Below, one piece after another: positions 1 to 64,000 of a stretch of 64,000 nucleotides of DNA. Made by a program: the position numbers and the translations under genes. Numbering within the stretch: the first letter of the stretch is position 1; each line of letters starts with the position of its first letter. The notes beneath the pieces were generated by a model. That model was not told the DNA's origin, ran no database searches, and worked only from the letters and a program-made list of their open reading frames with translations. The DNA is taken from NCBI GenBank assembly GCA_951230915.1, contig OX579641.1:9114001-9178000 (forward strand), given 5' to 3'. This stretch comes from Antitrichia curtipendula (lineage: Eukaryota; Streptophyta; Bryopsida; Hypnales; Leucodontaceae).

Positions 1-112
1 TAGTGAAAAAGTCAATGTTATTAGAATATGATGTCAAATTGCAAGGAAGCCGTGGACACAATTTGAATACATGGGTTTTGCTGAGGTGTAGGACTTTACT
101 TTTCTTGCTGAA

Positions 113-970
113 ATGAATTGTTGGAATGGTAGTGGTTTGCTATGTACTGACTGCGATGTTCGATATAAACCAGATGTAGTGGAAGATAATGTTGGAGAGC
201 ATGGATTTGGAGTCATTGCTGACACCTATCCAAATGCGGATGACAGTGACTACGGCGAGGACAGTTTACGGTTCAGTGACACTGTCCAACCCCTCGTTGA
301 GGATGGTACTATTAATGTGTCCACTACAAATTCCCAGGCTCCTGCAATCCACAAGAGCTTGACGTATAAGACACAGCACGAGGTTGCCAACATGTTGGTT
401 GACCCTCAAGTGAACAAGGCTGTAACAGAGACGGAGAGCAGAGCCGCCGACGTCATTGCTAATTTCAGAAATGACGCTCAGACGGTGATCATTGTGGAAG
501 AGGAGGATGAAAATCAGAGGATAAATGAAGCTACTCTAAATAGCATAGCCACAGTTCAAGATGTAGTGGGTGTGAAGAAGAAAGGTGGGGACAACAACGA
601 AGGTGTCGTGAAGGGGAGCGGATGTGTGAGCGCGGCTGGGAATGTGGAACTTCAATTAATGATTACGAGGTCTCACTGTAGAACTGAATCACCCGGTGAG
701 AAGCAGAATAAGACTTCCCAGATGAGGAGTCAATCGACCGGAGAGGACCACTGTCGTGACGCAGGTGCTGTCCATGTTGACGTTGTGCTACCTGACAACG
801 GTCCCATTCTGAGAAGTAGGATGCTTGGGGGACAAGGATGAACGGTTTTGCCCCAAGGAAATGCAAAAAATAGGTTACCAAATTCTCGAAGATCTGCAAA
901 GGAGCTCAAAGAGGAACAACCACAGAGAAAGGACAAAGCAGCTGCGCAACCATGTCAACCGCATACCAAG
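113..970 (+). pseudogene. 5' exon of FCP1/HAD phosphatase-like gene, with in-frame stop
   Basis: The reading frame is open from ATG 113 to a TGA at 839-841, then stays open in the same frame to a good splice donor (CCAAG|GTGTGT) ending the exon at 970. That donor is phase 0 and joins in frame to the acceptor before 1914. The encoded stretch is hydrophilic, rich in Glu, Asp, Asn and Val, and looks like a low-complexity N-terminal extension; I see no known domain in it. The upstream frame closes at a TAG at 89-91, so ATG 113 may be the start, or an earlier exon may exist. The TGA could be a real nonsense change or could lie in an unrecognised small intron, although the only obvious GT..AG pair around it is just 42 bp apart. 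The coding frame itself is well supported; the stop leaves its function doubtful. Confidence 0.5.
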
Positions 971-1913
971 GTGTGTGTTCCTGAATCAGAAGGACTTCCG
1001 TATATTTAAGTTCAGTTTAACTCTTCTACGCCACGGATCAACTCCGCCATTTGGCCACAGAGTCCCTAGACAAAGAATTGAACCTCACAAGGTCATATGA
1101 TTATTAGATCATTGAGTTAGGGCTCTCTCTTTATGTATGCTTCTCCTATTGTAAAATGTATTTGGCATCAGTGACTGCAAAGAAGTGGGTAGGATTTCTG
1201 TAATGAACAGCCCAAAGACGACAAACAGTAGTTTTCTTTATGTCTGTCATGGCGGAGGACTTCAGAGGACCTACCTTTGAAGTCTTCAATTATTCTCGTT
1301 GCATTCCCTTAGGCTGGTTGGACCTAGGTATTGCTTCATCTGAAAATCCCGATCAGCAGTATTAGGTCGGACAGATTCAGATGATCACCTGAATGTGGCC
1401 GAACTGAGGGCATCAGAGTTAAGTTCAGTGTCATGAAATGCCCGAATACTCAATGTAGTTTTGTGTAGGAGGATTGGACGTGAAGCATGAACAAAACCGC
1501 TGTACCTTGTCACCGTTTATTTCTGATGCCCTGGTTTCAGGCCCAAACCTAAAACCTGGGCATGTAATGTGAAGTTCTAGCGTAATTTTCTTTCCCTGTA
1601 TGTCTACACTTTTCAGAGACGCAGAAGCCTGGCTTCCCTTTGACATTATGCAAGTCTCATCCCCCCTTACTCATGCCGCGGAGGGTGTAAATTGTTGCTT
1701 GAGACACATCCACCATATCCAGTAGGTCACAGTGGCAGTAATTGCCTGTGATTGAAGACAAGCGCAAGAGTGCAACGCATGTACGTCGCTTGAATCATCT
1801 TGCATGTTTATGTGGTTGCAAGCATGAAATGTGTACTAGCGCAAAAGTCGATATTGTATACCTCATCTCACTAATTATGTGTCACTGGTATCGTCGTTGT
1901 CGTCACCCCACAG
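971..1913 (+). other. predicted intron of the FCP1-like gene
   Basis: The 943-bp segment starts GTGTGT and ends CCCCACAG at 1906-1913. Both flanking codons are complete, so the splice is phase 0. No long reading frame crosses it, and several stops occur in each frame. The boundaries are inferred from frame continuity and consensus signals only. Confidence 0.5.
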
Positions 1914-2729
1914 GATGCCCACGGAGAATTACTACAGAGATCTGTACCGAGGTTTGGTAGGACGCGTTTAATTATCTTTGACCTCAATCAAGTTCTTTGC
2001 GAAGTGGAATATCTGCGATGCAAGCCAGATCCTAGGGCTCTTCAGCAGTATGCAGGAGTGGAAGAAAAACTACAATATGTTAAACCTACCCTTGTAAAGG
2101 CATGTCAAAAGGAGGCATACAGAGCAGTTACTGCTCGCCCGGCGGTGCGGTCTTTCTTGGACGAGTTGTCATCCCTTGCATATGTAGGCGTGTGGACGTG
2201 CATGGGGCAGGACATGGCTGCTCCTATCTTGTCCTGGCTATTTGGTGAACGGAAAGCTGAGTTTCTACTCTCCCAGGAGCACTGCACTTGCTTGGCGGAC
2301 AAGAGAGGGAAAATGCTGCAATCCAAGAGCGGAGCACCATTGCAATTTTTTAAAGAATTGAAGCTGTTCTGGAACAATCCCTGGGGCGTGGATTTGGGGG
2401 AGTTCATCCCAACTGACAAGAACACCTTGTTGGTAGATAATAGTCCGATGAAATGTTACTTGAACCCACCCTCGAATTGCCTATTTCTGAATCCATGGAA
2501 TAAGTTGGACGGCGACTTGTGCCACATAGAGGCGGTGCTTGGAGAGCTTCTGAAAATGTGTAAGTCCCAATTGGCTGTTCCTGATTTTGTTCAGGTATTG
2601 TTAGAGAAGGATGGCAACAGAGTAGTGGGGCAAAATCCAATCGAATCTAATAATGTCGTAGGTGGTTTAGCGGATAGTTATTCTAATTTTGTTAGACCTG
2701 CAGAAGGTGTAACTGTGAACAAATGCTAA
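1914..2729 (+). CDS. FCP1/NIF-type HAD phosphatase-like domain, 3' exon
   Basis: The exon encodes about 271 residues with the FCP1-homology (HAD superfamily) signature. Near its start is IIFDLNQVLCE, matching motif I (hhhDxDx[T/V]), where the first Asp is the expected nucleophile. Here the second acid is Asn (DLNQV instead of DLDxT/V). Next come VWTCMGQ, matching the motif II Thr, and LLVDNSPMKCYLNPP, matching the [D/N]xSPxK-NP block of FCP1-like phosphatases. The family dephosphorylates phosphoproteins such as the RNA polymerase II tail, or acts in Tim50-like proteins; the substrate here is unknown. The usual start is absent because this exon continues the frame of 113-970. It ends at TAA 2727-2729. 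No lesion is visible within the exon. Loss of the second motif I Asp may weaken catalysis. Confidence 0.7.
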   Translation, partial: DAHGELLQRSVPRFGRTRLIIFDLNQVLCEVEYLRCKPDPRALQQYAGVEEKLQYVKPTLVKACQKEAYRAVTARPAVRSFLDELSSLAYVGVWTCMGQDMAAPILSWLFGERKAEFLLSQEHCTCLADKRGKMLQSKSGAPLQFFKELKLFWNNPWGVDLGEFIPTDKNTLLVDNSPMKCYLNPPSNCLFLNPWNKLDGDLCHIEAVLGELLKMCKSQLAVPDFVQVLLEKDGNRVVGQNPIESNNVVGGLADSYSNFVRPAEGVTVNKC

Positions 2730-3839
2730 TGCTAACTATTACTGGATCCTCCAATTCAGGTAAACACCTGAATTTGTAGGCCGTGGAGAGACCCATGTTT
2801 CATTTTTGTAAAGAGCTATAAGCAAAAAACATTTTTTGAATACAAATTTGTTCAACAGATAATCAAATTCCTTTCGATTCTGTTGGACCACGTGTATATG
2901 ACTTTGGTGCTTTGTTCAGACGGTGTCTTGGTATTTTGTTTTCATTTTAGGAAGCATGTGACAGGTAGCCCTCGTAAAGTGATTCCTACACTATGCATGA
3001 GGCAATTTAGCGTCTTCACGACAAATCGGTGGAAATCACATGTGTACTTGTTATCTGAATTACATTTCATTGTTTAAACGCATTTCTTTGTGTTTGTGGG
3101 TATCCCTGTATACATGAGTGTGAATCCTTGTTCCCAATATGGATGGTATCATGGTACTTACATATCTCGTACGCCCAACCTTCAGCTCCGAAAAGGAGTT
3201 CCTGCCTCACAATGAATGTGGATGGAGATGGCATTTTTTGGAAAAAAACCAAATAGCCCGATTTCTGAAAAAAGTTTTCAGTCCCAATTTGTAAGCTTTT
3301 TCCCAATTTAATGAATATCGCGTTAATATTGCAAAAATATTGTGTGGAAATACAACTGCACCATCTCAATTAAAAATTAATCAATAGATTTCATGTACGT
3401 ACTAGATGAGTAGGTGGTGCTAGTCCATTGGAAGTAAAGAGTGGCTATGCACATACTCTAAACTAGCATCGTAAATCTAGGCTAGCATTGCATGTTTCAA
3501 CTCACACAGCTTTGAATCTAAAACATCAATTATTCAAGTTTGCTATCACTTGTACCATTAGAGTCCAAATCTTCCTCATCACAGTCTACGTCTTCTTCAT
3601 TGTCTTCCGACTCCAAGACTGCATCTTACTGTGGAGGATGGCATCAATTTTACATAAAGCCTCCTTACTAAACTTGTACACCGATTATTATCTTTTTTTA
3701 AATTTCAGTATTATTTTAATAAATTTATTTTAAAAAAACTTTCAATTTTTTATTTTTTATTTTATCACTTTATAATTATACCTGGGGAAAAAATCAAAAA
3801 GCCTCTTGGAGAGTCCAAATTTTCTCTAATACCTACAAA
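2730..3839. other. AT-rich intergenic stretch
   Basis: This holds the 3' flank of the FCP1-like gene and AT-rich DNA. I see only short reading frames with no recognisable content, and no clear repeat. Confidence 0.5.
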
Positions 3840-4246
3840 AATTAGGGTCTCCAACACTTACAGTTTGGGTCTCCAACTGTCAAAGTTTGGGTCCCCAACT
3901 GTCAAAGTTTGGGTCTCCAACTGTCAAAGTTTGGGCCCCCAACTATTAAAGTTTAGGTCCCCAACTATGGAAGTTTGGATCCCCAAATGTCCAATTTTAG
4001 GCCCCAACTTTAGAATTTTGGGTCTCCAACTATCCAACTTTGGGCCCCCAACTCTAAAAGTTTGGATCTCCAACTGTCCAGTTTTAGGGCCCCAATTGTA
4101 AAAGTTTGGACCCCCAATGATAAAAGTTTGGGTCCCCAACTGTCATAGTTAGGGTCCCCAGCAATAAAATTTTGCACCCCTAACTCTAAAAGTTTGGATC
4201 TCCAACTATGGAAGTTAAGGTCCCAAAGTGTCCAGCTTTGGGTCCC
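3840..4246. repeat. 22-bp minisatellite, block A
   Basis: This is a tandem array of a 22-bp unit close to TTTGGGTCCCCAACTATGGA+AG. The first half (TTTGGG[T/C]CCCCAA) is nearly constant. The second half switches among a few variants (CTATGGAAG, CTGTCAAAG, CTCTAAAAG, TGATAAAAG, CTGTCCAAC). It ends with GTCCC at 4242-4246, exactly where the inserted element begins. Apparent ORFs in it are artefacts of repeating 66-bp frames. Blocks B and C have the same unit in the same orientation, so the three were probably one array. Confidence 0.9.
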
Positions 4247-7200
4247 TGTGAGTGTTTCTAACTCCACCCTTGAGTCAGAAAGTTACACACAGGCTCTAGC
4301 GGCTGTTTCGTTGGAGATTCACTCTTGATTGGGTGTTCCTAAATAAGTGTTTGCCTTCCAAGCAATGGACACTTTTTATGACTGATGATCCTGTAAATTT
4401 CACTAATTCTAAAGAAAACTATTAGTTAATTAGTTAACACGTTATGGTGGGGTGAAAAGAGAAAGAGAAAACAAAATCTAATCTAACTAAAATTGTATCT
4501 AAGTAGCCTTTTAAAATATAAAATTTCCCTCCTAGAATGGTAAAGAAAACTAGATTCCAAGATTCCTAGTGAAAGTTACCACGGGGTGAGTTCGGCCTCT
4601 TAGTTGTGTTAACCTTCATCCACTAACCTAAATAGCAAATCAATCCAAAATAATTCTAAATTCTAGGGTTAAGTTATTAATTCTTTTAAGTTATGGATTC
4701 TTAAGATTAATTGGAGTCTTGACCTATTGGGATGTGCTTCATCTAAAATTGGTCTCAAACTTCATCCAACCTTTTATCCTTCAAAAATAAAGTATTTTCA
4801 AAAGTAAAAGGGATTTTGGAATTTTTATAAATTCCTTGTTTAATTCCTTTCTTAAAGATTCTTTTGGATGAAAATCTTAAATTATCATCCAATCCTATAG
4901 TTATAATTAATGATTAGTAACTTTTCGTTGTTGGTTAGTCTTTTAAAGTGTGATTCAACTTTAGTAGCCTCTAAATTATCTATTAGGTTCTAAATTCTAA
5001 CTTAAATCCTGAAATTCTAATCTAAAACTAACTTCTGACAACAATTCTAACTTTAATTTGAAAACAAAGCAAAAAAAAGGTTAAATTTAACATACCTCTG
5101 TGTCCATTGTGGTCACAGTTCCATCATCACAGATAACTAGCATAATGGACTCAAAATAACTGTCGCCCTCCATCATGTATACTTCGTCTATTTGATGAGA
5201 GTCTGGTATTAGAGTGTGAGAAAAATCTCTGTCCTACATCCTTCGGGCTAATTTTTGATAAATAAGGGATTAGTCTAAGTATTTAACTTAATTCCTTTGA
5301 GTTTAGGAATTTACGTTAAATTTCTAATGGTCTTTAGTTGATTTTTGAAACACTCTTTGAATTAAAATAAACTTCAAGGCCCTATTTCCAAATACCTTGA
5401 ATGTTTATTTTATCTAAGAATTAATTCAAAAGATTAATATCATCCAAATTTAATAACGTTCCAATGAATAGTTAATTTTGTTTGTTATTCATTAATTTGT
5501 TATTTTATTGGATTAATCTATTGTTTTTGTTGACTTTCTTGTTTTTTCCTATTTGGCTTATTAGGCCTAATAAAACAAAACCTAAATCAACATTCAACCT
5601 ACTAATTCTTTCTTCAAAGCCTAATTGATAGAAAAACCAAATTTTTCAGTAGTAAAAGGAATAAAACCAAAGAACTATTCCAAATGAATAGGAAATGAAT
5701 AGTAACGGAATAAAGAAACCAAAAACAAATCCAAAATGAATAGGAAATGAATAGGAAAAGCACAACAAAACAAAATCAAGAGCCAAGTGAATAGTTAGAT
5801 TCTCCAAAAGAATTAGTTTTTTAATTCTAATCCTTCTCAAGCCGCCGCTTTGTCTTATTAGGTGTCTTTGTCAAGTTCTTCTCACTCTTGTTGTTTTGAT
5901 TTAAGATTATGAGTTGTAGCTTGATGCAAGGACATTTGTGCTTCTAGTTAGTTGCCATCACGGGTTCTTTTGAAAGTTCAAATCTTTGTAGCGTGGCTAT
6001 CAACTCCCTAGGCTTGGTTATACCTTGAATTCAATTAAGAATTTTGAGATTTAGCTATCACCAAAGATTTAATGGTCCTTTTGTTCTTTAAACTAAACAC
6101 CGGATTTTGCTCTAAGCAACCACGAACTGGAGTCCCCAAGCAACTACAAAGTTGGAGTCCCCAAGCAACCACAAACTGGAGTCCCCCGAGCAACCACAAA
6201 CTGGAGTCCCCCGAGCAACCACGAACTGGAGCCCCCAAGCACCACAAATTGGAGCCCTTGAGTCCATCACCTACTACGTGGCGAGGCGTGATCCGTTGGT
6301 CCTTCTGCTCGTTCTTGTCCTCGTTCCCGTGCTACTCTGGTTCCAAATTGGTCTAAATCCGACTGATCTGATTTTGGTTGGTCTGGTTTTTTAATCTTAA
6401 CTGGACTATTAGTTGGAACAAAACTAAACTAAATGGTTAGAAAAAAAGGGAAAAAACTGAATTAACTTCACTAACTAACTTAAAGTTCAAAACTAGTCTA
6501 AGGATTTTTCTATGGGTTTGTTGATTTTTGAGATAAACCAACCTAATAGGTTCTTCGGGGTTTTGGCAATAACTTAAGACAAAGTGATCTAATCTTAACC
6601 AAGGCAAGGATAAACTAAACTAAGGCAAAAAACTAAACTATCAATCAAGTCCACAATTTGGTAATAGAAGCAAGCAAAACTAAGTGAGCAAATTCCGGCG
6701 GAAGAAAAGGAGCCACTTGGTGTGGTATTTTTGGCTTAAGTAGCCAACGACCAAGGGTATTTTTCCAACTCCCTCCCTTTAAAGTCAAAGTTTCGCCGTG
6801 CAAGAGCAACCCAGGCCAAACTTGTTAAATATGGTTCCAAGTGGCTATAGGAATGTTTTAATCTTTAAAAGAGGTACACATGAAAGTGTTTAAACCGAAC
6901 ATTAAGAATTAAATCAAACCAAACTTTGTTATACAACAAAGTTTGGCGGTATTTTGAGTGTTAGAATCTTTTGGTAAAGACTAGCTTCACCGCCTTAAGA
7001 ATTCTGTCTCAATGGCTGTTACAAGGCACAAAATTAGTATAGAAACAATGTATGCAAGTTTTGGGGGATGAGCCTCCCAAAAGCGTGGTTTAGTGTGGTT
7101 TTATTGGTTGAAAAGGGAATCCCGAGTCCTCAAACCAAATCCTCTACTAAAAGAAAGCAAAGAAAACACAATGAGCACAGATGATCAGAGTTTGGCCTAA

Positions 7201-8903
7201 CTAATTGCTTCCGACAAAGCCGGTAAGCAAATTAAATGAAAAGAGAGTCTCTACACTCCGACAAAGTGTCGGTAGGCAGATAATGAAACAAATGGGGGTT
7301 TGAGAAACTTCAGAGGGGGGCCTTATATACTTGCTAGAAGGCCCCGCCACCTTAGTTTACCATGAGATATTAGTTCTTTTACTCAAAAACTATCCTACAC
7401 TAAATTCTAAACTACTCTAAGATATTTGCTAAATAATCTTTGATTAATCATTAGAATCTTCTAGAACAAGCCTTAATTAGAAAGGAAATCTTGTCTAAAT
7501 AAAATCTAAGATTTTTCCCAAAGATATTTAAGAAATTAACTATTTTGACTTTGAGATATTTTGCAAACTATCCTAGAATATCTCCAAATATTCTTAACTT
7601 AATCTAAATTGGCTTTTAAAAAAAAGATTTGAAATCTTAACTAAATCCAATCTTTGACTTTCACCAAGATATTTTGTAAATTAACCTCGAATTATTGCTA
7701 ATTACTCTAAAAAAGTCAAATCTACTGCTGAATTCTTCCTATCTTCTTGAGAACAACTCCAAATTGAAAACCAATTGCGCCATCATGTTTAGAAGACCCC
7801 TATTAGTCTAGGGAATCCCTAACCCCTTCTTCTAGGCTGTAAATATTTGTAAAAACCAATCATGGTAACTTCAAAGAAAAGTCAAAATCCCAATTAATGA
7901 AATTTGCATTTCCTGAGGAAACTGATTGGCCAGAGTTGCCCAGAAGGTTTGTGAGAGTAAGAAAACATTCCTTGTTTGCGACATTCGGACACCGCTAGCT
8001 CTTGGTTTGCCAGTCAACCCGCCACCATATTGTAAATTCTTGTTAAATTTGATGTCGTTGCCAATTCTGGTACTTTTGACTATCAGAAAGTATTCAAACT
8101 TGACATGTTGCTTATTTAATATGTAGTAATCTAATCTAATTTTTAGTGGTATTTTACCGCACTTTGGGTAATTTCTACGAATTTACCATCAGTTTCAAAG
8201 GCGGTTGACATCCCATGGAGTCATCGTGGAGTTTTGTAAAATCCCAACACTTTTGGGCAAACTTCTAGGAAGTGTCCAAAAGCCAAAGGCAAAACTAGAC
8301 CTCCAATAAGGATGCTAATTTTAGCAATTCCTTAATAATTTCCGCCCAGGGGAGAAATAATTTTGGTACCGGGATTGTTGTGGATGATTAGCTCTGTTGT
8401 TGATCTCTTGGCATGCTTTTACCTTAAAAGCACCTTTCTATAAGCTCCAATCACCTCGCCCTTTCTTCTACTTTGCATTCTGATTCATATTCTTCAACCT
8501 TTGTAGGTTTTTATGTAACTAGTCCATATTCTACATGAATTGGATCTAGATACTTCTAAACCTGGACATAGACTCTTGCACTTTAGCCAAGCTGTCACAT
8601 GCACTCTACATATCAATTTTTACATGGATCAGGCACCATAATTGGCTAACTCTCAAATCCTTACATCTCTCGAAACTGCTAATCTGAAATATAAGACTCT
8701 AAACTAAGACCTAAACTTGGAAAGGCAGACTATTTTGTGCTTTCCATGATTTTAGGAAGACTCCTCACTAATCTAGCAGGGACTTCTACCAAACTCCTCT
8801 CAATTGACTTATTCATGCTATCTGGCATGAATGAATGCTAAAAACTAACAATAAATCGCGAAAAATAAACCCAAAGCTCCAAGTGCTAACTTGAGGGCTC
8901 ACA
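4247..8903 (-). mobile_element. 4.66-kb TG...CA element, copy L (solo-LTR-like or LARD-like)
   Basis: Copy L runs from TGTGAG (4247) to CTCACA (8898-8903) and lies between minisatellite blocks. It is a diverged reverse-complement copy of 10248-14899, with matching landmarks all along. Examples are the GGCCTTATATACTTG block at 7319-7333 against 11788-11802, and the stretch around 5090-5160 against 13950-14020. The nearly equal lengths (4657 and 4652 bp) and the short inverted TG/CA ends fit a long terminal repeat or a large non-coding retroelement derivative. A TATATAAG box on the minus strand (7322-7329) supports minus orientation. Flanks are GTCCC and GTTTC, a possible degraded 5-bp duplication. 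No convincing protein-coding frame was found. Confidence 0.65.
6113..6256. repeat. 24-25-bp tandem repeat inside copy L
   Basis: About five to six copies of a GC-richer unit containing CAACCACAAACTGGAGTCCCC lie in otherwise AT-rich DNA. The mirrored position in copy R (about 12725-12870) holds a different-looking but corresponding array with a 22-bp unit (AGGTCGCTGGGGGAGAGTCG plus CC). The array therefore appears ancestral and has evolved separately in each copy. Confidence 0.8.
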
Positions 8904-10247
8904 GTTTCCAATTTTGAAAGTTTGGATCCCCAACTACAAAAGTTTGGGTCCCGAATTGTAAAAGTATGGGCCTCCAACTCTAAAAGTTTGGGCCCCTACT
9001 CTAAAAGTTTGGGTCTCCAATTATGGAAGTTAAGGTCTCCAACGATGGAAGTTTGGGCCCCTAATTCTAAAAGTTTGGGTCTCCAACGATGGAAGTTTGG
9101 GCCCCTAATTCTAAAAGTTTGGGTCTCCAACAATAAAAGTTTGAATCCTCAACTATGGAAGTTAAGGTCTCCAACGATGGAAGTTTGGGCCCCTAATTCT
9201 AAAAGTTTGGGTCTCCAACAATAAAAGTTTGAATCCTCAACTATGGAAGTTAAGGTCCCCAACTATGGAAGTTAGGGTCTCCAACTATAAAAGTTTGGGT
9301 CCCCATTTGTAAAAGTTTGGATCCCCAGCAATAAAATTTTGGACCCCTAACTCTAAGAGTTTGGGTCCCCAATGATAAAAGTTTGGATCTCCAACTATAG
9401 AAGTTTGGGTCCCCAAGTGTTCAACTTTGGGTCCCCAACTTTGAAAGTTTGGATCCCCAACTACGAAAGTTCGGGTCCCGAATTGTAAAAGTTTGGGCCC
9501 CTACTCTAAAAGTTTGGGTCTCCAATTATGGAAGTTAAGGTCCCCAACTATGGAAGTTTGGGCCCCTAATTCTAAAAGTTTGGATCTTCAACGATAAAAG
9601 TTTGAATTCTCAACTATGGAAGTTAAGGTCCCCAACTATGGAAGTTAGGGTCCCCAACTATAAAATTTTGGGCCCCCAATTCTAAGAGTTTGGGTCCCCA
9701 ACTATCGAAGTTTGGGTCCCCAATTGTAAAAGTTTGGGTCCCCAACGATAAAATTTTGGATCCCTAACTCTAAGAATTTGGGTCTCCAATGATAAAAGTT
9801 TGGGTCCCCAAGTGTTCAACTTTAGGTCCCCAACTATGAAAGTTTGGGTTCCGAATTGTAAAAGTTTGGGCCCCCAACTCTAAAAGTTTGGGCCCGTATT
9901 CTAAAAGTTTGGGTCTCCAATTATGGAAGTTAAGGTCCCCAACTATGGAAGTTTGGGCCCCCAAATCTAAAAGTTTGGGTCCCCAACAATAAAATTTTGG
10001 ATTCCTAAATCTGAAAGTTTAGATTTCCAATTATGGAAGTTTAAGTCCCCAACTATGGATGTTAGGTCCACCAATTATATAAGTTTGGGTCCCCAATTGC
10101 CAAAGTTTGGGTCCTCAACTATAGAAGTTTGGGCCCCCAACTGTTAAAGTTTGGGTCTCCAACTATGGAAGTTTGGATCTCCAATTGTCCAATTTTGGGT
10201 CCCCAACTTTCCAACTTGAGACTCCCAACTCTAAAAGTTTGGGTCCC
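8904..10247. repeat. 22-bp minisatellite, block B
   Basis: The same 22-bp unit and orientation as blocks A and C, about 60 units. Higher-order repeats are visible: combinations of several variant units recur around 9000-9250 and 9440-9680. It is bounded by the CTCACA end of copy L and the TGTGAG start of copy R. Confidence 0.9.
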
Positions 10248-11794
10248 TGTGAGCCCTCAAGTTAGCACTTAGAGCTCTGGGATTATTTTTCACGATTTAT
10301 TGTTAATCTTTTAGTGTCAATTCATGCAAAATAACATGAATTAGTAGTTGAAATGAATTTGATAAGCAGTCCCTACCAGATCAGTGGGGAATCTCCTAAA
10401 ATTGGGGAAAATACAAATACTTTGCTTATCCAAATTTTAAGACCTAGTTAAGAATCTAGGAGTTAAATTAGTAGTTCCGAGAGAAGTGAGGATATGAGAA
10501 TTAGCCAGTTCTAGTGTTTTATCCATGTAAAACTATGCTTGCGGTATGCATGTGACAGCTTGGCTAAAGTTAAAAAGTTCAATTTATAGATTTAGAAGTC
10601 TTAGAGAATTTGAGTCAGTTTATGAAAGTCTTGCAGGTATTTAAAACATGAATCCGGATGCAAAGTAGATGAAGGGTAGGGTGATTGGAGCTTACAAAAA
10701 GGTGCTTTTAGGCAAAAGCATGCCAAGAGGTCAACATCGGAGCTAATCATCCGCGACAAATCTAGTACCAAATGATTTCCCCTTGAGTGGAAATTAACAA
10801 GGAGTTACTTATTTTAGCCTCCTTTATGCATAATGCAATTGGAGATTTGGTTTTACCCATAGCTTTAGAAAATGTCTTAGAGGTTTTCCCAAAAGTTTCG
10901 AGATTTTACAAAACTCTACAATGACTCCATGAGAAGTCAACCGCCTTTGAAATTGATGGTAATTTCATAAAAATTATCCAAAATGCGATAAAAAATCACT
11001 AAAAATTAGATTAGAGTTTTGTGTGCCAAATAACCGACCTGTCAAGTTTGAAGACTTTTTGTTAGTCAGAAGTACCAGAATTGGTGACGACATCGAATTT
11101 AACAAGAATTTACAACATGACGGCAGGTTGACCAACAAATCAAGAGCTTACGGTATCTGAATGTTGCAAATAAGGAGTCTTTTCTTGCTCTCATGAACCT
11201 TCCAAGCAACCCTAGCCAATTAGTTTCTTTGAGAATTGCAATGTCCATTTGGAATTATTGTTAGTGGGTTTTACAAGTATGTATAGCCTAAAGGAACGGA
11301 GGTAGGGAGTCCTCTAGACTAATTGGGGTCTTCTGAACGCGATGGTGCAATTAGTTTTTAGTTTCAAGTTGATCCCAACAAGATAGGAATAGTTCAGCTG
11401 TAGGTTTGACTTTATTTAGAGTAATTAGTGGTAATTGAGGATTAATTTGCAAAATATCTTGGTGGAAATTGAAGATTGGATTTAGTTAAGATTTCAAATT
11501 TTTCCTTTATAAGCCAATTTGGATTAAGCTAATAATATTTGGAAATATCCTAAGGTTATTCACAAGTTAACTCAAGGACGATTACGTTAATTTCCTAAAT
11601 ATCTTTGGAAAAAATCTTAGATTTTGTTGGGACAAGATTTCCTTGCTAATTAAGGCTTGTTCTAGAAAATTCTTAAAATTAAACAGTGATTATTTAGCAA
11701 ATATCTTAGGATAGATTAGGTTTAGCTTTAGGTTAGTTTAAGTAAAAGACATAATATCTATTGCTAAATTGAGGCGGTGGGGCCTTCTAACAAG

Positions 11795-11802
11795 TATATA
11801 AG
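11795..11802 (+). promoter_or_regulatory. TATA-like box in copy R
   Basis: TATATAAG precedes a purine/pyrimidine-rich GGCCTCCCTCC stretch. The box is conserved as its reverse complement in copy L (7322-7329), and a TATA-like AATAAAAGGGAC sits at the matching place in the third family member near 52204. Conservation against a diverged background suggests a real promoter element of the family. Confidence 0.45.
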
Positions 11803-12724
11803 GCCTCCCTCCAAAGTTTGCCAAGACCCCAAAAAACTATTTTCTGATTATTATTACTCTGCTGGAGTGTGGAAGACCCACACTTCAATTTGCTTGATCG
11901 ACTTTGTCGGGATTATCTATTGAGGCCAAGATACGGCCAACTTTTGCTCATTTGTGCTTTCTTTTAGTGGAGGATTTGGTTAGAGGATGCGGGGTTCCCT
12001 TTACAACCAACAAACCATACTAAAATCGTACCATTGGGAGGTTTAGTCCCCCCAACACTCGATACTTTTGATAAGATACTAATAATTTGTGATTGTAGCA
12101 GAATTTGAGTTAGAACCTTAAGGCAGTGAAGCTTGACTTCACCAAAAGATTCTAATTTCAAAACCCCTACCAACGCTCTATTGTATAACAAAAGTTGGTC
12201 TGATTAACTCCTAATTTTTGGTTCAAACACTTTCATGTGTACCTCATTTAGGACTTAATCTTTTAGATACTTGAAAACATACTTTAAATCCTTGATTTTC
12301 GGTTTAAACACTTTCATGTGTACTTCATTCAAGGATTAAGATACTTTTAGACAAATTGAGACCACTATACGTAAGTTTAGCCTGGGGTTGCTCCCGCACT
12401 GCAAAGCTTTGACCTTGAACAAAACAAGTTACGTTAGATACTTGGAAAGAATATTATCAATTGTTAAAGCTTTGGTTGGGCAACCGCTATTTAAACCCAA
12501 TACAAACGCCAAGATTGGCCTTTTCCGTTTCAATTATTGCATCATCTACCTTATAACCTTGTTGTTCTAATTTGCCAAAGTTATGGATTTCTTTAGTTTA
12601 GTTTGAAAGTTAGCTTTGTTTTAGCTTAGATTTGCCTTGCTTAGTTATTCCAAAAAAAAGAAGCATTTAGCTTATCTTGCCTTATTAGTTTATTTAAGTA
12701 ACCAAGTTTAGGAAGTTCAATTAG

Positions 12725-12870
12725 TACAGGGAGTCCAGGGGGAGTCGCCAGGTTGCTGGGGGTATCCAAGTAGCTGGAGGGTGTCGCCAAGTCGCTCGGG
12801 GAGAGTCGCCAGGTCGCTGGGGGAGAGTCGCCAGGTCGTTGGGGGAGAGTCATCAGGTCACAAGGGAGTC
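12725..12870. repeat. 22-bp GC-rich tandem repeat inside copy R
   Basis: Several copies of a unit containing GTCGCCAGGTCGCTGGGGGA. It is the counterpart of the array at 6113-6256 in copy L and stands out by its G content. Confidence 0.8.
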
Positions 12871-14899
12871 CAGGGAGGTCGGGGAGGGAGTCTAGGGAGA
12901 GTTGGAAACTTGGTTCAGTTCAAAAAATCAGACCATCAATTGAAAGTATAAAACAAAACAAAGTTAGGCTGTTGTTCGCCACACCACCCAATTTTGATTT
13001 TTGTTCCTAAATGTTGGTTAGTCACTCTTGAGACTCAAAAGCTCACTACATATACACAAATCCACAATTCTCAACATTCCATAGCCACATTTCAAATGAC
13101 GAACAAGAATTGAATCCAAAACACTTAAAGAAGAAGAAGGACACGAAGTAGCGGCGTTGGGAAGGAATTAGAATAAAAAACTAATATTTCACAAGTATCT
13201 AACTATTCATTTGGAATTGTTCTGGGTTTTGTTTGTTTTTTCCTATTCATCTAACTATTCACGTAGGCCTTGGTTTTGTTTTGTTGTGCTTTTCCTATTT
13301 ATTTACTATTCATTTTGGATTTGGTTTGGTTTTTTATTCCGTTATTATTCATTTACTATTCATTTTGGGACAATTCTTTTTGTTTTTTATTCTTTTGTTA
13401 CTATTCATTTACTATTCATTCGGAATAATTCTTTGGTTTGTCCTTTTTACTGTTGAAGAATTTGGTTTTTAGTCATTAATTAGGATTCCGGTGCAAATTA
13501 GTTGGTTGACTGTTGGTTTAAGTTTTGTTTTATTAGGCCTAATAAGCCAAATAGAAAGAAAAAAAAGACAACAAAAAGATTAAATTAATCCAACAAAACT
13601 ATTAAACTAATGAATAACAAACAAACTTAATTATTCATTGGAATACTTATTAGAATTGGATAATACTAACCTTTAGAAATAATTCTTAATTTGAATAAAT
13701 CTCCAATGTACTTGGAAATAGGGCCTTGAAGTTCATTTTAATATTCAAAAGAATTAATTAGAAGCCAATTATAAACACTCGAGTGTTTAATTTAAATTCC
13801 TAAAACTTAAGGAATTACATTAAATACTTTAAACTAACAACATGTTATAGGAATTAGTAAGGAAGAATGTAGAAAGGAAGACTTTCAAAACATTCTAATA
13901 CCTGAATTTGCGTGAAGAAAGGACAAGGCGCACGTGATGGAGGCGACGGATATTACAAATCCATCATGCTGGTGATATGTGATGACGGGACTGTGGCTAC
14001 TATGGACACAGAGGTATGTTAGTTGTATTTTTTAATTTATTTTGCTTTTTGAATTGTTTGTTTTCAAATTGAAGTAGAATCGTTGCTTTTAGTATACAGT
14101 TTTTAGATTAGAATTTTAAAATCTAAGTTAGAATTTAGAACCTAATAGGTAAAATTTAGAGGTTTTTAAAAACAAATCATACTTAAAATTTAATTCAACC
14201 ACGAAAAGTTACTAATAACTAAACTTAACCATAAAGTTGGATGAGAATTTAAGATTTTCATCCAAAAAAATCTTTAAAGAATCTTTTTAGATAGGAATCA
14301 AACAAGGAATCTATATAGATTTTAGAATCCATTTTCACTTTTAAACATACTTTAGTTTTGAAGGATAAAAGTTTGAATGAAGTTTGAGACCAATTTAGAC
14401 AAAAAACATCCAAACAGGTCAAAATTCCAATTAATCTTAATAATCCGTAATTTAAAAGAACTAATAACTTAATCCTAGAATTTAGAATCATTTTGGATTG
14501 ATTTGCTATTTTAGATTAGTAGATGAAGGTTAGCACAAGTAAGGGGCCAAACTCGACCCATGGTAACTTTTGCTAAGCATCTCAGAATTTAACTTTCTTT
14601 ACCATTCTGGAAAGGGAAGGTTATATTCTATTAAGGTACTTAGATACAATTTTAGTTAGATTAGATTCTTCTTTTTTTTTCCTGTTTTACCTAACCATAA
14701 CATTCTAATCCATTTAACAATTAGTATTTCTTAGAATTAGTGGAATTTTTTAGGATTATCAGTCACAAAAAGTGTCCATTGCTTGGAAGGCGAACACTTA
14801 ACTAGGAATCACCCAAACCGGAGTAAATCTCCATCAAAACAGCCGCTAGAACTCGTGTGTAAACTTTTTGGCTCAAGGGTGGAGTTAGAAATGCTCACA

Positions 14900-16465
14900 G
14901 TCTTCAACGATAAAAGTTAGGGCCCCTAATGATAAAAGGTTAGGCTCCAACTGTGAAAGTTTGGATCTCCAACTATAGAAATTTAGGTTCCCAACTGTTC
15001 AACTTTGAGCCCCCAAATCAAAAAAATTGGATTCCAAAATGTCCAACTGTAGATCCCAAACTTTAAGAGTTTGGGTTCTCAACTATGGAAGTTGGGATCC
15101 CCAACTATCAAAGTTTGGGTCCTCAACTATGGAAGTTGGGATCCCCAATTGTCAAAGTTTGGGTCCTCAACTATGGAGGTTTGGGTCCCCAAATGTCCAA
15201 TTTTAGACCCCAACTCTAGAAATTTGGGTCTCCAACGATAAAAGTTTGGGCATCTAACTCTAAAAGTTAGGGTCCAAAAGTGTCCAACTTTGGGTCCCCA
15301 ACTTTGAAAGTTTGGATCCCCAACTATGGAAGTTAGGAATCCCAACTGTCAAAGTTTGGGTCCTCAACTATGGAGGTTTGAACCCCCAACTCTAAAAGTT
15401 TGGATCCCCAACTATGGAAGTTTGGGCCCTCAATTCTAAAAGTTTGGGTCCCCAACTATGGAAGTTTGGACCCCCAACTCTAAAAGTTTGGGTCCTCAAG
15501 TGTCTAACTTTGGGTCCCCAACTTTAAAAGTTTGGATCCCCAACTATGGAAGTTAGGATCCCCAATTACATAGGTTTGGATCCTCAACTGTTAAAGTTTG
15601 GGTCTCCAACTGTCAAAGTTTGGGTCCTCAACTATGGAAGTTTGGATCCCCAACTGTTCAATTTTAGGTCCCCAACTATCCAACTTTGGACCCTCGACTC
15701 TGAAAGTTTAGGGCCCCAACTGTCCAACTTTAGGCCACCAACTGTAAAAGTTTGGATCTCCAACTATGGAAGTTAGGGTCTCCAATGATAAAAGTTTGGG
15801 TCCGCAATGATAAAAGTTTGGGCCCCTAACTGTCAAAGTTTGAATCTCTAACTGTCAAAGTTTGGATCCTCAACTATGGAAATTTGGGCCCCCATTCAAC
15901 TATGAAAGTTTGGGTCTCCAACTATGGAGGTTTGGGCCCCCAACTATTAAAGTTTGGGTCCCAACTATCCAATTTTGGATTCCCAACTATCCAATTTTAG
16001 CCCCCAACTCTAAAAGTTTGGGTCCCAAACTATCCAAACTTGGGCCCCCAATTTTTCAAGTTTAGGTCCCCAACTATCCAACTTTGGGCCCCCAACTCTA
16101 AAAATTTGGGTCCCTTACTATAGAAGTTTGCGCCCCTAACTTAAAAAGTTTGGGTCTACAACTATGGAAGTTTAGATCCCCAACTGTACAACTTTGGGCC
16201 CCCAACTCTAAAGTTTTGAATTCCCAACTATCGAAGTTTGGGTCCCCAACTCTCTAACTTTGGGTCCCCAACTTTGAAAGTTTAAGTCCCTAACTATGGA
16301 AGTTAGGGTCCCCAACTGTCAAAGTTTGGGTCCTCAACTATGGAAGTTTGGGCCCCAACTGTCCAAATTTGGGTCTTCAACTGTAAAAGTCTAAATCCCC
16401 AACTGTCAAAGTTTGGGTTTCTGATTCAAAATATTTTGGTCTTTAACTATTGACTTTTGGGTCCT
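14900..16465. repeat. 22-bp minisatellite, block C
   Basis: The longest block, with the same unit and orientation as A and B. It begins directly after the CTCACA end of copy R and decays into AT-rich DNA after about 16430. If the two insertions are removed, A+B+C form one array of about 3.3 kb. Confidence 0.9.
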
Positions 16466-17164
16466 AAAGTGCCAATTTTAAAATTTTAAATTCTAATTCT
16501 AAAATTTTAAAATAAAATTTTTGAATCTGTAAATTAAAATTAAAATTTTTTAATCCTAAGTTTTAAATTTTAAATTTAACTTCAAATTCTTAAATTCAAA
16601 GTTTTCAATTCAAAGTTTGAAATCAACGTTTTATATTCAAATTTTATGTTCAATTTGATAAATTCAGTTTTGTTAATTTAGTTTTTTTAATTGAAATTTT
16701 TATATTCAAACCTTATAATTTAATTTTTTTTAATTTATTTAACAAAGTTCAGAATATGAGAAATTTTGTTTCAAATTTTATTTTGTAGAAATGAAATATT
16801 TAGTTTTGGATTTGAAAATTGAAAAATGACATTGGAATTTTGAAATTGAAATTTTAAAATTCAAACTTTTAAATTCAAATTCTATTATTGGAATTTTCAA
16901 GTTTCAAATTTTATAAATATATCATCAGTTTTTATTTTTTTAAATTTTACCAAGGATTTTAAGGTTGATTGCAATATGAGAGTTTGCATTTTTGATATGA
17001 AGAGAAAGCTTTGGAAACAATTTATTTTTGTTTTTAAAAACTTTTCAATTCAATAAATTTTACAATGAATTTTGAAAAAGAAGGAAAAGGTGAAAGGGTT
17101 TTATTTTAATTTGAAAAATAATGTTATTTCCAAAATATATATATTTAAAAAAAAAATTTAATTT
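16466..17164. other. very AT-rich stretch
   Basis: Low-complexity DNA dominated by AAATTT-type words. No gene or defined repeat boundary is visible. Confidence 0.5.
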
Positions 17165-17349
17165 AATTTATAAAAACTTTGAAATTCAATAACTTTCACA
17201 TTATGAATTGAAAAGTCACAAAACAAATTTTGTGCATCCTTAGTTGCAAAGAGCTTTATAACGTAACCCTAAAATTTGCATTAATGTTTTTTTTATTATA
17301 TTTTCATACATATATTTTTCCTTCAACTTCATCTGTTTATAGTTTATTT
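17165..17349. repeat. 185-bp direct repeat, copy 1
   Basis: This segment, starting AATTTATAAAAAC and ending AGTTTATTT, recurs at 18138-18323 in the same orientation with few differences. The two copies bracket about 790 bp that ends in a TTAA-family 3' terminus. Confidence 0.85.
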
Positions 17350-18119
17350 CAATTGGTGCCCGGGAAAAAAAGTTATTCCCAAATAAGCTCAAAGCAAGGG
17401 ACGTGGGGCAGCAAAAACAATTTTGCAAATTTTTTTTTTTTTTTCCTAATTTTTTTTTCTTATAGATTATATTTTTTTCTATCTGGAAAGCTTTGATTCA
17501 TTTCATTTGGATTTGTTATGAGAAAGTTATGGACAATCTTGTTTTTCGAGCACTTAGAGCATCTTCCTGAAAAAATAACTTATAGGATTCATTTCTGAAT
17601 GCAAATTTTATAATTTTTCAAAAAAAAAATTTCCACAAGGTTTAGTTTTTTTGCTAGAACAATCTCACTATTGGGATTAGTGCTTTCTAATTCCATATAA
17701 AAGATATTAATATTTTAGATTTTCTTTCTATCTTGTACCTACTTCTACTTAACAATTTTTTTAATAATGAAAAAATTAAATTTTTTTGGATTTTTTTTTC
17801 CTCTAGACTCTCAACTCAATTCTCCACTATAAAGATTAAAAGCTCAAAACTCTATATTGCAGGACATTTAAGTTAAAAATGTTCAAAGTCATAAAATCTA
17901 GTCCCGCAATGTGCTGAAAAACTTGTTCTTTTCACTTTAAACGCAGATATCGTGCAATCTGTGCGGTCAAAAATTCTGAAATTTTTTCCACACATTTTCA
18001 TACTAGTAAGGTAAAAGATCCTACGGTTAGATGTGGAAAAAAATAATTTTCAATTTTCTTAAATCTTTGCTATAGAAATGGCAGTTTTGAGTGTTTTTTG
18101 GCAGAAAAATGGCCTTGGT

Positions 18120-18133
18120 CCTTTAGGGGTTAA
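18120..18133 (+). mobile_element. 3' terminus of a TTAA-family element
   Basis: CCTTTAGGGG followed by TTAA is identical to the right terminus of the complete element at 31249-32183. The preceding 250 bp resemble the 3' parts of the family at about 42540-42765 and 63830-64000. No matching left end is seen nearby, so this copy is incomplete or its left end has decayed. Confidence 0.55.
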
Positions 18134-18137
18134 ATCG

Positions 18138-18323
18138 AATTTATAAAAACCTTTGAAATTCAATAACTTTCACATTGTGAATTGAAAAGTCACAAAACAA
18201 ATTTTGTGCATCCTTTGTTGCAAAGAGCTTTATAACGTAACCCTAAAATTGCATTAATGTTTTTTTTTGTTATATTTTCATACATATGTTTTTCTTTCAA
18301 CTTTATCTGTTCGTAGTTTATTT
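18138..18323. repeat. 185-bp direct repeat, copy 2
   Basis: This is the second copy of 17165-17349. It starts four bases after the TTAA next to the element terminus at 18133 and leads directly into the decayed gene at 18393. Confidence 0.85.
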
Positions 18324-18392
18324 ATATTCATTGAGTTCTCAGACATTTGCAGAGTTTGTAGAATTTGCAAAATTTGCAAAATAACAACAAAA

Positions 18393-20225
18393 ATGGAAGT
18401 TAAGAAACCAAAGAATCAAAGGCAACAAGTTGTGAAAGTTAAATATATGACATCAAAAAATGTTATTGAATTAAGTTTTGATGAAGGCCAAGGATTTGGA
18501 TGCTGAAATCAAGGTCATACTAATGTTCGATTTGGAAAATTGTATGTTCTCTCTTGTCCTAAAACTTTAAAATGTGATTATTTAAAAACAATTTTTGATG
18601 ACAAACCTTCAAATGATACTGAAATATAAATATGTTTAACAACAACAATTTTTCATACATTATTGTCATAAAATTTGTTCAAGTTGCACACTACAAGAGA
18701 AAGGGGTGTTTTAAGTATAGTCCTAGAGATAACATTTTAAGTAATGACCTTTTTAGGAGATTTTCAGTAAGAATTTACAAGATATTTGTGTCTTTCTAGT
18801 AAAATTTTTACTAGAAAGACACAAATATCTTGTAAATTCTTACTGAAAATCTCCTAAAAAGGTCATTACTTAAAATGTTATCTCTAGGACTATACTTAAA
18901 ACACCCCTTTCTCTTGTAGTGGCATGAACAATTTATATGTACAAAATTCTACTCACATTCAGTGTAGTGAACGCTAAGAAAAAAATTTACATGATTTTTC
19001 TTATTGCAAAGAATTAATGAATATGTGGTTATGTACATCTTTTAATATTCATAATTTCAAAAAAATTCATAATATTTATAAAGGATTTGAATCTCATATA
19101 ATACAAAGAAATGAACTAAGTTTAAAGAAAAAAATGAAGTCAACACCATTTGTGATACTCCAATGCAAATTTATATTTAAAGAATTTGCAGAATCTGAAA
19201 TATTAAGAAAATTTGTTATTAAAGAAGATATGCGTGTTATGATATCTTTTTCTAATGTTCCAAATGAATATAAAAGTGAAAGAGAAAATAAAATAAAAAA
19301 TATTTCAAAAAATAGTGAACCGTTGCCTTTTAGGGAAGATGGTCAATATTCAATAGAATGAAAAAACTATTATTCATCTAATTTAATTAAAATACAATTT
19401 GGACCTTTGTTAGTATTAAATGGAAACAACATTGTCAAAGATAATATATTTGATTTCAGAAATTTGACATTTGAAATTATTTTATTAATTTATCATCCTA
19501 AATTATGGAAAGATTTCTCATACAAATCAATTGTTAATCAAGTTAATCATTATTACCTAACATCTCCATACAAGGGCAAAAAAAATCAATCAAATCCAAG
19601 AAGGGGACAATATCCCTCAATATGCCATGGTTATAATGCCCATGGAGGAGAACCATCAAAGGGATGTGTGGTTATGTATTCCCAAAGCAACTTAAGTGAT
19701 GAAATTCAAATGAGTTACAAAGCAGTGGGAGACAATATAGCATCATTAATTTGGAAACATTTATCAAAGTTTGGCAGTGCAGTAGAAGATTTTTTCCAAA
19801 AATAATTTTTTTCAATAAACTGTATACCTATTGGATTAGAAGGATATGAAACACAGGTACATCAAATACATATATCAAAAAATTCTTTTATTCAACTACA
19901 TATTAACCCTTCAGATATGGAGACCTCTTTTATTACATGGTTTGTTAAAGGAGCGCCTAAAGGAGGATTTTTTGGAGGATTTCAACACTGTTTGAAATTT
20001 GATAATGATAATGGTGCAGGCATTTTTATAAAAAGTAAAAATATTACCCATGGTACTTTACCATTTGATAGAATTTCTTTAAATGATTTCAAATTAGGTG
20101 TAGCAATGGTAATAAAGACATAGTTAGACACAAGACTACAGAATCAATTAAAAGAAGGAACTATTTTAACATTTAAAAATAATAAATGGTATGTAGAAGA
20201 CCCTGACAATAGTGAAAATATTTGA
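18393..20225 (+). pseudogene. decayed gene with possible 2OG-Fe(II) dioxygenase (TET/JBP-like) fold
   Basis: One frame carries coding-like sequence from ATG 18393 to TGA 20223-20225. It is broken by stops at 18504-18506, 19359-19361, 19803-19805 and 20121-20123, and by a MITE at 18689-18921; the part around 18600-19010 is unreadable. In the 3' part, LHINPSD is followed about 15-25 residues later by GGFFGGF and then by GAGIFIKSKNITHGTLPF. That order resembles the H-x-[D/E]...H core of double-stranded beta-helix dioxygenases, and the last segment recalls TET/JBP enzymes, which oxidise methylated DNA bases. If so, the metal-binding Asp of HxD is Asn here. An upstream segment HGYNAHGGEPSKG is also notable. 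Codon use is extremely AT-rich. The family call is tentative; the pseudogene state is clear. Confidence 0.4.
18689..18921. mobile_element. CACTA-type palindromic MITE
   Basis: The 233-bp element begins CACTACAAGAGAAAGGGG and ends with the reverse complement. The two arms of about 110 bp match perfectly as far as I can read, leaving almost no loop. It is flanked by GCA at 18686-18688 and GCA at 18922-18924, a 3-bp target duplication. CACTA(C) ends with a 3-bp duplication are diagnostic of the CACTA (En/Spm) superfamily. The perfect arms indicate recent insertion or recent arm homogenisation. A transcript would form a very long hairpin. Confidence 0.93.
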
Positions 20226-21887
20226 ACAAAATTCTCTTCAAAATTATAATTTAAATAAAATTCTCTTCAAAACTTCTAGTGTCTTACATATTTATTAGAA
20301 GTATTGCAATTTGTATTATATATGTACTTGTTTTTTCTACTTTGTTGCAAATAATATATAACAAGTTCATGAAAGCAAAAGCTTAGGTTGCAATCACCCC
20401 CTTGGAAAGTAAAAATTGAAAGTCATTGATCTTGTAAATAAAATTCCTCCCCTCCAATATTGTTGATCTTGGAAAATAATTAATACAAATACATAGGATA
20501 TAGAAAGAATACGAATATAAAATATAAATATAAAAATACAAAATACATACAAAATATACACAAAAAATACAAAATATAAAATACATACAGAACATGTATG
20601 AGGTATATACATATATATACGACCATACAAATACAGCTATATATTGTCCCATATTGTTATACTAGTCTAGTATAAATTCATATGGTCAAATATACAACAA
20701 AAAAAACTTAAAGTTTTTAGCTTTTCACAATCAAAATGGTATTTTGAGTGTTTTTTATGGATAAATGGGCTTTAAACTTTAGGAATTAACACCTAATGTA
20801 ATGCTATAATTTCAGATTTTAAACTTATCTAATTTCAAATTTTTAAAGTGAATGAGATAAATAATAAAAATCTCATAACTAAGCCACTTGAAGACATCCT
20901 TGATTTGGGTTTTCAAATTAATTATTAAAAATATTCAAAAATTATATTCTAATTATGCACAAAATTGTTATTGTTTTTTTAAATTTTTTAATATTATTCT
21001 TATTTTATTAAAAAAATCCATTAATTATTTTGTTAATTTTTTAATTTGGTCTTTTTGCCTTTTAACCCTTAAAGTCCTAAACTATGTAAAAAGTAGAGTA
21101 TTGAAGACAAGTTTTTTAGTTAAGTTTAATAACATTTGAAATGAATAACTATATAAAAATTTAGATTTAGACTTTTTTAAATGCCTAAGGAACTTGTTAT
21201 TTTTTTTAAAGGTTCATCCTAAATGTCAAAGACCTTTTTTGAGCTTCTTGAAATTTATTTTAAATTGAATAAGAAGTCCAAAAAATTATCCAATTTTATC
21301 CAAAAAATTGGATTTATAACCATACAAATTGACATGTTAGAAATCACATGGAAAAAAAAAATACAACAACATCCCTTGTGGATTGAATGATAATAATGTT
21401 TAATGATGAGGATGTTAAAAACTTAAAATTGTGAAATTGATTTAATGTCATTGAATTCTCTTTTCACATGTTACAACAAAATTGTTGGTTCCCAAAATTA
21501 AAGGGAATAACGTGGAAGAACTTTAGGAGTTCAAGATATTTTTCCGTGCGATTATGAATTTTTGTGTTGATAATCATAACACACTTTATTTTTGTAGATT
21601 TGAATTGATCCAAAGTGCATCATTTTCAAATTTAAACTGCATTTGATTTTGACTTTTTTTATACATCCATATTGTATTGTATGGTTTACCACAAAGTGTA
21701 TAGTTTGAAAACACTAAATCTATGATAAAATGCTTGGACTTGAAATATTTGTCAATGCTTGATGGCAATTTGTGGGGTTCATACCATTGGATTTTGGAAA
21801 AACATTCTGGAATTAAATAAACTCATTTATATAATAAATAACATTAAAATTTTTAGATTCCTAGGTAATGAAGAGCACAATGTGTCA
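20226..21887. other. AT-rich stretch with low-complexity DNA and TTAA-family scraps
   Basis: Low-complexity ATACAAAATATA-type DNA fills about 20500-20640. A degraded family 3' end (CTTTAGGAATTAA, about 20778) and a 5' end (TTAACCCTTAAAGTCC, about 21063) are visible but do not form a pair. There is no convincing gene. Confidence 0.4.
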
Positions 21888-22050
21888 TTTACCATGTTAT
21901 CTTTGTTGCATTTGTGAGAAAGTAGTAACTATGTATAGTTTATCATGTTATATTTGTTGTGTTTTTGACAAAGTAGTAAAAGTGTGGTTTATCAAGTTAT
22001 ATTTGTTGCAATTGTGAGAAAGTAGTGAAAGTGGGTGGTTTACCATGTAG
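21888..22050. repeat. 49-51-bp tandem repeat
   Basis: Three diverged units plus a partial fourth start at 21888, 21939, 21988 and 22039. Each begins TTTA[CT]CA and contains TTTGTTG and AAAGTAGT. Confidence 0.8.
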
Positions 22051-23153
22051 TGTAGAGAAATAATTCAAATTGCATGTAGCAATTCTAAATCACCACATGC
22101 TCTTCCTTTTCTAAGTGGTGTTTTCCATGGTTTTACTACATTGTAATGTGGTAAACTGAAATAATCTCCTTGCGCAATGCAAAGTCCATTTTTGCCCAAT
22201 TTAGCTTCGTGTTCCAACTTCAATGGCTCAATGTGATTACTACCATCGGTGCTTGTGTTTCACGTTTTGTAGACACGGTGAAAAACTCCTTTCCATCATC
22301 TCTCCTCACCAACTAATTATGTGAGTCTGTTCCCGGAGTCACTTGGCAGTTGATCACCTCGGTCACATATATGGGACTAATAATTGCCGCTCCCACATGC
22401 TCAATCTCCTCTTTTTGTGATTCACAATGAACCGTTACTAAGGTAAATATACTCAAAACCCGATCACTTAAGGGGATTTTGCAGCAGATCCTGAGCAGTA
22501 TAAGGTGCAATAAACTTCCCCCGTGTTGATAAATAGAAAATATGGAGATTGCAATTTTTTTTTGTAATTTTTTTGCCAAAATTGAAATCAATGTGAGTTT
22601 TGGGAGCCAAAAAGTGTTTAGAGTCCAAAGCCAATGTCTAGACTCTTCCAATTCTGATCATTCAAGAACTACTTTCATGCTCACTACTTTGGGGACATGT
22701 GTCATGAACTTATTAGTCGCAATCTTGAAAGGCAGAAAAAACCTCAATTCGAGCTTAGCTTGTGACACATCAAACATGCAGAAAGGGTTTTTATGATGCA
22801 AGATGTCATCGTCGCAGAATGCAGTAAGTTGTCATCGTCGTCCACTCGTCCATCGCGCATCGCCCAGTGACTAGCTTCCACGGGATGGAGCGCTGTGGAT
22901 GGAGGGTCTTGATGCCACCCCGATTGGGCCCACTGGTGAGAGCTGGCTGTCCGACATTCTCTTCCCCACGTTTATCGCGCAGCAGGTCCACCGCCACCAC
23001 CGGCACCACCGGTTAGCGCCCGCACGGCCTGGCTTCCGGTGGGAGCTCGTCACTTGGTGCCACCGTGACTGAAGCCCTGCACACACGCACTTCTTGCTTG
23101 GAACTGCTGGAGGTACTCACATTATTTAATCATGTGTGGGACTAGAATGCAAG
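22051..23153. other. upstream region of the bryoporin-like gene
   Basis: The first part contains a fragment (GTAAACTGAAATAATCTC, about 22163) matching the end of the fold-back element at 39.2 kb. From about 22800 the DNA becomes GC-richer. A 113-codon minus-strand frame (22313-22651) is open but unrecognised; I do not call it. Confidence 0.35.
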
Positions 23154-23159
23154 TATAAG
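23154..23159 (+). promoter_or_regulatory. candidate TATA box of the bryoporin-like gene
   Basis: TATAAG lies in a GC-richer context, followed by pyrimidine-rich sequence (CTCCACCCATCTCACTTCCT) typical of a plant 5' leader. The start codon is about 390 bp downstream. A leader intron ending GTTTGCAG at 23539 is likely. Confidence 0.4.
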
Positions 23160-23550
23160 TACCATGGCTTCAGCAGCTAGCTCCACCCATCTCACTTCCT
23201 CACTCTCGCATTACGCACACTGCTGAGCAATTCATCGATCGCCTATACGTCCCACGAGACACTGTCACAGCACCCTCCCGGATACAAGTTCGTTTCCGCA
23301 TTGCTTCCTTGTTGCAGATGTTCTCTTAGCTAGTGTAGATCGTAGCGACTCCGGTCGGACTGTCGCTGTGTGAGCTGCGTCTCAGTGGTGGCACGTGATT
23401 GCATGCATGAGCTATCAACTTCTCACCGTAAAATAAGCTCGACCAAATAGAAGCAATTACAGTCCAGCTGATTGCAACTGGTCTGCACTTAAGCGAATTC
23501 AATCGATCTTTACTAATAGTGGTGGTGCGGTGTTTGCAGGATATCGCAAG

Positions 23551-24760
23551 ATGGCCGAGCTTGTTATTCCAATTGCTGAGTTTTCGGTGACCGCACTCAG
23601 AAGCATCGTGGACGGAATAGGCTCAGTTGATCGAAAGATCGCCATCGGATTCAAGAACTACACTGATGTAAGTAGATCTCCGGACAACATTACAGGTGTA
23701 AACGGAACCTCTCACATACATATATTGCCTCAGTCCCTCAATTCTCTAATGCTTCTGTCATGTAAATACTTGGCGATGGTTAAGTTTGAAATCTATGTGT
23801 GAATCAGTCTTTCCTACTTATCGGAGCATCACCGATTAGTACGGCTAGTTCAGTTTCTTACGATGCTTTCACAGACTGAGTTTTGCCACTGATAAATCAT
23901 AAGTAGTTCCTGCCACCTACAGTTTTTGACGTGCTTGCACTAAGATTTGGCCTTTCAATATCCAGTACACACTCGAAAGCGTGGGAGTGTACTTCGAGAG
24001 TGGGTCCAGCGATCAGAACATTGCCCACAAGATTCCAAGCCAAACGGCTGGTCTGTTTGCTGCGCGCAAGTCGCAAAATACTGCTCGCGGGTCTGTTGGT
24101 GTGCTCTCGTACTACATTCAGGTACGTACATCAGTGCGTGAAAAGAAGCAAATATACGATTCATGTTTACCTCGGTCGCAGCTAGCTAAGGCAATGTTGT
24201 GTGTGCATTAATTGAGTCAGTGGTGATAGTTGCGGATCGAAAGCACTATGAATTACAGTTGTACGTGCAGTCCGAGGACGGTTATAAGTTAACATTTGCA
24301 ACCTTGGTCTCCCGAACTGATGAAGGAATGAAGTACTGGAGTTTCTGAAAATTCCACCACTCCAGTATTATCGTTCCTAGCCAGTAATGTGCGTATCCGG
24401 ATCCATGCATATCGACGATCCATTTTTTGGCACATTGGTCTCTGAATTTTCTCTTCTAATAGTTTCATGGATCCCCGTGATCGATCATATTGTCAGGGTG
24501 TGAACAAGACAGTGCATGTGATGTGGTCCGTCCCGTACGACTACAACTTGTACTCGAACTGGTGGAACGCGGTCGTGGTTGATGGCCGTGAAGAAGGCAG
24601 CAACAGTGTCTATGACCGCCTGTACAATGGATCCGGCGGGTTCCCCTACCCAAACAAACCCGACCAGTGGATCAACAGCAGCAGTAATGGCTTCCAGCTG
24701 CTTGGGAGCATGACCAACAACGGACAAGCCACTCTCGAGGTGGAGTTCAAAACAGCTTGA
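23551..24760 (+). CDS. actinoporin-like protein (bryoporin type), three exons
   Basis: Exons are 23551-23667, 23966-24121 and 24497-24760, all phase 0, with GTAAGT and GTACGT donors and TATCCAG and TTGTCAG acceptors. The product is 178 residues, the usual actinoporin length, with no signal peptide. Exon 1 encodes the amphipathic N-terminal helix region. Exon 3 carries the aromatic membrane-binding cluster WSVPYDYNLYSNWW and YDRLYNGS, matching the conserved lipid head-group site and the P-[WYF]-D motif of the family. Actinoporins bind sphingomyelin-containing membranes and form pores; moss bryoporin is linked in the literature to drought tolerance and is also haemolytic. The Arg-Gly-Asp motif of anemone toxins is not seen. 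The frame is free of stops and the gene sits in a GC-richer island, so it is probably functional. Start chosen: the first ATG of the exon, giving a family-typical N terminus. Confidence 0.9.
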
Positions 24761-25005
24761 TCGATGAAGGTGCTCCGAGCTACCGACTGTCGTCAAGTTG
24801 ATCTCAAACAGATCGAGTCCTCAGTTTGGAACCATAGGAAGAGGCTTGAAAACAGTTCGGGCATTAAGAGCCGTCCGTACAGAAGTGCCAAAAACAGTGC
24901 AGAAATAGAAGTGACTGTGAGTGGTGAGAAACTGCCATCTCATGTGTGTGGTTTTAGGCAAATGAACAGGTGACATGGTTCACCATCATGTGTGATTTTG
25001 CTCAT

Positions 25006-25011
25006 AATAAA
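25006..25011 (+). terminator. candidate poly(A) signal of the bryoporin-like gene
   Basis: AATAAA lies about 245 bp after the stop codon in AT-richer sequence. Confidence 0.45.
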
Positions 25012-27016
25012 GTTCTGAATTTGGTGAGGTCTGCAAAATGGCATTGAAATGTCAAAAAATAGCAAAAACACACAACTGGGGCTGAACCTCCTTCTACTAG
25101 AATACTTCTCAGTCACTCATAACTTCTTGGGCTGATTTGAAATTTTAACCACACAAACTAGATTAGTATGCGCAACTTTTCCAGAATAAACTATTGGAAA
25201 CGGACATTGTATGAAGAAGAAACAAACCGCCAAAGTTCACTGTAATCCAAAAAATGTCAGGATTTTGAACTTCGAGTTGCTCCCAAACATTCAAATCAAG
25301 TTGAATTGACATGAAAATTTTACCGCAATAACTAGACCTCAAGGGTAACATAACCCATCAAATTTTATTGAAAACTAAAATTATATCAAGGAGACACAAG
25401 TCCCCAAAGTTGCATCCATCAAATGCCGTTTGGTGAACTCAAATTGAGCCTGTGAACTTCGATTGGCTTCCAAGAAATTAGTACATCTTGGATTGATCTG
25501 AAAATATTACCACAGAAACTAGAAGAGAGAGCTCAACTTTTCCAACAAAGTTTATTGAATTTAGACACTGGATGCAAAAGTTATAGCACCTTTGAAATGG
25601 ACTTGAAACTATACGAGGAAACCCTGGGGCGTTTAGGGACTGCAATAAATTTTGATTGACAATAGGGAGTGAATTGGATGGAAACATACAGTGGATCATT
25701 CTTAAACTCACTAGCTCCATGCAAAGGCATATTTTGATTCATTGTAGTTGCACCTATGAGCATTAATAGGTACCTAGGCACCTTTGACTTGGAAAATCAT
25801 ATCTTATTCATGACGAGTGAGAAAATTTAAATTTAAATTTCCAATGTTGTATTCCTCATTTTATTTTTTTTAAATATGAAAAAAATCTTTAGATCCACTC
25901 ATTTCTGCACATGGGTCTTTTATCCCTTAGATGAGCGCTTTCTGAGCCTTCTACCTTAACTGGGTCCAGGACGTTCCGTTTGGACTACCTTCTCATATAT
26001 AATTAATTAGTCTGTATCATGTTGTACATATTAAATAATGGAGGATAATATGCTTATGGAGGATCTCAGGGATTGAGTCTATCTCCACATGCTGTACCTC
26101 AAACTGTGATATGGCAATTGTTTTCAATATGCCGTGATAGAGCAAAAAATGAATCTGGTTTGGATGAATGATAAGCAAGTGCAATGTTCAATATATTGTG
26201 TGTTTGGAGATCACAATTCACAATTTTGCTCAACATATGACAGTCCGGGTAGACCACCATTTCTAGTCATTTTTCTCTTCAATTTGTTTCACTGAATTTT
26301 GTAGGGCTATCATCATCATTTCATCATTTCATTTAAAGTATTTTGATCAAAATGCAAAAGCATTTATTGGAAGTCAAACAGTCAAACTCAAACTAGTGTA
26401 GAAGACTTTCCTCTTCACACAAAATTTGAAAGATGAATAGTTGCACTTCTATCTTGCATGTAGAGATTCTTTGTCATTCACCGGCTCTAAAACATCTTCA
26501 ACGTCATTTATGGATTAACTCTTAAACAACGAGCTAGTCACCATGGAAATCATTTGTTTGGGGACCACATTAGAGGGAATTCGGAGTGAGAATAGGGTCC
26601 TTGGGATCTCTAATGAAGTTACTTAAAGATCACTTATACCTTGGTTTAGACAGCAAAATCGTGATAAGCTCACTATCATAGGGTACCTCATTGTTATCAT
26701 CATAGGCAAAGAATGCATTATTTCAAGTCTGAGGTGGCGCCAAAGCTTGGTTGGCTATTGAAACTTGATCATGGCATTTGAAATTTGTAGCGCCAAAGTT
26801 GAGATGGAGGGTAGTTTAGCAAGGGAAGGATCTAGAGGGGGGTAAGTTTCGAGCTAAGTGGCAGTATCATTTTACCTATTTGCCTTCAGCACCTGAGTCA
26901 GTTGTAGAGAGTAGCAGTTACATGGTATGGTAGTTGGCTTGGGTTCAGCTTGCTTAGAATTGACTGACAATCTTGCAAAATTTTTGTGCACATTTATAGA
27001 GCTTGTACTCTTGTAG
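25012..27016. other. intergenic stretch
   Basis: AT-rich sequence with short open frames only. No recognisable gene, RNA or bounded repeat. Confidence 0.4.
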
Positions 27017-28357
27017 GGCAATGTATACATATAAACAATAGTTTGGAGATTGCCGCTAACAAAGGTAAACTGTTGGAGAAAGAAAAGGAAAAATGATGTC
27101 AACATGAGAAATTGGTATTGAATGAAAAGAATACACTCTTCACCAACGTAAAAGTTGTCCAAAGATCCATGGTTAAAGTGTATGGCATTACTCCAGAAGG
27201 TAAGCACCACTTTACATATCTTGTGTATGTTTACATATATGGAAAATAGAGTGAGCTTTACGGTCATTACTTGTTGGAATCACCAAGAGCATACAGTATG
27301 CAATTGACTTCTAAGTAAAGGTGAGAGCAAAGTCTTATTACAATTTTTATTTTTTTTATTTACAGAAATTGGAAAGGAACTATTGATCTTTGTCTTGAAG
27401 CTAGATGAGGTTGAGATTGTCAAGGGAAAGAAATACGAAAGAATTAGCATAACTTTTATGAATAGAGCACTCGATCCTTCTATAGCTACAGACAATGAAA
27501 AATATTTTTCAGTTTAGAGTGAACAAGACATAGGCCTATTGTGTGCTTTGAGGTTCTAAAGGAGACAAACAAAATCTTGAAGTGGATTTTTGATCAAGTA
27601 CCTTTAAAGGCACTCATTGTTGCACAAAAAGCAGGGCAACAATTGGAGGTGCCCGGTGTTGGAAATTTCAATGTGTTGTGGCACTTGACAATAGATATAA
27701 AGACTTTGAAATGTATGTTTGAACTGAAGCATGGGCCTAATGCAAAGCACTTTTGCGATTTTTTGCAACCAAGAGCGGGGAAAGACAACTATGGTGTCAA
27801 CAACAAAGGCCACACAAATTGTTGAAGGACGGTCATTCATGTGGAAAGGTGGATTATTTTCAAAAGATTCCAATGATGAGCCTTTAGATGCTACTCTGCA
27901 TACTGATTGTTGGCAACCTATATTGCTTGTTCCACTTAGTTGGGTGCACATTTGTACATTACATGCTTTAACAAGGATTATAGAGAAGATCTTGCACCTC
28001 CACATTAAGTTCGTTTGGAACATGCCAAATTCCACCCAACAACAACGATGTGTCAATAATATTAAGAAGGCCCTTCTTGCAGTAGGGGTTCATGGTGGCA
28101 ATGTGTCTTTGTTCAAAGACACAAACCTTTAGAGGGCTAATAATAATGTGCCATGTAAGCCTTCTTTGAACGGTGCCAAAGTCCTCAAGATGTTCCAGTC
28201 TTTTCAATGGTCAAGACAGGACAAAGTTTGGAAGGATATCTTGCATGCGAAAAACAATATGAATGCGAAGGGTCAAGCCTACCTTGATAGAATTCAAATG
28301 TGGAGTTCCTTTGAAGCTCATAGGGTTGCACCCCAAAGAAGACCAATCACCTACTGA
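27017..28357 (+). pseudogene. broken transposon-type gene with CxxC motif
   Basis: An exon ending at 27199 (donor GAAG|GTAAGC) joins to one starting at 27366 (acceptor TTTACAG) with the frame kept. It has a coiled-coil-like KLLEKEKEK run. Later blocks include HFCDFCNQERGK (joined by correcting a T-run shift at about 27759-27764) and LVPLSWVHICTLHALTRII. The order 'hydrophobic block, then FCxFC, then PLxxV..LHxxxRI' resembles a class of RNase H-like transposon proteins found in many eukaryotic genomes; I cannot name the family. Lesions seen are TGA near 27092, TAG 27515-27517, a shift near 27540, the T-run shift and TAG 28130-28132. It is clearly non-functional. Confidence 0.45.
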
Positions 28358-31244
28358 TTTTCTGGACAAGGTACCATTGGGGGTACTGTTACCTCAAGTG
28401 TTTTGGTAAAGAGCATGTTACCCATTACATGGTGAACAATAATTGTTAGATGTTGTATCTTCTACTCATTAACTACTAGATTTATAACTTCTAATTTAAT
28501 AACTTGTGATGGTATTTATGATAGAATGCCTAAAAGGCTTCTAACTTATTGATAGCTTTTGCTTGTAGCATGTGCTTGTAAAACATGCATCGTGGTTTTT
28601 ACAACAATACGGGAGTTTGAGTGTCACTCTAGAGTTGTTAGACAAGGGAGAAGTCACACCATGCTACAAAGGCTACTAATCATAATCACACCTGACACGG
28701 GGTGTATTAAGAATAAGACAAGTACCAGTGTTCAGTAGTATGAGCACTAGTACCGCAACATTCAGCATAGGATTATTAGCAAACAAGAATCGGCCTTGTT
28801 GAGATCAAGGCCTATTAATGAAGAGCAATTGGCGGCATTTAGACGAAGCAGTCTTGCAAGTCTTCTTCCATCTGTTGTGGAAGGAAAAAGGTGGTGGAGG
28901 AAATGAAGGGTTAGAATTGGAAGTGTCTAGAGTCAACAAGACCGGCATAAGGTACAAGCAACCATGACACAAAGCCAGCTAGGGACTCGAGCAACATACA
29001 AAGTGACTAAGACACTTTCACCGCTGACATAGGACAAAATACTGTGTGATATAGGCAATTAGATGGCAAAATATATAAAATGTGATATAGTTAGTCTAAA
29101 ATACAATGTGATTGATGATACAACAGGCCCCATTTGATAATGATTGCCCTCCATGTAATTGATTATAAAATATGTAATACATTGACGATACAATTCAACC
29201 AAACTTGTTGCCACATCCGGAGTGAACTAGTAAACTAGTGAAGCATATCAATACAAGAGTACAATCAAGCATACTGGATGGATAAAAATGCTACAACCTA
29301 CAACCTTTTCACTCCTCATGTTGATCTTTGTATTATGACAACCTGAACGCTCGATACTAAACTTAAAGTCCTCTACAGCATTGTAGCCCATATTGATGCA
29401 GAGTTCATGTCGAATGTGGGTGAGTGGCCAAGTCTTCCCCACCTCGAAAGGGCCTACCTTGGTACCATTAACCATGCAAATTACAAGCACCAAGTCTTCA
29501 TCCTCTATTTATGGTCATATTCATTATATTGAGACTTTTTGCAGTCTCATTTTTATCCTCGACTCGAAGATAAATCGCTTTATTTCTTTACTAGTATTTT
29601 TTTATAAATAGGTAATACCAACAGCTTTTAGAATTTTATTACAGAATCACTATTTTAGCATTATTTATTTATTTATTTCAATTTCTATTTTTTTAAATGA
29701 ATTTTCTAATAACTTGCATTCTGTCTCAAAATCTGCAAAAAGTCTCAATATAACTAATATGACCTTATTTGATCCAACAACTCCTATGCGATCGTGCCAT
29801 AGTTGTTCAACAAACGCAAATGTTGGTACTTGAAGTACACATATAAAGTCTAGCGTCCTATGTGGTATCAGACTTGAACAAATGAACGAAGTACCTTGCA
29901 TTTGACAACATCTCTCCTTGCATGGATCTTCTTGTCTCAACCTAGATCCATTTGGCTTTCAAAGAGGGCATCCTCCGGTGCATCCACCTTCAATAATGTG
30001 GGTGTCCTACGAACATTATCAAAGCATGTAGGCAAGTCAATGGAGAGGAAAAAACAACTATAAATGTCCCATATAACTTCCCATGGTAGCCTTGGTGATC
30101 CTTTAGAAGTCCGATCGCAACTTTGCCCTAAATGACTTGCTGGTAGTCACATCAAGCAGAGGCACTTTGGATCATCCAAGTTGGGTAAAGAAATATCCTC
30201 TAGTGCACCCCACAACTCTCCAATGGTTGGTGGCACATATGTATACTTGTAAAAGTAGATGCCATTGTCATGCAGGTTAGCATCGATTCGTGGTCCTTAG
30301 TTCTTTTCTCCTACCTCATGGTGTTGGACTACTAAGGCCGTGACAATGTTCATGGGACTCATCCAATCTTTACAATAGGATGGATACAAGTAGTTTCAAG
30401 GTGCTATGTTTAGGCTATGCACCTCTATGTTTACATGTATCTCACATCTACTGGAAGCATGTGAGCATGTCTCACAAGCACTACTTCCAATGATGGTTTG
30501 GATGTTACAAGGCGTGGTTTTCTACCTTCTCCAATGACTCAAAAACAAAAGTCTACAACATGTGTTTTCCAAGCACTTGTAATGGAATCACCGTCAGCTT
30601 GTGGACTTGCATTTCTACAAGCCTAGAGACCTCTCTCTGTAGCACTCAAATTCACCCGAGATCCCCTCTCTAGCCTCAAACCCACCCATCATTGCTCCTC
30701 ATTTAACTCATTATATACAGACACAGATTGCATGATATCACGAGGTCGTCTAATAACTGACATGGTGGAAATCAAAATGAACGGTGCCAACAACTTCTCA
30801 ATACAAATGAATCAACCTTTGGTGTTCTACAACAGTGAAGCTCCCACTCCTGTAACGACTGTAGAAATGAAAATTAAGAGAAATGACAAGAATGTCGTTG
30901 GGGTAGTTGATGTACTTGTATTGCTACTTATGTATCAAGAATTCGACTAGAATACAGATGCTAGATGTACAAATCATTCCGTGATAATAGAGTGAAGCCG
31001 ACTGTTTGGAATACAGTCATAACTAGTATTGAATATTTGCACCATTGAAAAATAGTGCAGCCATCATGACTTGGGAGTGTTCCACATGAAGTACAAAGCC
31101 TTAGTATACAGAGTTGTCACTGCCATGTAGGACTATAGGAGTTGGATTAAGGCATTAAACATTGAACACAAGGTTTGGAGCAATATGGGTCCTTTTCTTT
31201 ACAAATTTGCAATACAGTGCCAATGAAAGTATTGATCACAGATA
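28358..31244. other. intergenic stretch without recognisable gene
   Basis: Open frames are short and show no family motif on either strand. No repeat boundary was identified. Confidence 0.4.
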
Positions 31245-32187
31245 TTAACCCCTAAAGGTTTTTGACTATGTTTTCACCAAAACCGCTCCAGAACTGCCAT
31301 TTCTAATACTAGTGCCAAATTTTAGAAAAAAAACATTTTTGGACACTTGTAGCCGTAGGATCTTGTAGTAAACTTGTTTAAGAAGGTGTGGAAAAAATTT
31401 CAGAATTTTCCACTAAGTGGATTGCAAGATAATAGCGTTTGAATTGACAAAAATCCTTTTTTTGTCCCTGCGAAAAAACGGGCAGCTGCCCTCCACAAGG
31501 TCACATTTCTATGAAAAAATGTCCAAAATGATGGTTACTCTTTGAATTTATTCTTCAAGGCAAGTTGGCTACATGCTTGAAAATTTTCAGATCATTTGGA
31601 ATTGTACAACATATAGGAAAAAAATAGTAAGTAGGAAGAGGTAGAGAATGATTCAAAGCACTAAATTGTCAAGAATTTATTTATGAAATTGAAAAATGCC
31701 AATCCCAACGATTGTAATGTTGTAATAAACAATCTACACCCAATGTTTTTATTTTTTTTCAAAAATATTGAAAATCGAGTTAAATAAAGGACTTCAAAGT
31801 TTATTTTAGAGTAGAGATTCCATAACTACCCTCAAACTAAGAATCCTCATAACTTTTGACTCATTGATCGGAATGGAATGATTCAAAGCCTCCCACATAC
31901 ATATAAATCTAAAGAACCAATTTCAAATTTTAGTTTTTTTTAAAAGTGATTTTTAAAGAAGTTTTTTTTGCTGCCCCGGCTGCCCGCCGAACAATGAAAA
32001 TGACATATCATGCAATAACTTTTTAACCATGTAGTCAAAAGTTACGAAAATTGTTGGACCTTAAAGCTACTCCTCGGGCACATCTTATGTGAGAATTTCA
32101 AAGAAAAAAAAGAAAAATTCCAGTCATAGTGAGCTGCCCAAAATCGCTATGTTGTCAAAAAACGGTGTTTGGTCCTTTAGGGGTTAA
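31245..32187. mobile_element. non-autonomous element with TTAA duplication (piggyBac-like ends)
   Basis: The element proper is 31249-32183 (935 bp). It starts CCCCTAAAGG, ends CCTTTAGGGG (perfect 10-bp inverted ends), and is flanked on each side by TTAA. A TTAA duplication with ends starting CCC is the hallmark of the piggyBac superfamily. There is no transposase frame inside. Related pieces occur near 18.1, 42.2-42.8, 58.95, 60.87 and 63.3-64.0 kb, often with the internal phrase GATGAAAAAGTTATGG. Confidence 0.75.
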
Positions 32188-32404
32188 TCAATATTTGTGA
32201 CATTAGTAAATTGTATGGAATTTTAGTTCATTTTCAAACCAAAATATGATCATTTCTATTTCTATTATTAGTGGCTAGTATGCAAAATGAACTATATTGA
32301 AGAAGCATAATAATCATACTATGATTGTCTTACATTTAAATTTGTCATATAAATTTTAGAAAATTATTATGATCATAGTATTTTAAATTTTAGAATGTGA
32401 ATCA

Positions 32405-32431
32405 AACACGGAATTAGACATTCTTGCACTT
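32405..32431 (+). repeat. left terminal inverted repeat of the 18-kb element
   Basis: Sequence AACACGGAATTAGACATTCT then TGCACTT. It matches the reverse complement of 50633-50659 at 26 of 27 positions. ATCA precedes it. A second TTGCACTTGG occurs about 20 bp further in. Confidence 0.9.
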
Positions 32432-32715
32432 AGGGGGTGCGACATTGCACTTGGCTAGTACGGCATCTAAAATCGACAATCTCAAATGTTGTGGGGGGAA
32501 GCGATTACTGCAAACATCATTTTCTCTTAGTAGTAGAAATTGCTTGGTAAAAAGTTGTCAAACACTCCATTTTTTATAATTACTTCATAAAAACCTTTCA
32601 CACTTTTCACTCCACACTACTTTTAAGACTTATTAGTCTACGCTTCACACTCAAGTACTTCTACATACCTACAACTACAAGTACGTCGAACAACACTGCA
32701 TAATATCATATCTCA

Positions 32716-35700
32716 CTAGTACCTATTCAAATCATTCTGCAGACGTTCGTCATCTAGGTTCTCCATCTGCATTGCCATGTACTCGAGAAGATGTGCTTTA
32801 GCCTCTGCTGGAATGATCACTGTCTCCTCTGTATTCACGCCATACACTGTAATCTTGGAACCTATAACATGACCACTTCTCCCTCAACGAGGGACATCCG
32901 TCCATGAATATATAGCGGCTTCCTTCTCGGTCCAGCCCAACATCTCTCCAGATGGTTTCCACGTTGACTCCATACAGTTCGTATACCTCACTCGGTTACT
33001 ACCTGCTTCATCATGTGCCCCAGGCCTCATAGTAGACCAATACCATAGGACCTTCATCTTTGAGGCCCATGTCCCTTGACCGAATTCGAGTACCTTTCCT
33101 AAAAAAAAGGGTACTCCTCCTCTCACTTCCGCTAGTTCTACGGTGAGGGCTACATACTGTCCTACAACAATGTCATTTTCTGGATTGAATGGAGGAAACG
33201 GATCTTCCTCTGCATCTTATCGTAGCTCTGGTACAACTTCATTCCTTCTGCCTCGAATCTTCCCCCCAGCCACTCTTCGTGATGTTGCTTGTATAGGTCT
33301 ATCTCTGCGGGGTCCGAAATGCCCTCTCCTCTCCGGATTTGGCATTGTCGCCATAATCCTGTCAACGACTGCACTCTCCGTCGTATTTCCATCCTCATCG
33401 GCAACTGCATTTGCAATTGTACCTCCTTCCACGTCAAGAACAATTCCATCATCCCTGTTATGGTTCAAAACATTGTTGGGCCAAAATGGTAAATCACGGA
33501 CGCCTTCCCTATTTCGTTGTGGAAATTCCTCCAAATACTCCTTGAACTGTTCTGTTTCGTCCACCACTTCCATGTTCCTGATCGGGTTGAAGCCTCTGTC
33601 TATCATCTTCTTCTTGTATGCAATGAACTCGTCCAATGCTTTCAATTCCCTCTGATCAACTACAAACACTTCCGCGAGGTCCGGTTTCTCTGCTATGCTA
33701 GGTAGTGAGTTCAGACACAAATGTCCTCTCGCTGGGCCCCACTCATCTGTGCAGAAATGCTTGTGTTGCACACGGACCAACCCATTCTCCACGTAAAACC
33801 TCATATGGTGTGGAAATGTAATGCCCGTCAGTGATTCCTCTCCTCGTAGTAAATGAGGTGTGATAAATGCCTTCGAGTCGCGAACGTGCTCAAGCTTGCG
33901 AGCACTCACAAAAGCCTCTGTGTAAGACGTTCGTGTTGTCTGCTTGAATCCTCAGCGTCGGTGGCAATGACCCCTTCCTTCGCTTCACGTCACATATGAC
34001 GTTCATCACCAACATCACGACTTAATTGCTATCATGCTTGTGGTGAGCGTCTATCCACATGTCCGCATACAGACCGATACCATGTACAAGTACACCACAC
34101 AAATGAGTCTTCATAAATCGAGATTTGATGTTCTTCACGGTCTGCCTCATCTTTGGTATCATGGTCGTATTCTGATCCATACCGTCAACAATCAAGCACA
34201 TGAAAAAATTCGGAGTGATCATTGCGGACCTCTTGAACAACCACTAATCTCGCCTCTCTTCCATCTGAAATCGAATGTGTAGCACGTACAGTTCTTTTAT
34301 CTTCACCTTTGCTACAGCATTCGTCGTTGATTCCATCCCACACTTATACTCCCAACAATGATAACACTTCAAAAACCGGGAGAAAGGTGGAATTTGCACA
34401 TGCAGAAATTCTTTCCGCCAAAGCCGACAAAACAAAGACATTGACAACTCCGACCCGTCCACTAGTTTCTTCACTTCTTCGTTCACATACTGAAAAACAT
34501 CCAACTTGCTAGTATTCATTGGCAACAGAATCAACGGAAGAATCGCACTATCCATTTTCCTGCAAATCGATTGATGGGGTTGTTGACAACTAGCTTCGTT
34601 GAAGAAAATGTTGAGGCTTTCTCTAGCTGCTGACATTTTAGCACTTTCCCTCTGCTGACACCTGTTTCCATGAATGGCTACTACTCTGCCATATACAGCA
34701 TGTGTTGTCTTCAATTGCTTCAAACGCCTCTGAGAATAACCCAACGTTGCGGCGTAGCATGCATTGCACACGACCTTGCCATCCAGTTTTGTCACGTATT
34801 TGTCTCTTGTCGGACCCTCCGTGCGAGTGTAAAAGGCATTCAGCATTTGCATTATCCAAGTAGCACATGCTTTGTACTTCTGTCCCCAAGCCATATATCG
34901 TTGGTCCAATACATATTTTGCATCTACATCACGCAGGCAATTGCGTTTACATGCTCCCCTTTCCTTCGCACACATAACACTGTCCAGAGTAACTTTCTGA
35001 CTAGCAGACTCTCCCCTCTCCCGTGGACTTCTCTCCCTTGCCCTTCGATTTGCCATTGAATACCGCCTCCTCGGTGTAAGCTCCAGTAGTCCTTCTTCTC
35101 TTGTGAAATCTGCAGTGCTACCTTCCGAGCCTTGCATCAAAGGAGAACTTCTTCCTTGTACGCTTCTTCTACCTTGACTTGGTGGCGTGCATTCGGAAGT
35201 GCTTGGGTTCTCTTCTACGTCATGAAAATCAAATTGTGGTGCTGCAATAGGAAGAAAAGAGAAATTCTGCCCCTCCCTCGCATTTGTTGCCATTGTTCTC
35301 ACCTCGTAGGGACGTGAAGAACGAACTGAAGCACGATGCCATCGTATTATTTTATCTACACAATCTCCCATAGTCTTCCCTACCAACTCACCAACCCATT
35401 CTGTTTCATGTACAGCATGTGTGACATGAACCGCAATCTCAAAAGGACGTAATTTCTCTTGGTGTAGTTCATTACCACATTAAAAATTAGTATCCACCAC
35501 ACCCACACCCACAACTCGACCTTGGTCTCCAAGAAGTTGAACCATGCCATTGGTAGTTTGGAATTCTCCATCTCCTAGTGCACGATCTTCTTCTTCGAAT
35601 AGTCTTCCTCGTACCACACGCGCCAATCTTTCCCCTACGCTCCTTCGCTCTGTAGCAACCACTGTTGTCGCTATCGCATTGAATACCACTGGGCTTCCAA

Positions 35701-35716
35701 ATGCTTGTGCTGCCAT
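32716..35716 (-). pseudogene. DDE-transposase-like protein with C-terminal Tudor/BAH-like region, multiply interrupted
   Basis: One minus-strand frame of about 1,000 codons runs from ATG 35716 (MAAQAFGSPV) to TAG 32716-32718. It is interrupted by stops at 35480-35482, 34244-34246, 34022-34024, 33217-33219 and 32884-32886, and by a 1-bp deletion near 33930. Order: Ser/Arg-rich N terminus; Cys-containing block (CAKERGACKRNC...VVCNACYAATLGYSQRR); CYHCWEYKC; LIVDGMDQ near 34185 and IQADNT near 33940, likely the first two acids of a DDE/RNase H core; C-terminal VGQYVAL...PFFLGKVLE...WYW with a Tudor/BAH-like look. The layout resembles eukaryotic transposase-like proteins sometimes annotated with DUF7869; this must be checked. 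Its position next to one TIR supports a role as the element's transposase. All segments remain readable, so decay is recent, or some lesions are assembly errors. Confidence 0.65.
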
Positions 35717-38324
35717 TTCTCACCTACTCAAGTAATATATAATAGTCATGTATTTGGTGCAGAGCTTTTGTAATTCAATGTCTTCGCAAACCACTGTCCT
35801 CTCTGTATTTTCATTCACACAAGACACAATAAAAAAGTGTTCCTCCATAGTTGTAAAAGAACAATGAAAGCCCCCTTGACCACGGCTACATTTCAAGCCC
35901 TCATAAAGAATACTACACAAACAAATCTAATGTTTCTACTTATTTCTTTCCTTCATTTGCTTCAGCAAAGTTCTGCAGATACACTTGTTCATCACATTGA
36001 AGGAACCAGTGCATGCTCTCTATACAGCTTCCACATAATCAGTTCTTCTAAAAACAACTATTTCGAATGTGTATTTTGTTCAACTTCATAACACAAACAT
36101 TGTATACATAGAGGGCTACATTACTTTTTTACTGTATCAATTATTAATGATGTTTTAAAAGTGCACACTTTTTATACTAATATATTTTTATTTTTCACTA
36201 GATATATCATACAAATTCGTTGGAATCCTTGTACATTGAACACTTCATTGTAAACATGCAAACAACACCATCTTTTTACAACTTATGATACATGCGTAAT
36301 AACATTGCTAACATTAATAACATTTGTCATGCTCTCTTTCTTTCAAATGGGTATCTTAAAAAAGTTTAACCCCATGCCCTACACATTTAAAATGCTCATT
36401 CGTAAATGCCATATGCCTCTCATAATAATCACTGCACTAGACACATAATTTAAAGAAACGCCATTGACAAGAAACTGAAAAATGAACTACCACTTTCCAC
36501 TGTACATGTCATACTTTTTTTCACAATACTGTCAATTAAATTTATTTCTTCAATCCAATAAGCATAAAATAGCCCCTCCAAAGTTTTGTATAACATGAAT
36601 AGGCTTTTGGAACTTCCTTAGTTCTATCTAAGCATGAACAATGTAAAATGAAAGGTACTCGTTATATTATATGTATATTGCTTTTTATATGGTCATTCCT
36701 ATAAATAGTGACAATTTCAGAGGGATTTTCTGGGTATAACAGTGAGACCGTGAAATCAAAAATTTGTTATCCAAATTTAAATTATGTCATAATACACTTA
36801 GAAATGACTACCTACTTACACATACTTAAGCCTTTGATTTCACAATACTTGATAGGAGAAAAAAGATCTACTCTTACCACTACAAATGTATGCAACAAAA
36901 GCATATAAAGTTCTCTTGTAAAATCCATTCCCAAAACCTTTAATATACAAATGGCAACATTTTTCCATTCACAATAAAAAAAATGATTTTTATTTTACTT
37001 TTCTTTAATACATTTAAAAAGCTCTGAATGTAGGTATCTCATTTTTTAGGCACTATACGTATAGCATATTTCATGAATTATGCTGAACACTTCAATCTAT
37101 TTAAAAAAAAGAAATTTCAACATAACACACTTCTTTTACTATCCTTTGAAATCACTCCCTCCACCCAAATAATCTATTCAAATTAGACTAAATTTTTAGT
37201 TTTTAAGAATGTTTTTATTCCACTACGTGACATTGTCAACACATGAGATTGGTTTTGAAATTGCTATTTGGAATGCAGAAACCCATTTCTAGTAATACTT
37301 TCTCAACCTTCCATGCAATCATTAATTACATGACACATTGACACATGAAATGACTAGAGAGGTCAGTTCCCTATTCTTTCTGTAATTCCTTATATCTTTG
37401 AATTCTTCATGGTTAAAGGAGGTAAAGTTTTGCAAGGAAAGATTACTGTTCTAAAAAAGCAACAACCCTGTTAAACCAATCATGACAAATACATAGGTTT
37501 CACGTTCTAAAATATGCCAATGTACCAACGTTGTACAGTACAGGCGGTAGTTTTTTTTATTGACCACTGCATTTAATCTCTGAATGCCTAAGTCCTGTTC
37601 TGATGTTCATGAAATTTGTTATATATTGAACAAGAAGCCAACAATTAAAAATTCTGAATTTATTAATTTTTAAATTGTAACCATACAAATTTGAACTGAA
37701 CATGGTCAACATCATATACAAAAAGAGAATACAAAAATATCATTTAAAGAGTAACAGATTATAATGTTTAATTGTGATAATGTTAAAACTATGAAACTCT
37801 TCCACCTTCTTTTGTGCATGTCAAATCCAAAAAACTTTTTCCAAAAAAAAAATTAGCTAAACAAACAAACATGCATACTCTCAATCAATTATTGGCTTCT
37901 CAAAGCTTTGACCATTATTATCTCTAATGACTTCCTACTATGATTTTCCCTCAAAAATATAGTGTACTTCAGGCTCATGTCAAGGAGCTTTCAACACTAC
38001 GCAAAGTCAAGATTGCAAAACGTATCATTTCGCAAAATGTTTAACAATAAAATCAGAGTTCCTCATTTTCAAAATTAGAGTTCCGATGCTAAAACCAGAT
38101 TTCAAAAATAAAATTGGAGGACATGTGAGACCTTGAAAACAACAACTTGGTTACATCTTAATTTAATTCCCAAAGTTCCCGACAACATAATTAAACGCCA
38201 CGGGCATTCATTTCTATAACTCCTACAGAAAAAGTCTGAACAATATTAAAATAGTGGTCCTCGTTAATATTCTATTCCAACGAAATTGTTTCAAAAACAT
38301 TAAGTTATGTTCCCTTAACCCTTA
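35717..38324. other. AT-rich spacer inside the 18-kb element
   Basis: This is upstream of the transposase-like gene and may contain its promoter. No coding region or repeat with clear limits was seen. Confidence 0.4.
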
Positions 38325-38544
38325 AGCGTTGAGGCGGACGTTTTGCGATCGATAAATGACAAGAGAATCTCATATATAGGACTGAAGTGCAACTATTCAT
38401 CCTCCAAATTCTGTGGGACAAGGGAAAATCATGTACAATAGTTCGACATCCAAGGAGTGCTTCTGCATTATTTTAATCCAAACAATTGCAACGGTGTTGA
38501 AAAAGTTGATTTCCATAGTTATGAGCCCGTCGTTTAAGGGTTAA
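38325..38544. mobile_element. nested 212-bp TTAA-flanked MITE
   Basis: The element 38329-38540 starts CCCTTAAGCG and ends CGTTTAAGGG (9 of 10 inverted matches). TTAA lies on both sides. The ends resemble the 935-bp element at 31249 but the interior is unrelated, so it may be a second subfamily. Confidence 0.6.
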
Positions 38545-39202
38545 AAGCCTAGCAGCTTTTTCATGTAATTTACTAGAGCAGAGTCCCGCAATTGACTCAC
38601 AACTTAAGCATGAAACCTGAGAACGGATGAAATCAACAAGGAAGAAGGAACAAGCATGAACGAGCAGAACCGTCAGTTGAACACAATGAGGGCGGATTCA
38701 CCCCTCAATTCGGCCTTACCAGGGGTGATTCTAAAAATAAAGCCCCCTACTTTGGGCTAATCCAAGGATTATTCTTCATGCCATTAAACTAATCAGGTGT
38801 CTCTGATCTTGAATATGAATTCAAAATTTCTTAGGTTAGACGCCAAATTCACTTGTCTTTCAAGAAAACTTCACTGAAAAATATTTCAAGATTTTACGCC
38901 TTCCCAAAATTCAATTTCAACTCTTAGGTGGGCGATTTCTGGACCTGTTACCTTAACACAATCCGATGTTGCAAACAACTGGACTTCAATATATAGAACC
39001 CCCGTGGGACTGTCATATCTCCACGTGTTTCACAAACAAATCGCATAAACAGTAAAATACAAACAAACTTCTGTCCTGAATAACATTGATATACAAAATC
39101 CAATTTCAAAGAAACTTCCTACAATCTATAGGAATAACTCGAATTAAAGTAACATAGCGGAACCAACAAGAGAAAAAAAATGACGGAATCAGAAGACAAA
39201 AG

Positions 39203-39351
39203 GACATTATTTCAGTTCACTAGTATAATTATTGTTGTAAACTACGTACTTTTACCACTTTAAAAGTGGTAAACACACTACCATTACCACTTTCAAAGTG
39301 GTTAAAGTACGTAGCTTTCCATGATTGTAAACTGAAATAATCTCTCCGTGA
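39203..39351. mobile_element. fold-back MITE-like element
   Basis: Outer inverted segments ATTATTTCAGTT[C/T]AC and inner inverted segments CTACGTACTTT[TA]ACCACTTT are arranged around 39275. A related end (GTAAACTGAAATAATCTC) also occurs near 22163. Target duplication not determined. Confidence 0.55.
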
Positions 39352-39886
39352 GATACGTGATGGAAATCAGGGTCTCCTGTCTAACATGGAATCCATAAGC
39401 TACATGGCTATCCAAGATCCAAGTTCAAAGCTTAAAGTACGTACATCAATCAAGTTGAGGAAATGTATTCCCAAAGTGCAGACTCGACGTAGCATAAAAT
39501 CCATGTAGCTGCAGTAGTTGAAGCTGGATCCCTCGCTTCCCGCCGATCACAGAAGACTTCTAGATTCCTACGGAGTGGAATTGATGAGACACTCAAAATC
39601 AGAAAATTTTCCGTGAATGTGGACACAAAATATGACCACAAGCTTGTCTTGATGAGTTGAACACACATATAAGCTTTAACCCAAGTTATACTACTCCACT
39701 AACATGAGCTAGCTGCCACGTACGTCGATGAGCGCTGTGCATAGCTTCCTCTGACCTGGATATTTGGAACGGAAAGGCGGTTGGTTGACTCCGGTAGGTA
39801 GGAAGTCTGGTATTAGAAGCTTCGTCGTTATCAGAAAAATATGACAGCAGTCGCCAGCTCAATGCACCGCCACAAAAATAAATTAA

Positions 39887-40717
39887 ATCACTGCAAATTC
39901 CACAACTGATGTGCCGTTCCCCGTACTTCTCGCAGCGTGCTCCATTGCCGCGCCGCGGTTCCTTGTGAGGGCAGCGTACGCGTGTTTCGAAGGGGACCCG
40001 CAGAGTCCAGCAAGGGGGTCAGCTCGCAGAGGCTGCTTACCTGCAAAACGTAAGACCTGCACCTGCAAACCCCATGTATCCTCGCAACAGGAAAGAGAGG
40101 AATTGGTAAGCGCTTCCTTCAATCCTGCTTAATTCCTTGCACTTCCATGATGCGCAATTGTGGTTAAGAGAAGACAATCTCCCTCTCCCCCTCATTGAAG
40201 TTCTGTCCATTTTTGCAGGCGGTGGCTGAATCGCTCGTCGACGAGGGGCATCAAGAACTGCGGCAGTGTACCCAAGCTTCGGCGTTTGCCTCTTCTCATC
40301 GGGTACAATTTCCATCTACTACTAAATTTCGTTAGCACTTACTTGTCGTAGGGTTTACGAACCTAGTGAACAGTATTGCGGAACAGACCCCCTCCACTCG
40401 CGGGGGGTTTGACTGCAAACACTGTTCACCGTTTACTAAACTATGAACAGTGTTTGCTGTCAGACCCCCTGCGCGTGGAGGGGGTCTGTTCCGCAATACT
40501 GTTCACTGGGTTATCGTTTCTTCCTGTGTTTTAGTCTTTACGCCCGTTTTATTGCGTGACCTTTGAAGGTGGAGGATCAAAGAACTTACTGACCTGGTTT
40601 TTGCAGAAGCACTCGCTGGACTTCAAACTTCCTTCGTCGCTTGCTGCAGCCTCCGTCAGCCAACATCTTCTCTTCTCCCTTCTCCACGTGCTCCTCTTTT
40701 TCAATCGCTACCTATGA
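39887..40717 (+). CDS. GC-rich three-exon ORF inside the 18-kb element, possible captured gene fragment
   Basis: Exon candidates are up to 40105 (ending GAGGAATTG|GTAAGC), 40219-40302 (after TTTTTGCAG) and 40607-40717 (after TTTTTGCAG, ending TGA). All junctions are phase 0 and keep one frame of about 130-140 codons open. The first exon has no ATG in that frame downstream of the stop at 39884-39886, so its 5' part is missing, lies upstream, or begins at an acceptor such as TTCTCGCAG near 39939. The translation is rich in Ala, Arg and Ser and not recognised. GC content is far above the surrounding transposon DNA, which suggests a piece of a host gene carried as cargo. The consensus introns are the main support. 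Confidence 0.35.
40360..40512. mobile_element. GC-rich palindromic MITE-like hairpin
   Basis: Arms of about 68-70 bp (left 40360-40429, right 40445-40512) begin AACC[T/C]AGTGAACAGTATTG and contain GGAACAGACCCCCTCCAC. They leave a 15-base loop (CGTTTACTAAACTAT). It lies in the second intron of the GC-rich ORF. I could not define a target duplication. Confidence 0.7.
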
Positions 40718-42182
40718 ATTCGAGTTTCATGAGTGCGGGGAGTCCACATAGTTGGATCCGAGGAGCAGGAGTGCGGTGCGTACTTTGAGTAGGAGAGGAT
40801 TTTCATTGAAGAAACAGCAACTGAAAGGTATGAATTCACACCAATTTTGTGTGAAATTTGTTTTTGAATAGCCAAGGTCCGAAAGTGACAACGCGGAGAT
40901 TCAGTACTTACGGTTAACTCCATCTACCAAGCTCGCTTTCACTTCAACAGTGCACGGCAGGGAAGAAGCGAATGTCTGTGCCCGCTCCCTCACGTAATGA
41001 ATGTCTCGGAATCATTCTTTCCGCGGCAGATCGCTGCAGCCTCCATGATTTATATGAGCTTCATCGGGTCGTTTTTTACCTGCCGCAATAGTGGATTAGG
41101 AATTTAGGATACAGACCACAACAAATTTCAGTTCAGTACTGAACCTTGCATACAAAGCCTGTCATTTTGGACGGCAGTGGACTACTCGCGATTTCTGGAC
41201 CTCGTGAATGCGGTAGTCTAGTACGATGAAATCATTCGGTTTTTTGTTTTAAAATAACTGGCTTCATGGACGTCTAAATTGAAATCTATTCGAAATCTAA
41301 TGAACAGGGAAGCATACTTGGGTAATGTAATCATGACTGAAATGTCTCCGAACAAAAACACGCACCAGGTGATCGAAATTGAGCAGCTATTCGAAGGACT
41401 TGAATTTGGACGTCCACAAACCGCTGAGAATACCATCGGCCCTGCAAAATTTTCGGCAACTACAGAATGTTTCTTGCACAGGGCTGGTTCATCATAAGCT
41501 TCATTCACTGAACGCATATTTCGTGGCTTTGGCAGTCTGAACTAGTTTGGCGCTGCGAGCTGCTTAGACTTTAGACCGAGCGGTCTGAACTGCGGCAGAT
41601 CTGCATTGCTCTGATATTTTTGGAATGTACAATCTGTTTTAGATAATTGAAATCCGTATGACTCCTAGATTGTTTATGCAGTGCATTATGAAATCTATAA
41701 ATCTCCTAGATTTCATAATTTGAATTGTTCTAGATGGCTGTAATCTATATCTGCCCTAGATCGTGCGATGCGGAAAAATACCGTTAATTGAACGAAATAT
41801 CCGTTGTTGCCTTAAATATTTTGATCCTTGAAAATTATACCCAAGCGACTGAAGACTGGAACTCGTTCCGCCATCAACAAATGACCCCTGTTATTTGTGA
41901 AGTTGCGAGCACGTTGGAAAATTGGGCGATAATGGATCCCAACTCCCGATGGGACTGTGAAACGCGTAATTAATTAAAATGAAGTTATATAGTTCAACCC
42001 ATTTAATTTGAGTGAGAAATAAGAAGATTGAAGGAAATTTTTGAGGCCATGTGGTGTTCATCCTAGTTTTGCCCCAAATTTTAACCTTGCATAACAGAAT
42101 GAAATTTATTTTTACGACACATTTGATGAAATTGGTAATTTTTGAATATGTATTATGAATCAGAGGCTTCACATTACTGAAC
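40718..42182. other. spacer inside the 18-kb element
   Basis: GC-richer up to about 41100 (perhaps more of the captured segment), then AT-rich. No convincing gene. Confidence 0.35.
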
Positions 42183-42765
42183 TCGTAAAGCCCCGCTTGT
42201 TCCCTCAGTGGTCAATTTGGGTCCGGGTAGGTTACTTTTTTCTCAATTTGAAGTGAAAATTTTTTAAAATTTTTGAGGTTGTTTAGCTTTGCAATAGCTT
42301 TGTGGGTATATAATTTTTGTTTCAATCGGATGTCGGATGAAAAAGTTATGGCACAATGAGCAAGAAAGAAAGATTTTTTGGCAGCTAAAAAAAAATTACA
42401 AATAAAAAAATTATTATTTTTTGAATTTTTTTTCCTTAAAGAATATGATTGTACCTATACGTCGAGCTTTGATTCATTCTATTTGGACTGGGGAAGAGAA
42501 AGTTATGGACAATTTTAGGTCTTCTGACAGTTTGAGCATCTTCTCAAAATAAAAAAATTTATTCAACTTTGAATGCTAATATCTCCTAATCCGTACGGTC
42601 GAAACTTTTAAATTGTACTGCATGATCTCAGACAAGTTAAGTACAAGATGCTACGGTTAAATTGCAGAAAAAACAGAAAAATTGGTTTTTATAAGTGAAT
42701 AAAGCAGAAGTGGTAGTTTTGAGTGGTTTTTGGCAGAAAATTACTCGAGGCTTTAAGGAATAAGG
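42183..42765. mobile_element. degraded TTAA-family element nested in the 18-kb element
   Basis: The left part (GTAAAGCCCCGCTTGTTCCC...GGGTCCGGGTAGGT) matches the intact 5' end at 60869. The right part (AGTTTTGAGTGGTTTTTGGC...GCTTTAAGGAATAA) matches the 3' end near 18100. The middle has GATGAAAAAGTTATGGCAC. The terminal bases and TTAA sites have mutated. Confidence 0.5.
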
Positions 42766-45732
42766 GACGTACAAAAATATGAAATTTGAGTGAGAAAAAG
42801 TAGGAGTAGTTTTTACATTTGCCCATCCAATATCGCAATAGAGTGGTCAATCCTCTTCAACCGACATTTCAGGCGCTGTTGTTTTTGCGTTGTGTGTTAC
42901 GAAGAATATTTTTAACACGTCACGGTCATGTATTGATTGTAAGAACACTTGAAATAAAAGAAAACAAATTTGGACAGGGGAAAGTGTGAACTTCTGCAAC
43001 TACGACTTTATAATCTCTTGCGGAAGGTCAAAATCTGCAAAGTGCTCAAGTGACATGCAACTTTGTGGTATTTGTCTTTTGTGTTCAAAATGAGTACAAT
43101 TTGGTCAATAGCTTTAGATGAGGACAATGGGAGGAAATTGTCATTTGTTATTGAATATAATGAAATTGGGTTGACCAATTGAGTGGTTTCATTGAAAAGC
43201 AACAATGAGATGAACCTGAACACTAATGTAGTCAAGTACATTGTTTTTAAATATGTGTTCTCTGTTACTGAAAAATGTAAATTCACAATTACTTAAGTAC
43301 ATGAGAGATGCTTCAAAGGAATGTATGCTGGCTAGCGTGCCTGCTTTGCTATTTTAAATTGCTTCACTATTTTTTGATGCTTGCCATTTTGTTTTAACTT
43401 TGTGCTCAATAGTGCAATTTTGGAGTTGTATCAGTGTTCTAAGAGGTTTACTTGAATTGTTTGTGAATTGAAAGTTGTTATGTTTTATGAAGGTAATTCA
43501 TTACTTAAGAGAAATAGAGACCTTTGATTTCTAAGTTTATATTCTGGAAGAGAATGAATGGTGGAGTTTTTGATTGTGCATTTTGCTATAGCAGATACCT
43601 CAAGAAGATTGAATGTTGCAGAACGCAACATTCAAAAGTGAAAGCGCCATAGTCACGCATATTATGTAGTTGCCAGTAGAATCAAGAGCAGGGAGAACAT
43701 CTGCATGAGGTACTGTTTCCACCTTTTTTTTATAAAAAAAATTAAGTGATATAAGTCGATATTTAATCATGATGATTTCATTCTCATTCTTCAGAGCTTG
43801 TTATGTACTATTTTCATATATGAAACTCTTTGTGGAAGATATTCATGTATGGCAGTACAAACTTTTTTGTGATTACTTATGAAGAATTACATAAATGCAA
43901 TGGATTTCAAGTTGAAGATGTACTGAAAATCACTATGAAACTTATAATTGACAAGTATAAAATGTTAAATCCATTTACTCCATTCAATGTGTAGGGGACT
44001 TTTAAAGGTTTGAGTTCCTTGTCTTCTGATTTTTCATGTTTTGTTATTTCCAATTGTGGTTGTTTGTTGGATTAGGCAGCCCATGAATTGAAAGTAAATA
44101 AACTAATACTTTATGATTTCTGAATTTGTAAAATTTAGACTTCCCAGTCTTATGCAAAAATGCAATTTCTGAATAGTGTTGAATGAAAAGGCCATAGAAA
44201 TACATTGATCCATTCTTTATTGTCTCATTTGATTTACTTATAAATCATTGTTTTTTGGAAGCCGTAATGATAATTGTTCTATAAGAATTTTACTGACAAC
44301 TAATAATTATAGTATCTATAATCAAAATGTTTTTAACATCTAGAAAAAAATTCATAAAACCACCATGAACAACTAAAATACAGGGAACGTCCGCAATCAT
44401 CCAAATTTTGTTGTAGCAAGATACATGTATTTTAGAGGTTCTACTTTAGAACAAAGTTGGGCATCGATGTTCTATACAAGTAAAATATATGATTGTTTCC
44501 ATGAAACAATTCACCTCAAGTATTGTATATTTGAAATGCATAAGAAAATAGGTTAAGAAGGATTGAATAAATGTTCAATATTTTTGAAGGAGTAATTGAG
44601 GAAGACGTTCAAGTTGGAATGAATAAGTGTACCCTACAAAGTACAAAGGGAAAATTTTCTATTTCAAAATTTGTATGAGTATAGATTCAATAACAGGTAG
44701 AAGGTATCTAAATGTATTACCTATGATGACTTTGTCTATCAGTAGTTTATAAAGTCTTTAATTACAAGTACCTCATACTTAAGAAGTTCTCAAGCGCAAG
44801 TTCTTGGAATTCAAGTGTTTATGAATTATTTATTTTTTGCTTTGCATTAAATTTCTTCCGCTTGTCTTTCGTGGCCATATTTATTGTGTGAATGTTTTTT
44901 ATGTTCGTTTTGCTGTTGGAGCACTTTATATCAATATTTTACATATATTCTAGTTGCACTGAAGTTGGACTTTTGTTGTTTGTTTTTATTTAGGAATTTA
45001 TAGTAGAAGTGATGTCCATCATGTACATAAACAATTTGTTGAGATACTATCAAGAGAGGAGACATTGAAAGCATGTAGACAATACATATTAGTTGTAGTT
45101 CTATTAAACTCAAACACATTTTCACAGTGAACTTTGTACAATATCTAGAAATACTCATTTGAATAAGTTAAATGAGTTTTGAATTGAGAGTTCAAGAACT
45201 ATAAGATAGACGGAAAGGTTTTTATAAGGTAACGTTTACTTTGATCTTTGGAAACGATTTTACTTTATTTGATAAAGTAAAAAAGAACAACATATGAAGG
45301 TAATGATAAAATTATACATGCAATGTTCTACTGAGAAGAGATATATAAGATTATAACATGCAAATCAGATTGAGTTTTTTAGGTTTGTAAGTGTAGTGCA
45401 TTTGTTATAGCAATTGTGATTTTCATTGTCATGCAAAGAACAAGTGTTATTGGAGAACAATTGGATTGATTTCCCATGTTGGACTGTTGGTGGATTTTTT
45501 TTTTTTTTTTCATTGGTAAATTTGGTTCTCTCTGTAATTACAGTGAGTACCATCTAAAAAATATTCATTTGTTGTATTGCATGAGTTTTTCAAAATTCAC
45601 GACAACAGTAGTTCGTTTATCAAATTTGAGACACTTGGAATAATATTTTTTAATTTCTTTTTATGTATTTAAAAAATATTGAGAAAGTCAATGAATGCTA
45701 AAGTATTGTTGAACTTTCATTTTCAAGGCATC
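42766..45732. other. AT-rich spacer inside the 18-kb element
   Basis: Upstream of the ParB-methyltransferase-like gene; may hold its promoter or 5' introns. Nothing else recognised. Confidence 0.4.
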
Positions 45733-48700
45733 ATGGCACCAAAGATGCATTCGAAGTGGTTGGAGCATGGATGGTGGATCGTAGTAAACGACAATGACAG
45801 GTCTTCTTTGTGGATCACAGATTTTCCAACTGGACAGGGGCGTTATGAGTCTGCATTGGCGTCCTCACATGGAGTCATTGAGGGACGCACGGGAACCGCT
45901 GACGGAGGACTGAAGTGTCGGTGACCACAACAGAGACGGCACTAGAGAAGTATAAACTGAAGAAGATATTGATGATGGCTCCGGTTCCGCCACAACTTCT
46001 TTTAGTTCTTACTCCGATGCGTAGCTTGAAGAGTGTGGCAAAAGATTGGAAGAAAGTGCCTCATGAATTGCAGGTTAAATGAGAGGGAGCGGTTCAGAAA
46101 TTCATGGGGATGACCTCTGAACAAGTGCGAGCATTGCATCATCGATACCGGGAGATTCTAAGCCGGGAAGAATTAGAAAGGATGAATCCAGGTGTTGTGC
46201 AAGAGCGGCCTGCACCAAAAGATCCAGAGGACTTGAATGAAGTATATCAGGATCTTGCTACGCCAGTTAATCCAAATTGGATTCCACCGGATGAACGGAA
46301 CCGCAAGCGAGCTGCTGTTGAAAGGGGATTAGGAATACATGAAAATGAGGGGGTTAATTCTGGTGGACCAAAGGCACAGCGTCAACGCCTCCAATCTGCA
46401 GCAACCGATGTTGTTCAACCTACAAGTAATACTGAAGAGGTACAAGTGCAAGCGATCGCAGCAGTGAGGCCACCAGTAGTGAAGTCTTCAGTTGCAGAAG
46501 AATCATTGCAATCGAGAGGGGAGGGAACTGAAAATCTTGTACCAAGCAAACTCCCGGTTTTTCCGGAGCTTCCAAGTGAAGGAGAAGAAGGAGCTCCAAC
46601 CACAATCACGGAAGTTGGATCAGGGTCAAGATTAAGACAACCAAGAGTTGGCTCAGGTGCCAGAGTTTACAGGTCACATGTTGTAGTGGCCAACGTGGAT
46701 GCTGCAAGGATTGTCAATCGTGCTGGACGTGGTGCTGTTAGGGAACGCGGTGCTGGTGGAAGACGTGTTGTTGCAGGACGTGCTATTGGTAGAGAACATG
46801 GTGGGGGTGAGGTGAAACATGCTTCTGCAGTGGAAAACGTCATAGAAGACCAAGGACAGCCTCGCACTCGTGCAACGGATGCTGCAGAAGAGCAAGGCGC
46901 TAGGAAGCGAACAGCAGCACAAATACGTCATCAAAGAGCAGCCTTACAAAGTCGTCCTCCACAAGGAAATGATGGCGAAAATGATGTTATTGATGATGAT
47001 TCTTTTGAAGGTGAACTAGAACAAGAGCCTAGAAGAATATTGCCAAAGAGCATTACAAAAGCATCTGTTGTTTTTCCTATTGAGACCGAGTACAAAGCAA
47101 GATACATATGGGGACAAAGTTTGATTTTGATGCGAGGATCGATAGCATCCGCGATGTGGCTAACGCAGAGACAAACCACAGGGTGCTAATGGATTGGCGT
47201 GTGAATGAAATGTACGAGCGCCTCAAGGGATCCGAAGCTGATGGAGTAAGCGCGATTACCCTTCATCCCATTGCGTATCGCTATGACATTAGGAATGTCG
47301 AGGGACAAACGGAGGTGACAGAGGTACCGTTTAGCCAAGAAGGGGCTGCACAAGAATTCGAAGCCGTGTATTTGAAACATTGCCGAGCGGATCCATCGCT
47401 CTCGAGCACCGCATTGCAGAAGAGGTGGCTGGAGAGCAATATTGTTTGGGAGCCAGTAGATGGCCAACATATTGTTGGTGCTTGTAAACAAGCTGAACGG
47501 GAGAAGGAAGAGGGACATTTATCCAATGAAGAGTATCATGCGCAGTTTGTGAGACGGAAAGCAAAGTTTGTGGTGTACAACAACCCACAGTTTTATATCG
47601 AAGTGTCGGTCAAAATTAATGCAAAGGAGTTTGACAGGGAATTTTTCACCACGCATTACGAAAATCTCATCAAACTGCACGATATATGGAAAGCATGTGG
47701 AAGTCCAAGTGTTGCTACTCGAGCTGACGATGCATACAGAGCAAAAGCATTGACAATGGCAGCGAGTGCATTACATTTAAGTCAAAGCTTATCAAAGGTG
47801 TATCGTTGGGGGAGTTGTCGAGGAAGATGGTGGACTATACACGCCATGCTTGGCATGAAGACGAGGAGTCCTATAAGGCTATATTGCGGGTGTGCAAAGA
47901 TTATGAGGACGGAAAACTATTTTTCAGCAAGAAGGCAGAAAATAAATGGAAGAAGATAGCTACAGATCAGAATCTTGATGTCACAGTGGATGGAAACCCA
48001 AAGCGGAAGAGGATGGAGAAGACCTGGTGGAGGCCGTTGAACAGCATCTCTACAGAGAACTATGTACGTGTGGTCAAAGAGATGTCTGCAAAGGATGTGG
48101 TGAATGGAAAGCGTCCTTCGCAGCGATACTATTTCAATGATGCTGCTTCTGCAAACCCCTCCAAAGGTATAATAGCGTATGCGGTGGACAGAGTACAGCG
48201 GAAAGATGCCATCAGAAACCAAATTCGGTTTCTTATGGTAGAAGCAGGGGATGAAAATCCATTGTCCATGGATGATTTCTTCTCCATCAATGCAAGCAAG
48301 TATGGAGATTCGGAAGGAAGGCAGTTCATCTTGATGGGGAGGACATTGGATAATGACACGAAGACCTCGTGGTATTTTCCTGCAGTGACGACAGTTCAAA
48401 TGCTTAGCAGTTTGGAGAGTGCCGTCCCAGCTTTTGTCAGACAACACTTTGTGGATATCCGAGTGGGTCGCAGAGGTTATGCGGGATATGGTCGAGACGT
48501 CGAGGATGTATGCAATGCTCGCTGGAATTGGCAAGTTGCAATCTCAGTAGTGCAACACGAAGAGCGTGAACCCTCATTTCACGTGAGATGTAGAGGAGGG
48601 TTTTTTGAGGACAAGTACATTGAACTTGGCAAACCATGTTTTTGATTGTAGACGTGGAGGTTCACAAGGGGCGGACATACCATGGTCGAACGAGGATTAT

Positions 48701-50129
48701 AGCAAGGTTGTGCAGCAACTCAAGAACTAGATGTCTTGCATTTTTCATTGGAATGCCGTGTTTTTGTTTCCGCCTGGCGTATCCTTTAACGAAGCGATGG
48801 AGTCGAGGATGGCGTTGTCAGAGGGCTGCCTCATGCTGCAAGGTTCTTGGATATTTCAAGCAGAAACGGTGTCCTCATACGTGAATGATCTGCGTCATGG
48901 CGAGCAACGACGCCGTGGTGTACAACCTGTTGGTGGCATTGTCATCATCATGAATTATCCCAAAGAGAGTGGATTCATGGAAAACCTTCCTAGCGGTACG
49001 GATGACTTACATGTTATATTTCAAGACTCTTGGAGTACAGAAGTGATGCCTCGAGCGCAAGACAAGTTTGAGAGGACACCAATGGAGTTGAAGAGATTGG
49101 TGCAAATGTATTTGCCGCGGAATTGGGGGTTGGTAACACTAGGCATCACAATGGCAGTGCCAGGGATTTTGGAGACAGGATATGTGGGCAATGATGTTAT
49201 CATTATGGAAGGTGTCTCGTTGAAAACGCAATTCGTGTACGACAAATTGCAATCAATGTATGGGGAGAAGTTGGTGATGGTGAACAGTGTGAGTGGCCGC
49301 CAAACGCAGACCCTCACAGGGGTTGACTAGAGAAGAGAGGTTGCCTGGTCCTGGTGTTTCTGAAACAGATGGAGGTGTGCCACCTGGTAGAGTTGAAAGA
49401 CTACCGCGGTCATCTAAGGATTCCTCCGATGAAGAAGGGAGAGGTCAAGTGAACAGACGGGGACATCGCAAGGGGAAAGCTAAAGCAGTTGATTCGGGAG
49501 CCTCATCGACGAACGAAGACGAGAGTAATGCCGAGTGGACACAGTCTGACAGATTACCAAGTGCTGGCCGAAGTTTAGGTTCTCGTGACACTGATGCAGT
49601 CAGTGATGCCCATGGGGACCAAGCAAACTTGATGGAAGTAGAGCAAGACCCGGATTTTGTTGTTCCAGAAGTAGTTGAGGAGGTGGACAACGTGGAACCG
49701 GAACAAGTTGAAGAGGGCGTGGGAGAAAATGCAGATACAACAGCACAAACGGAGTCCCTGTCAGCGTTGTCAGCATTCAGTCAATTGGATCAAATGAGCT
49801 TCGTCCCGGATGGTGAGGGATATTATTGTAATAGGGACAACGTTCGATTCACTCGGACAAGTGAAGGACCACATTACATTTATCACCGAGTGACTTCCAT
49901 CTTGGAAGGACCTTCTCAGACGCCAACTTTATCAGAAGGAGTGACAACACCCGTTGCAAGCACCATGGTGGATACGGCGTTGCAGTTTATTTTTTCGCCT
50001 CCAATGAGTCCAATCGGTGGACCAAGTGCACAGGATCAAGCGGAGGCAACTGGTGGAAAAGAAGGAGGAGATTTGGTGCAATCATCTGCACGAATATTGG
50101 AGACACCGGATGAAGCAGGGCCGTTATAA
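45733..50129 (+). pseudogene. ParB-like / amino-methyltransferase-like fusion, frameshifted
   Basis: The frame begins at ATG 45733 (MAPKMHSKWLEHG) and ends at TAA 50127-50129, about 1,460 codons. Order: unrecognised N-terminal domain; MTSEQVRALHHRYREIL helix region; Gly/Arg-rich linker (46600-46800); ParB-like domain with WEPVDGQHIVGAC, where VDGQH is at 47456-47470; Trp-rich region; methyltransferase-like region with ADIPWSNEDY at 48671 on (variant of the [DNS]PP[WY] motif IV) and LVTLGITMAVPGILETG...VIIMEG at 49125 on (resembling motif I); acidic disordered tail. ParB-methylase fusions are typical of phages and bacteria, where the second domain methylates DNA. Lesions: shifts near 45910, 47111 (G4), 47744 (A4), 48628-48643 (GG or T5) and 49319 (G4); stops at 46080-46082 and 48728-48730. 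Most shifts sit at homopolymers, so assembly error is possible. The role in the element is unknown; marking or protecting its own DNA is a guess. Confidence 0.65.
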
Positions 50130-50620
50130 GAGACATAGTAGTACGTGTGATGGTAGAATATGGTGTGTGAGAGTATAGACCTTGTGTGCTAGTTTTGAAA
50201 GACTATGAAGATGTTTGAATAATTGTATGGTTTTTGATTGGTGTGAGCACATAATTAAAAAATGTGAAGGTAGTTGCTAAACCTTCAATGTCATTTTGGA
50301 TTTATAAATAAATATTCTGAAAATTGTAGTGAATATTGTTGTACACATGGTATACGCATATAAATATTATAACATGAATGTAATTGCAAAGTGCTGAGCA
50401 TGAATGTTAATACATGAGACCAAACCAAATGATTGATAGGAAGAAATATTATGTGTTGGACTCGTATTTCTCTTGGAATAACTAAAATTGCATCCTCATA
50501 GAGAGTTTGCATTTGAAGTGATAGTATTGCATGATGAAATTAAAAAATTGATCTCCTGAAAATCTGGGGGGTACTCAAGTTTTTGATAACACATTTTTTT
50601 AATAGTTTTGCATACGATCA

Positions 50621-50640
50621 TTGCACTTGGCCAAGTGCAA
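50621..50640. promoter_or_regulatory. 20-bp perfect palindrome at the right terminus
   Basis: TTGCACTTGGCCAAGTGCAA is its own reverse complement; its last eight bases belong to the TIR. TTGCACTT also recurs beside the left TIR. It is a good candidate for a binding site of the transposase or of the ParB-like protein. Confidence 0.5.
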
Positions 50641-50659
50641 GAATGTCTAATTCGGTGTT
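50633..50659 (-). repeat. right terminal inverted repeat of the 18-kb element
   Basis: Its reverse complement begins AACACCGAATTAGACATTCT and continues TGCACTT. It is followed by ATCA (50660-50663), matching the ATCA before the left TIR. Confidence 0.9.
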
Positions 50660-50663
50660 ATCA

Positions 50664-51244
50664 ATGGAAAAAAATTCAATCATTTATTGAATTGGACTAT
50701 ATCTTTTGGGGTTTTGGCATTGTAAATACAAATGTGTATCCTTATATCTTTTCATTAAATGGATTTTGCATAACAAATGTTTAGGATCCAAAAACTTCTA
50801 ATTTAAAATTGTGAAAATTAAGCAATGGGAGAGTAGTTTAATTATCTTGATAATACTATGCTATAAGCCCACAACTAGCAAGACCAATCTTCTTTGATGA
50901 CTTTGTTTTAAATGAATTATTTTATGGACTATGAGTTCCATTACTCCCATATTTGTCATTTGAGACTCATAATTTTATTTTTTTGGATTTCTTACAGTTT
51001 TGAGTGTACTTTATTATACAAAAAGCCCCCAAAAGAGTGTAAATTCAAAATAGGTATGTCACATACCAATATAGCATTTGGTCCTATTTAGAGTGTTTTT
51101 CTTTAGTTACATCCTAATTCCACATGTAAATAGGGTAAAAACTCAAAAACTGTATGTAGTTTGTGTGTTTTAGTAGAAATGCCTTATTGTCTAGACCTGT
51201 TGTGCATGTAGACACATATTGGCTAGATTGGTCTAAGGGAACTA
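50664..51244. other. AT-rich intergenic stretch
   Basis: Nothing recognised. Confidence 0.4.
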
Positions 51245-54200
51245 TGTGAAAACCCTAGAATAGATGCCCAAAGAAAGGTTTCAGTTTCCCCATTCCATCA
51301 ACAAATTAGTAGAAACCCCAATTGTTAGCTCGCAGATAAAGAAAACTCAAGACGGACCAGTGAAGGGCATCTACGACCTAAGTACAATAATTAGAGGTGG
51401 AAGTCGTGCCAAGAATCCAACGGCGCAATCGGTTTGCCAAGATTCTCTGTTGTTTGGAAGATTCCCAGTTTATCGGAAGTTATAGGAGATAGCAGGATTT
51501 GATTCTCCTTGGTGAAGGTGCAAGGTACAAAATATAAACTTGCACATGTATTGTGGGATTCCATGAGACGTTCCACAAAAAGTCTCGGGTTTTTTTGATA
51601 GGCAGAAGGTATCTTTCCAAGCCGTCAACTACCAAAATTTACAATGGAAAATTCATGAAAATTATTCGAGGTGCGGTAAAATCTCACTAAAAATTAGAAT
51701 AGATTTTTTGATGTTATTAATGCACTCCAACAAGCTTTGTGGCGTTTTGATAGTTGGAAGTTCTAAAATCAACAAGATCCTCCAAAACTGGCAAATTTGA
51801 AGATCATTTGTGGAGTTGACCGGCATATTGGGAGCACACAGGGTCGGATTGAAGTCTAAGCGGGGTCTTTTCTTACTCCTTCATATCTACTTAAGAGTCT
51901 AGGCTAGTTAATTTTCTCAAAAAAGTCAAACTCCAAGATTTGAATTTTTACCCTTTTGGGGCGTTTAGTTAGCACTAGGTTTTGTTAAGTTTTTGGAGTT
52001 TGGTTTAGAGGAGGGGGGTTCTTCAGACTAAAAAATGATCTTTTGAAGTCAATGGCGCAATCTATTTGTGATTTGGAGTTAGTCTCCAAAAGTTAAAGTT
52101 TTGGTCTAGTGTAGAAAGTCAAAATTGGAAGATTAGGATGAAAATCCTAATTGATAAGCTTACCACTAGGAAAAGAGGGGGAGGTGAGTGCCCTTGGAAA
52201 TGAATAAAAGGGACTCCTTTCTCTCTCACAAACACCCCTTCTAACCATTTTCTTGGCTTTGTAAACACGTTGGTCCACTAAATGTGGACTTTGGGCCATT
52301 TTTGAGCCAAAGTTGTAGATATGGTGTTTTTGAAGCATTTCAAGCTCCTTTTGCTACTATTTTGTGAGCTTTGAAGGACATTGGGGTCCCATCAAGTCTT
52401 ATTTGTTGTCTTTGTACTTGTTTTTGAAGTTTTTGGCAAAGGTTTGGTCGTATTTTGGTTGTACTAACTCTTGTTTGGTATATTCGTTGTTCCTTCAAGT
52501 CCTTGTTTAGGACTTGAGTATTTTGCACTAATCCTAGATAATTCTTCCCTTATGATTGACAATGCCGCTTTTGGGGAATTCTAGTTTGTGATTTTGAAGT
52601 ATCTAACTTTCTAAGTGGGAAATTCCTTAACTGAGAAATCCCCTAGAGCTTGTTGCGGATGTACTAACTTGTTGTAAAAGTTCTTGAACTAACAAGTGGT
52701 TGTACTAACCTCCTTGCTCTAATTTGTATCATGTGAAGTTTCACATCATTGAAATTGTCTTGTACACTCGTGGTGTTGTCAAAACTGGCAAAGCTTTGAC
52801 TTTGCATGTTGTGAAATTATTAGAATTGTAGAAGAAATTGTGAGGAATGGCAAAGGTTTGACTTTGAGTAGTTTAGAATTAGTTGGTAAAATTTATACCA
52901 AGTCTAGTTTCAGAAATACAATCTTATCTCCAAGTTTAGTCTCAAAAAGCCTTAGTGATAAATCCTTAGTGTACGACAAAATCCAATTAGGCCACCAAAA
53001 TGTAAAGAATAATAATTAGAATTGAATTGCCAAGTATTAAGTAGAAAAGTTAAAATTAAAATTAAAAAAAAGGTTTAGTCATTATCTCAAAAGTCCCAAA
53101 ATTTAGATAACAAGGACTCCCAGGAGCTTGAACCAAACTGACCAAATCCAACCAGGGAACTAGATTGGAGTACTGGACTGACCAAGCATATTGGAAAGGA
53201 GCCCATACACCGTGATAACAGGACCTATAGCCGTGAAGGAAGGGAGCCCGTGGCCGTGGAAGCCTTAGTAGTTGCGAACCATCAGTCCAATGCAAGTACA
53301 GTCAGCCAGCCCTTCGGGGCCGACCTTCAGACCAGCAGTCGGACAGGCAGCAGCTGTGAATAGGCTTGGATAGACCGGGAGCTTGTTTTTTTAAATTTCT
53401 ATTTCCTTAACAAACAAAGAGAACCATCCATCACATTACCTTTCAAAATTCAGAAATAGAATTGTAGAAGAAAAGACACTCAATTAAAATAGGAAATTAG
53501 AAGTAGAAGAAAAAGAAGGAAATAGTGAGTAGAATAACAAAGTAGAGAAGTAGAGATTAGAAATAGTGACAATTAGAACTCTTCAAACTTAACAATGGCA
53601 TGGAACTCTATTAATTAGTGGTACCAACCGGTTCATATTGCAAGAATTAGTGAGTGAGGTTTAGAGTTTAAATGGAAAAAAATTAGAAGATAAGAGGAGT
53701 TTAAAGGAGTGATTTGAACCATTAGGAATAGGAGAGAACAAACTATTGGCTTGAAAGGAAGGAAGAAACTTATCCATTCAATACTTCAAAAGAATTATTG
53801 AAGAAGACCTTTCAAGTCAACTAGGGATATAATAATTGAGTTCAAATAGTCCTAGTGTTAAAGAAAGGAAAGAAAAAAAAGTGAGTTGGAAGGGAAAGAA
53901 GTAAGTAGTTGGAGAGTACACTTGTAATTTCAGACCTACTTTAAGCCGTGGGCAAAAATACCTAACAACCCCAAAACATGGCGAATGACAAGGAATTCAA
54001 AGAAATATACAATTACCTTCACAATGACGCAAATCTTGAGGTGAATTACTAACCACAATCCGTACTTTTCAATTATCAAAATTAAACTTTTTAAAGAAGG
54101 TCCGAATTACAAAGTTAAGTCAAAGTACTTAAAGTAGGTCTTTTACAAGAATCAGGTAGGTAAAGCTATAGATCGAAGTTAGAGGTTTCCGAAACCATAT

Positions 54201-54765
54201 CACACTTAAGAATTGGAGCTAAATTGAGCAAGATATGGCTGGATGAAGTTTGGAATGAAAATTGGATGAAGTAAGGTAAAAATCACCCTTTAAGGTTGAA
54301 ACTTGTAAGTTAGAAGAAAGTTAGTAACATAAAGACAGGATTTAAATTTCAAATTAAATGAAAGAGGTACAAAACTTTGGATGAAGTTTTTAGGGCCTCC
54401 AAAAGGCTAAACTTCATCCGCCTATATCTTTTGATAGGAAGGTTGGAAGAAGGTGAACTTTACATTTTTAGAAATGCCATGAGCTATTCTTCCAATATAT
54501 GTGTCTAATTTTAGACTATTTCATTCATCACAAAAAACCACCATAGCTTAAAAGTAGTGGAGTAAAAGATAAAAGCAATTCCAACTTGGCCAAGTTCTAT
54601 TGGTTAAATTCAAAGTAAGAAAAAGAGTTAGTATACCATTAGGGAAAGATCTATTGTTTGGAAGGCACAATGGACCAACGTTAGGCACCCGTAGGAATTA
54701 ACCGTAATTATTAGAACCTGGTTGTGCCCGTTGATTTACCAAGGGTGGATAAAAAAACGCTCACA
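51245..54765 (+). mobile_element. third, diverged and shorter member of the TG...CA family
   Basis: Colinear similarity to copy R is visible. AAAATCTCACTAAAAATTAG at about 51683 matches about 10995-11015. The 'AATGGCGCAAT' region at about 52053 matches about 11340, and a GC-rich patch at about 53290-53350 sits where the tandem repeat of copy R lies. TTGGAAGGC near 54660 and CAAGGGTGGA...GCTCACA at the end match 14783 and 14873-14899. Its likely limits are TGTGAA (51245) and CTCACA (54760-54765). No target duplication is seen, so the left limit is uncertain. Confidence 0.45.
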
Positions 54766-55457
54766 TGGACCAAATATCATTCTACTTAGAGTACTCACTA
54801 TTCTTCATCACAAATATAAATTGTGGGGCATTTCAATTGGAAATTAATCCTTTTAAGTGCAAAAATAAAATTGAAAATTAAAATATAACACCTTGATGCC
54901 TTTTAGGAAGTTCTCTTAAATATGTCTTCAACATCCATTATTGAAATGTAAACTCTCCAACTTTTTTCTATCATAGTACAAAATAATCCTATCTAATACT
55001 TTCTAGATCCATTTAAACAACAATAATACTGAAAGATACAAGAATCCAAGACTCTAGGTAAGAGTGAAAAATGTAAACACATCATATGTTTTGGATGCAA
55101 CAAAAAATGCAATCACATCATTTACAAAAATGCAAAGAGCCAGAGCTACAATTGCAAGATCTGTGTAAAAAAATAATGGATAAATTAACATTAAATATTA
55201 AACTTCAATACTAGATCTACAAATTAAACTAAGCACTAGATCTCCAAACTAAAGTAGAGCAAAATTGAATAGTACGCCTAAGTGACTACTGAATCTCCTC
55301 ATCTCTAGACTAAGTAAATATCTCTTGTTGGATTAAAATGATCAATCTTGTACAATTTTGGCAATTACTGCATTAATAGTTGCTTGGTTAGAAGCATTTA
55401 AACCAGGTCCCCAGGAACTATTGCTTGGTGGAGGCAAAATGTCTGTGCTTCTTATAA

Positions 55458-57300
55458 TGGCACTAGGATTAATATTGTAGACTATAGATTCAGCTTGGCA
55501 TGTGACAAGGGCAGTGGGATCAGCATTGTAGACTACAAATCAACTTGGCTTGTGATAATGGAAGTGGGATCAACATTATAGACTACATATTTAGATTGGC
55601 TTGTAACAACAAGAGTGGGATCAACATCGCCTGTTCTGTTGGATGCACCTATAGCATCCAGTGTACTCACCAGATGTATTGCCACCTTAACTTTATGGTT
55701 CTTATCCTTGTCATCTTCTGTAATCTTGCTATGCTTGTTGGAAATGGCGCTAGAATCCTCTATTGGGCATACTCTCTTTGCCATCCTAAACTTATTTGTG
55801 TGATTAACTTAAAGTTGGAGTGGATCCAACCACCCAATGTCCTCCATCTAAGTAGTGGTTGCATTCACCTCCTTCATCATCTTGCCACAAATGTTAAAGC
55901 CCTCTAAGCCATCGACTTCCCACTTGCATATACTTGGCAATGTGGGCACTCCATTCTACAACATCCCTTTGACAAAACCAAATACAATATGGATGGAACA
56001 AACAACCACAATTAAAAGGTACAGATGCAGAGTCTACAAAATATCAACCACATAGAGTGCAAGGATCGTCAAAGTGGAGGACTGTTTGTTTGAAAGGAAC
56101 ACATGGCAACTTACTAAAGATCCTTTAGGGCTTGATGCAAGATGATTCCAAGACCAGCACCTCGATGTTGGTAGTTGGATCACCAATTTTAGATTGCAGA
56201 GCATGGCGACAGTCCTTAAGAGCTAGTGCTTAACCTTCGATCTTAGTGACGTATTCTAGAGCCTTCTCAATCTTTGTATTGACTTCATGCAATTTAATAT
56301 TCTTCTAGCTTACCTTGTTCTCAAAACCACGCTTCAATACAAGGTTGCTTGTTGCTCCCATGCATTTTGCTTGTGACCGCAGAAAATTGTGCTCTTCCAC
56401 GACCCTATAACATTCATCTTCAAGTTGTGCCAACGACTACTTCCGGCCAAATAAAACACTTGCTAAGTCTTCTCTTTTGCGATCAAGATGGAGTAGCTGT
56501 TGTTCAAAGTCGTCCTCTATTTTTTGCTTCTTCCAAATCTATCGGAGGTTCCTATAGATGATTCTTCCCTTGAGGCCATGTTTGCGCTACTAGCATATCA
56601 CTATTGACAAATGGAAGCAAGCTGGTTCTCGTAGTGACTGTTGAAACTCTAGACAAGCTTCCTTGGCTTGAAATGGCATATTCACACAATAGCTAGATCA
56701 TAGCCTATATTTGTTCCTTTAGTGCCATTTGAAGGATTGAGTTTTAATGGATTCCTGCCTAAACATTTTTCTGGCGATCAACCCAGATCTTGGCTACCCA
56801 CTCTGTCCAATTCATCATTTTTTGCAGACCCGCTTAGATACAACAATACCACGTAGAAATGTGACACTAACACCACCATTGTCAAGTGGTCTACCATAAA
56901 CTTGGACGTACATCTTTTGCGCTGCCACCGTGAGGTTGTCATTAAACAATCTGAGAAATAGTGTCGGACATCCTTGTCTGGCTAGTTCTCCTTGAGAATG
57001 TTTTTTGGAACCATTGCATCTGTTAAATGTGGCATAAGATACCCTTTTGTACACAAATTTAGAACTCAATTGAAGAAGGCAACATCATACCTCGCATTAT
57101 TCCTCCCTATGAGACAGGTGCTACCTCTAGACATTGTTGCGTAATTGTAAAGGGAAGCATTGAGAGATTGAAAGTCATGTTCTAAGGTGTCAGTGAAATT
57201 ACATCAGAAGAAGTAACCATGGAGGCCATACACTCTTCCTTTGCAGCTATTGCATCTTCCTTCTTCTTTGTTCTTGTACGGCTCCTAAGAGGTCCCATGA
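55458..57300 (-). pseudogene. decayed coiled-coil protein gene
   Basis: On the minus strand, MGPLRSRTRTKKKEDAIAA starts at 57300. Between about 56530 and 56130 a frame rich in Glu, Lys and Leu reads like a coiled coil (DDFEQQLLHLDRKREDL, then QLEDECYRVVEEHNFL) but holds three in-frame stops. A further piece with MAKRVCPIEDSSAISNKHSK begins at 55784 and runs into the tandem repeat. Frames change between the pieces, so introns or shifts must intervene. Family unknown; possibly an accessory protein of a transposon. Confidence 0.4.
55476..55627. repeat. 50-51-bp tandem repeat
   Basis: Three units start at 55476, 55527 and 55577, each with TAGACTA, TTGGC[AT]TGT and GTGGGATCA. On the minus strand the units read as repeats of a V-D-P-T...T-S-Q type peptide, so they may be a repeated C-terminal region of the neighbouring pseudogene. 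Confidence 0.75.
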
Positions 57301-58949
57301 CTTTTGACTACAACTACAAAAAAAACCAGCTAACAAAAAAATCGACACAATTGGCATGTAAACAACAGCAAGTGCCACTGTAAATGCAACACTGAAAGTT
57401 CTTGGTTCCTACTTTGGGACTAATACAATCATGAGAGTGTTAACAAAAAAGTAGGCTTGTTCATAAAGCTTGCTTAGAAATCTTGTTGAGTGAATAGTGG
57501 TACTATACTATTATAACTTAAGTACTTAGCCAATCATATCATGTATAGTGCATTTATAATAGTATATACTCTTGGATTCATTTCAAAAAAATAAAATATT
57601 TTTTGAAGTATAGGGGCTAAGGTTTAGAGCCTAGGATCTAAAATGTAGGGTCTATGATTTAGGATTTGGGATCTACAGTGTAGGGTTTAGGATTTAAACC
57701 TTAAACTCTTAAATGTAGGATCTATGGTTTAGAATCTAAGGTGTCGGTTTTAGTGAAAGCCACCCAAATAAGCCTCATTCATTCTAGGATACAAAATTTA
57801 GTGGTTAATGAATAAATGTTTGGCATCAATTGTAAGTTTTAATGCAGTATCAACACTTTGCATCCTTGTGAATTATAATTGTACATACACCACTTTTATG
57901 TTTAAGAAAAACAATACATTGTTCCTAGTGAATTCTTATGATTATTTGAAAAAGTTGTAAATGAAATAATGACAACTTTTTTGTTTGAATTTTTAGAATG
58001 CTAATTATTTTTTAATCTATATTTTAGAAATAAAAAATAACTAAAACAATAATTTTGAAGGTTTAAATGGATGTAAAAGGGACATGCTTTAAATTTTTAA
58101 CTACAATAATCATCATAATCTATGATAGTCCAAACAAGTATTGCTACACCAAGAGGTTAAGAGATTCTATATGGTTCAATATGTATCATTACTAACTTTT
58201 GAAGGTTTCCATAATCTATATAAGGTATGTGCACCCACTAATATCATTAATTAGAACAAAGGCATAGTTAATATTATTAAGTATAATTTATTTTAACTGG
58301 ATTTTATTGGCAATGGAAAGTGGGATCCATGCATTGTTTGAATGTCATAAATAAATTTGAAAATTACATTGTCTTTAGGAGGACCAAAAGCGTTAGATCT
58401 ATATATTAATCAAATTAATCAATACCTACTTTCCAACAATTTTAGAACCTCTATCAGCAAAAAAGAACTTGGACCTTTTACAATTTTTGCATGGAATATC
58501 CAAATGAAACATTTTGTGGTGCATCGAAAGCCTCTTTTAGTTGCCTACGAAAATACAAAAATTTGTTTAGTACATGCAAATTTTAATAGATGCTCAAAGG
58601 AATGTTCAAACAAATCGAGTTCTTAGTAGATATATGAATAGAAAGAAGATTGGGGACCTGTGGCTTAGGGGTGAATGAAAAAATGTTTAGAATTAACAAA
58701 CATTTATAAGTTCACAAGTTTCCGCTTAAGCATTTGTAGATAAATGGAAACCATCATCTGATTACTTTCTTACATGGCTCTAGTTCGATAGAGCCATAGC
58801 GTGTTCCAAATTTTGATTTCAGCCCAAAAATTTCCATCTTATATAATTAGTAAAAAACACTCCTCAAAATCAACCTGCATTTTTGAAGGAAAATTAAATT
58901 GTTAGCATATCCTAAATGGTGCACATTAAAGGACAAGTGTAAGATGGAG
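57301..58949. other. AT-rich stretch with degenerate TAGGGTTTAGG-like words
   Basis: At about 57610-57745 words such as TAGGGTTTAGGATTT recur irregularly, recalling the plant telomere motif TTTAGGG but strongly degraded. No gene is seen elsewhere. Confidence 0.3.
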
Positions 58950-58963
58950 TTAACCCCTAAAGG
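58950..58963 (+). mobile_element. 5' terminus of a TTAA-family element
   Basis: TTAA followed by CCCCTAAAGG, identical to the left end at 31245. No matching right end was found downstream, so the copy is truncated or solitary. Confidence 0.45.
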
Positions 58964-60864
58964 TCTTTATCCATTATGAAATGGTCAAACATCATATCTA
59001 AGCTAAATTTAGCCTTTTAAATTGTGTTCAAACAACAATCTTATATTTTTATTACTTGAAACTGCAAATTATATATCACTTTGAGAAATCTCAATTTGTT
59101 TCATAAAAAATTATAACTTTTATCATTTTTGTTGCAAAAATTGAACATAAATAAGCAAAAATAGCTAAAACAATTCAAATTATTTAAATTTTTTTCAAGA
59201 AGTATAAGTAGCAATGAAAATTAGTGAGCCAAATTTTCAATTGGTTATTTTATTTTTTACACCCAAAACAACCTCAGCAAAGATCTTGAAGTCAAATTTG
59301 ACTATTAAACCAAATTTATCCTTTTATTTAATTGATGCATAAAATTTTGATATTTTTTACTAGTAGAAAATTGCATTTTCTAATTATGTTCTTTTTTCCA
59401 ATAATTTTGCTGGAAAAATCAAATTACGGTGATTTTTTTAAAGCTAAAAAAGGAAATAAAATTGTAGCAATTAGAATATACATTAGAATAATATGTAATT
59501 CTTGCCATAAATGAAGGGTAGAATGACAAACATAATTTTTATTGTTTGAATTTAAAATCCATTAAATATATATATAAACAAAAAACATACTTTAAGTATA
59601 AATATCTTATATCCTTTATTTTTTAATGCTAGCCCTGTACTACTTCATCAATTAATCAGTGAGTGCTAAACAACTTGGATGTGCCAGGTGGTTGAGCTTG
59701 TGCTGGAGCCGTCCCATTTAGGAACCAGCCTGAATTGAACCAATGCAAACACACTGGCCAGGCCCATCATCCTCAAGTTGGAGTCATCATAGCCAGACAA
59801 CAATGCAATGGTAGTTATACAGTACCACAATGTCACAATGTCACAATCTAGTGATTGTATGCATTGAATGCGGGCCATTAAATGTACCACATAATGAAAT
59901 AAAAAGATACAAATTGCCCATACCTACAAAGTATTAGCTCAACCAATAGTTTTTACAATCACTTTCTATTATTGAATGTTTGACTTATTCATTATAAAAT
60001 TAAAAAAACATGTTATCAGAAAATCTTATAATTCAAGTATTATAATTAAAAATCCTAAAATTAAATATCATGATTAAATATTCTATATTTGAATTATATA
60101 ATCAAATTTCTATAATTTAAATCCATGCGCGATATGTTGAAAATGAGTGAACAAAATCCACGTGAGAAAACAGGAATGCCATAGTATCCTTTGTGTACTC
60201 CAATGTTAATTAGTAGTAAATTTAACCTCTTGGTGTGGGCAATATTTGTTTAGTACATACAAACTTTATGGCACTTAACCTCCTTGTCATTCCAAATTGT
60301 AATGCATCAACTTCTAATAAAAATGATAGGAGAAGCCTATTTCCTTTTAGTTACCATCACCTTGTTCATCAAGTGGAAATTCAAATGAAATAGCTTTAGT
60401 TCATTTTCATTGTAGAATTCTAATGTGCCATTTGGCATTCCTAGTGCTAATAAAATTGGTAAATAAGTTTAGCTCCTAAATGCCCAAGGCATCATATTTG
60501 AGTGCCAACCAAAATTCAAAGTTATATAAAATCTTACTAAGGAATTACTTTTGGTACATTTTTTTAATTAAATAATATTTTAAGAATCAAAAAAATAATT
60601 TTAAAGAAGAAAATCATGATTTTTTCTATTGAAGGATAATATTTTACAAGGATATCCAATATAAATCTTGATTTTTTTGTCGGTAATTAGGGGCCTATGG
60701 TGATGAGTCTCAAATGCATTGGACATTTATTTCAAAAAATTTCAAAAATATTTGTAGAGAAGATTTCAAAAAGGTGTAAGTCAACCATGGTTATACATTT
60801 TAGATTTCAATTTGGAAATCTTATTTTTAAAATTAGAAAGTTTAGGGTTCATGGATGATACATA
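58964..60864. other. AT-rich intergenic stretch
   Basis: No recognisable gene or bounded repeat. Confidence 0.4.
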
Positions 60865-61941
60865 TTAACCCCTAAAGCCCCATTGTCCCCTCGTGGGACA
60901 ATTTGGAGTTTGGGTAGGTATCTACGGGCTCAAATTGTAGTGTGATTTTTTGAAACTTTTTGAGGACGTGTAGTTTTCCGCGAGGTTTGTGTATATGTAA
61001 TTTTTATTCCAATCCAATGCCGGATGAAAAAGTTATGGCACTTTTTTGCCCAAACCAAACTTGAAGGGCAGGCTGGTCAGCCAAATTTCCCCTTGACTTT
61101 CTAGGGGTCGGGGAAAGAGTCTGCCCCTTGAGTTTGGCTGGGGCAGCGGGTCAGTCCCTGTGGCTGGGCTCGGTTGGGCGCCCTCAATCGTCATCCTCTG
61201 TACCGCTTAGATGGAAGGCCAGCCTCAGCTGGACGGGAGGCCCTCGATCCGGCAGGCTTTAGAAGCCCCCAATCCGGAGCTTTAGGAGGGAGCCGCAGTA
61301 GGCTACGCCTGGCTACGAGCTCCCTCTTTGATTCTGCAATTTTGAATTGAAGGCCAATTCGGCCAATTTCTTGAAATTTGTGGATCCTCTACAGGTGGTG
61401 AAGGTGCAAGAGATTTGACAGTGCAATTTGATGAGAAATTGTGACGAATTTTGAAATGTTGGCAAACGGTGAATGGACCACAGGAGTCCAAAAATGCCAA
61501 AATTCTCAAGAAAATTTGCAGTCATTACTACTATGAGGCTACAATTTCTATGCGTGGCACCTAATGCAAGCTTTTGCAATGAATTCGACCAACATTTGGT
61601 AGATTAGAGCACTCTAAGCTGTAGAAATCTAACCTAAAATGACAACCTGTCCTTCACTCTTGTCACCACTAATATTGCAAAGAAGTGCAATTGTGGCAGT
61701 GCAAATTCATGACTCTCTTACCTACAAAGTACATCATGGGAGATTGTGCAAACAATTCCATAATGTCTACAACCCAACAAAAATTTCTTCCTACAATGCA
61801 AGAAGGCTCACTCTCTCTCACAAGAGCTACATTGAAAACTATATTTCTCTCTGTGAATTCGATCAATGCTGTGAATTGGAGCACTGTGTGTGCATCAAGA
61901 GAGCCTAATACCGAGGCGCAAGAGAATTTCTTCCACCAACG

Positions 61942-62388
61942 ATGTACATCATTGTAACTCTACAACTTTGTTTCTTCAAATTTTGCATTACTTTGTCCAA
62001 TTCTAAGTTGAGTTTTCATTTGTGTCATTGCGAGTTGCATGGGATGGATTGTCCGTTCGTCGAAGCCGCAGATTGCTTGCCCAAGATTCTGCAGGCCCTT
62101 CCAATTTGCAATCTCCATGCCAATAGTCCATCATCCATAAATCTCTCAGATGAAGAACTTGAAGATTATCCCACACCTTTCTACGTGCCTCCGTTACCAC
62201 AGCAAGGTGAAGAGAATTTTTTCAATGACAACATGGACATTATTGGCAAGTTCAACCAAGATTTCATGGACAGCCAAGAATACGAAATTGAAGGTAGAGA
62301 ATCAAGCTGTGAAGATTTAGATTTAGATGATTTTGATGAGGGCCCCTACTCTTCCCATGAACTCCATAGTCTCGATGATCTCCTCTAG
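61942..62388 (+). CDS. hypothetical acidic protein
   Basis: The frame of 148 codons ends TAG after LHSLDDLL. Its second half is acidic and low-complexity (EDLDLDDFDEGPYSSHE), the first half is Cys- and Leu-rich. No family recognised. It lies within the possible TTAA-family element. The ATG is uncertain because the same frame is also open upstream from 61639 to a stop near 61908. It could be a chance frame. Confidence 0.25.
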   Translation: MYIIVTLQLCFFKFCITLSNSKLSFHLCHCELHGMDCPFVEAADCLPKILQALPICNLHANSPSSINLSDEELEDYPTPFYVPPLPQQGEENFFNDNMDIIGKFNQDFMDSQEYEIEGRESSCEDLDLDDFDEGPYSSHELHSLDDLL

Positions 62389-62747
62389 CCTCTTGAAGCA
62401 CTACACAATCCAAGGCGCATTGCAAAATCAAGTCGGAGATCAGACCTCAAGAATCGAAACGCGATGAATTCACAAAATTTGGAGGAGGCCAACATCAACA
62501 TTCCCGCAGACGGTGAAGTAGGAGCGACAGACGGCCACCTTGCGGGGAGCGCGTTCCCAACTTGGGAGCGGGGAGGAAGCGCTTCTCCAACCAGGGAGCG
62601 CCCTTGGCCTACTCGCAGCACCAGACAGCGACCCAATACAGAGATAAGCCCCTGCTCCCAAGTTTGTGTTTTTTTTTATTGTTTTTTGTTTTTAGATGGG
62701 TTTGGTTGGATTTTGTATTTGTTGTTTTGTTTTGTTGGGTTTTATAA

Positions 62748-62778
62748 TTTGTTTGTTTGTTTGTTTGTTTGTTTGTTT
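62748..62778. repeat. (TTTG)n microsatellite
   Basis: About eight uninterrupted TTTG units, followed by a CT/T-rich run. Confidence 0.95.
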
Positions 62779-63152
62779 TCTTTTCTTTTTTATATTTGAC
62801 TTCTTTGTTCATTTTCACCCATCCTTAGGAAATGTTTTATTTGCCACACATGATACAATTTCCAAATTTTGATTTCACATTTTCAATAAATGGCCCCAAA
62901 TTTAGTGAAACTTTTTGAAACTTTTCCATAAGATAGAAGAACTGATTATCTTCTTGGGAATATAAATTTTATTAAATGCCAAATCCTTTTTTAGTTTTAA
63001 TTTGGATATAAAATAATCAAAAAATCGTGAAAACTTCAAATAGTATCCAATGCTTCTACAATTTGACATGTAGGTGCCTAATATAGTAAGCCACATGTAC
63101 ACAAATTTTTAGAAAGTTTCACCCACCCAAGGCAAAGTTGTGGCTAAATTAC

Positions 63153-63215
63153 TTCAACTATGACTAATGTGACTAATACCCCCAAGGGGTATTAGTCACA
63201 TTAGTCACAGTTGAA
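63153..63215. repeat. 30-bp inverted repeat, strong hairpin
   Basis: Arms 63153-63182 and 63186-63215 match at 29 of 30 positions with a 3-base loop (CAA). The arms themselves contain TGACTAATG/TGACTAAT repeats. No target duplication identified. Confidence 0.9.
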
Positions 63216-64000
63216 CCAATCTTCTAAAATGCATGCCTTCAAAGTTTATAAATGGTCCCAAAACTTTCCAATGGTTTCAATTAATCCTAAACAAGCAAGT
63301 TGGTGCCCAGGAGCAAAAGTTATACCACAAAAAGCCTCAAACTGAACTCGGCAGTTTTTACAAAAAAATTTGCAAATAATCAAAATAAATTTTGTTTTAT
63401 TTTTTCTCTGAAACTTTATATTGTTGTCTATATGTGAAGCTCCAATTCATTTTATTTGGACTAAGAATGAGCAACTTATGGACAACCTTGTTTTTCAGGC
63501 AATCTAAGCATTTTTTTGAAAACATAACTTGTAGGATTCATTTTTGAATGCAATTTGCACAATTTTTTACAATTTTTTTTTGAAGAATGTTGTTTTTGCT
63601 TGCTTAAACAATCTCAACATTGGGATTATTGTATTTCAATTCCATCTAAGAGCTATTAACAATTTTTTTTTTTTTCAATCTTGGACCTACTTCTACTTAA
63701 CAATTTTTTAAAGAATGAAAGTCAAAAGTGTGGTTTTTGAAATTTTTTTTATAGACTTTCAACTTACATCTTCAACATAAAAAAATTTAAATTCAAAGAC
63801 TGTAGTGCAAGAAATTTCCACAAATGGTGGTCAAAGTCATCTAAAATTGCAAGTCAGTGTTCAAAAAAACTTTCTTTTTCAACTTTCAATGCAAATATCT
63901 TCCAATCTATATGGTAAAACTTCATGAACTTTTTACCACATGATCTTTGACAAGTGAAGTACAAGTTCTTACAATTACATTATAAGAAAATGCTGTTTTT

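Follow-up and report, generated by a model that had tools for sequence, protein, structure and literature searches.

The window is a 64,000-nt stretch of the genome of the moss Antitrichia curtipendula (contig OX579641.1, positions 9,114,001 to 9,178,000), in which positions 32405..50659 are occupied by a single, decayed DNA transposon copy of 18,255 bp. Its 27-nt terminal inverted repeats are complementary at 26 of 27 positions (96%). The element carries two divergent genes, both broken, with a palindrome in the middle region between them. The features are as follows.

32401..32404: left target-site duplication (ATCA), flanking the window copy
32405..32431, plus strand: left terminal inverted repeat of 27 bp, defined by the end repeat and genome matches
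32716..35719 (about), minus strand: left gene, a broken DUF7869 (presumably DDD-type) transposase gene, defined by Pfam and frame mapping
36105..45559: middle between the divergent genes, its limits set at fixed distances from the ends
40360..40512: central palindrome of 153 bp, at 0.44 of the element
about 40402-40429 (minus strand) and 40443-40470 (plus strand): palindrome half-sites within the central palindrome
45814..50126 (about), plus strand: right gene, broken, encoding an unannotated protein family, defined by frame mapping and relatives
50621..50640: subterminal palindrome at the right end, TTGCACTTGGCCAAGTGCAA, partly within the terminal repeat
50633..50659, minus strand: right terminal inverted repeat of 27 bp, defined by the end repeat and genome matches
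50660..50663: right target-site duplication (ATCA), flanking the window copy

The first-pass annotation had described one mobile unit bounded by near-identical 27-bp ends and ATCA duplications, and the genome-wide search bore this out: the ends matched 294 places in the 400-Mb genome (152 forward and 142 reverse, up to 3 mismatches), and the reversed pattern used as a control gave 0 and 0 matches, which places the ends far above chance. Among the 100 of 294 matches listed, adjacent ends lying <40 kb apart formed 26 convergent pairs and none in any other orientation; a divergent pair among the ends listed, C2, fell just over this limit at ~41.6 kb. The convergent pairs listed range in span from 14.4 to 35.6 kb; 19 lie within 17.3-20.7 kb, and no short deletion derivatives occur among the 26. 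For comparison, ten copies were picked by end pairing and by a length near that of the window copy (17.9-19.5 kb), giving 11 copies with the window copy, and all ten harbor both genes. A search for further copies with the same ends had been named in advance as the check on which the annotation would stand or fall, and these ten copies also sustain its view that two large genes lie inside the unit and that the second one belongs to it. The opposite reading, an 18-kb unit formed by accident from the ends of two independent insertions, has virtually no chance of being correct; nothing was found in its favour, and it is refuted by the convergent pairing and by the two genes in every comparison copy.

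The 4-bp target-site duplications are exact in 10 of the 11 copies and differ in sequence between copies, the exception being L040, in which they read TTGA/ATTG. Two copies that are ~99% identical throughout carry different duplications, CTTA and TGGG, which excludes segmental duplication as their origin. TGCACTT repeats are located at element positions 21 and 42 of the left end in nine copies and at 21 only in the other two, and at the right end all 11 copies have TGCACTT at 21 and the complementary sequence at 32. Gene matches in the genome were placed relative to the listed ends: left-gene matches stop 292-395 bp (mostly 309-323 bp) from a listed end in at least 28 of the 43 scored, and right-gene matches stop 534-970 bp from one in at least 9 of the 32 scored, these counts being lower bounds since 100 of the 294 end matches were listed. 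A scored transposase match was found head-to-head <40 kb away from 14 of the 32 scored right-gene matches, at a distance of 10.4-13.4 kb in 12 cases and 27-28 kb in two. The 18-kb stretch is one worn copy of a large, high-copy family of two-gene DNA transposons in a photosynthetic eukaryote, whose genome contains light-harvesting genes.

The left gene of the window copy is interrupted by five in-frame stops and has a 203-bp deletion at 33932/33933, which removes the GHTHEDID stretch. Pfam DUF7869 was matched at 9e-14 when the pieces of this gene were read together and at 1e-51 to 7e-51 in three copies with an intact left frame, which supports the DDE-type label of the first-pass annotation. 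The protein contains the blocks VDGMDQ, QADNT and GHTHEDID, whose Asp residues we infer to be catalytic. Open left frames of 1,067-1,072 codons are present in 3 of the 10 comparison copies, and 8 of the 43 scored left-gene matches are free of stops. No mention of DUF7869 was found in the literature searched.

The right gene of the window copy maps as six pieces in shifting frames with two stops, and its start is likely at about 45733 (MAPK...HGWWI, as in P0003, P0004 and P0008). In an open-frame copy, the right protein comprises at least 1,475 aa. It has 99 relatives, which are devoid of Pfam domains. Both genes fall into types A and B and are under purifying selection: dN/dS between the types is 0.14-0.17 for the left gene and 0.19-0.25 for the right gene, the latter value indicating that the right protein is working machinery. 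The window copy is dead, and some other copies of the family keep open frames. Single genes are open in some copies, and both are open simultaneously in 0 of 11.

The right protein had been labeled a ParB-methyltransferase fusion. It contains a VDGQHI stretch, which we take to resemble the GxHR box of ParB, followed by an LWIFDCRRG...W...RWNAVFLLP block, an order that is presumably like that of ParB and then methylase motif IV. The phage and halovirus ParB-methyltransferase fusions, M.PhiCh1-I and its relatives, likewise have a GxH box ahead of a second domain, but their sequence relation to the moss protein did not exceed chance in the tests made. ParB_N and N6_N4_Mtase are absent from the 22 Pfam families matched by any of 53 relatives at E up to 10, a scan in which the HMMER filters discard most matches >0.1, and no significant sequence match of the right protein was found in NCBIfam or PDB. 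Against 13 phage and halovirus ParB-methylase fusions, the profile of the right protein scored no higher than column-shuffled controls. Shuffles reached or exceeded the real score in 23/60, 33/60 (trimmed) and 62/100 cases for the ParB half and in 52/60, 51/60, 53/100 and 37/100 cases for the methylase half. The methylase test readily detected true methylases (YhdJ 180 and a phage methylase 98 versus a null near 15), whereas the ParB positive control was weak (P1 ParB 18.7 versus a null of 13.1, sd 2.4, maximum 19.2).

At the place equivalent to DPPY, 34 rows were aligned, of which 20 have aligned residues, 12 have gaps and 2 are misaligned. The 20 rows read DCRR (12), DCRC (4), DCRW (2), DYRC (1) and DCQC (1), so that D is kept in every one and DPPY itself occurs in none. 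The position of the ParB Arg is I or V in 26/26 rows of the family. That the protein methylates its own element as a ParB-methyltransferase, or is a relative that keeps the fold minus the catalytic motif, is quite improbable: the invariant D, the order of the two blocks and a best local ParB alignment spanning VDGQHI speak for it, but both halves score at the level of shuffles and the catalytic motif is missing. Judged by the profile scores, the right protein is not a recognisable ParB-methyltransferase. The VDGQHI stretch is kept and is possibly ParB-like, and the ParB half is less settled than the methylase half, its profile score being at chance level in a test with a weak positive control. 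The proposal that the element encodes its own DNA-binding methyltransferase accordingly divides in two: a DNA-binding protein of its own is reasonable, and methylation of the element's DNA has no support.

Viral sources of the right protein were also searched. A pattern gave 29 stretches, none of which was confirmed as a viral relative, and comparison with phage records returned five at E 3, which corresponds to chance level. Wolbachia phage WO as the source of a ParB-methylase led nowhere. One family member gave a single PHROG match (8e-4), and the family matched has no assigned function.

The middle is ~10 kb long and mostly unalignable between copies, and parts of the middle of the window copy are common to other copies of the family. 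A conserved long reading frame was not found in it; a third conserved gene was rejected, as the matches are short and scattered, and so was an origin of the window copy's middle from captured host genes, since at least 19 of the matching places listed adjoin right-gene matches by eye. Middle lengths of 9.1-10.7 kb were obtained by subtracting a fixed 8.8 kb from the element total, and their steadiness is partly due to the selection of copies at 17.9-19.5 kb. The plainer view is that a single ancestral middle has diverged into deep haplotypes, which recombination among the copies has shuffled, as in the chimeras L044 and L052.

A palindrome is located at 0.40-0.48 of the element in 9 of the 11 copies, eight by strict scan and L046 by self-BLAST alone; the sister copies L050 and L054 are without it. 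Applied to Markov sequence (112,887 bases), the strict scan found none; in the flanks of the element within the window (45.7 kb) it found four, none of which has GC >0.41. The central palindrome lies in or adjoining the GC-richest part of the middle, and its arm is recognisably similar among copies whose surrounding middles mostly fail to align. A k-mer scan of the middles led to the palindrome arm ACTGTTCAC and detected no VANC-like array of one short motif common to them. The half-site pattern (up to 4 mismatches) is present in 7 of 11 elements, where its occurrence in the palindromes from which it was derived is not independent, and is absent both from the element's flanks within the window and from eight 3-kb end neighbourhoods. 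The order of half-sites in the window copy (W) and L036 is reversed relative to the other five elements.

We consider it about an even bet that this is a cut-and-paste family in which the second protein is a DNA-binding factor acting on the family's own middle. The transposase would move the whole unit by recognising its ends and the subterminal TGCACTT sites. The second protein would bind within the non-coding middle, with the central palindrome as its most likely target, and keep the element expressed or assembled, a role like that of VANC in VANDAL elements. That the protein is linked to the palindrome is our proposal. A possible, somewhat doubtful alternative has the second protein work directly with the transposase in end binding, target choice or activation, and makes the palindrome a mere control region shared by the two divergent genes. 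In its favour, the second protein is encoded in all ten comparison copies and is under selection nearly as strong as that on the transposase, and a shared promoter or insulator would sit between divergent genes near the GC-richest part. The combination of type A transposase with type B right protein in L044 and L052, however, speaks to some extent against a tightly matched complex.

The palindrome might instead be a nested palindromic mini-element that inserted in an ancestor and has no working role. We regard this as unlikely: although the element's flanks within the window also contain palindromes, as do other parts of some elements, and two copies lack the central one, its constant relative place and similar arm within mostly unalignable middles argue against it. 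More speculatively, and with little probability, the second protein could be a eukaryotic ParB-like loader and the palindrome a parS-like site, from which the protein would spread both ways over the 10-kb middle toward the divergent genes and leave the element accessible for transcription or transposition. Such a loader would jointly explain the VDGQHI box, the near-central palindrome, a middle that varies more in sequence than in length, and the fact that none of the 26 pairs listed is a short deletion derivative.

Known systems resemble the moss family in part. Sola elements have a DDD transposase, 4-bp duplications and very variable ends (11-1124 bp), some exceed 15 kb, and they occur in moss (PMC10741241) and, among ferns, reach higher numbers in Azolla than in Salvinia (PMC6786969). 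The moss family is alike in its 4-bp duplication and large size; the parts of these two descriptions consulted mention neither a further conserved gene nor a palindrome at the centre. Sola2 has AT-rich 4-bp duplications. DNA transposons with extra genes include chimeras of Sola2 and Fanzor1 and mariner elements that carry a methyltransferase gene, and there are elements that agree over one half and diverge over the second (PMC3627910); these extra proteins differ from the moss second protein. Fungal DNA transposons of several superfamilies carry a TET/JBP dioxygenase gene thought to help against silencing (PMC12730594); that cargo is a recognisable enzyme exchanged between superfamilies, whereas the moss second protein belongs to an unannotated family and is encoded in 11/11 copies. 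In the VANDAL transposons of plants, the VANC protein acts on rapidly evolving non-coding regions of the family that encodes it (PMC10398659). VANDAL elements are of Mutator type and the VANC targets are tandem short-motif repeats, whereas in the moss family the palindrome is single or double and an array of that sort was not found; the second protein is likened to VANC by its presumed role.

The analysis describes a high-copy family of very large DNA transposons with a constant second protein that is unnamed in the family libraries used, and in which a palindromic site persists near the centre of the element while the surrounding DNA gets exchanged. If the second protein counters silencing via the palindrome, plant transposons other than those of the Mutator group would also have a sequence-specific form of anti-silencing, which is directly testable.

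The 18,255-bp element (positions 32405-50659) carries two divergent genes, the left one on the minus strand and the right one on the plus strand, between the following terminal features.

32405-32431 and 50633-50659: 27-bp terminal inverted repeats matching at 26 of 27 positions, from self-comparison of the window
Directly outside both element ends: target-site duplication ATCA

The first-pass annotation had taken these ends and the duplication to define one mobile unit and proposed searching the genome for further copies, and both points were borne out. The window lies on contig C9 of a 400-Mb genome, which contains 294 end matches at ≤3 mismatches (control, 0). This genome also gives 53 light-harvesting (PF00504) matches above the cut-off when each exon is counted separately, which makes the host photosynthetic. 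Among the 100 matches listed, all mismatch-free, adjacent ends less than 40 kb apart formed 26 convergent pairs and no divergent or same-strand pairs. Ten further copies were taken from these pairs by end pairing and a length near that of the window element (n = 11 with the window copy, W), and left and right gene modules are both present in all 10. An exact 4-bp duplication flanks 10 of the 11 copies, the exception being L040 (TTGA/ATTG).

Exact duplications, by copy: ATCA, GTTA, ATAT, TTTT, TTAA, CTTA, TGGG, TTTT, TATT, GTTA

The copies L046 and L048 are ~99% identical in all three zones and their duplications differ, a pattern that movement produces. The right end forms a palindrome from a TGCACTT site and its complement in 11/11 copies, and two direct TGCACTT sites spaced by 21 bp are kept at the left end in 9/11. 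The family is an end-defined, mobile, two-gene unit. DNA transposon families usually hold short deletion derivatives; none was found among the 26 pairs listed, the shortest of which is 14.4 kb, while 19 fall within 17.3-20.7 kb.

The DDE-type label given to the left gene is supported by matches to Pfam DUF7869 at 1e-51 to 7e-51 in the three of 10 further copies with an open frame (1,067-1,072 codons); these also have the putative DDD-type blocks VDGMDQ, QADNT and GHTHEDID. The left gene of the window is broken by five stops and a 203-bp deletion that removes residues ~599-666, including GHTHEDID. In its 4-bp duplications, putative DDD-type blocks and size >15 kb, the family comes closest by description to the Sola group (PMC10741241; PMC6786969). 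DUF7869 by name was absent from the literature searched, which was without Repbase and most subscription journals, and no such element was found among the top-ranked papers listed; it may be filed in those sources under a Sola name.

The right protein had been annotated as a ParB-methyltransferase fusion. Of the proposed Pfam search of both proteins, the DUF7869 part succeeded, but 53 relatives of the right protein, taken at E up to 10, matched neither ParB_N nor N6_N4_Mtase. The open-frame right protein gave just two Pfam matches, both below cut-offs. Searches of NCBIfam and of PDB sequences yielded no significant match. We compared profiles with a panel of 13 phage and halovirus ParB-methylase fusions, whole and then by halves. 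The whole-fusion profile reached E 0.098 across 25 columns, off the matching motifs. The methylase half scored 12.1 against a shuffled null of 15.0, with 52/60 shuffles at or above it (second panel, 51/60; wider alignment, 53/100 and 37/100), whereas the positive controls YhdJ and phage Brynnie methylase scored 180 and 98 against nulls near 15. The DPPY motif occurs in 0/20 aligned rows at the place compared. The ParB half scored 12.9 against a null of 12.7 (23/60 shuffles at or above; trimmed, 33/60; wider alignment, 62/100), its positive control, P1 ParB, reaching 18.7 against a null of 13.1 (sd 2.4, maximum 19.2). GQH is present in 25/26 aligned rows shown, and in 26/26 I or V occupies the place of the Arg of ParB. 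By these comparisons, the methylase identity fails under a working test and the ParB identity under a weak one.

An intact copy was also sought by the annotation, and outside the window each gene has copies with an intact frame: besides the open left frames, an open right frame of 1,475 codons occurs in one genome copy, the only one of 32 scored loci (of 462 candidates) to give a single stop-free match spanning the query. At least 99 distinct relatives of the right protein (73, then 26 more) were found in public sequence among the ~8,000 candidates scored per search as sharing most words; many are fragmentary, some possibly come from the host or a sister genome, and none has a precomputed Pfam domain. 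At least three groups can be told apart among them, with ~26-31% identity between the first and those further away. One deep group comprises P0035, P0064, P0077, P0079 and P0081-P0089, and another P0078 and P0080. At the DCRR place, P0035 has DCRR, P0081 DYRC, P0087 DCQC, P0084, P0085, P0088 and P0089 DCRC, and P0078 and P0080 DCRW.

In the host genome each gene module occurs as two sequence types, A and B. Between them, dN/dS is 0.19-0.25 at dS 1.0-1.2 for the right gene and 0.14-0.17 for the transposase (Nei-Gojobori counts that skip stops and include broken copies). The ratio rises to 0.45-0.72 in very recent pairs, as expected of decaying copies. The right gene has therefore been maintained in working order over long times.

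The ~10-kb middle between the genes showed no conserved long frame among the copies compared. In W, L036, L040 and L042 the ends are 88-92% alike, yet 1-45% of the middle is alignable. L036 and L040 (dS 0.14-0.20) have <20% of it in common, or roughly a third when the pieces printed by a looser two-strand search are added up. In two elements the left module is of type A and the right one of type B.

G000:C4:11343162-11361988: chimeric element L044/L045
C3:36849235-36868498: chimeric element L052/L053

Copies thus exchange parts, and the two ends recombine. The window middle has a sister on contig C10 (94-97% identity), and at least 19 places matching it adjoin second-gene matches, by eye among the matches listed. 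Gene-to-gene distance is 10.4-13.4 kb in 12/14 cases without selection for length. The best account of the steady middle length is common ancestry together with recombination, with a part played by sample selection for length. A small nested repeat is the likely reading of window ~42177-42760, which is missing at the matching place in L040, is found elsewhere in other copies, also inverted, and in part resembles 60867-61041 (76%). Outside the element, the window holds long arrays of a 22-bp repeat of the AGTTTGGGTCCCCAACTNTNAA type (3862-4246, 8917-10247, 14905-16418), one of which reads as an open frame (3658-4101), and a host-like gene whose product has an NLI-interacting-factor phosphatase domain (1875-2729; PF03031, 7e-15).

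A k-mer scan of the middles for VANC-like targets found ACTGTTCAC 13 times in the middles of the four type A copies, where 0.5 occurrences would be expected. This sequence is the arm of a palindrome, which in L044 has the form GTGAACAGT-ATTTGCGATCAGACCC-TCCGCGCG plus its mirror. A strict scan located such a palindrome in 8/11 copies, 0.40-0.48 of the way along the element.

Copies with strict-scan palindromes: W, L036, L038, L040, L042 (twice), L044, L048, L052 (twice)

Self-BLAST revealed it in L046 as well, the near twin of L048; the sisters L050 and L054 lack it. The half-site order in W and L036 is reversed relative to the other copies. The palindrome lies within or adjoining the GC-richest part of the middle. 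The strict scan gave 0 palindromes in 112,887 bases of Markov sequence and 4 in 45.7 kb of window flank, with GC of 0.25-0.41 versus 0.49-0.63. At ≤4 mismatches the half-site occurs in 7/11 elements and is absent from the window flanks and eight 3-kb end neighbourhoods; the pattern was derived from these copies, so the evidence is its place and symmetry. A 282-bp palindrome without the central half-site, ~95% self-complementary with an AT-rich core, lies at window 18663-18944.

According to PMC10398659, VANC proteins bind non-coding parts of VANDAL elements and bring about the loss of silent marks; the bound parts diverge fast. The likeness to the second protein would be one of role, by analogy only; unlike in VANDAL elements, the k-mer scan of the middles found no single-motif array here. 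The boldest reading left is that a ParB-like clamp may load at the central palindrome. For the family as a whole, the DUF7869 protein would cut and paste the element. The second protein occurs in every copy studied, is under selection and can be parted from its transposase partner by recombination; its most likely target is the DNA of the element itself, where the central palindrome is the best candidate site.
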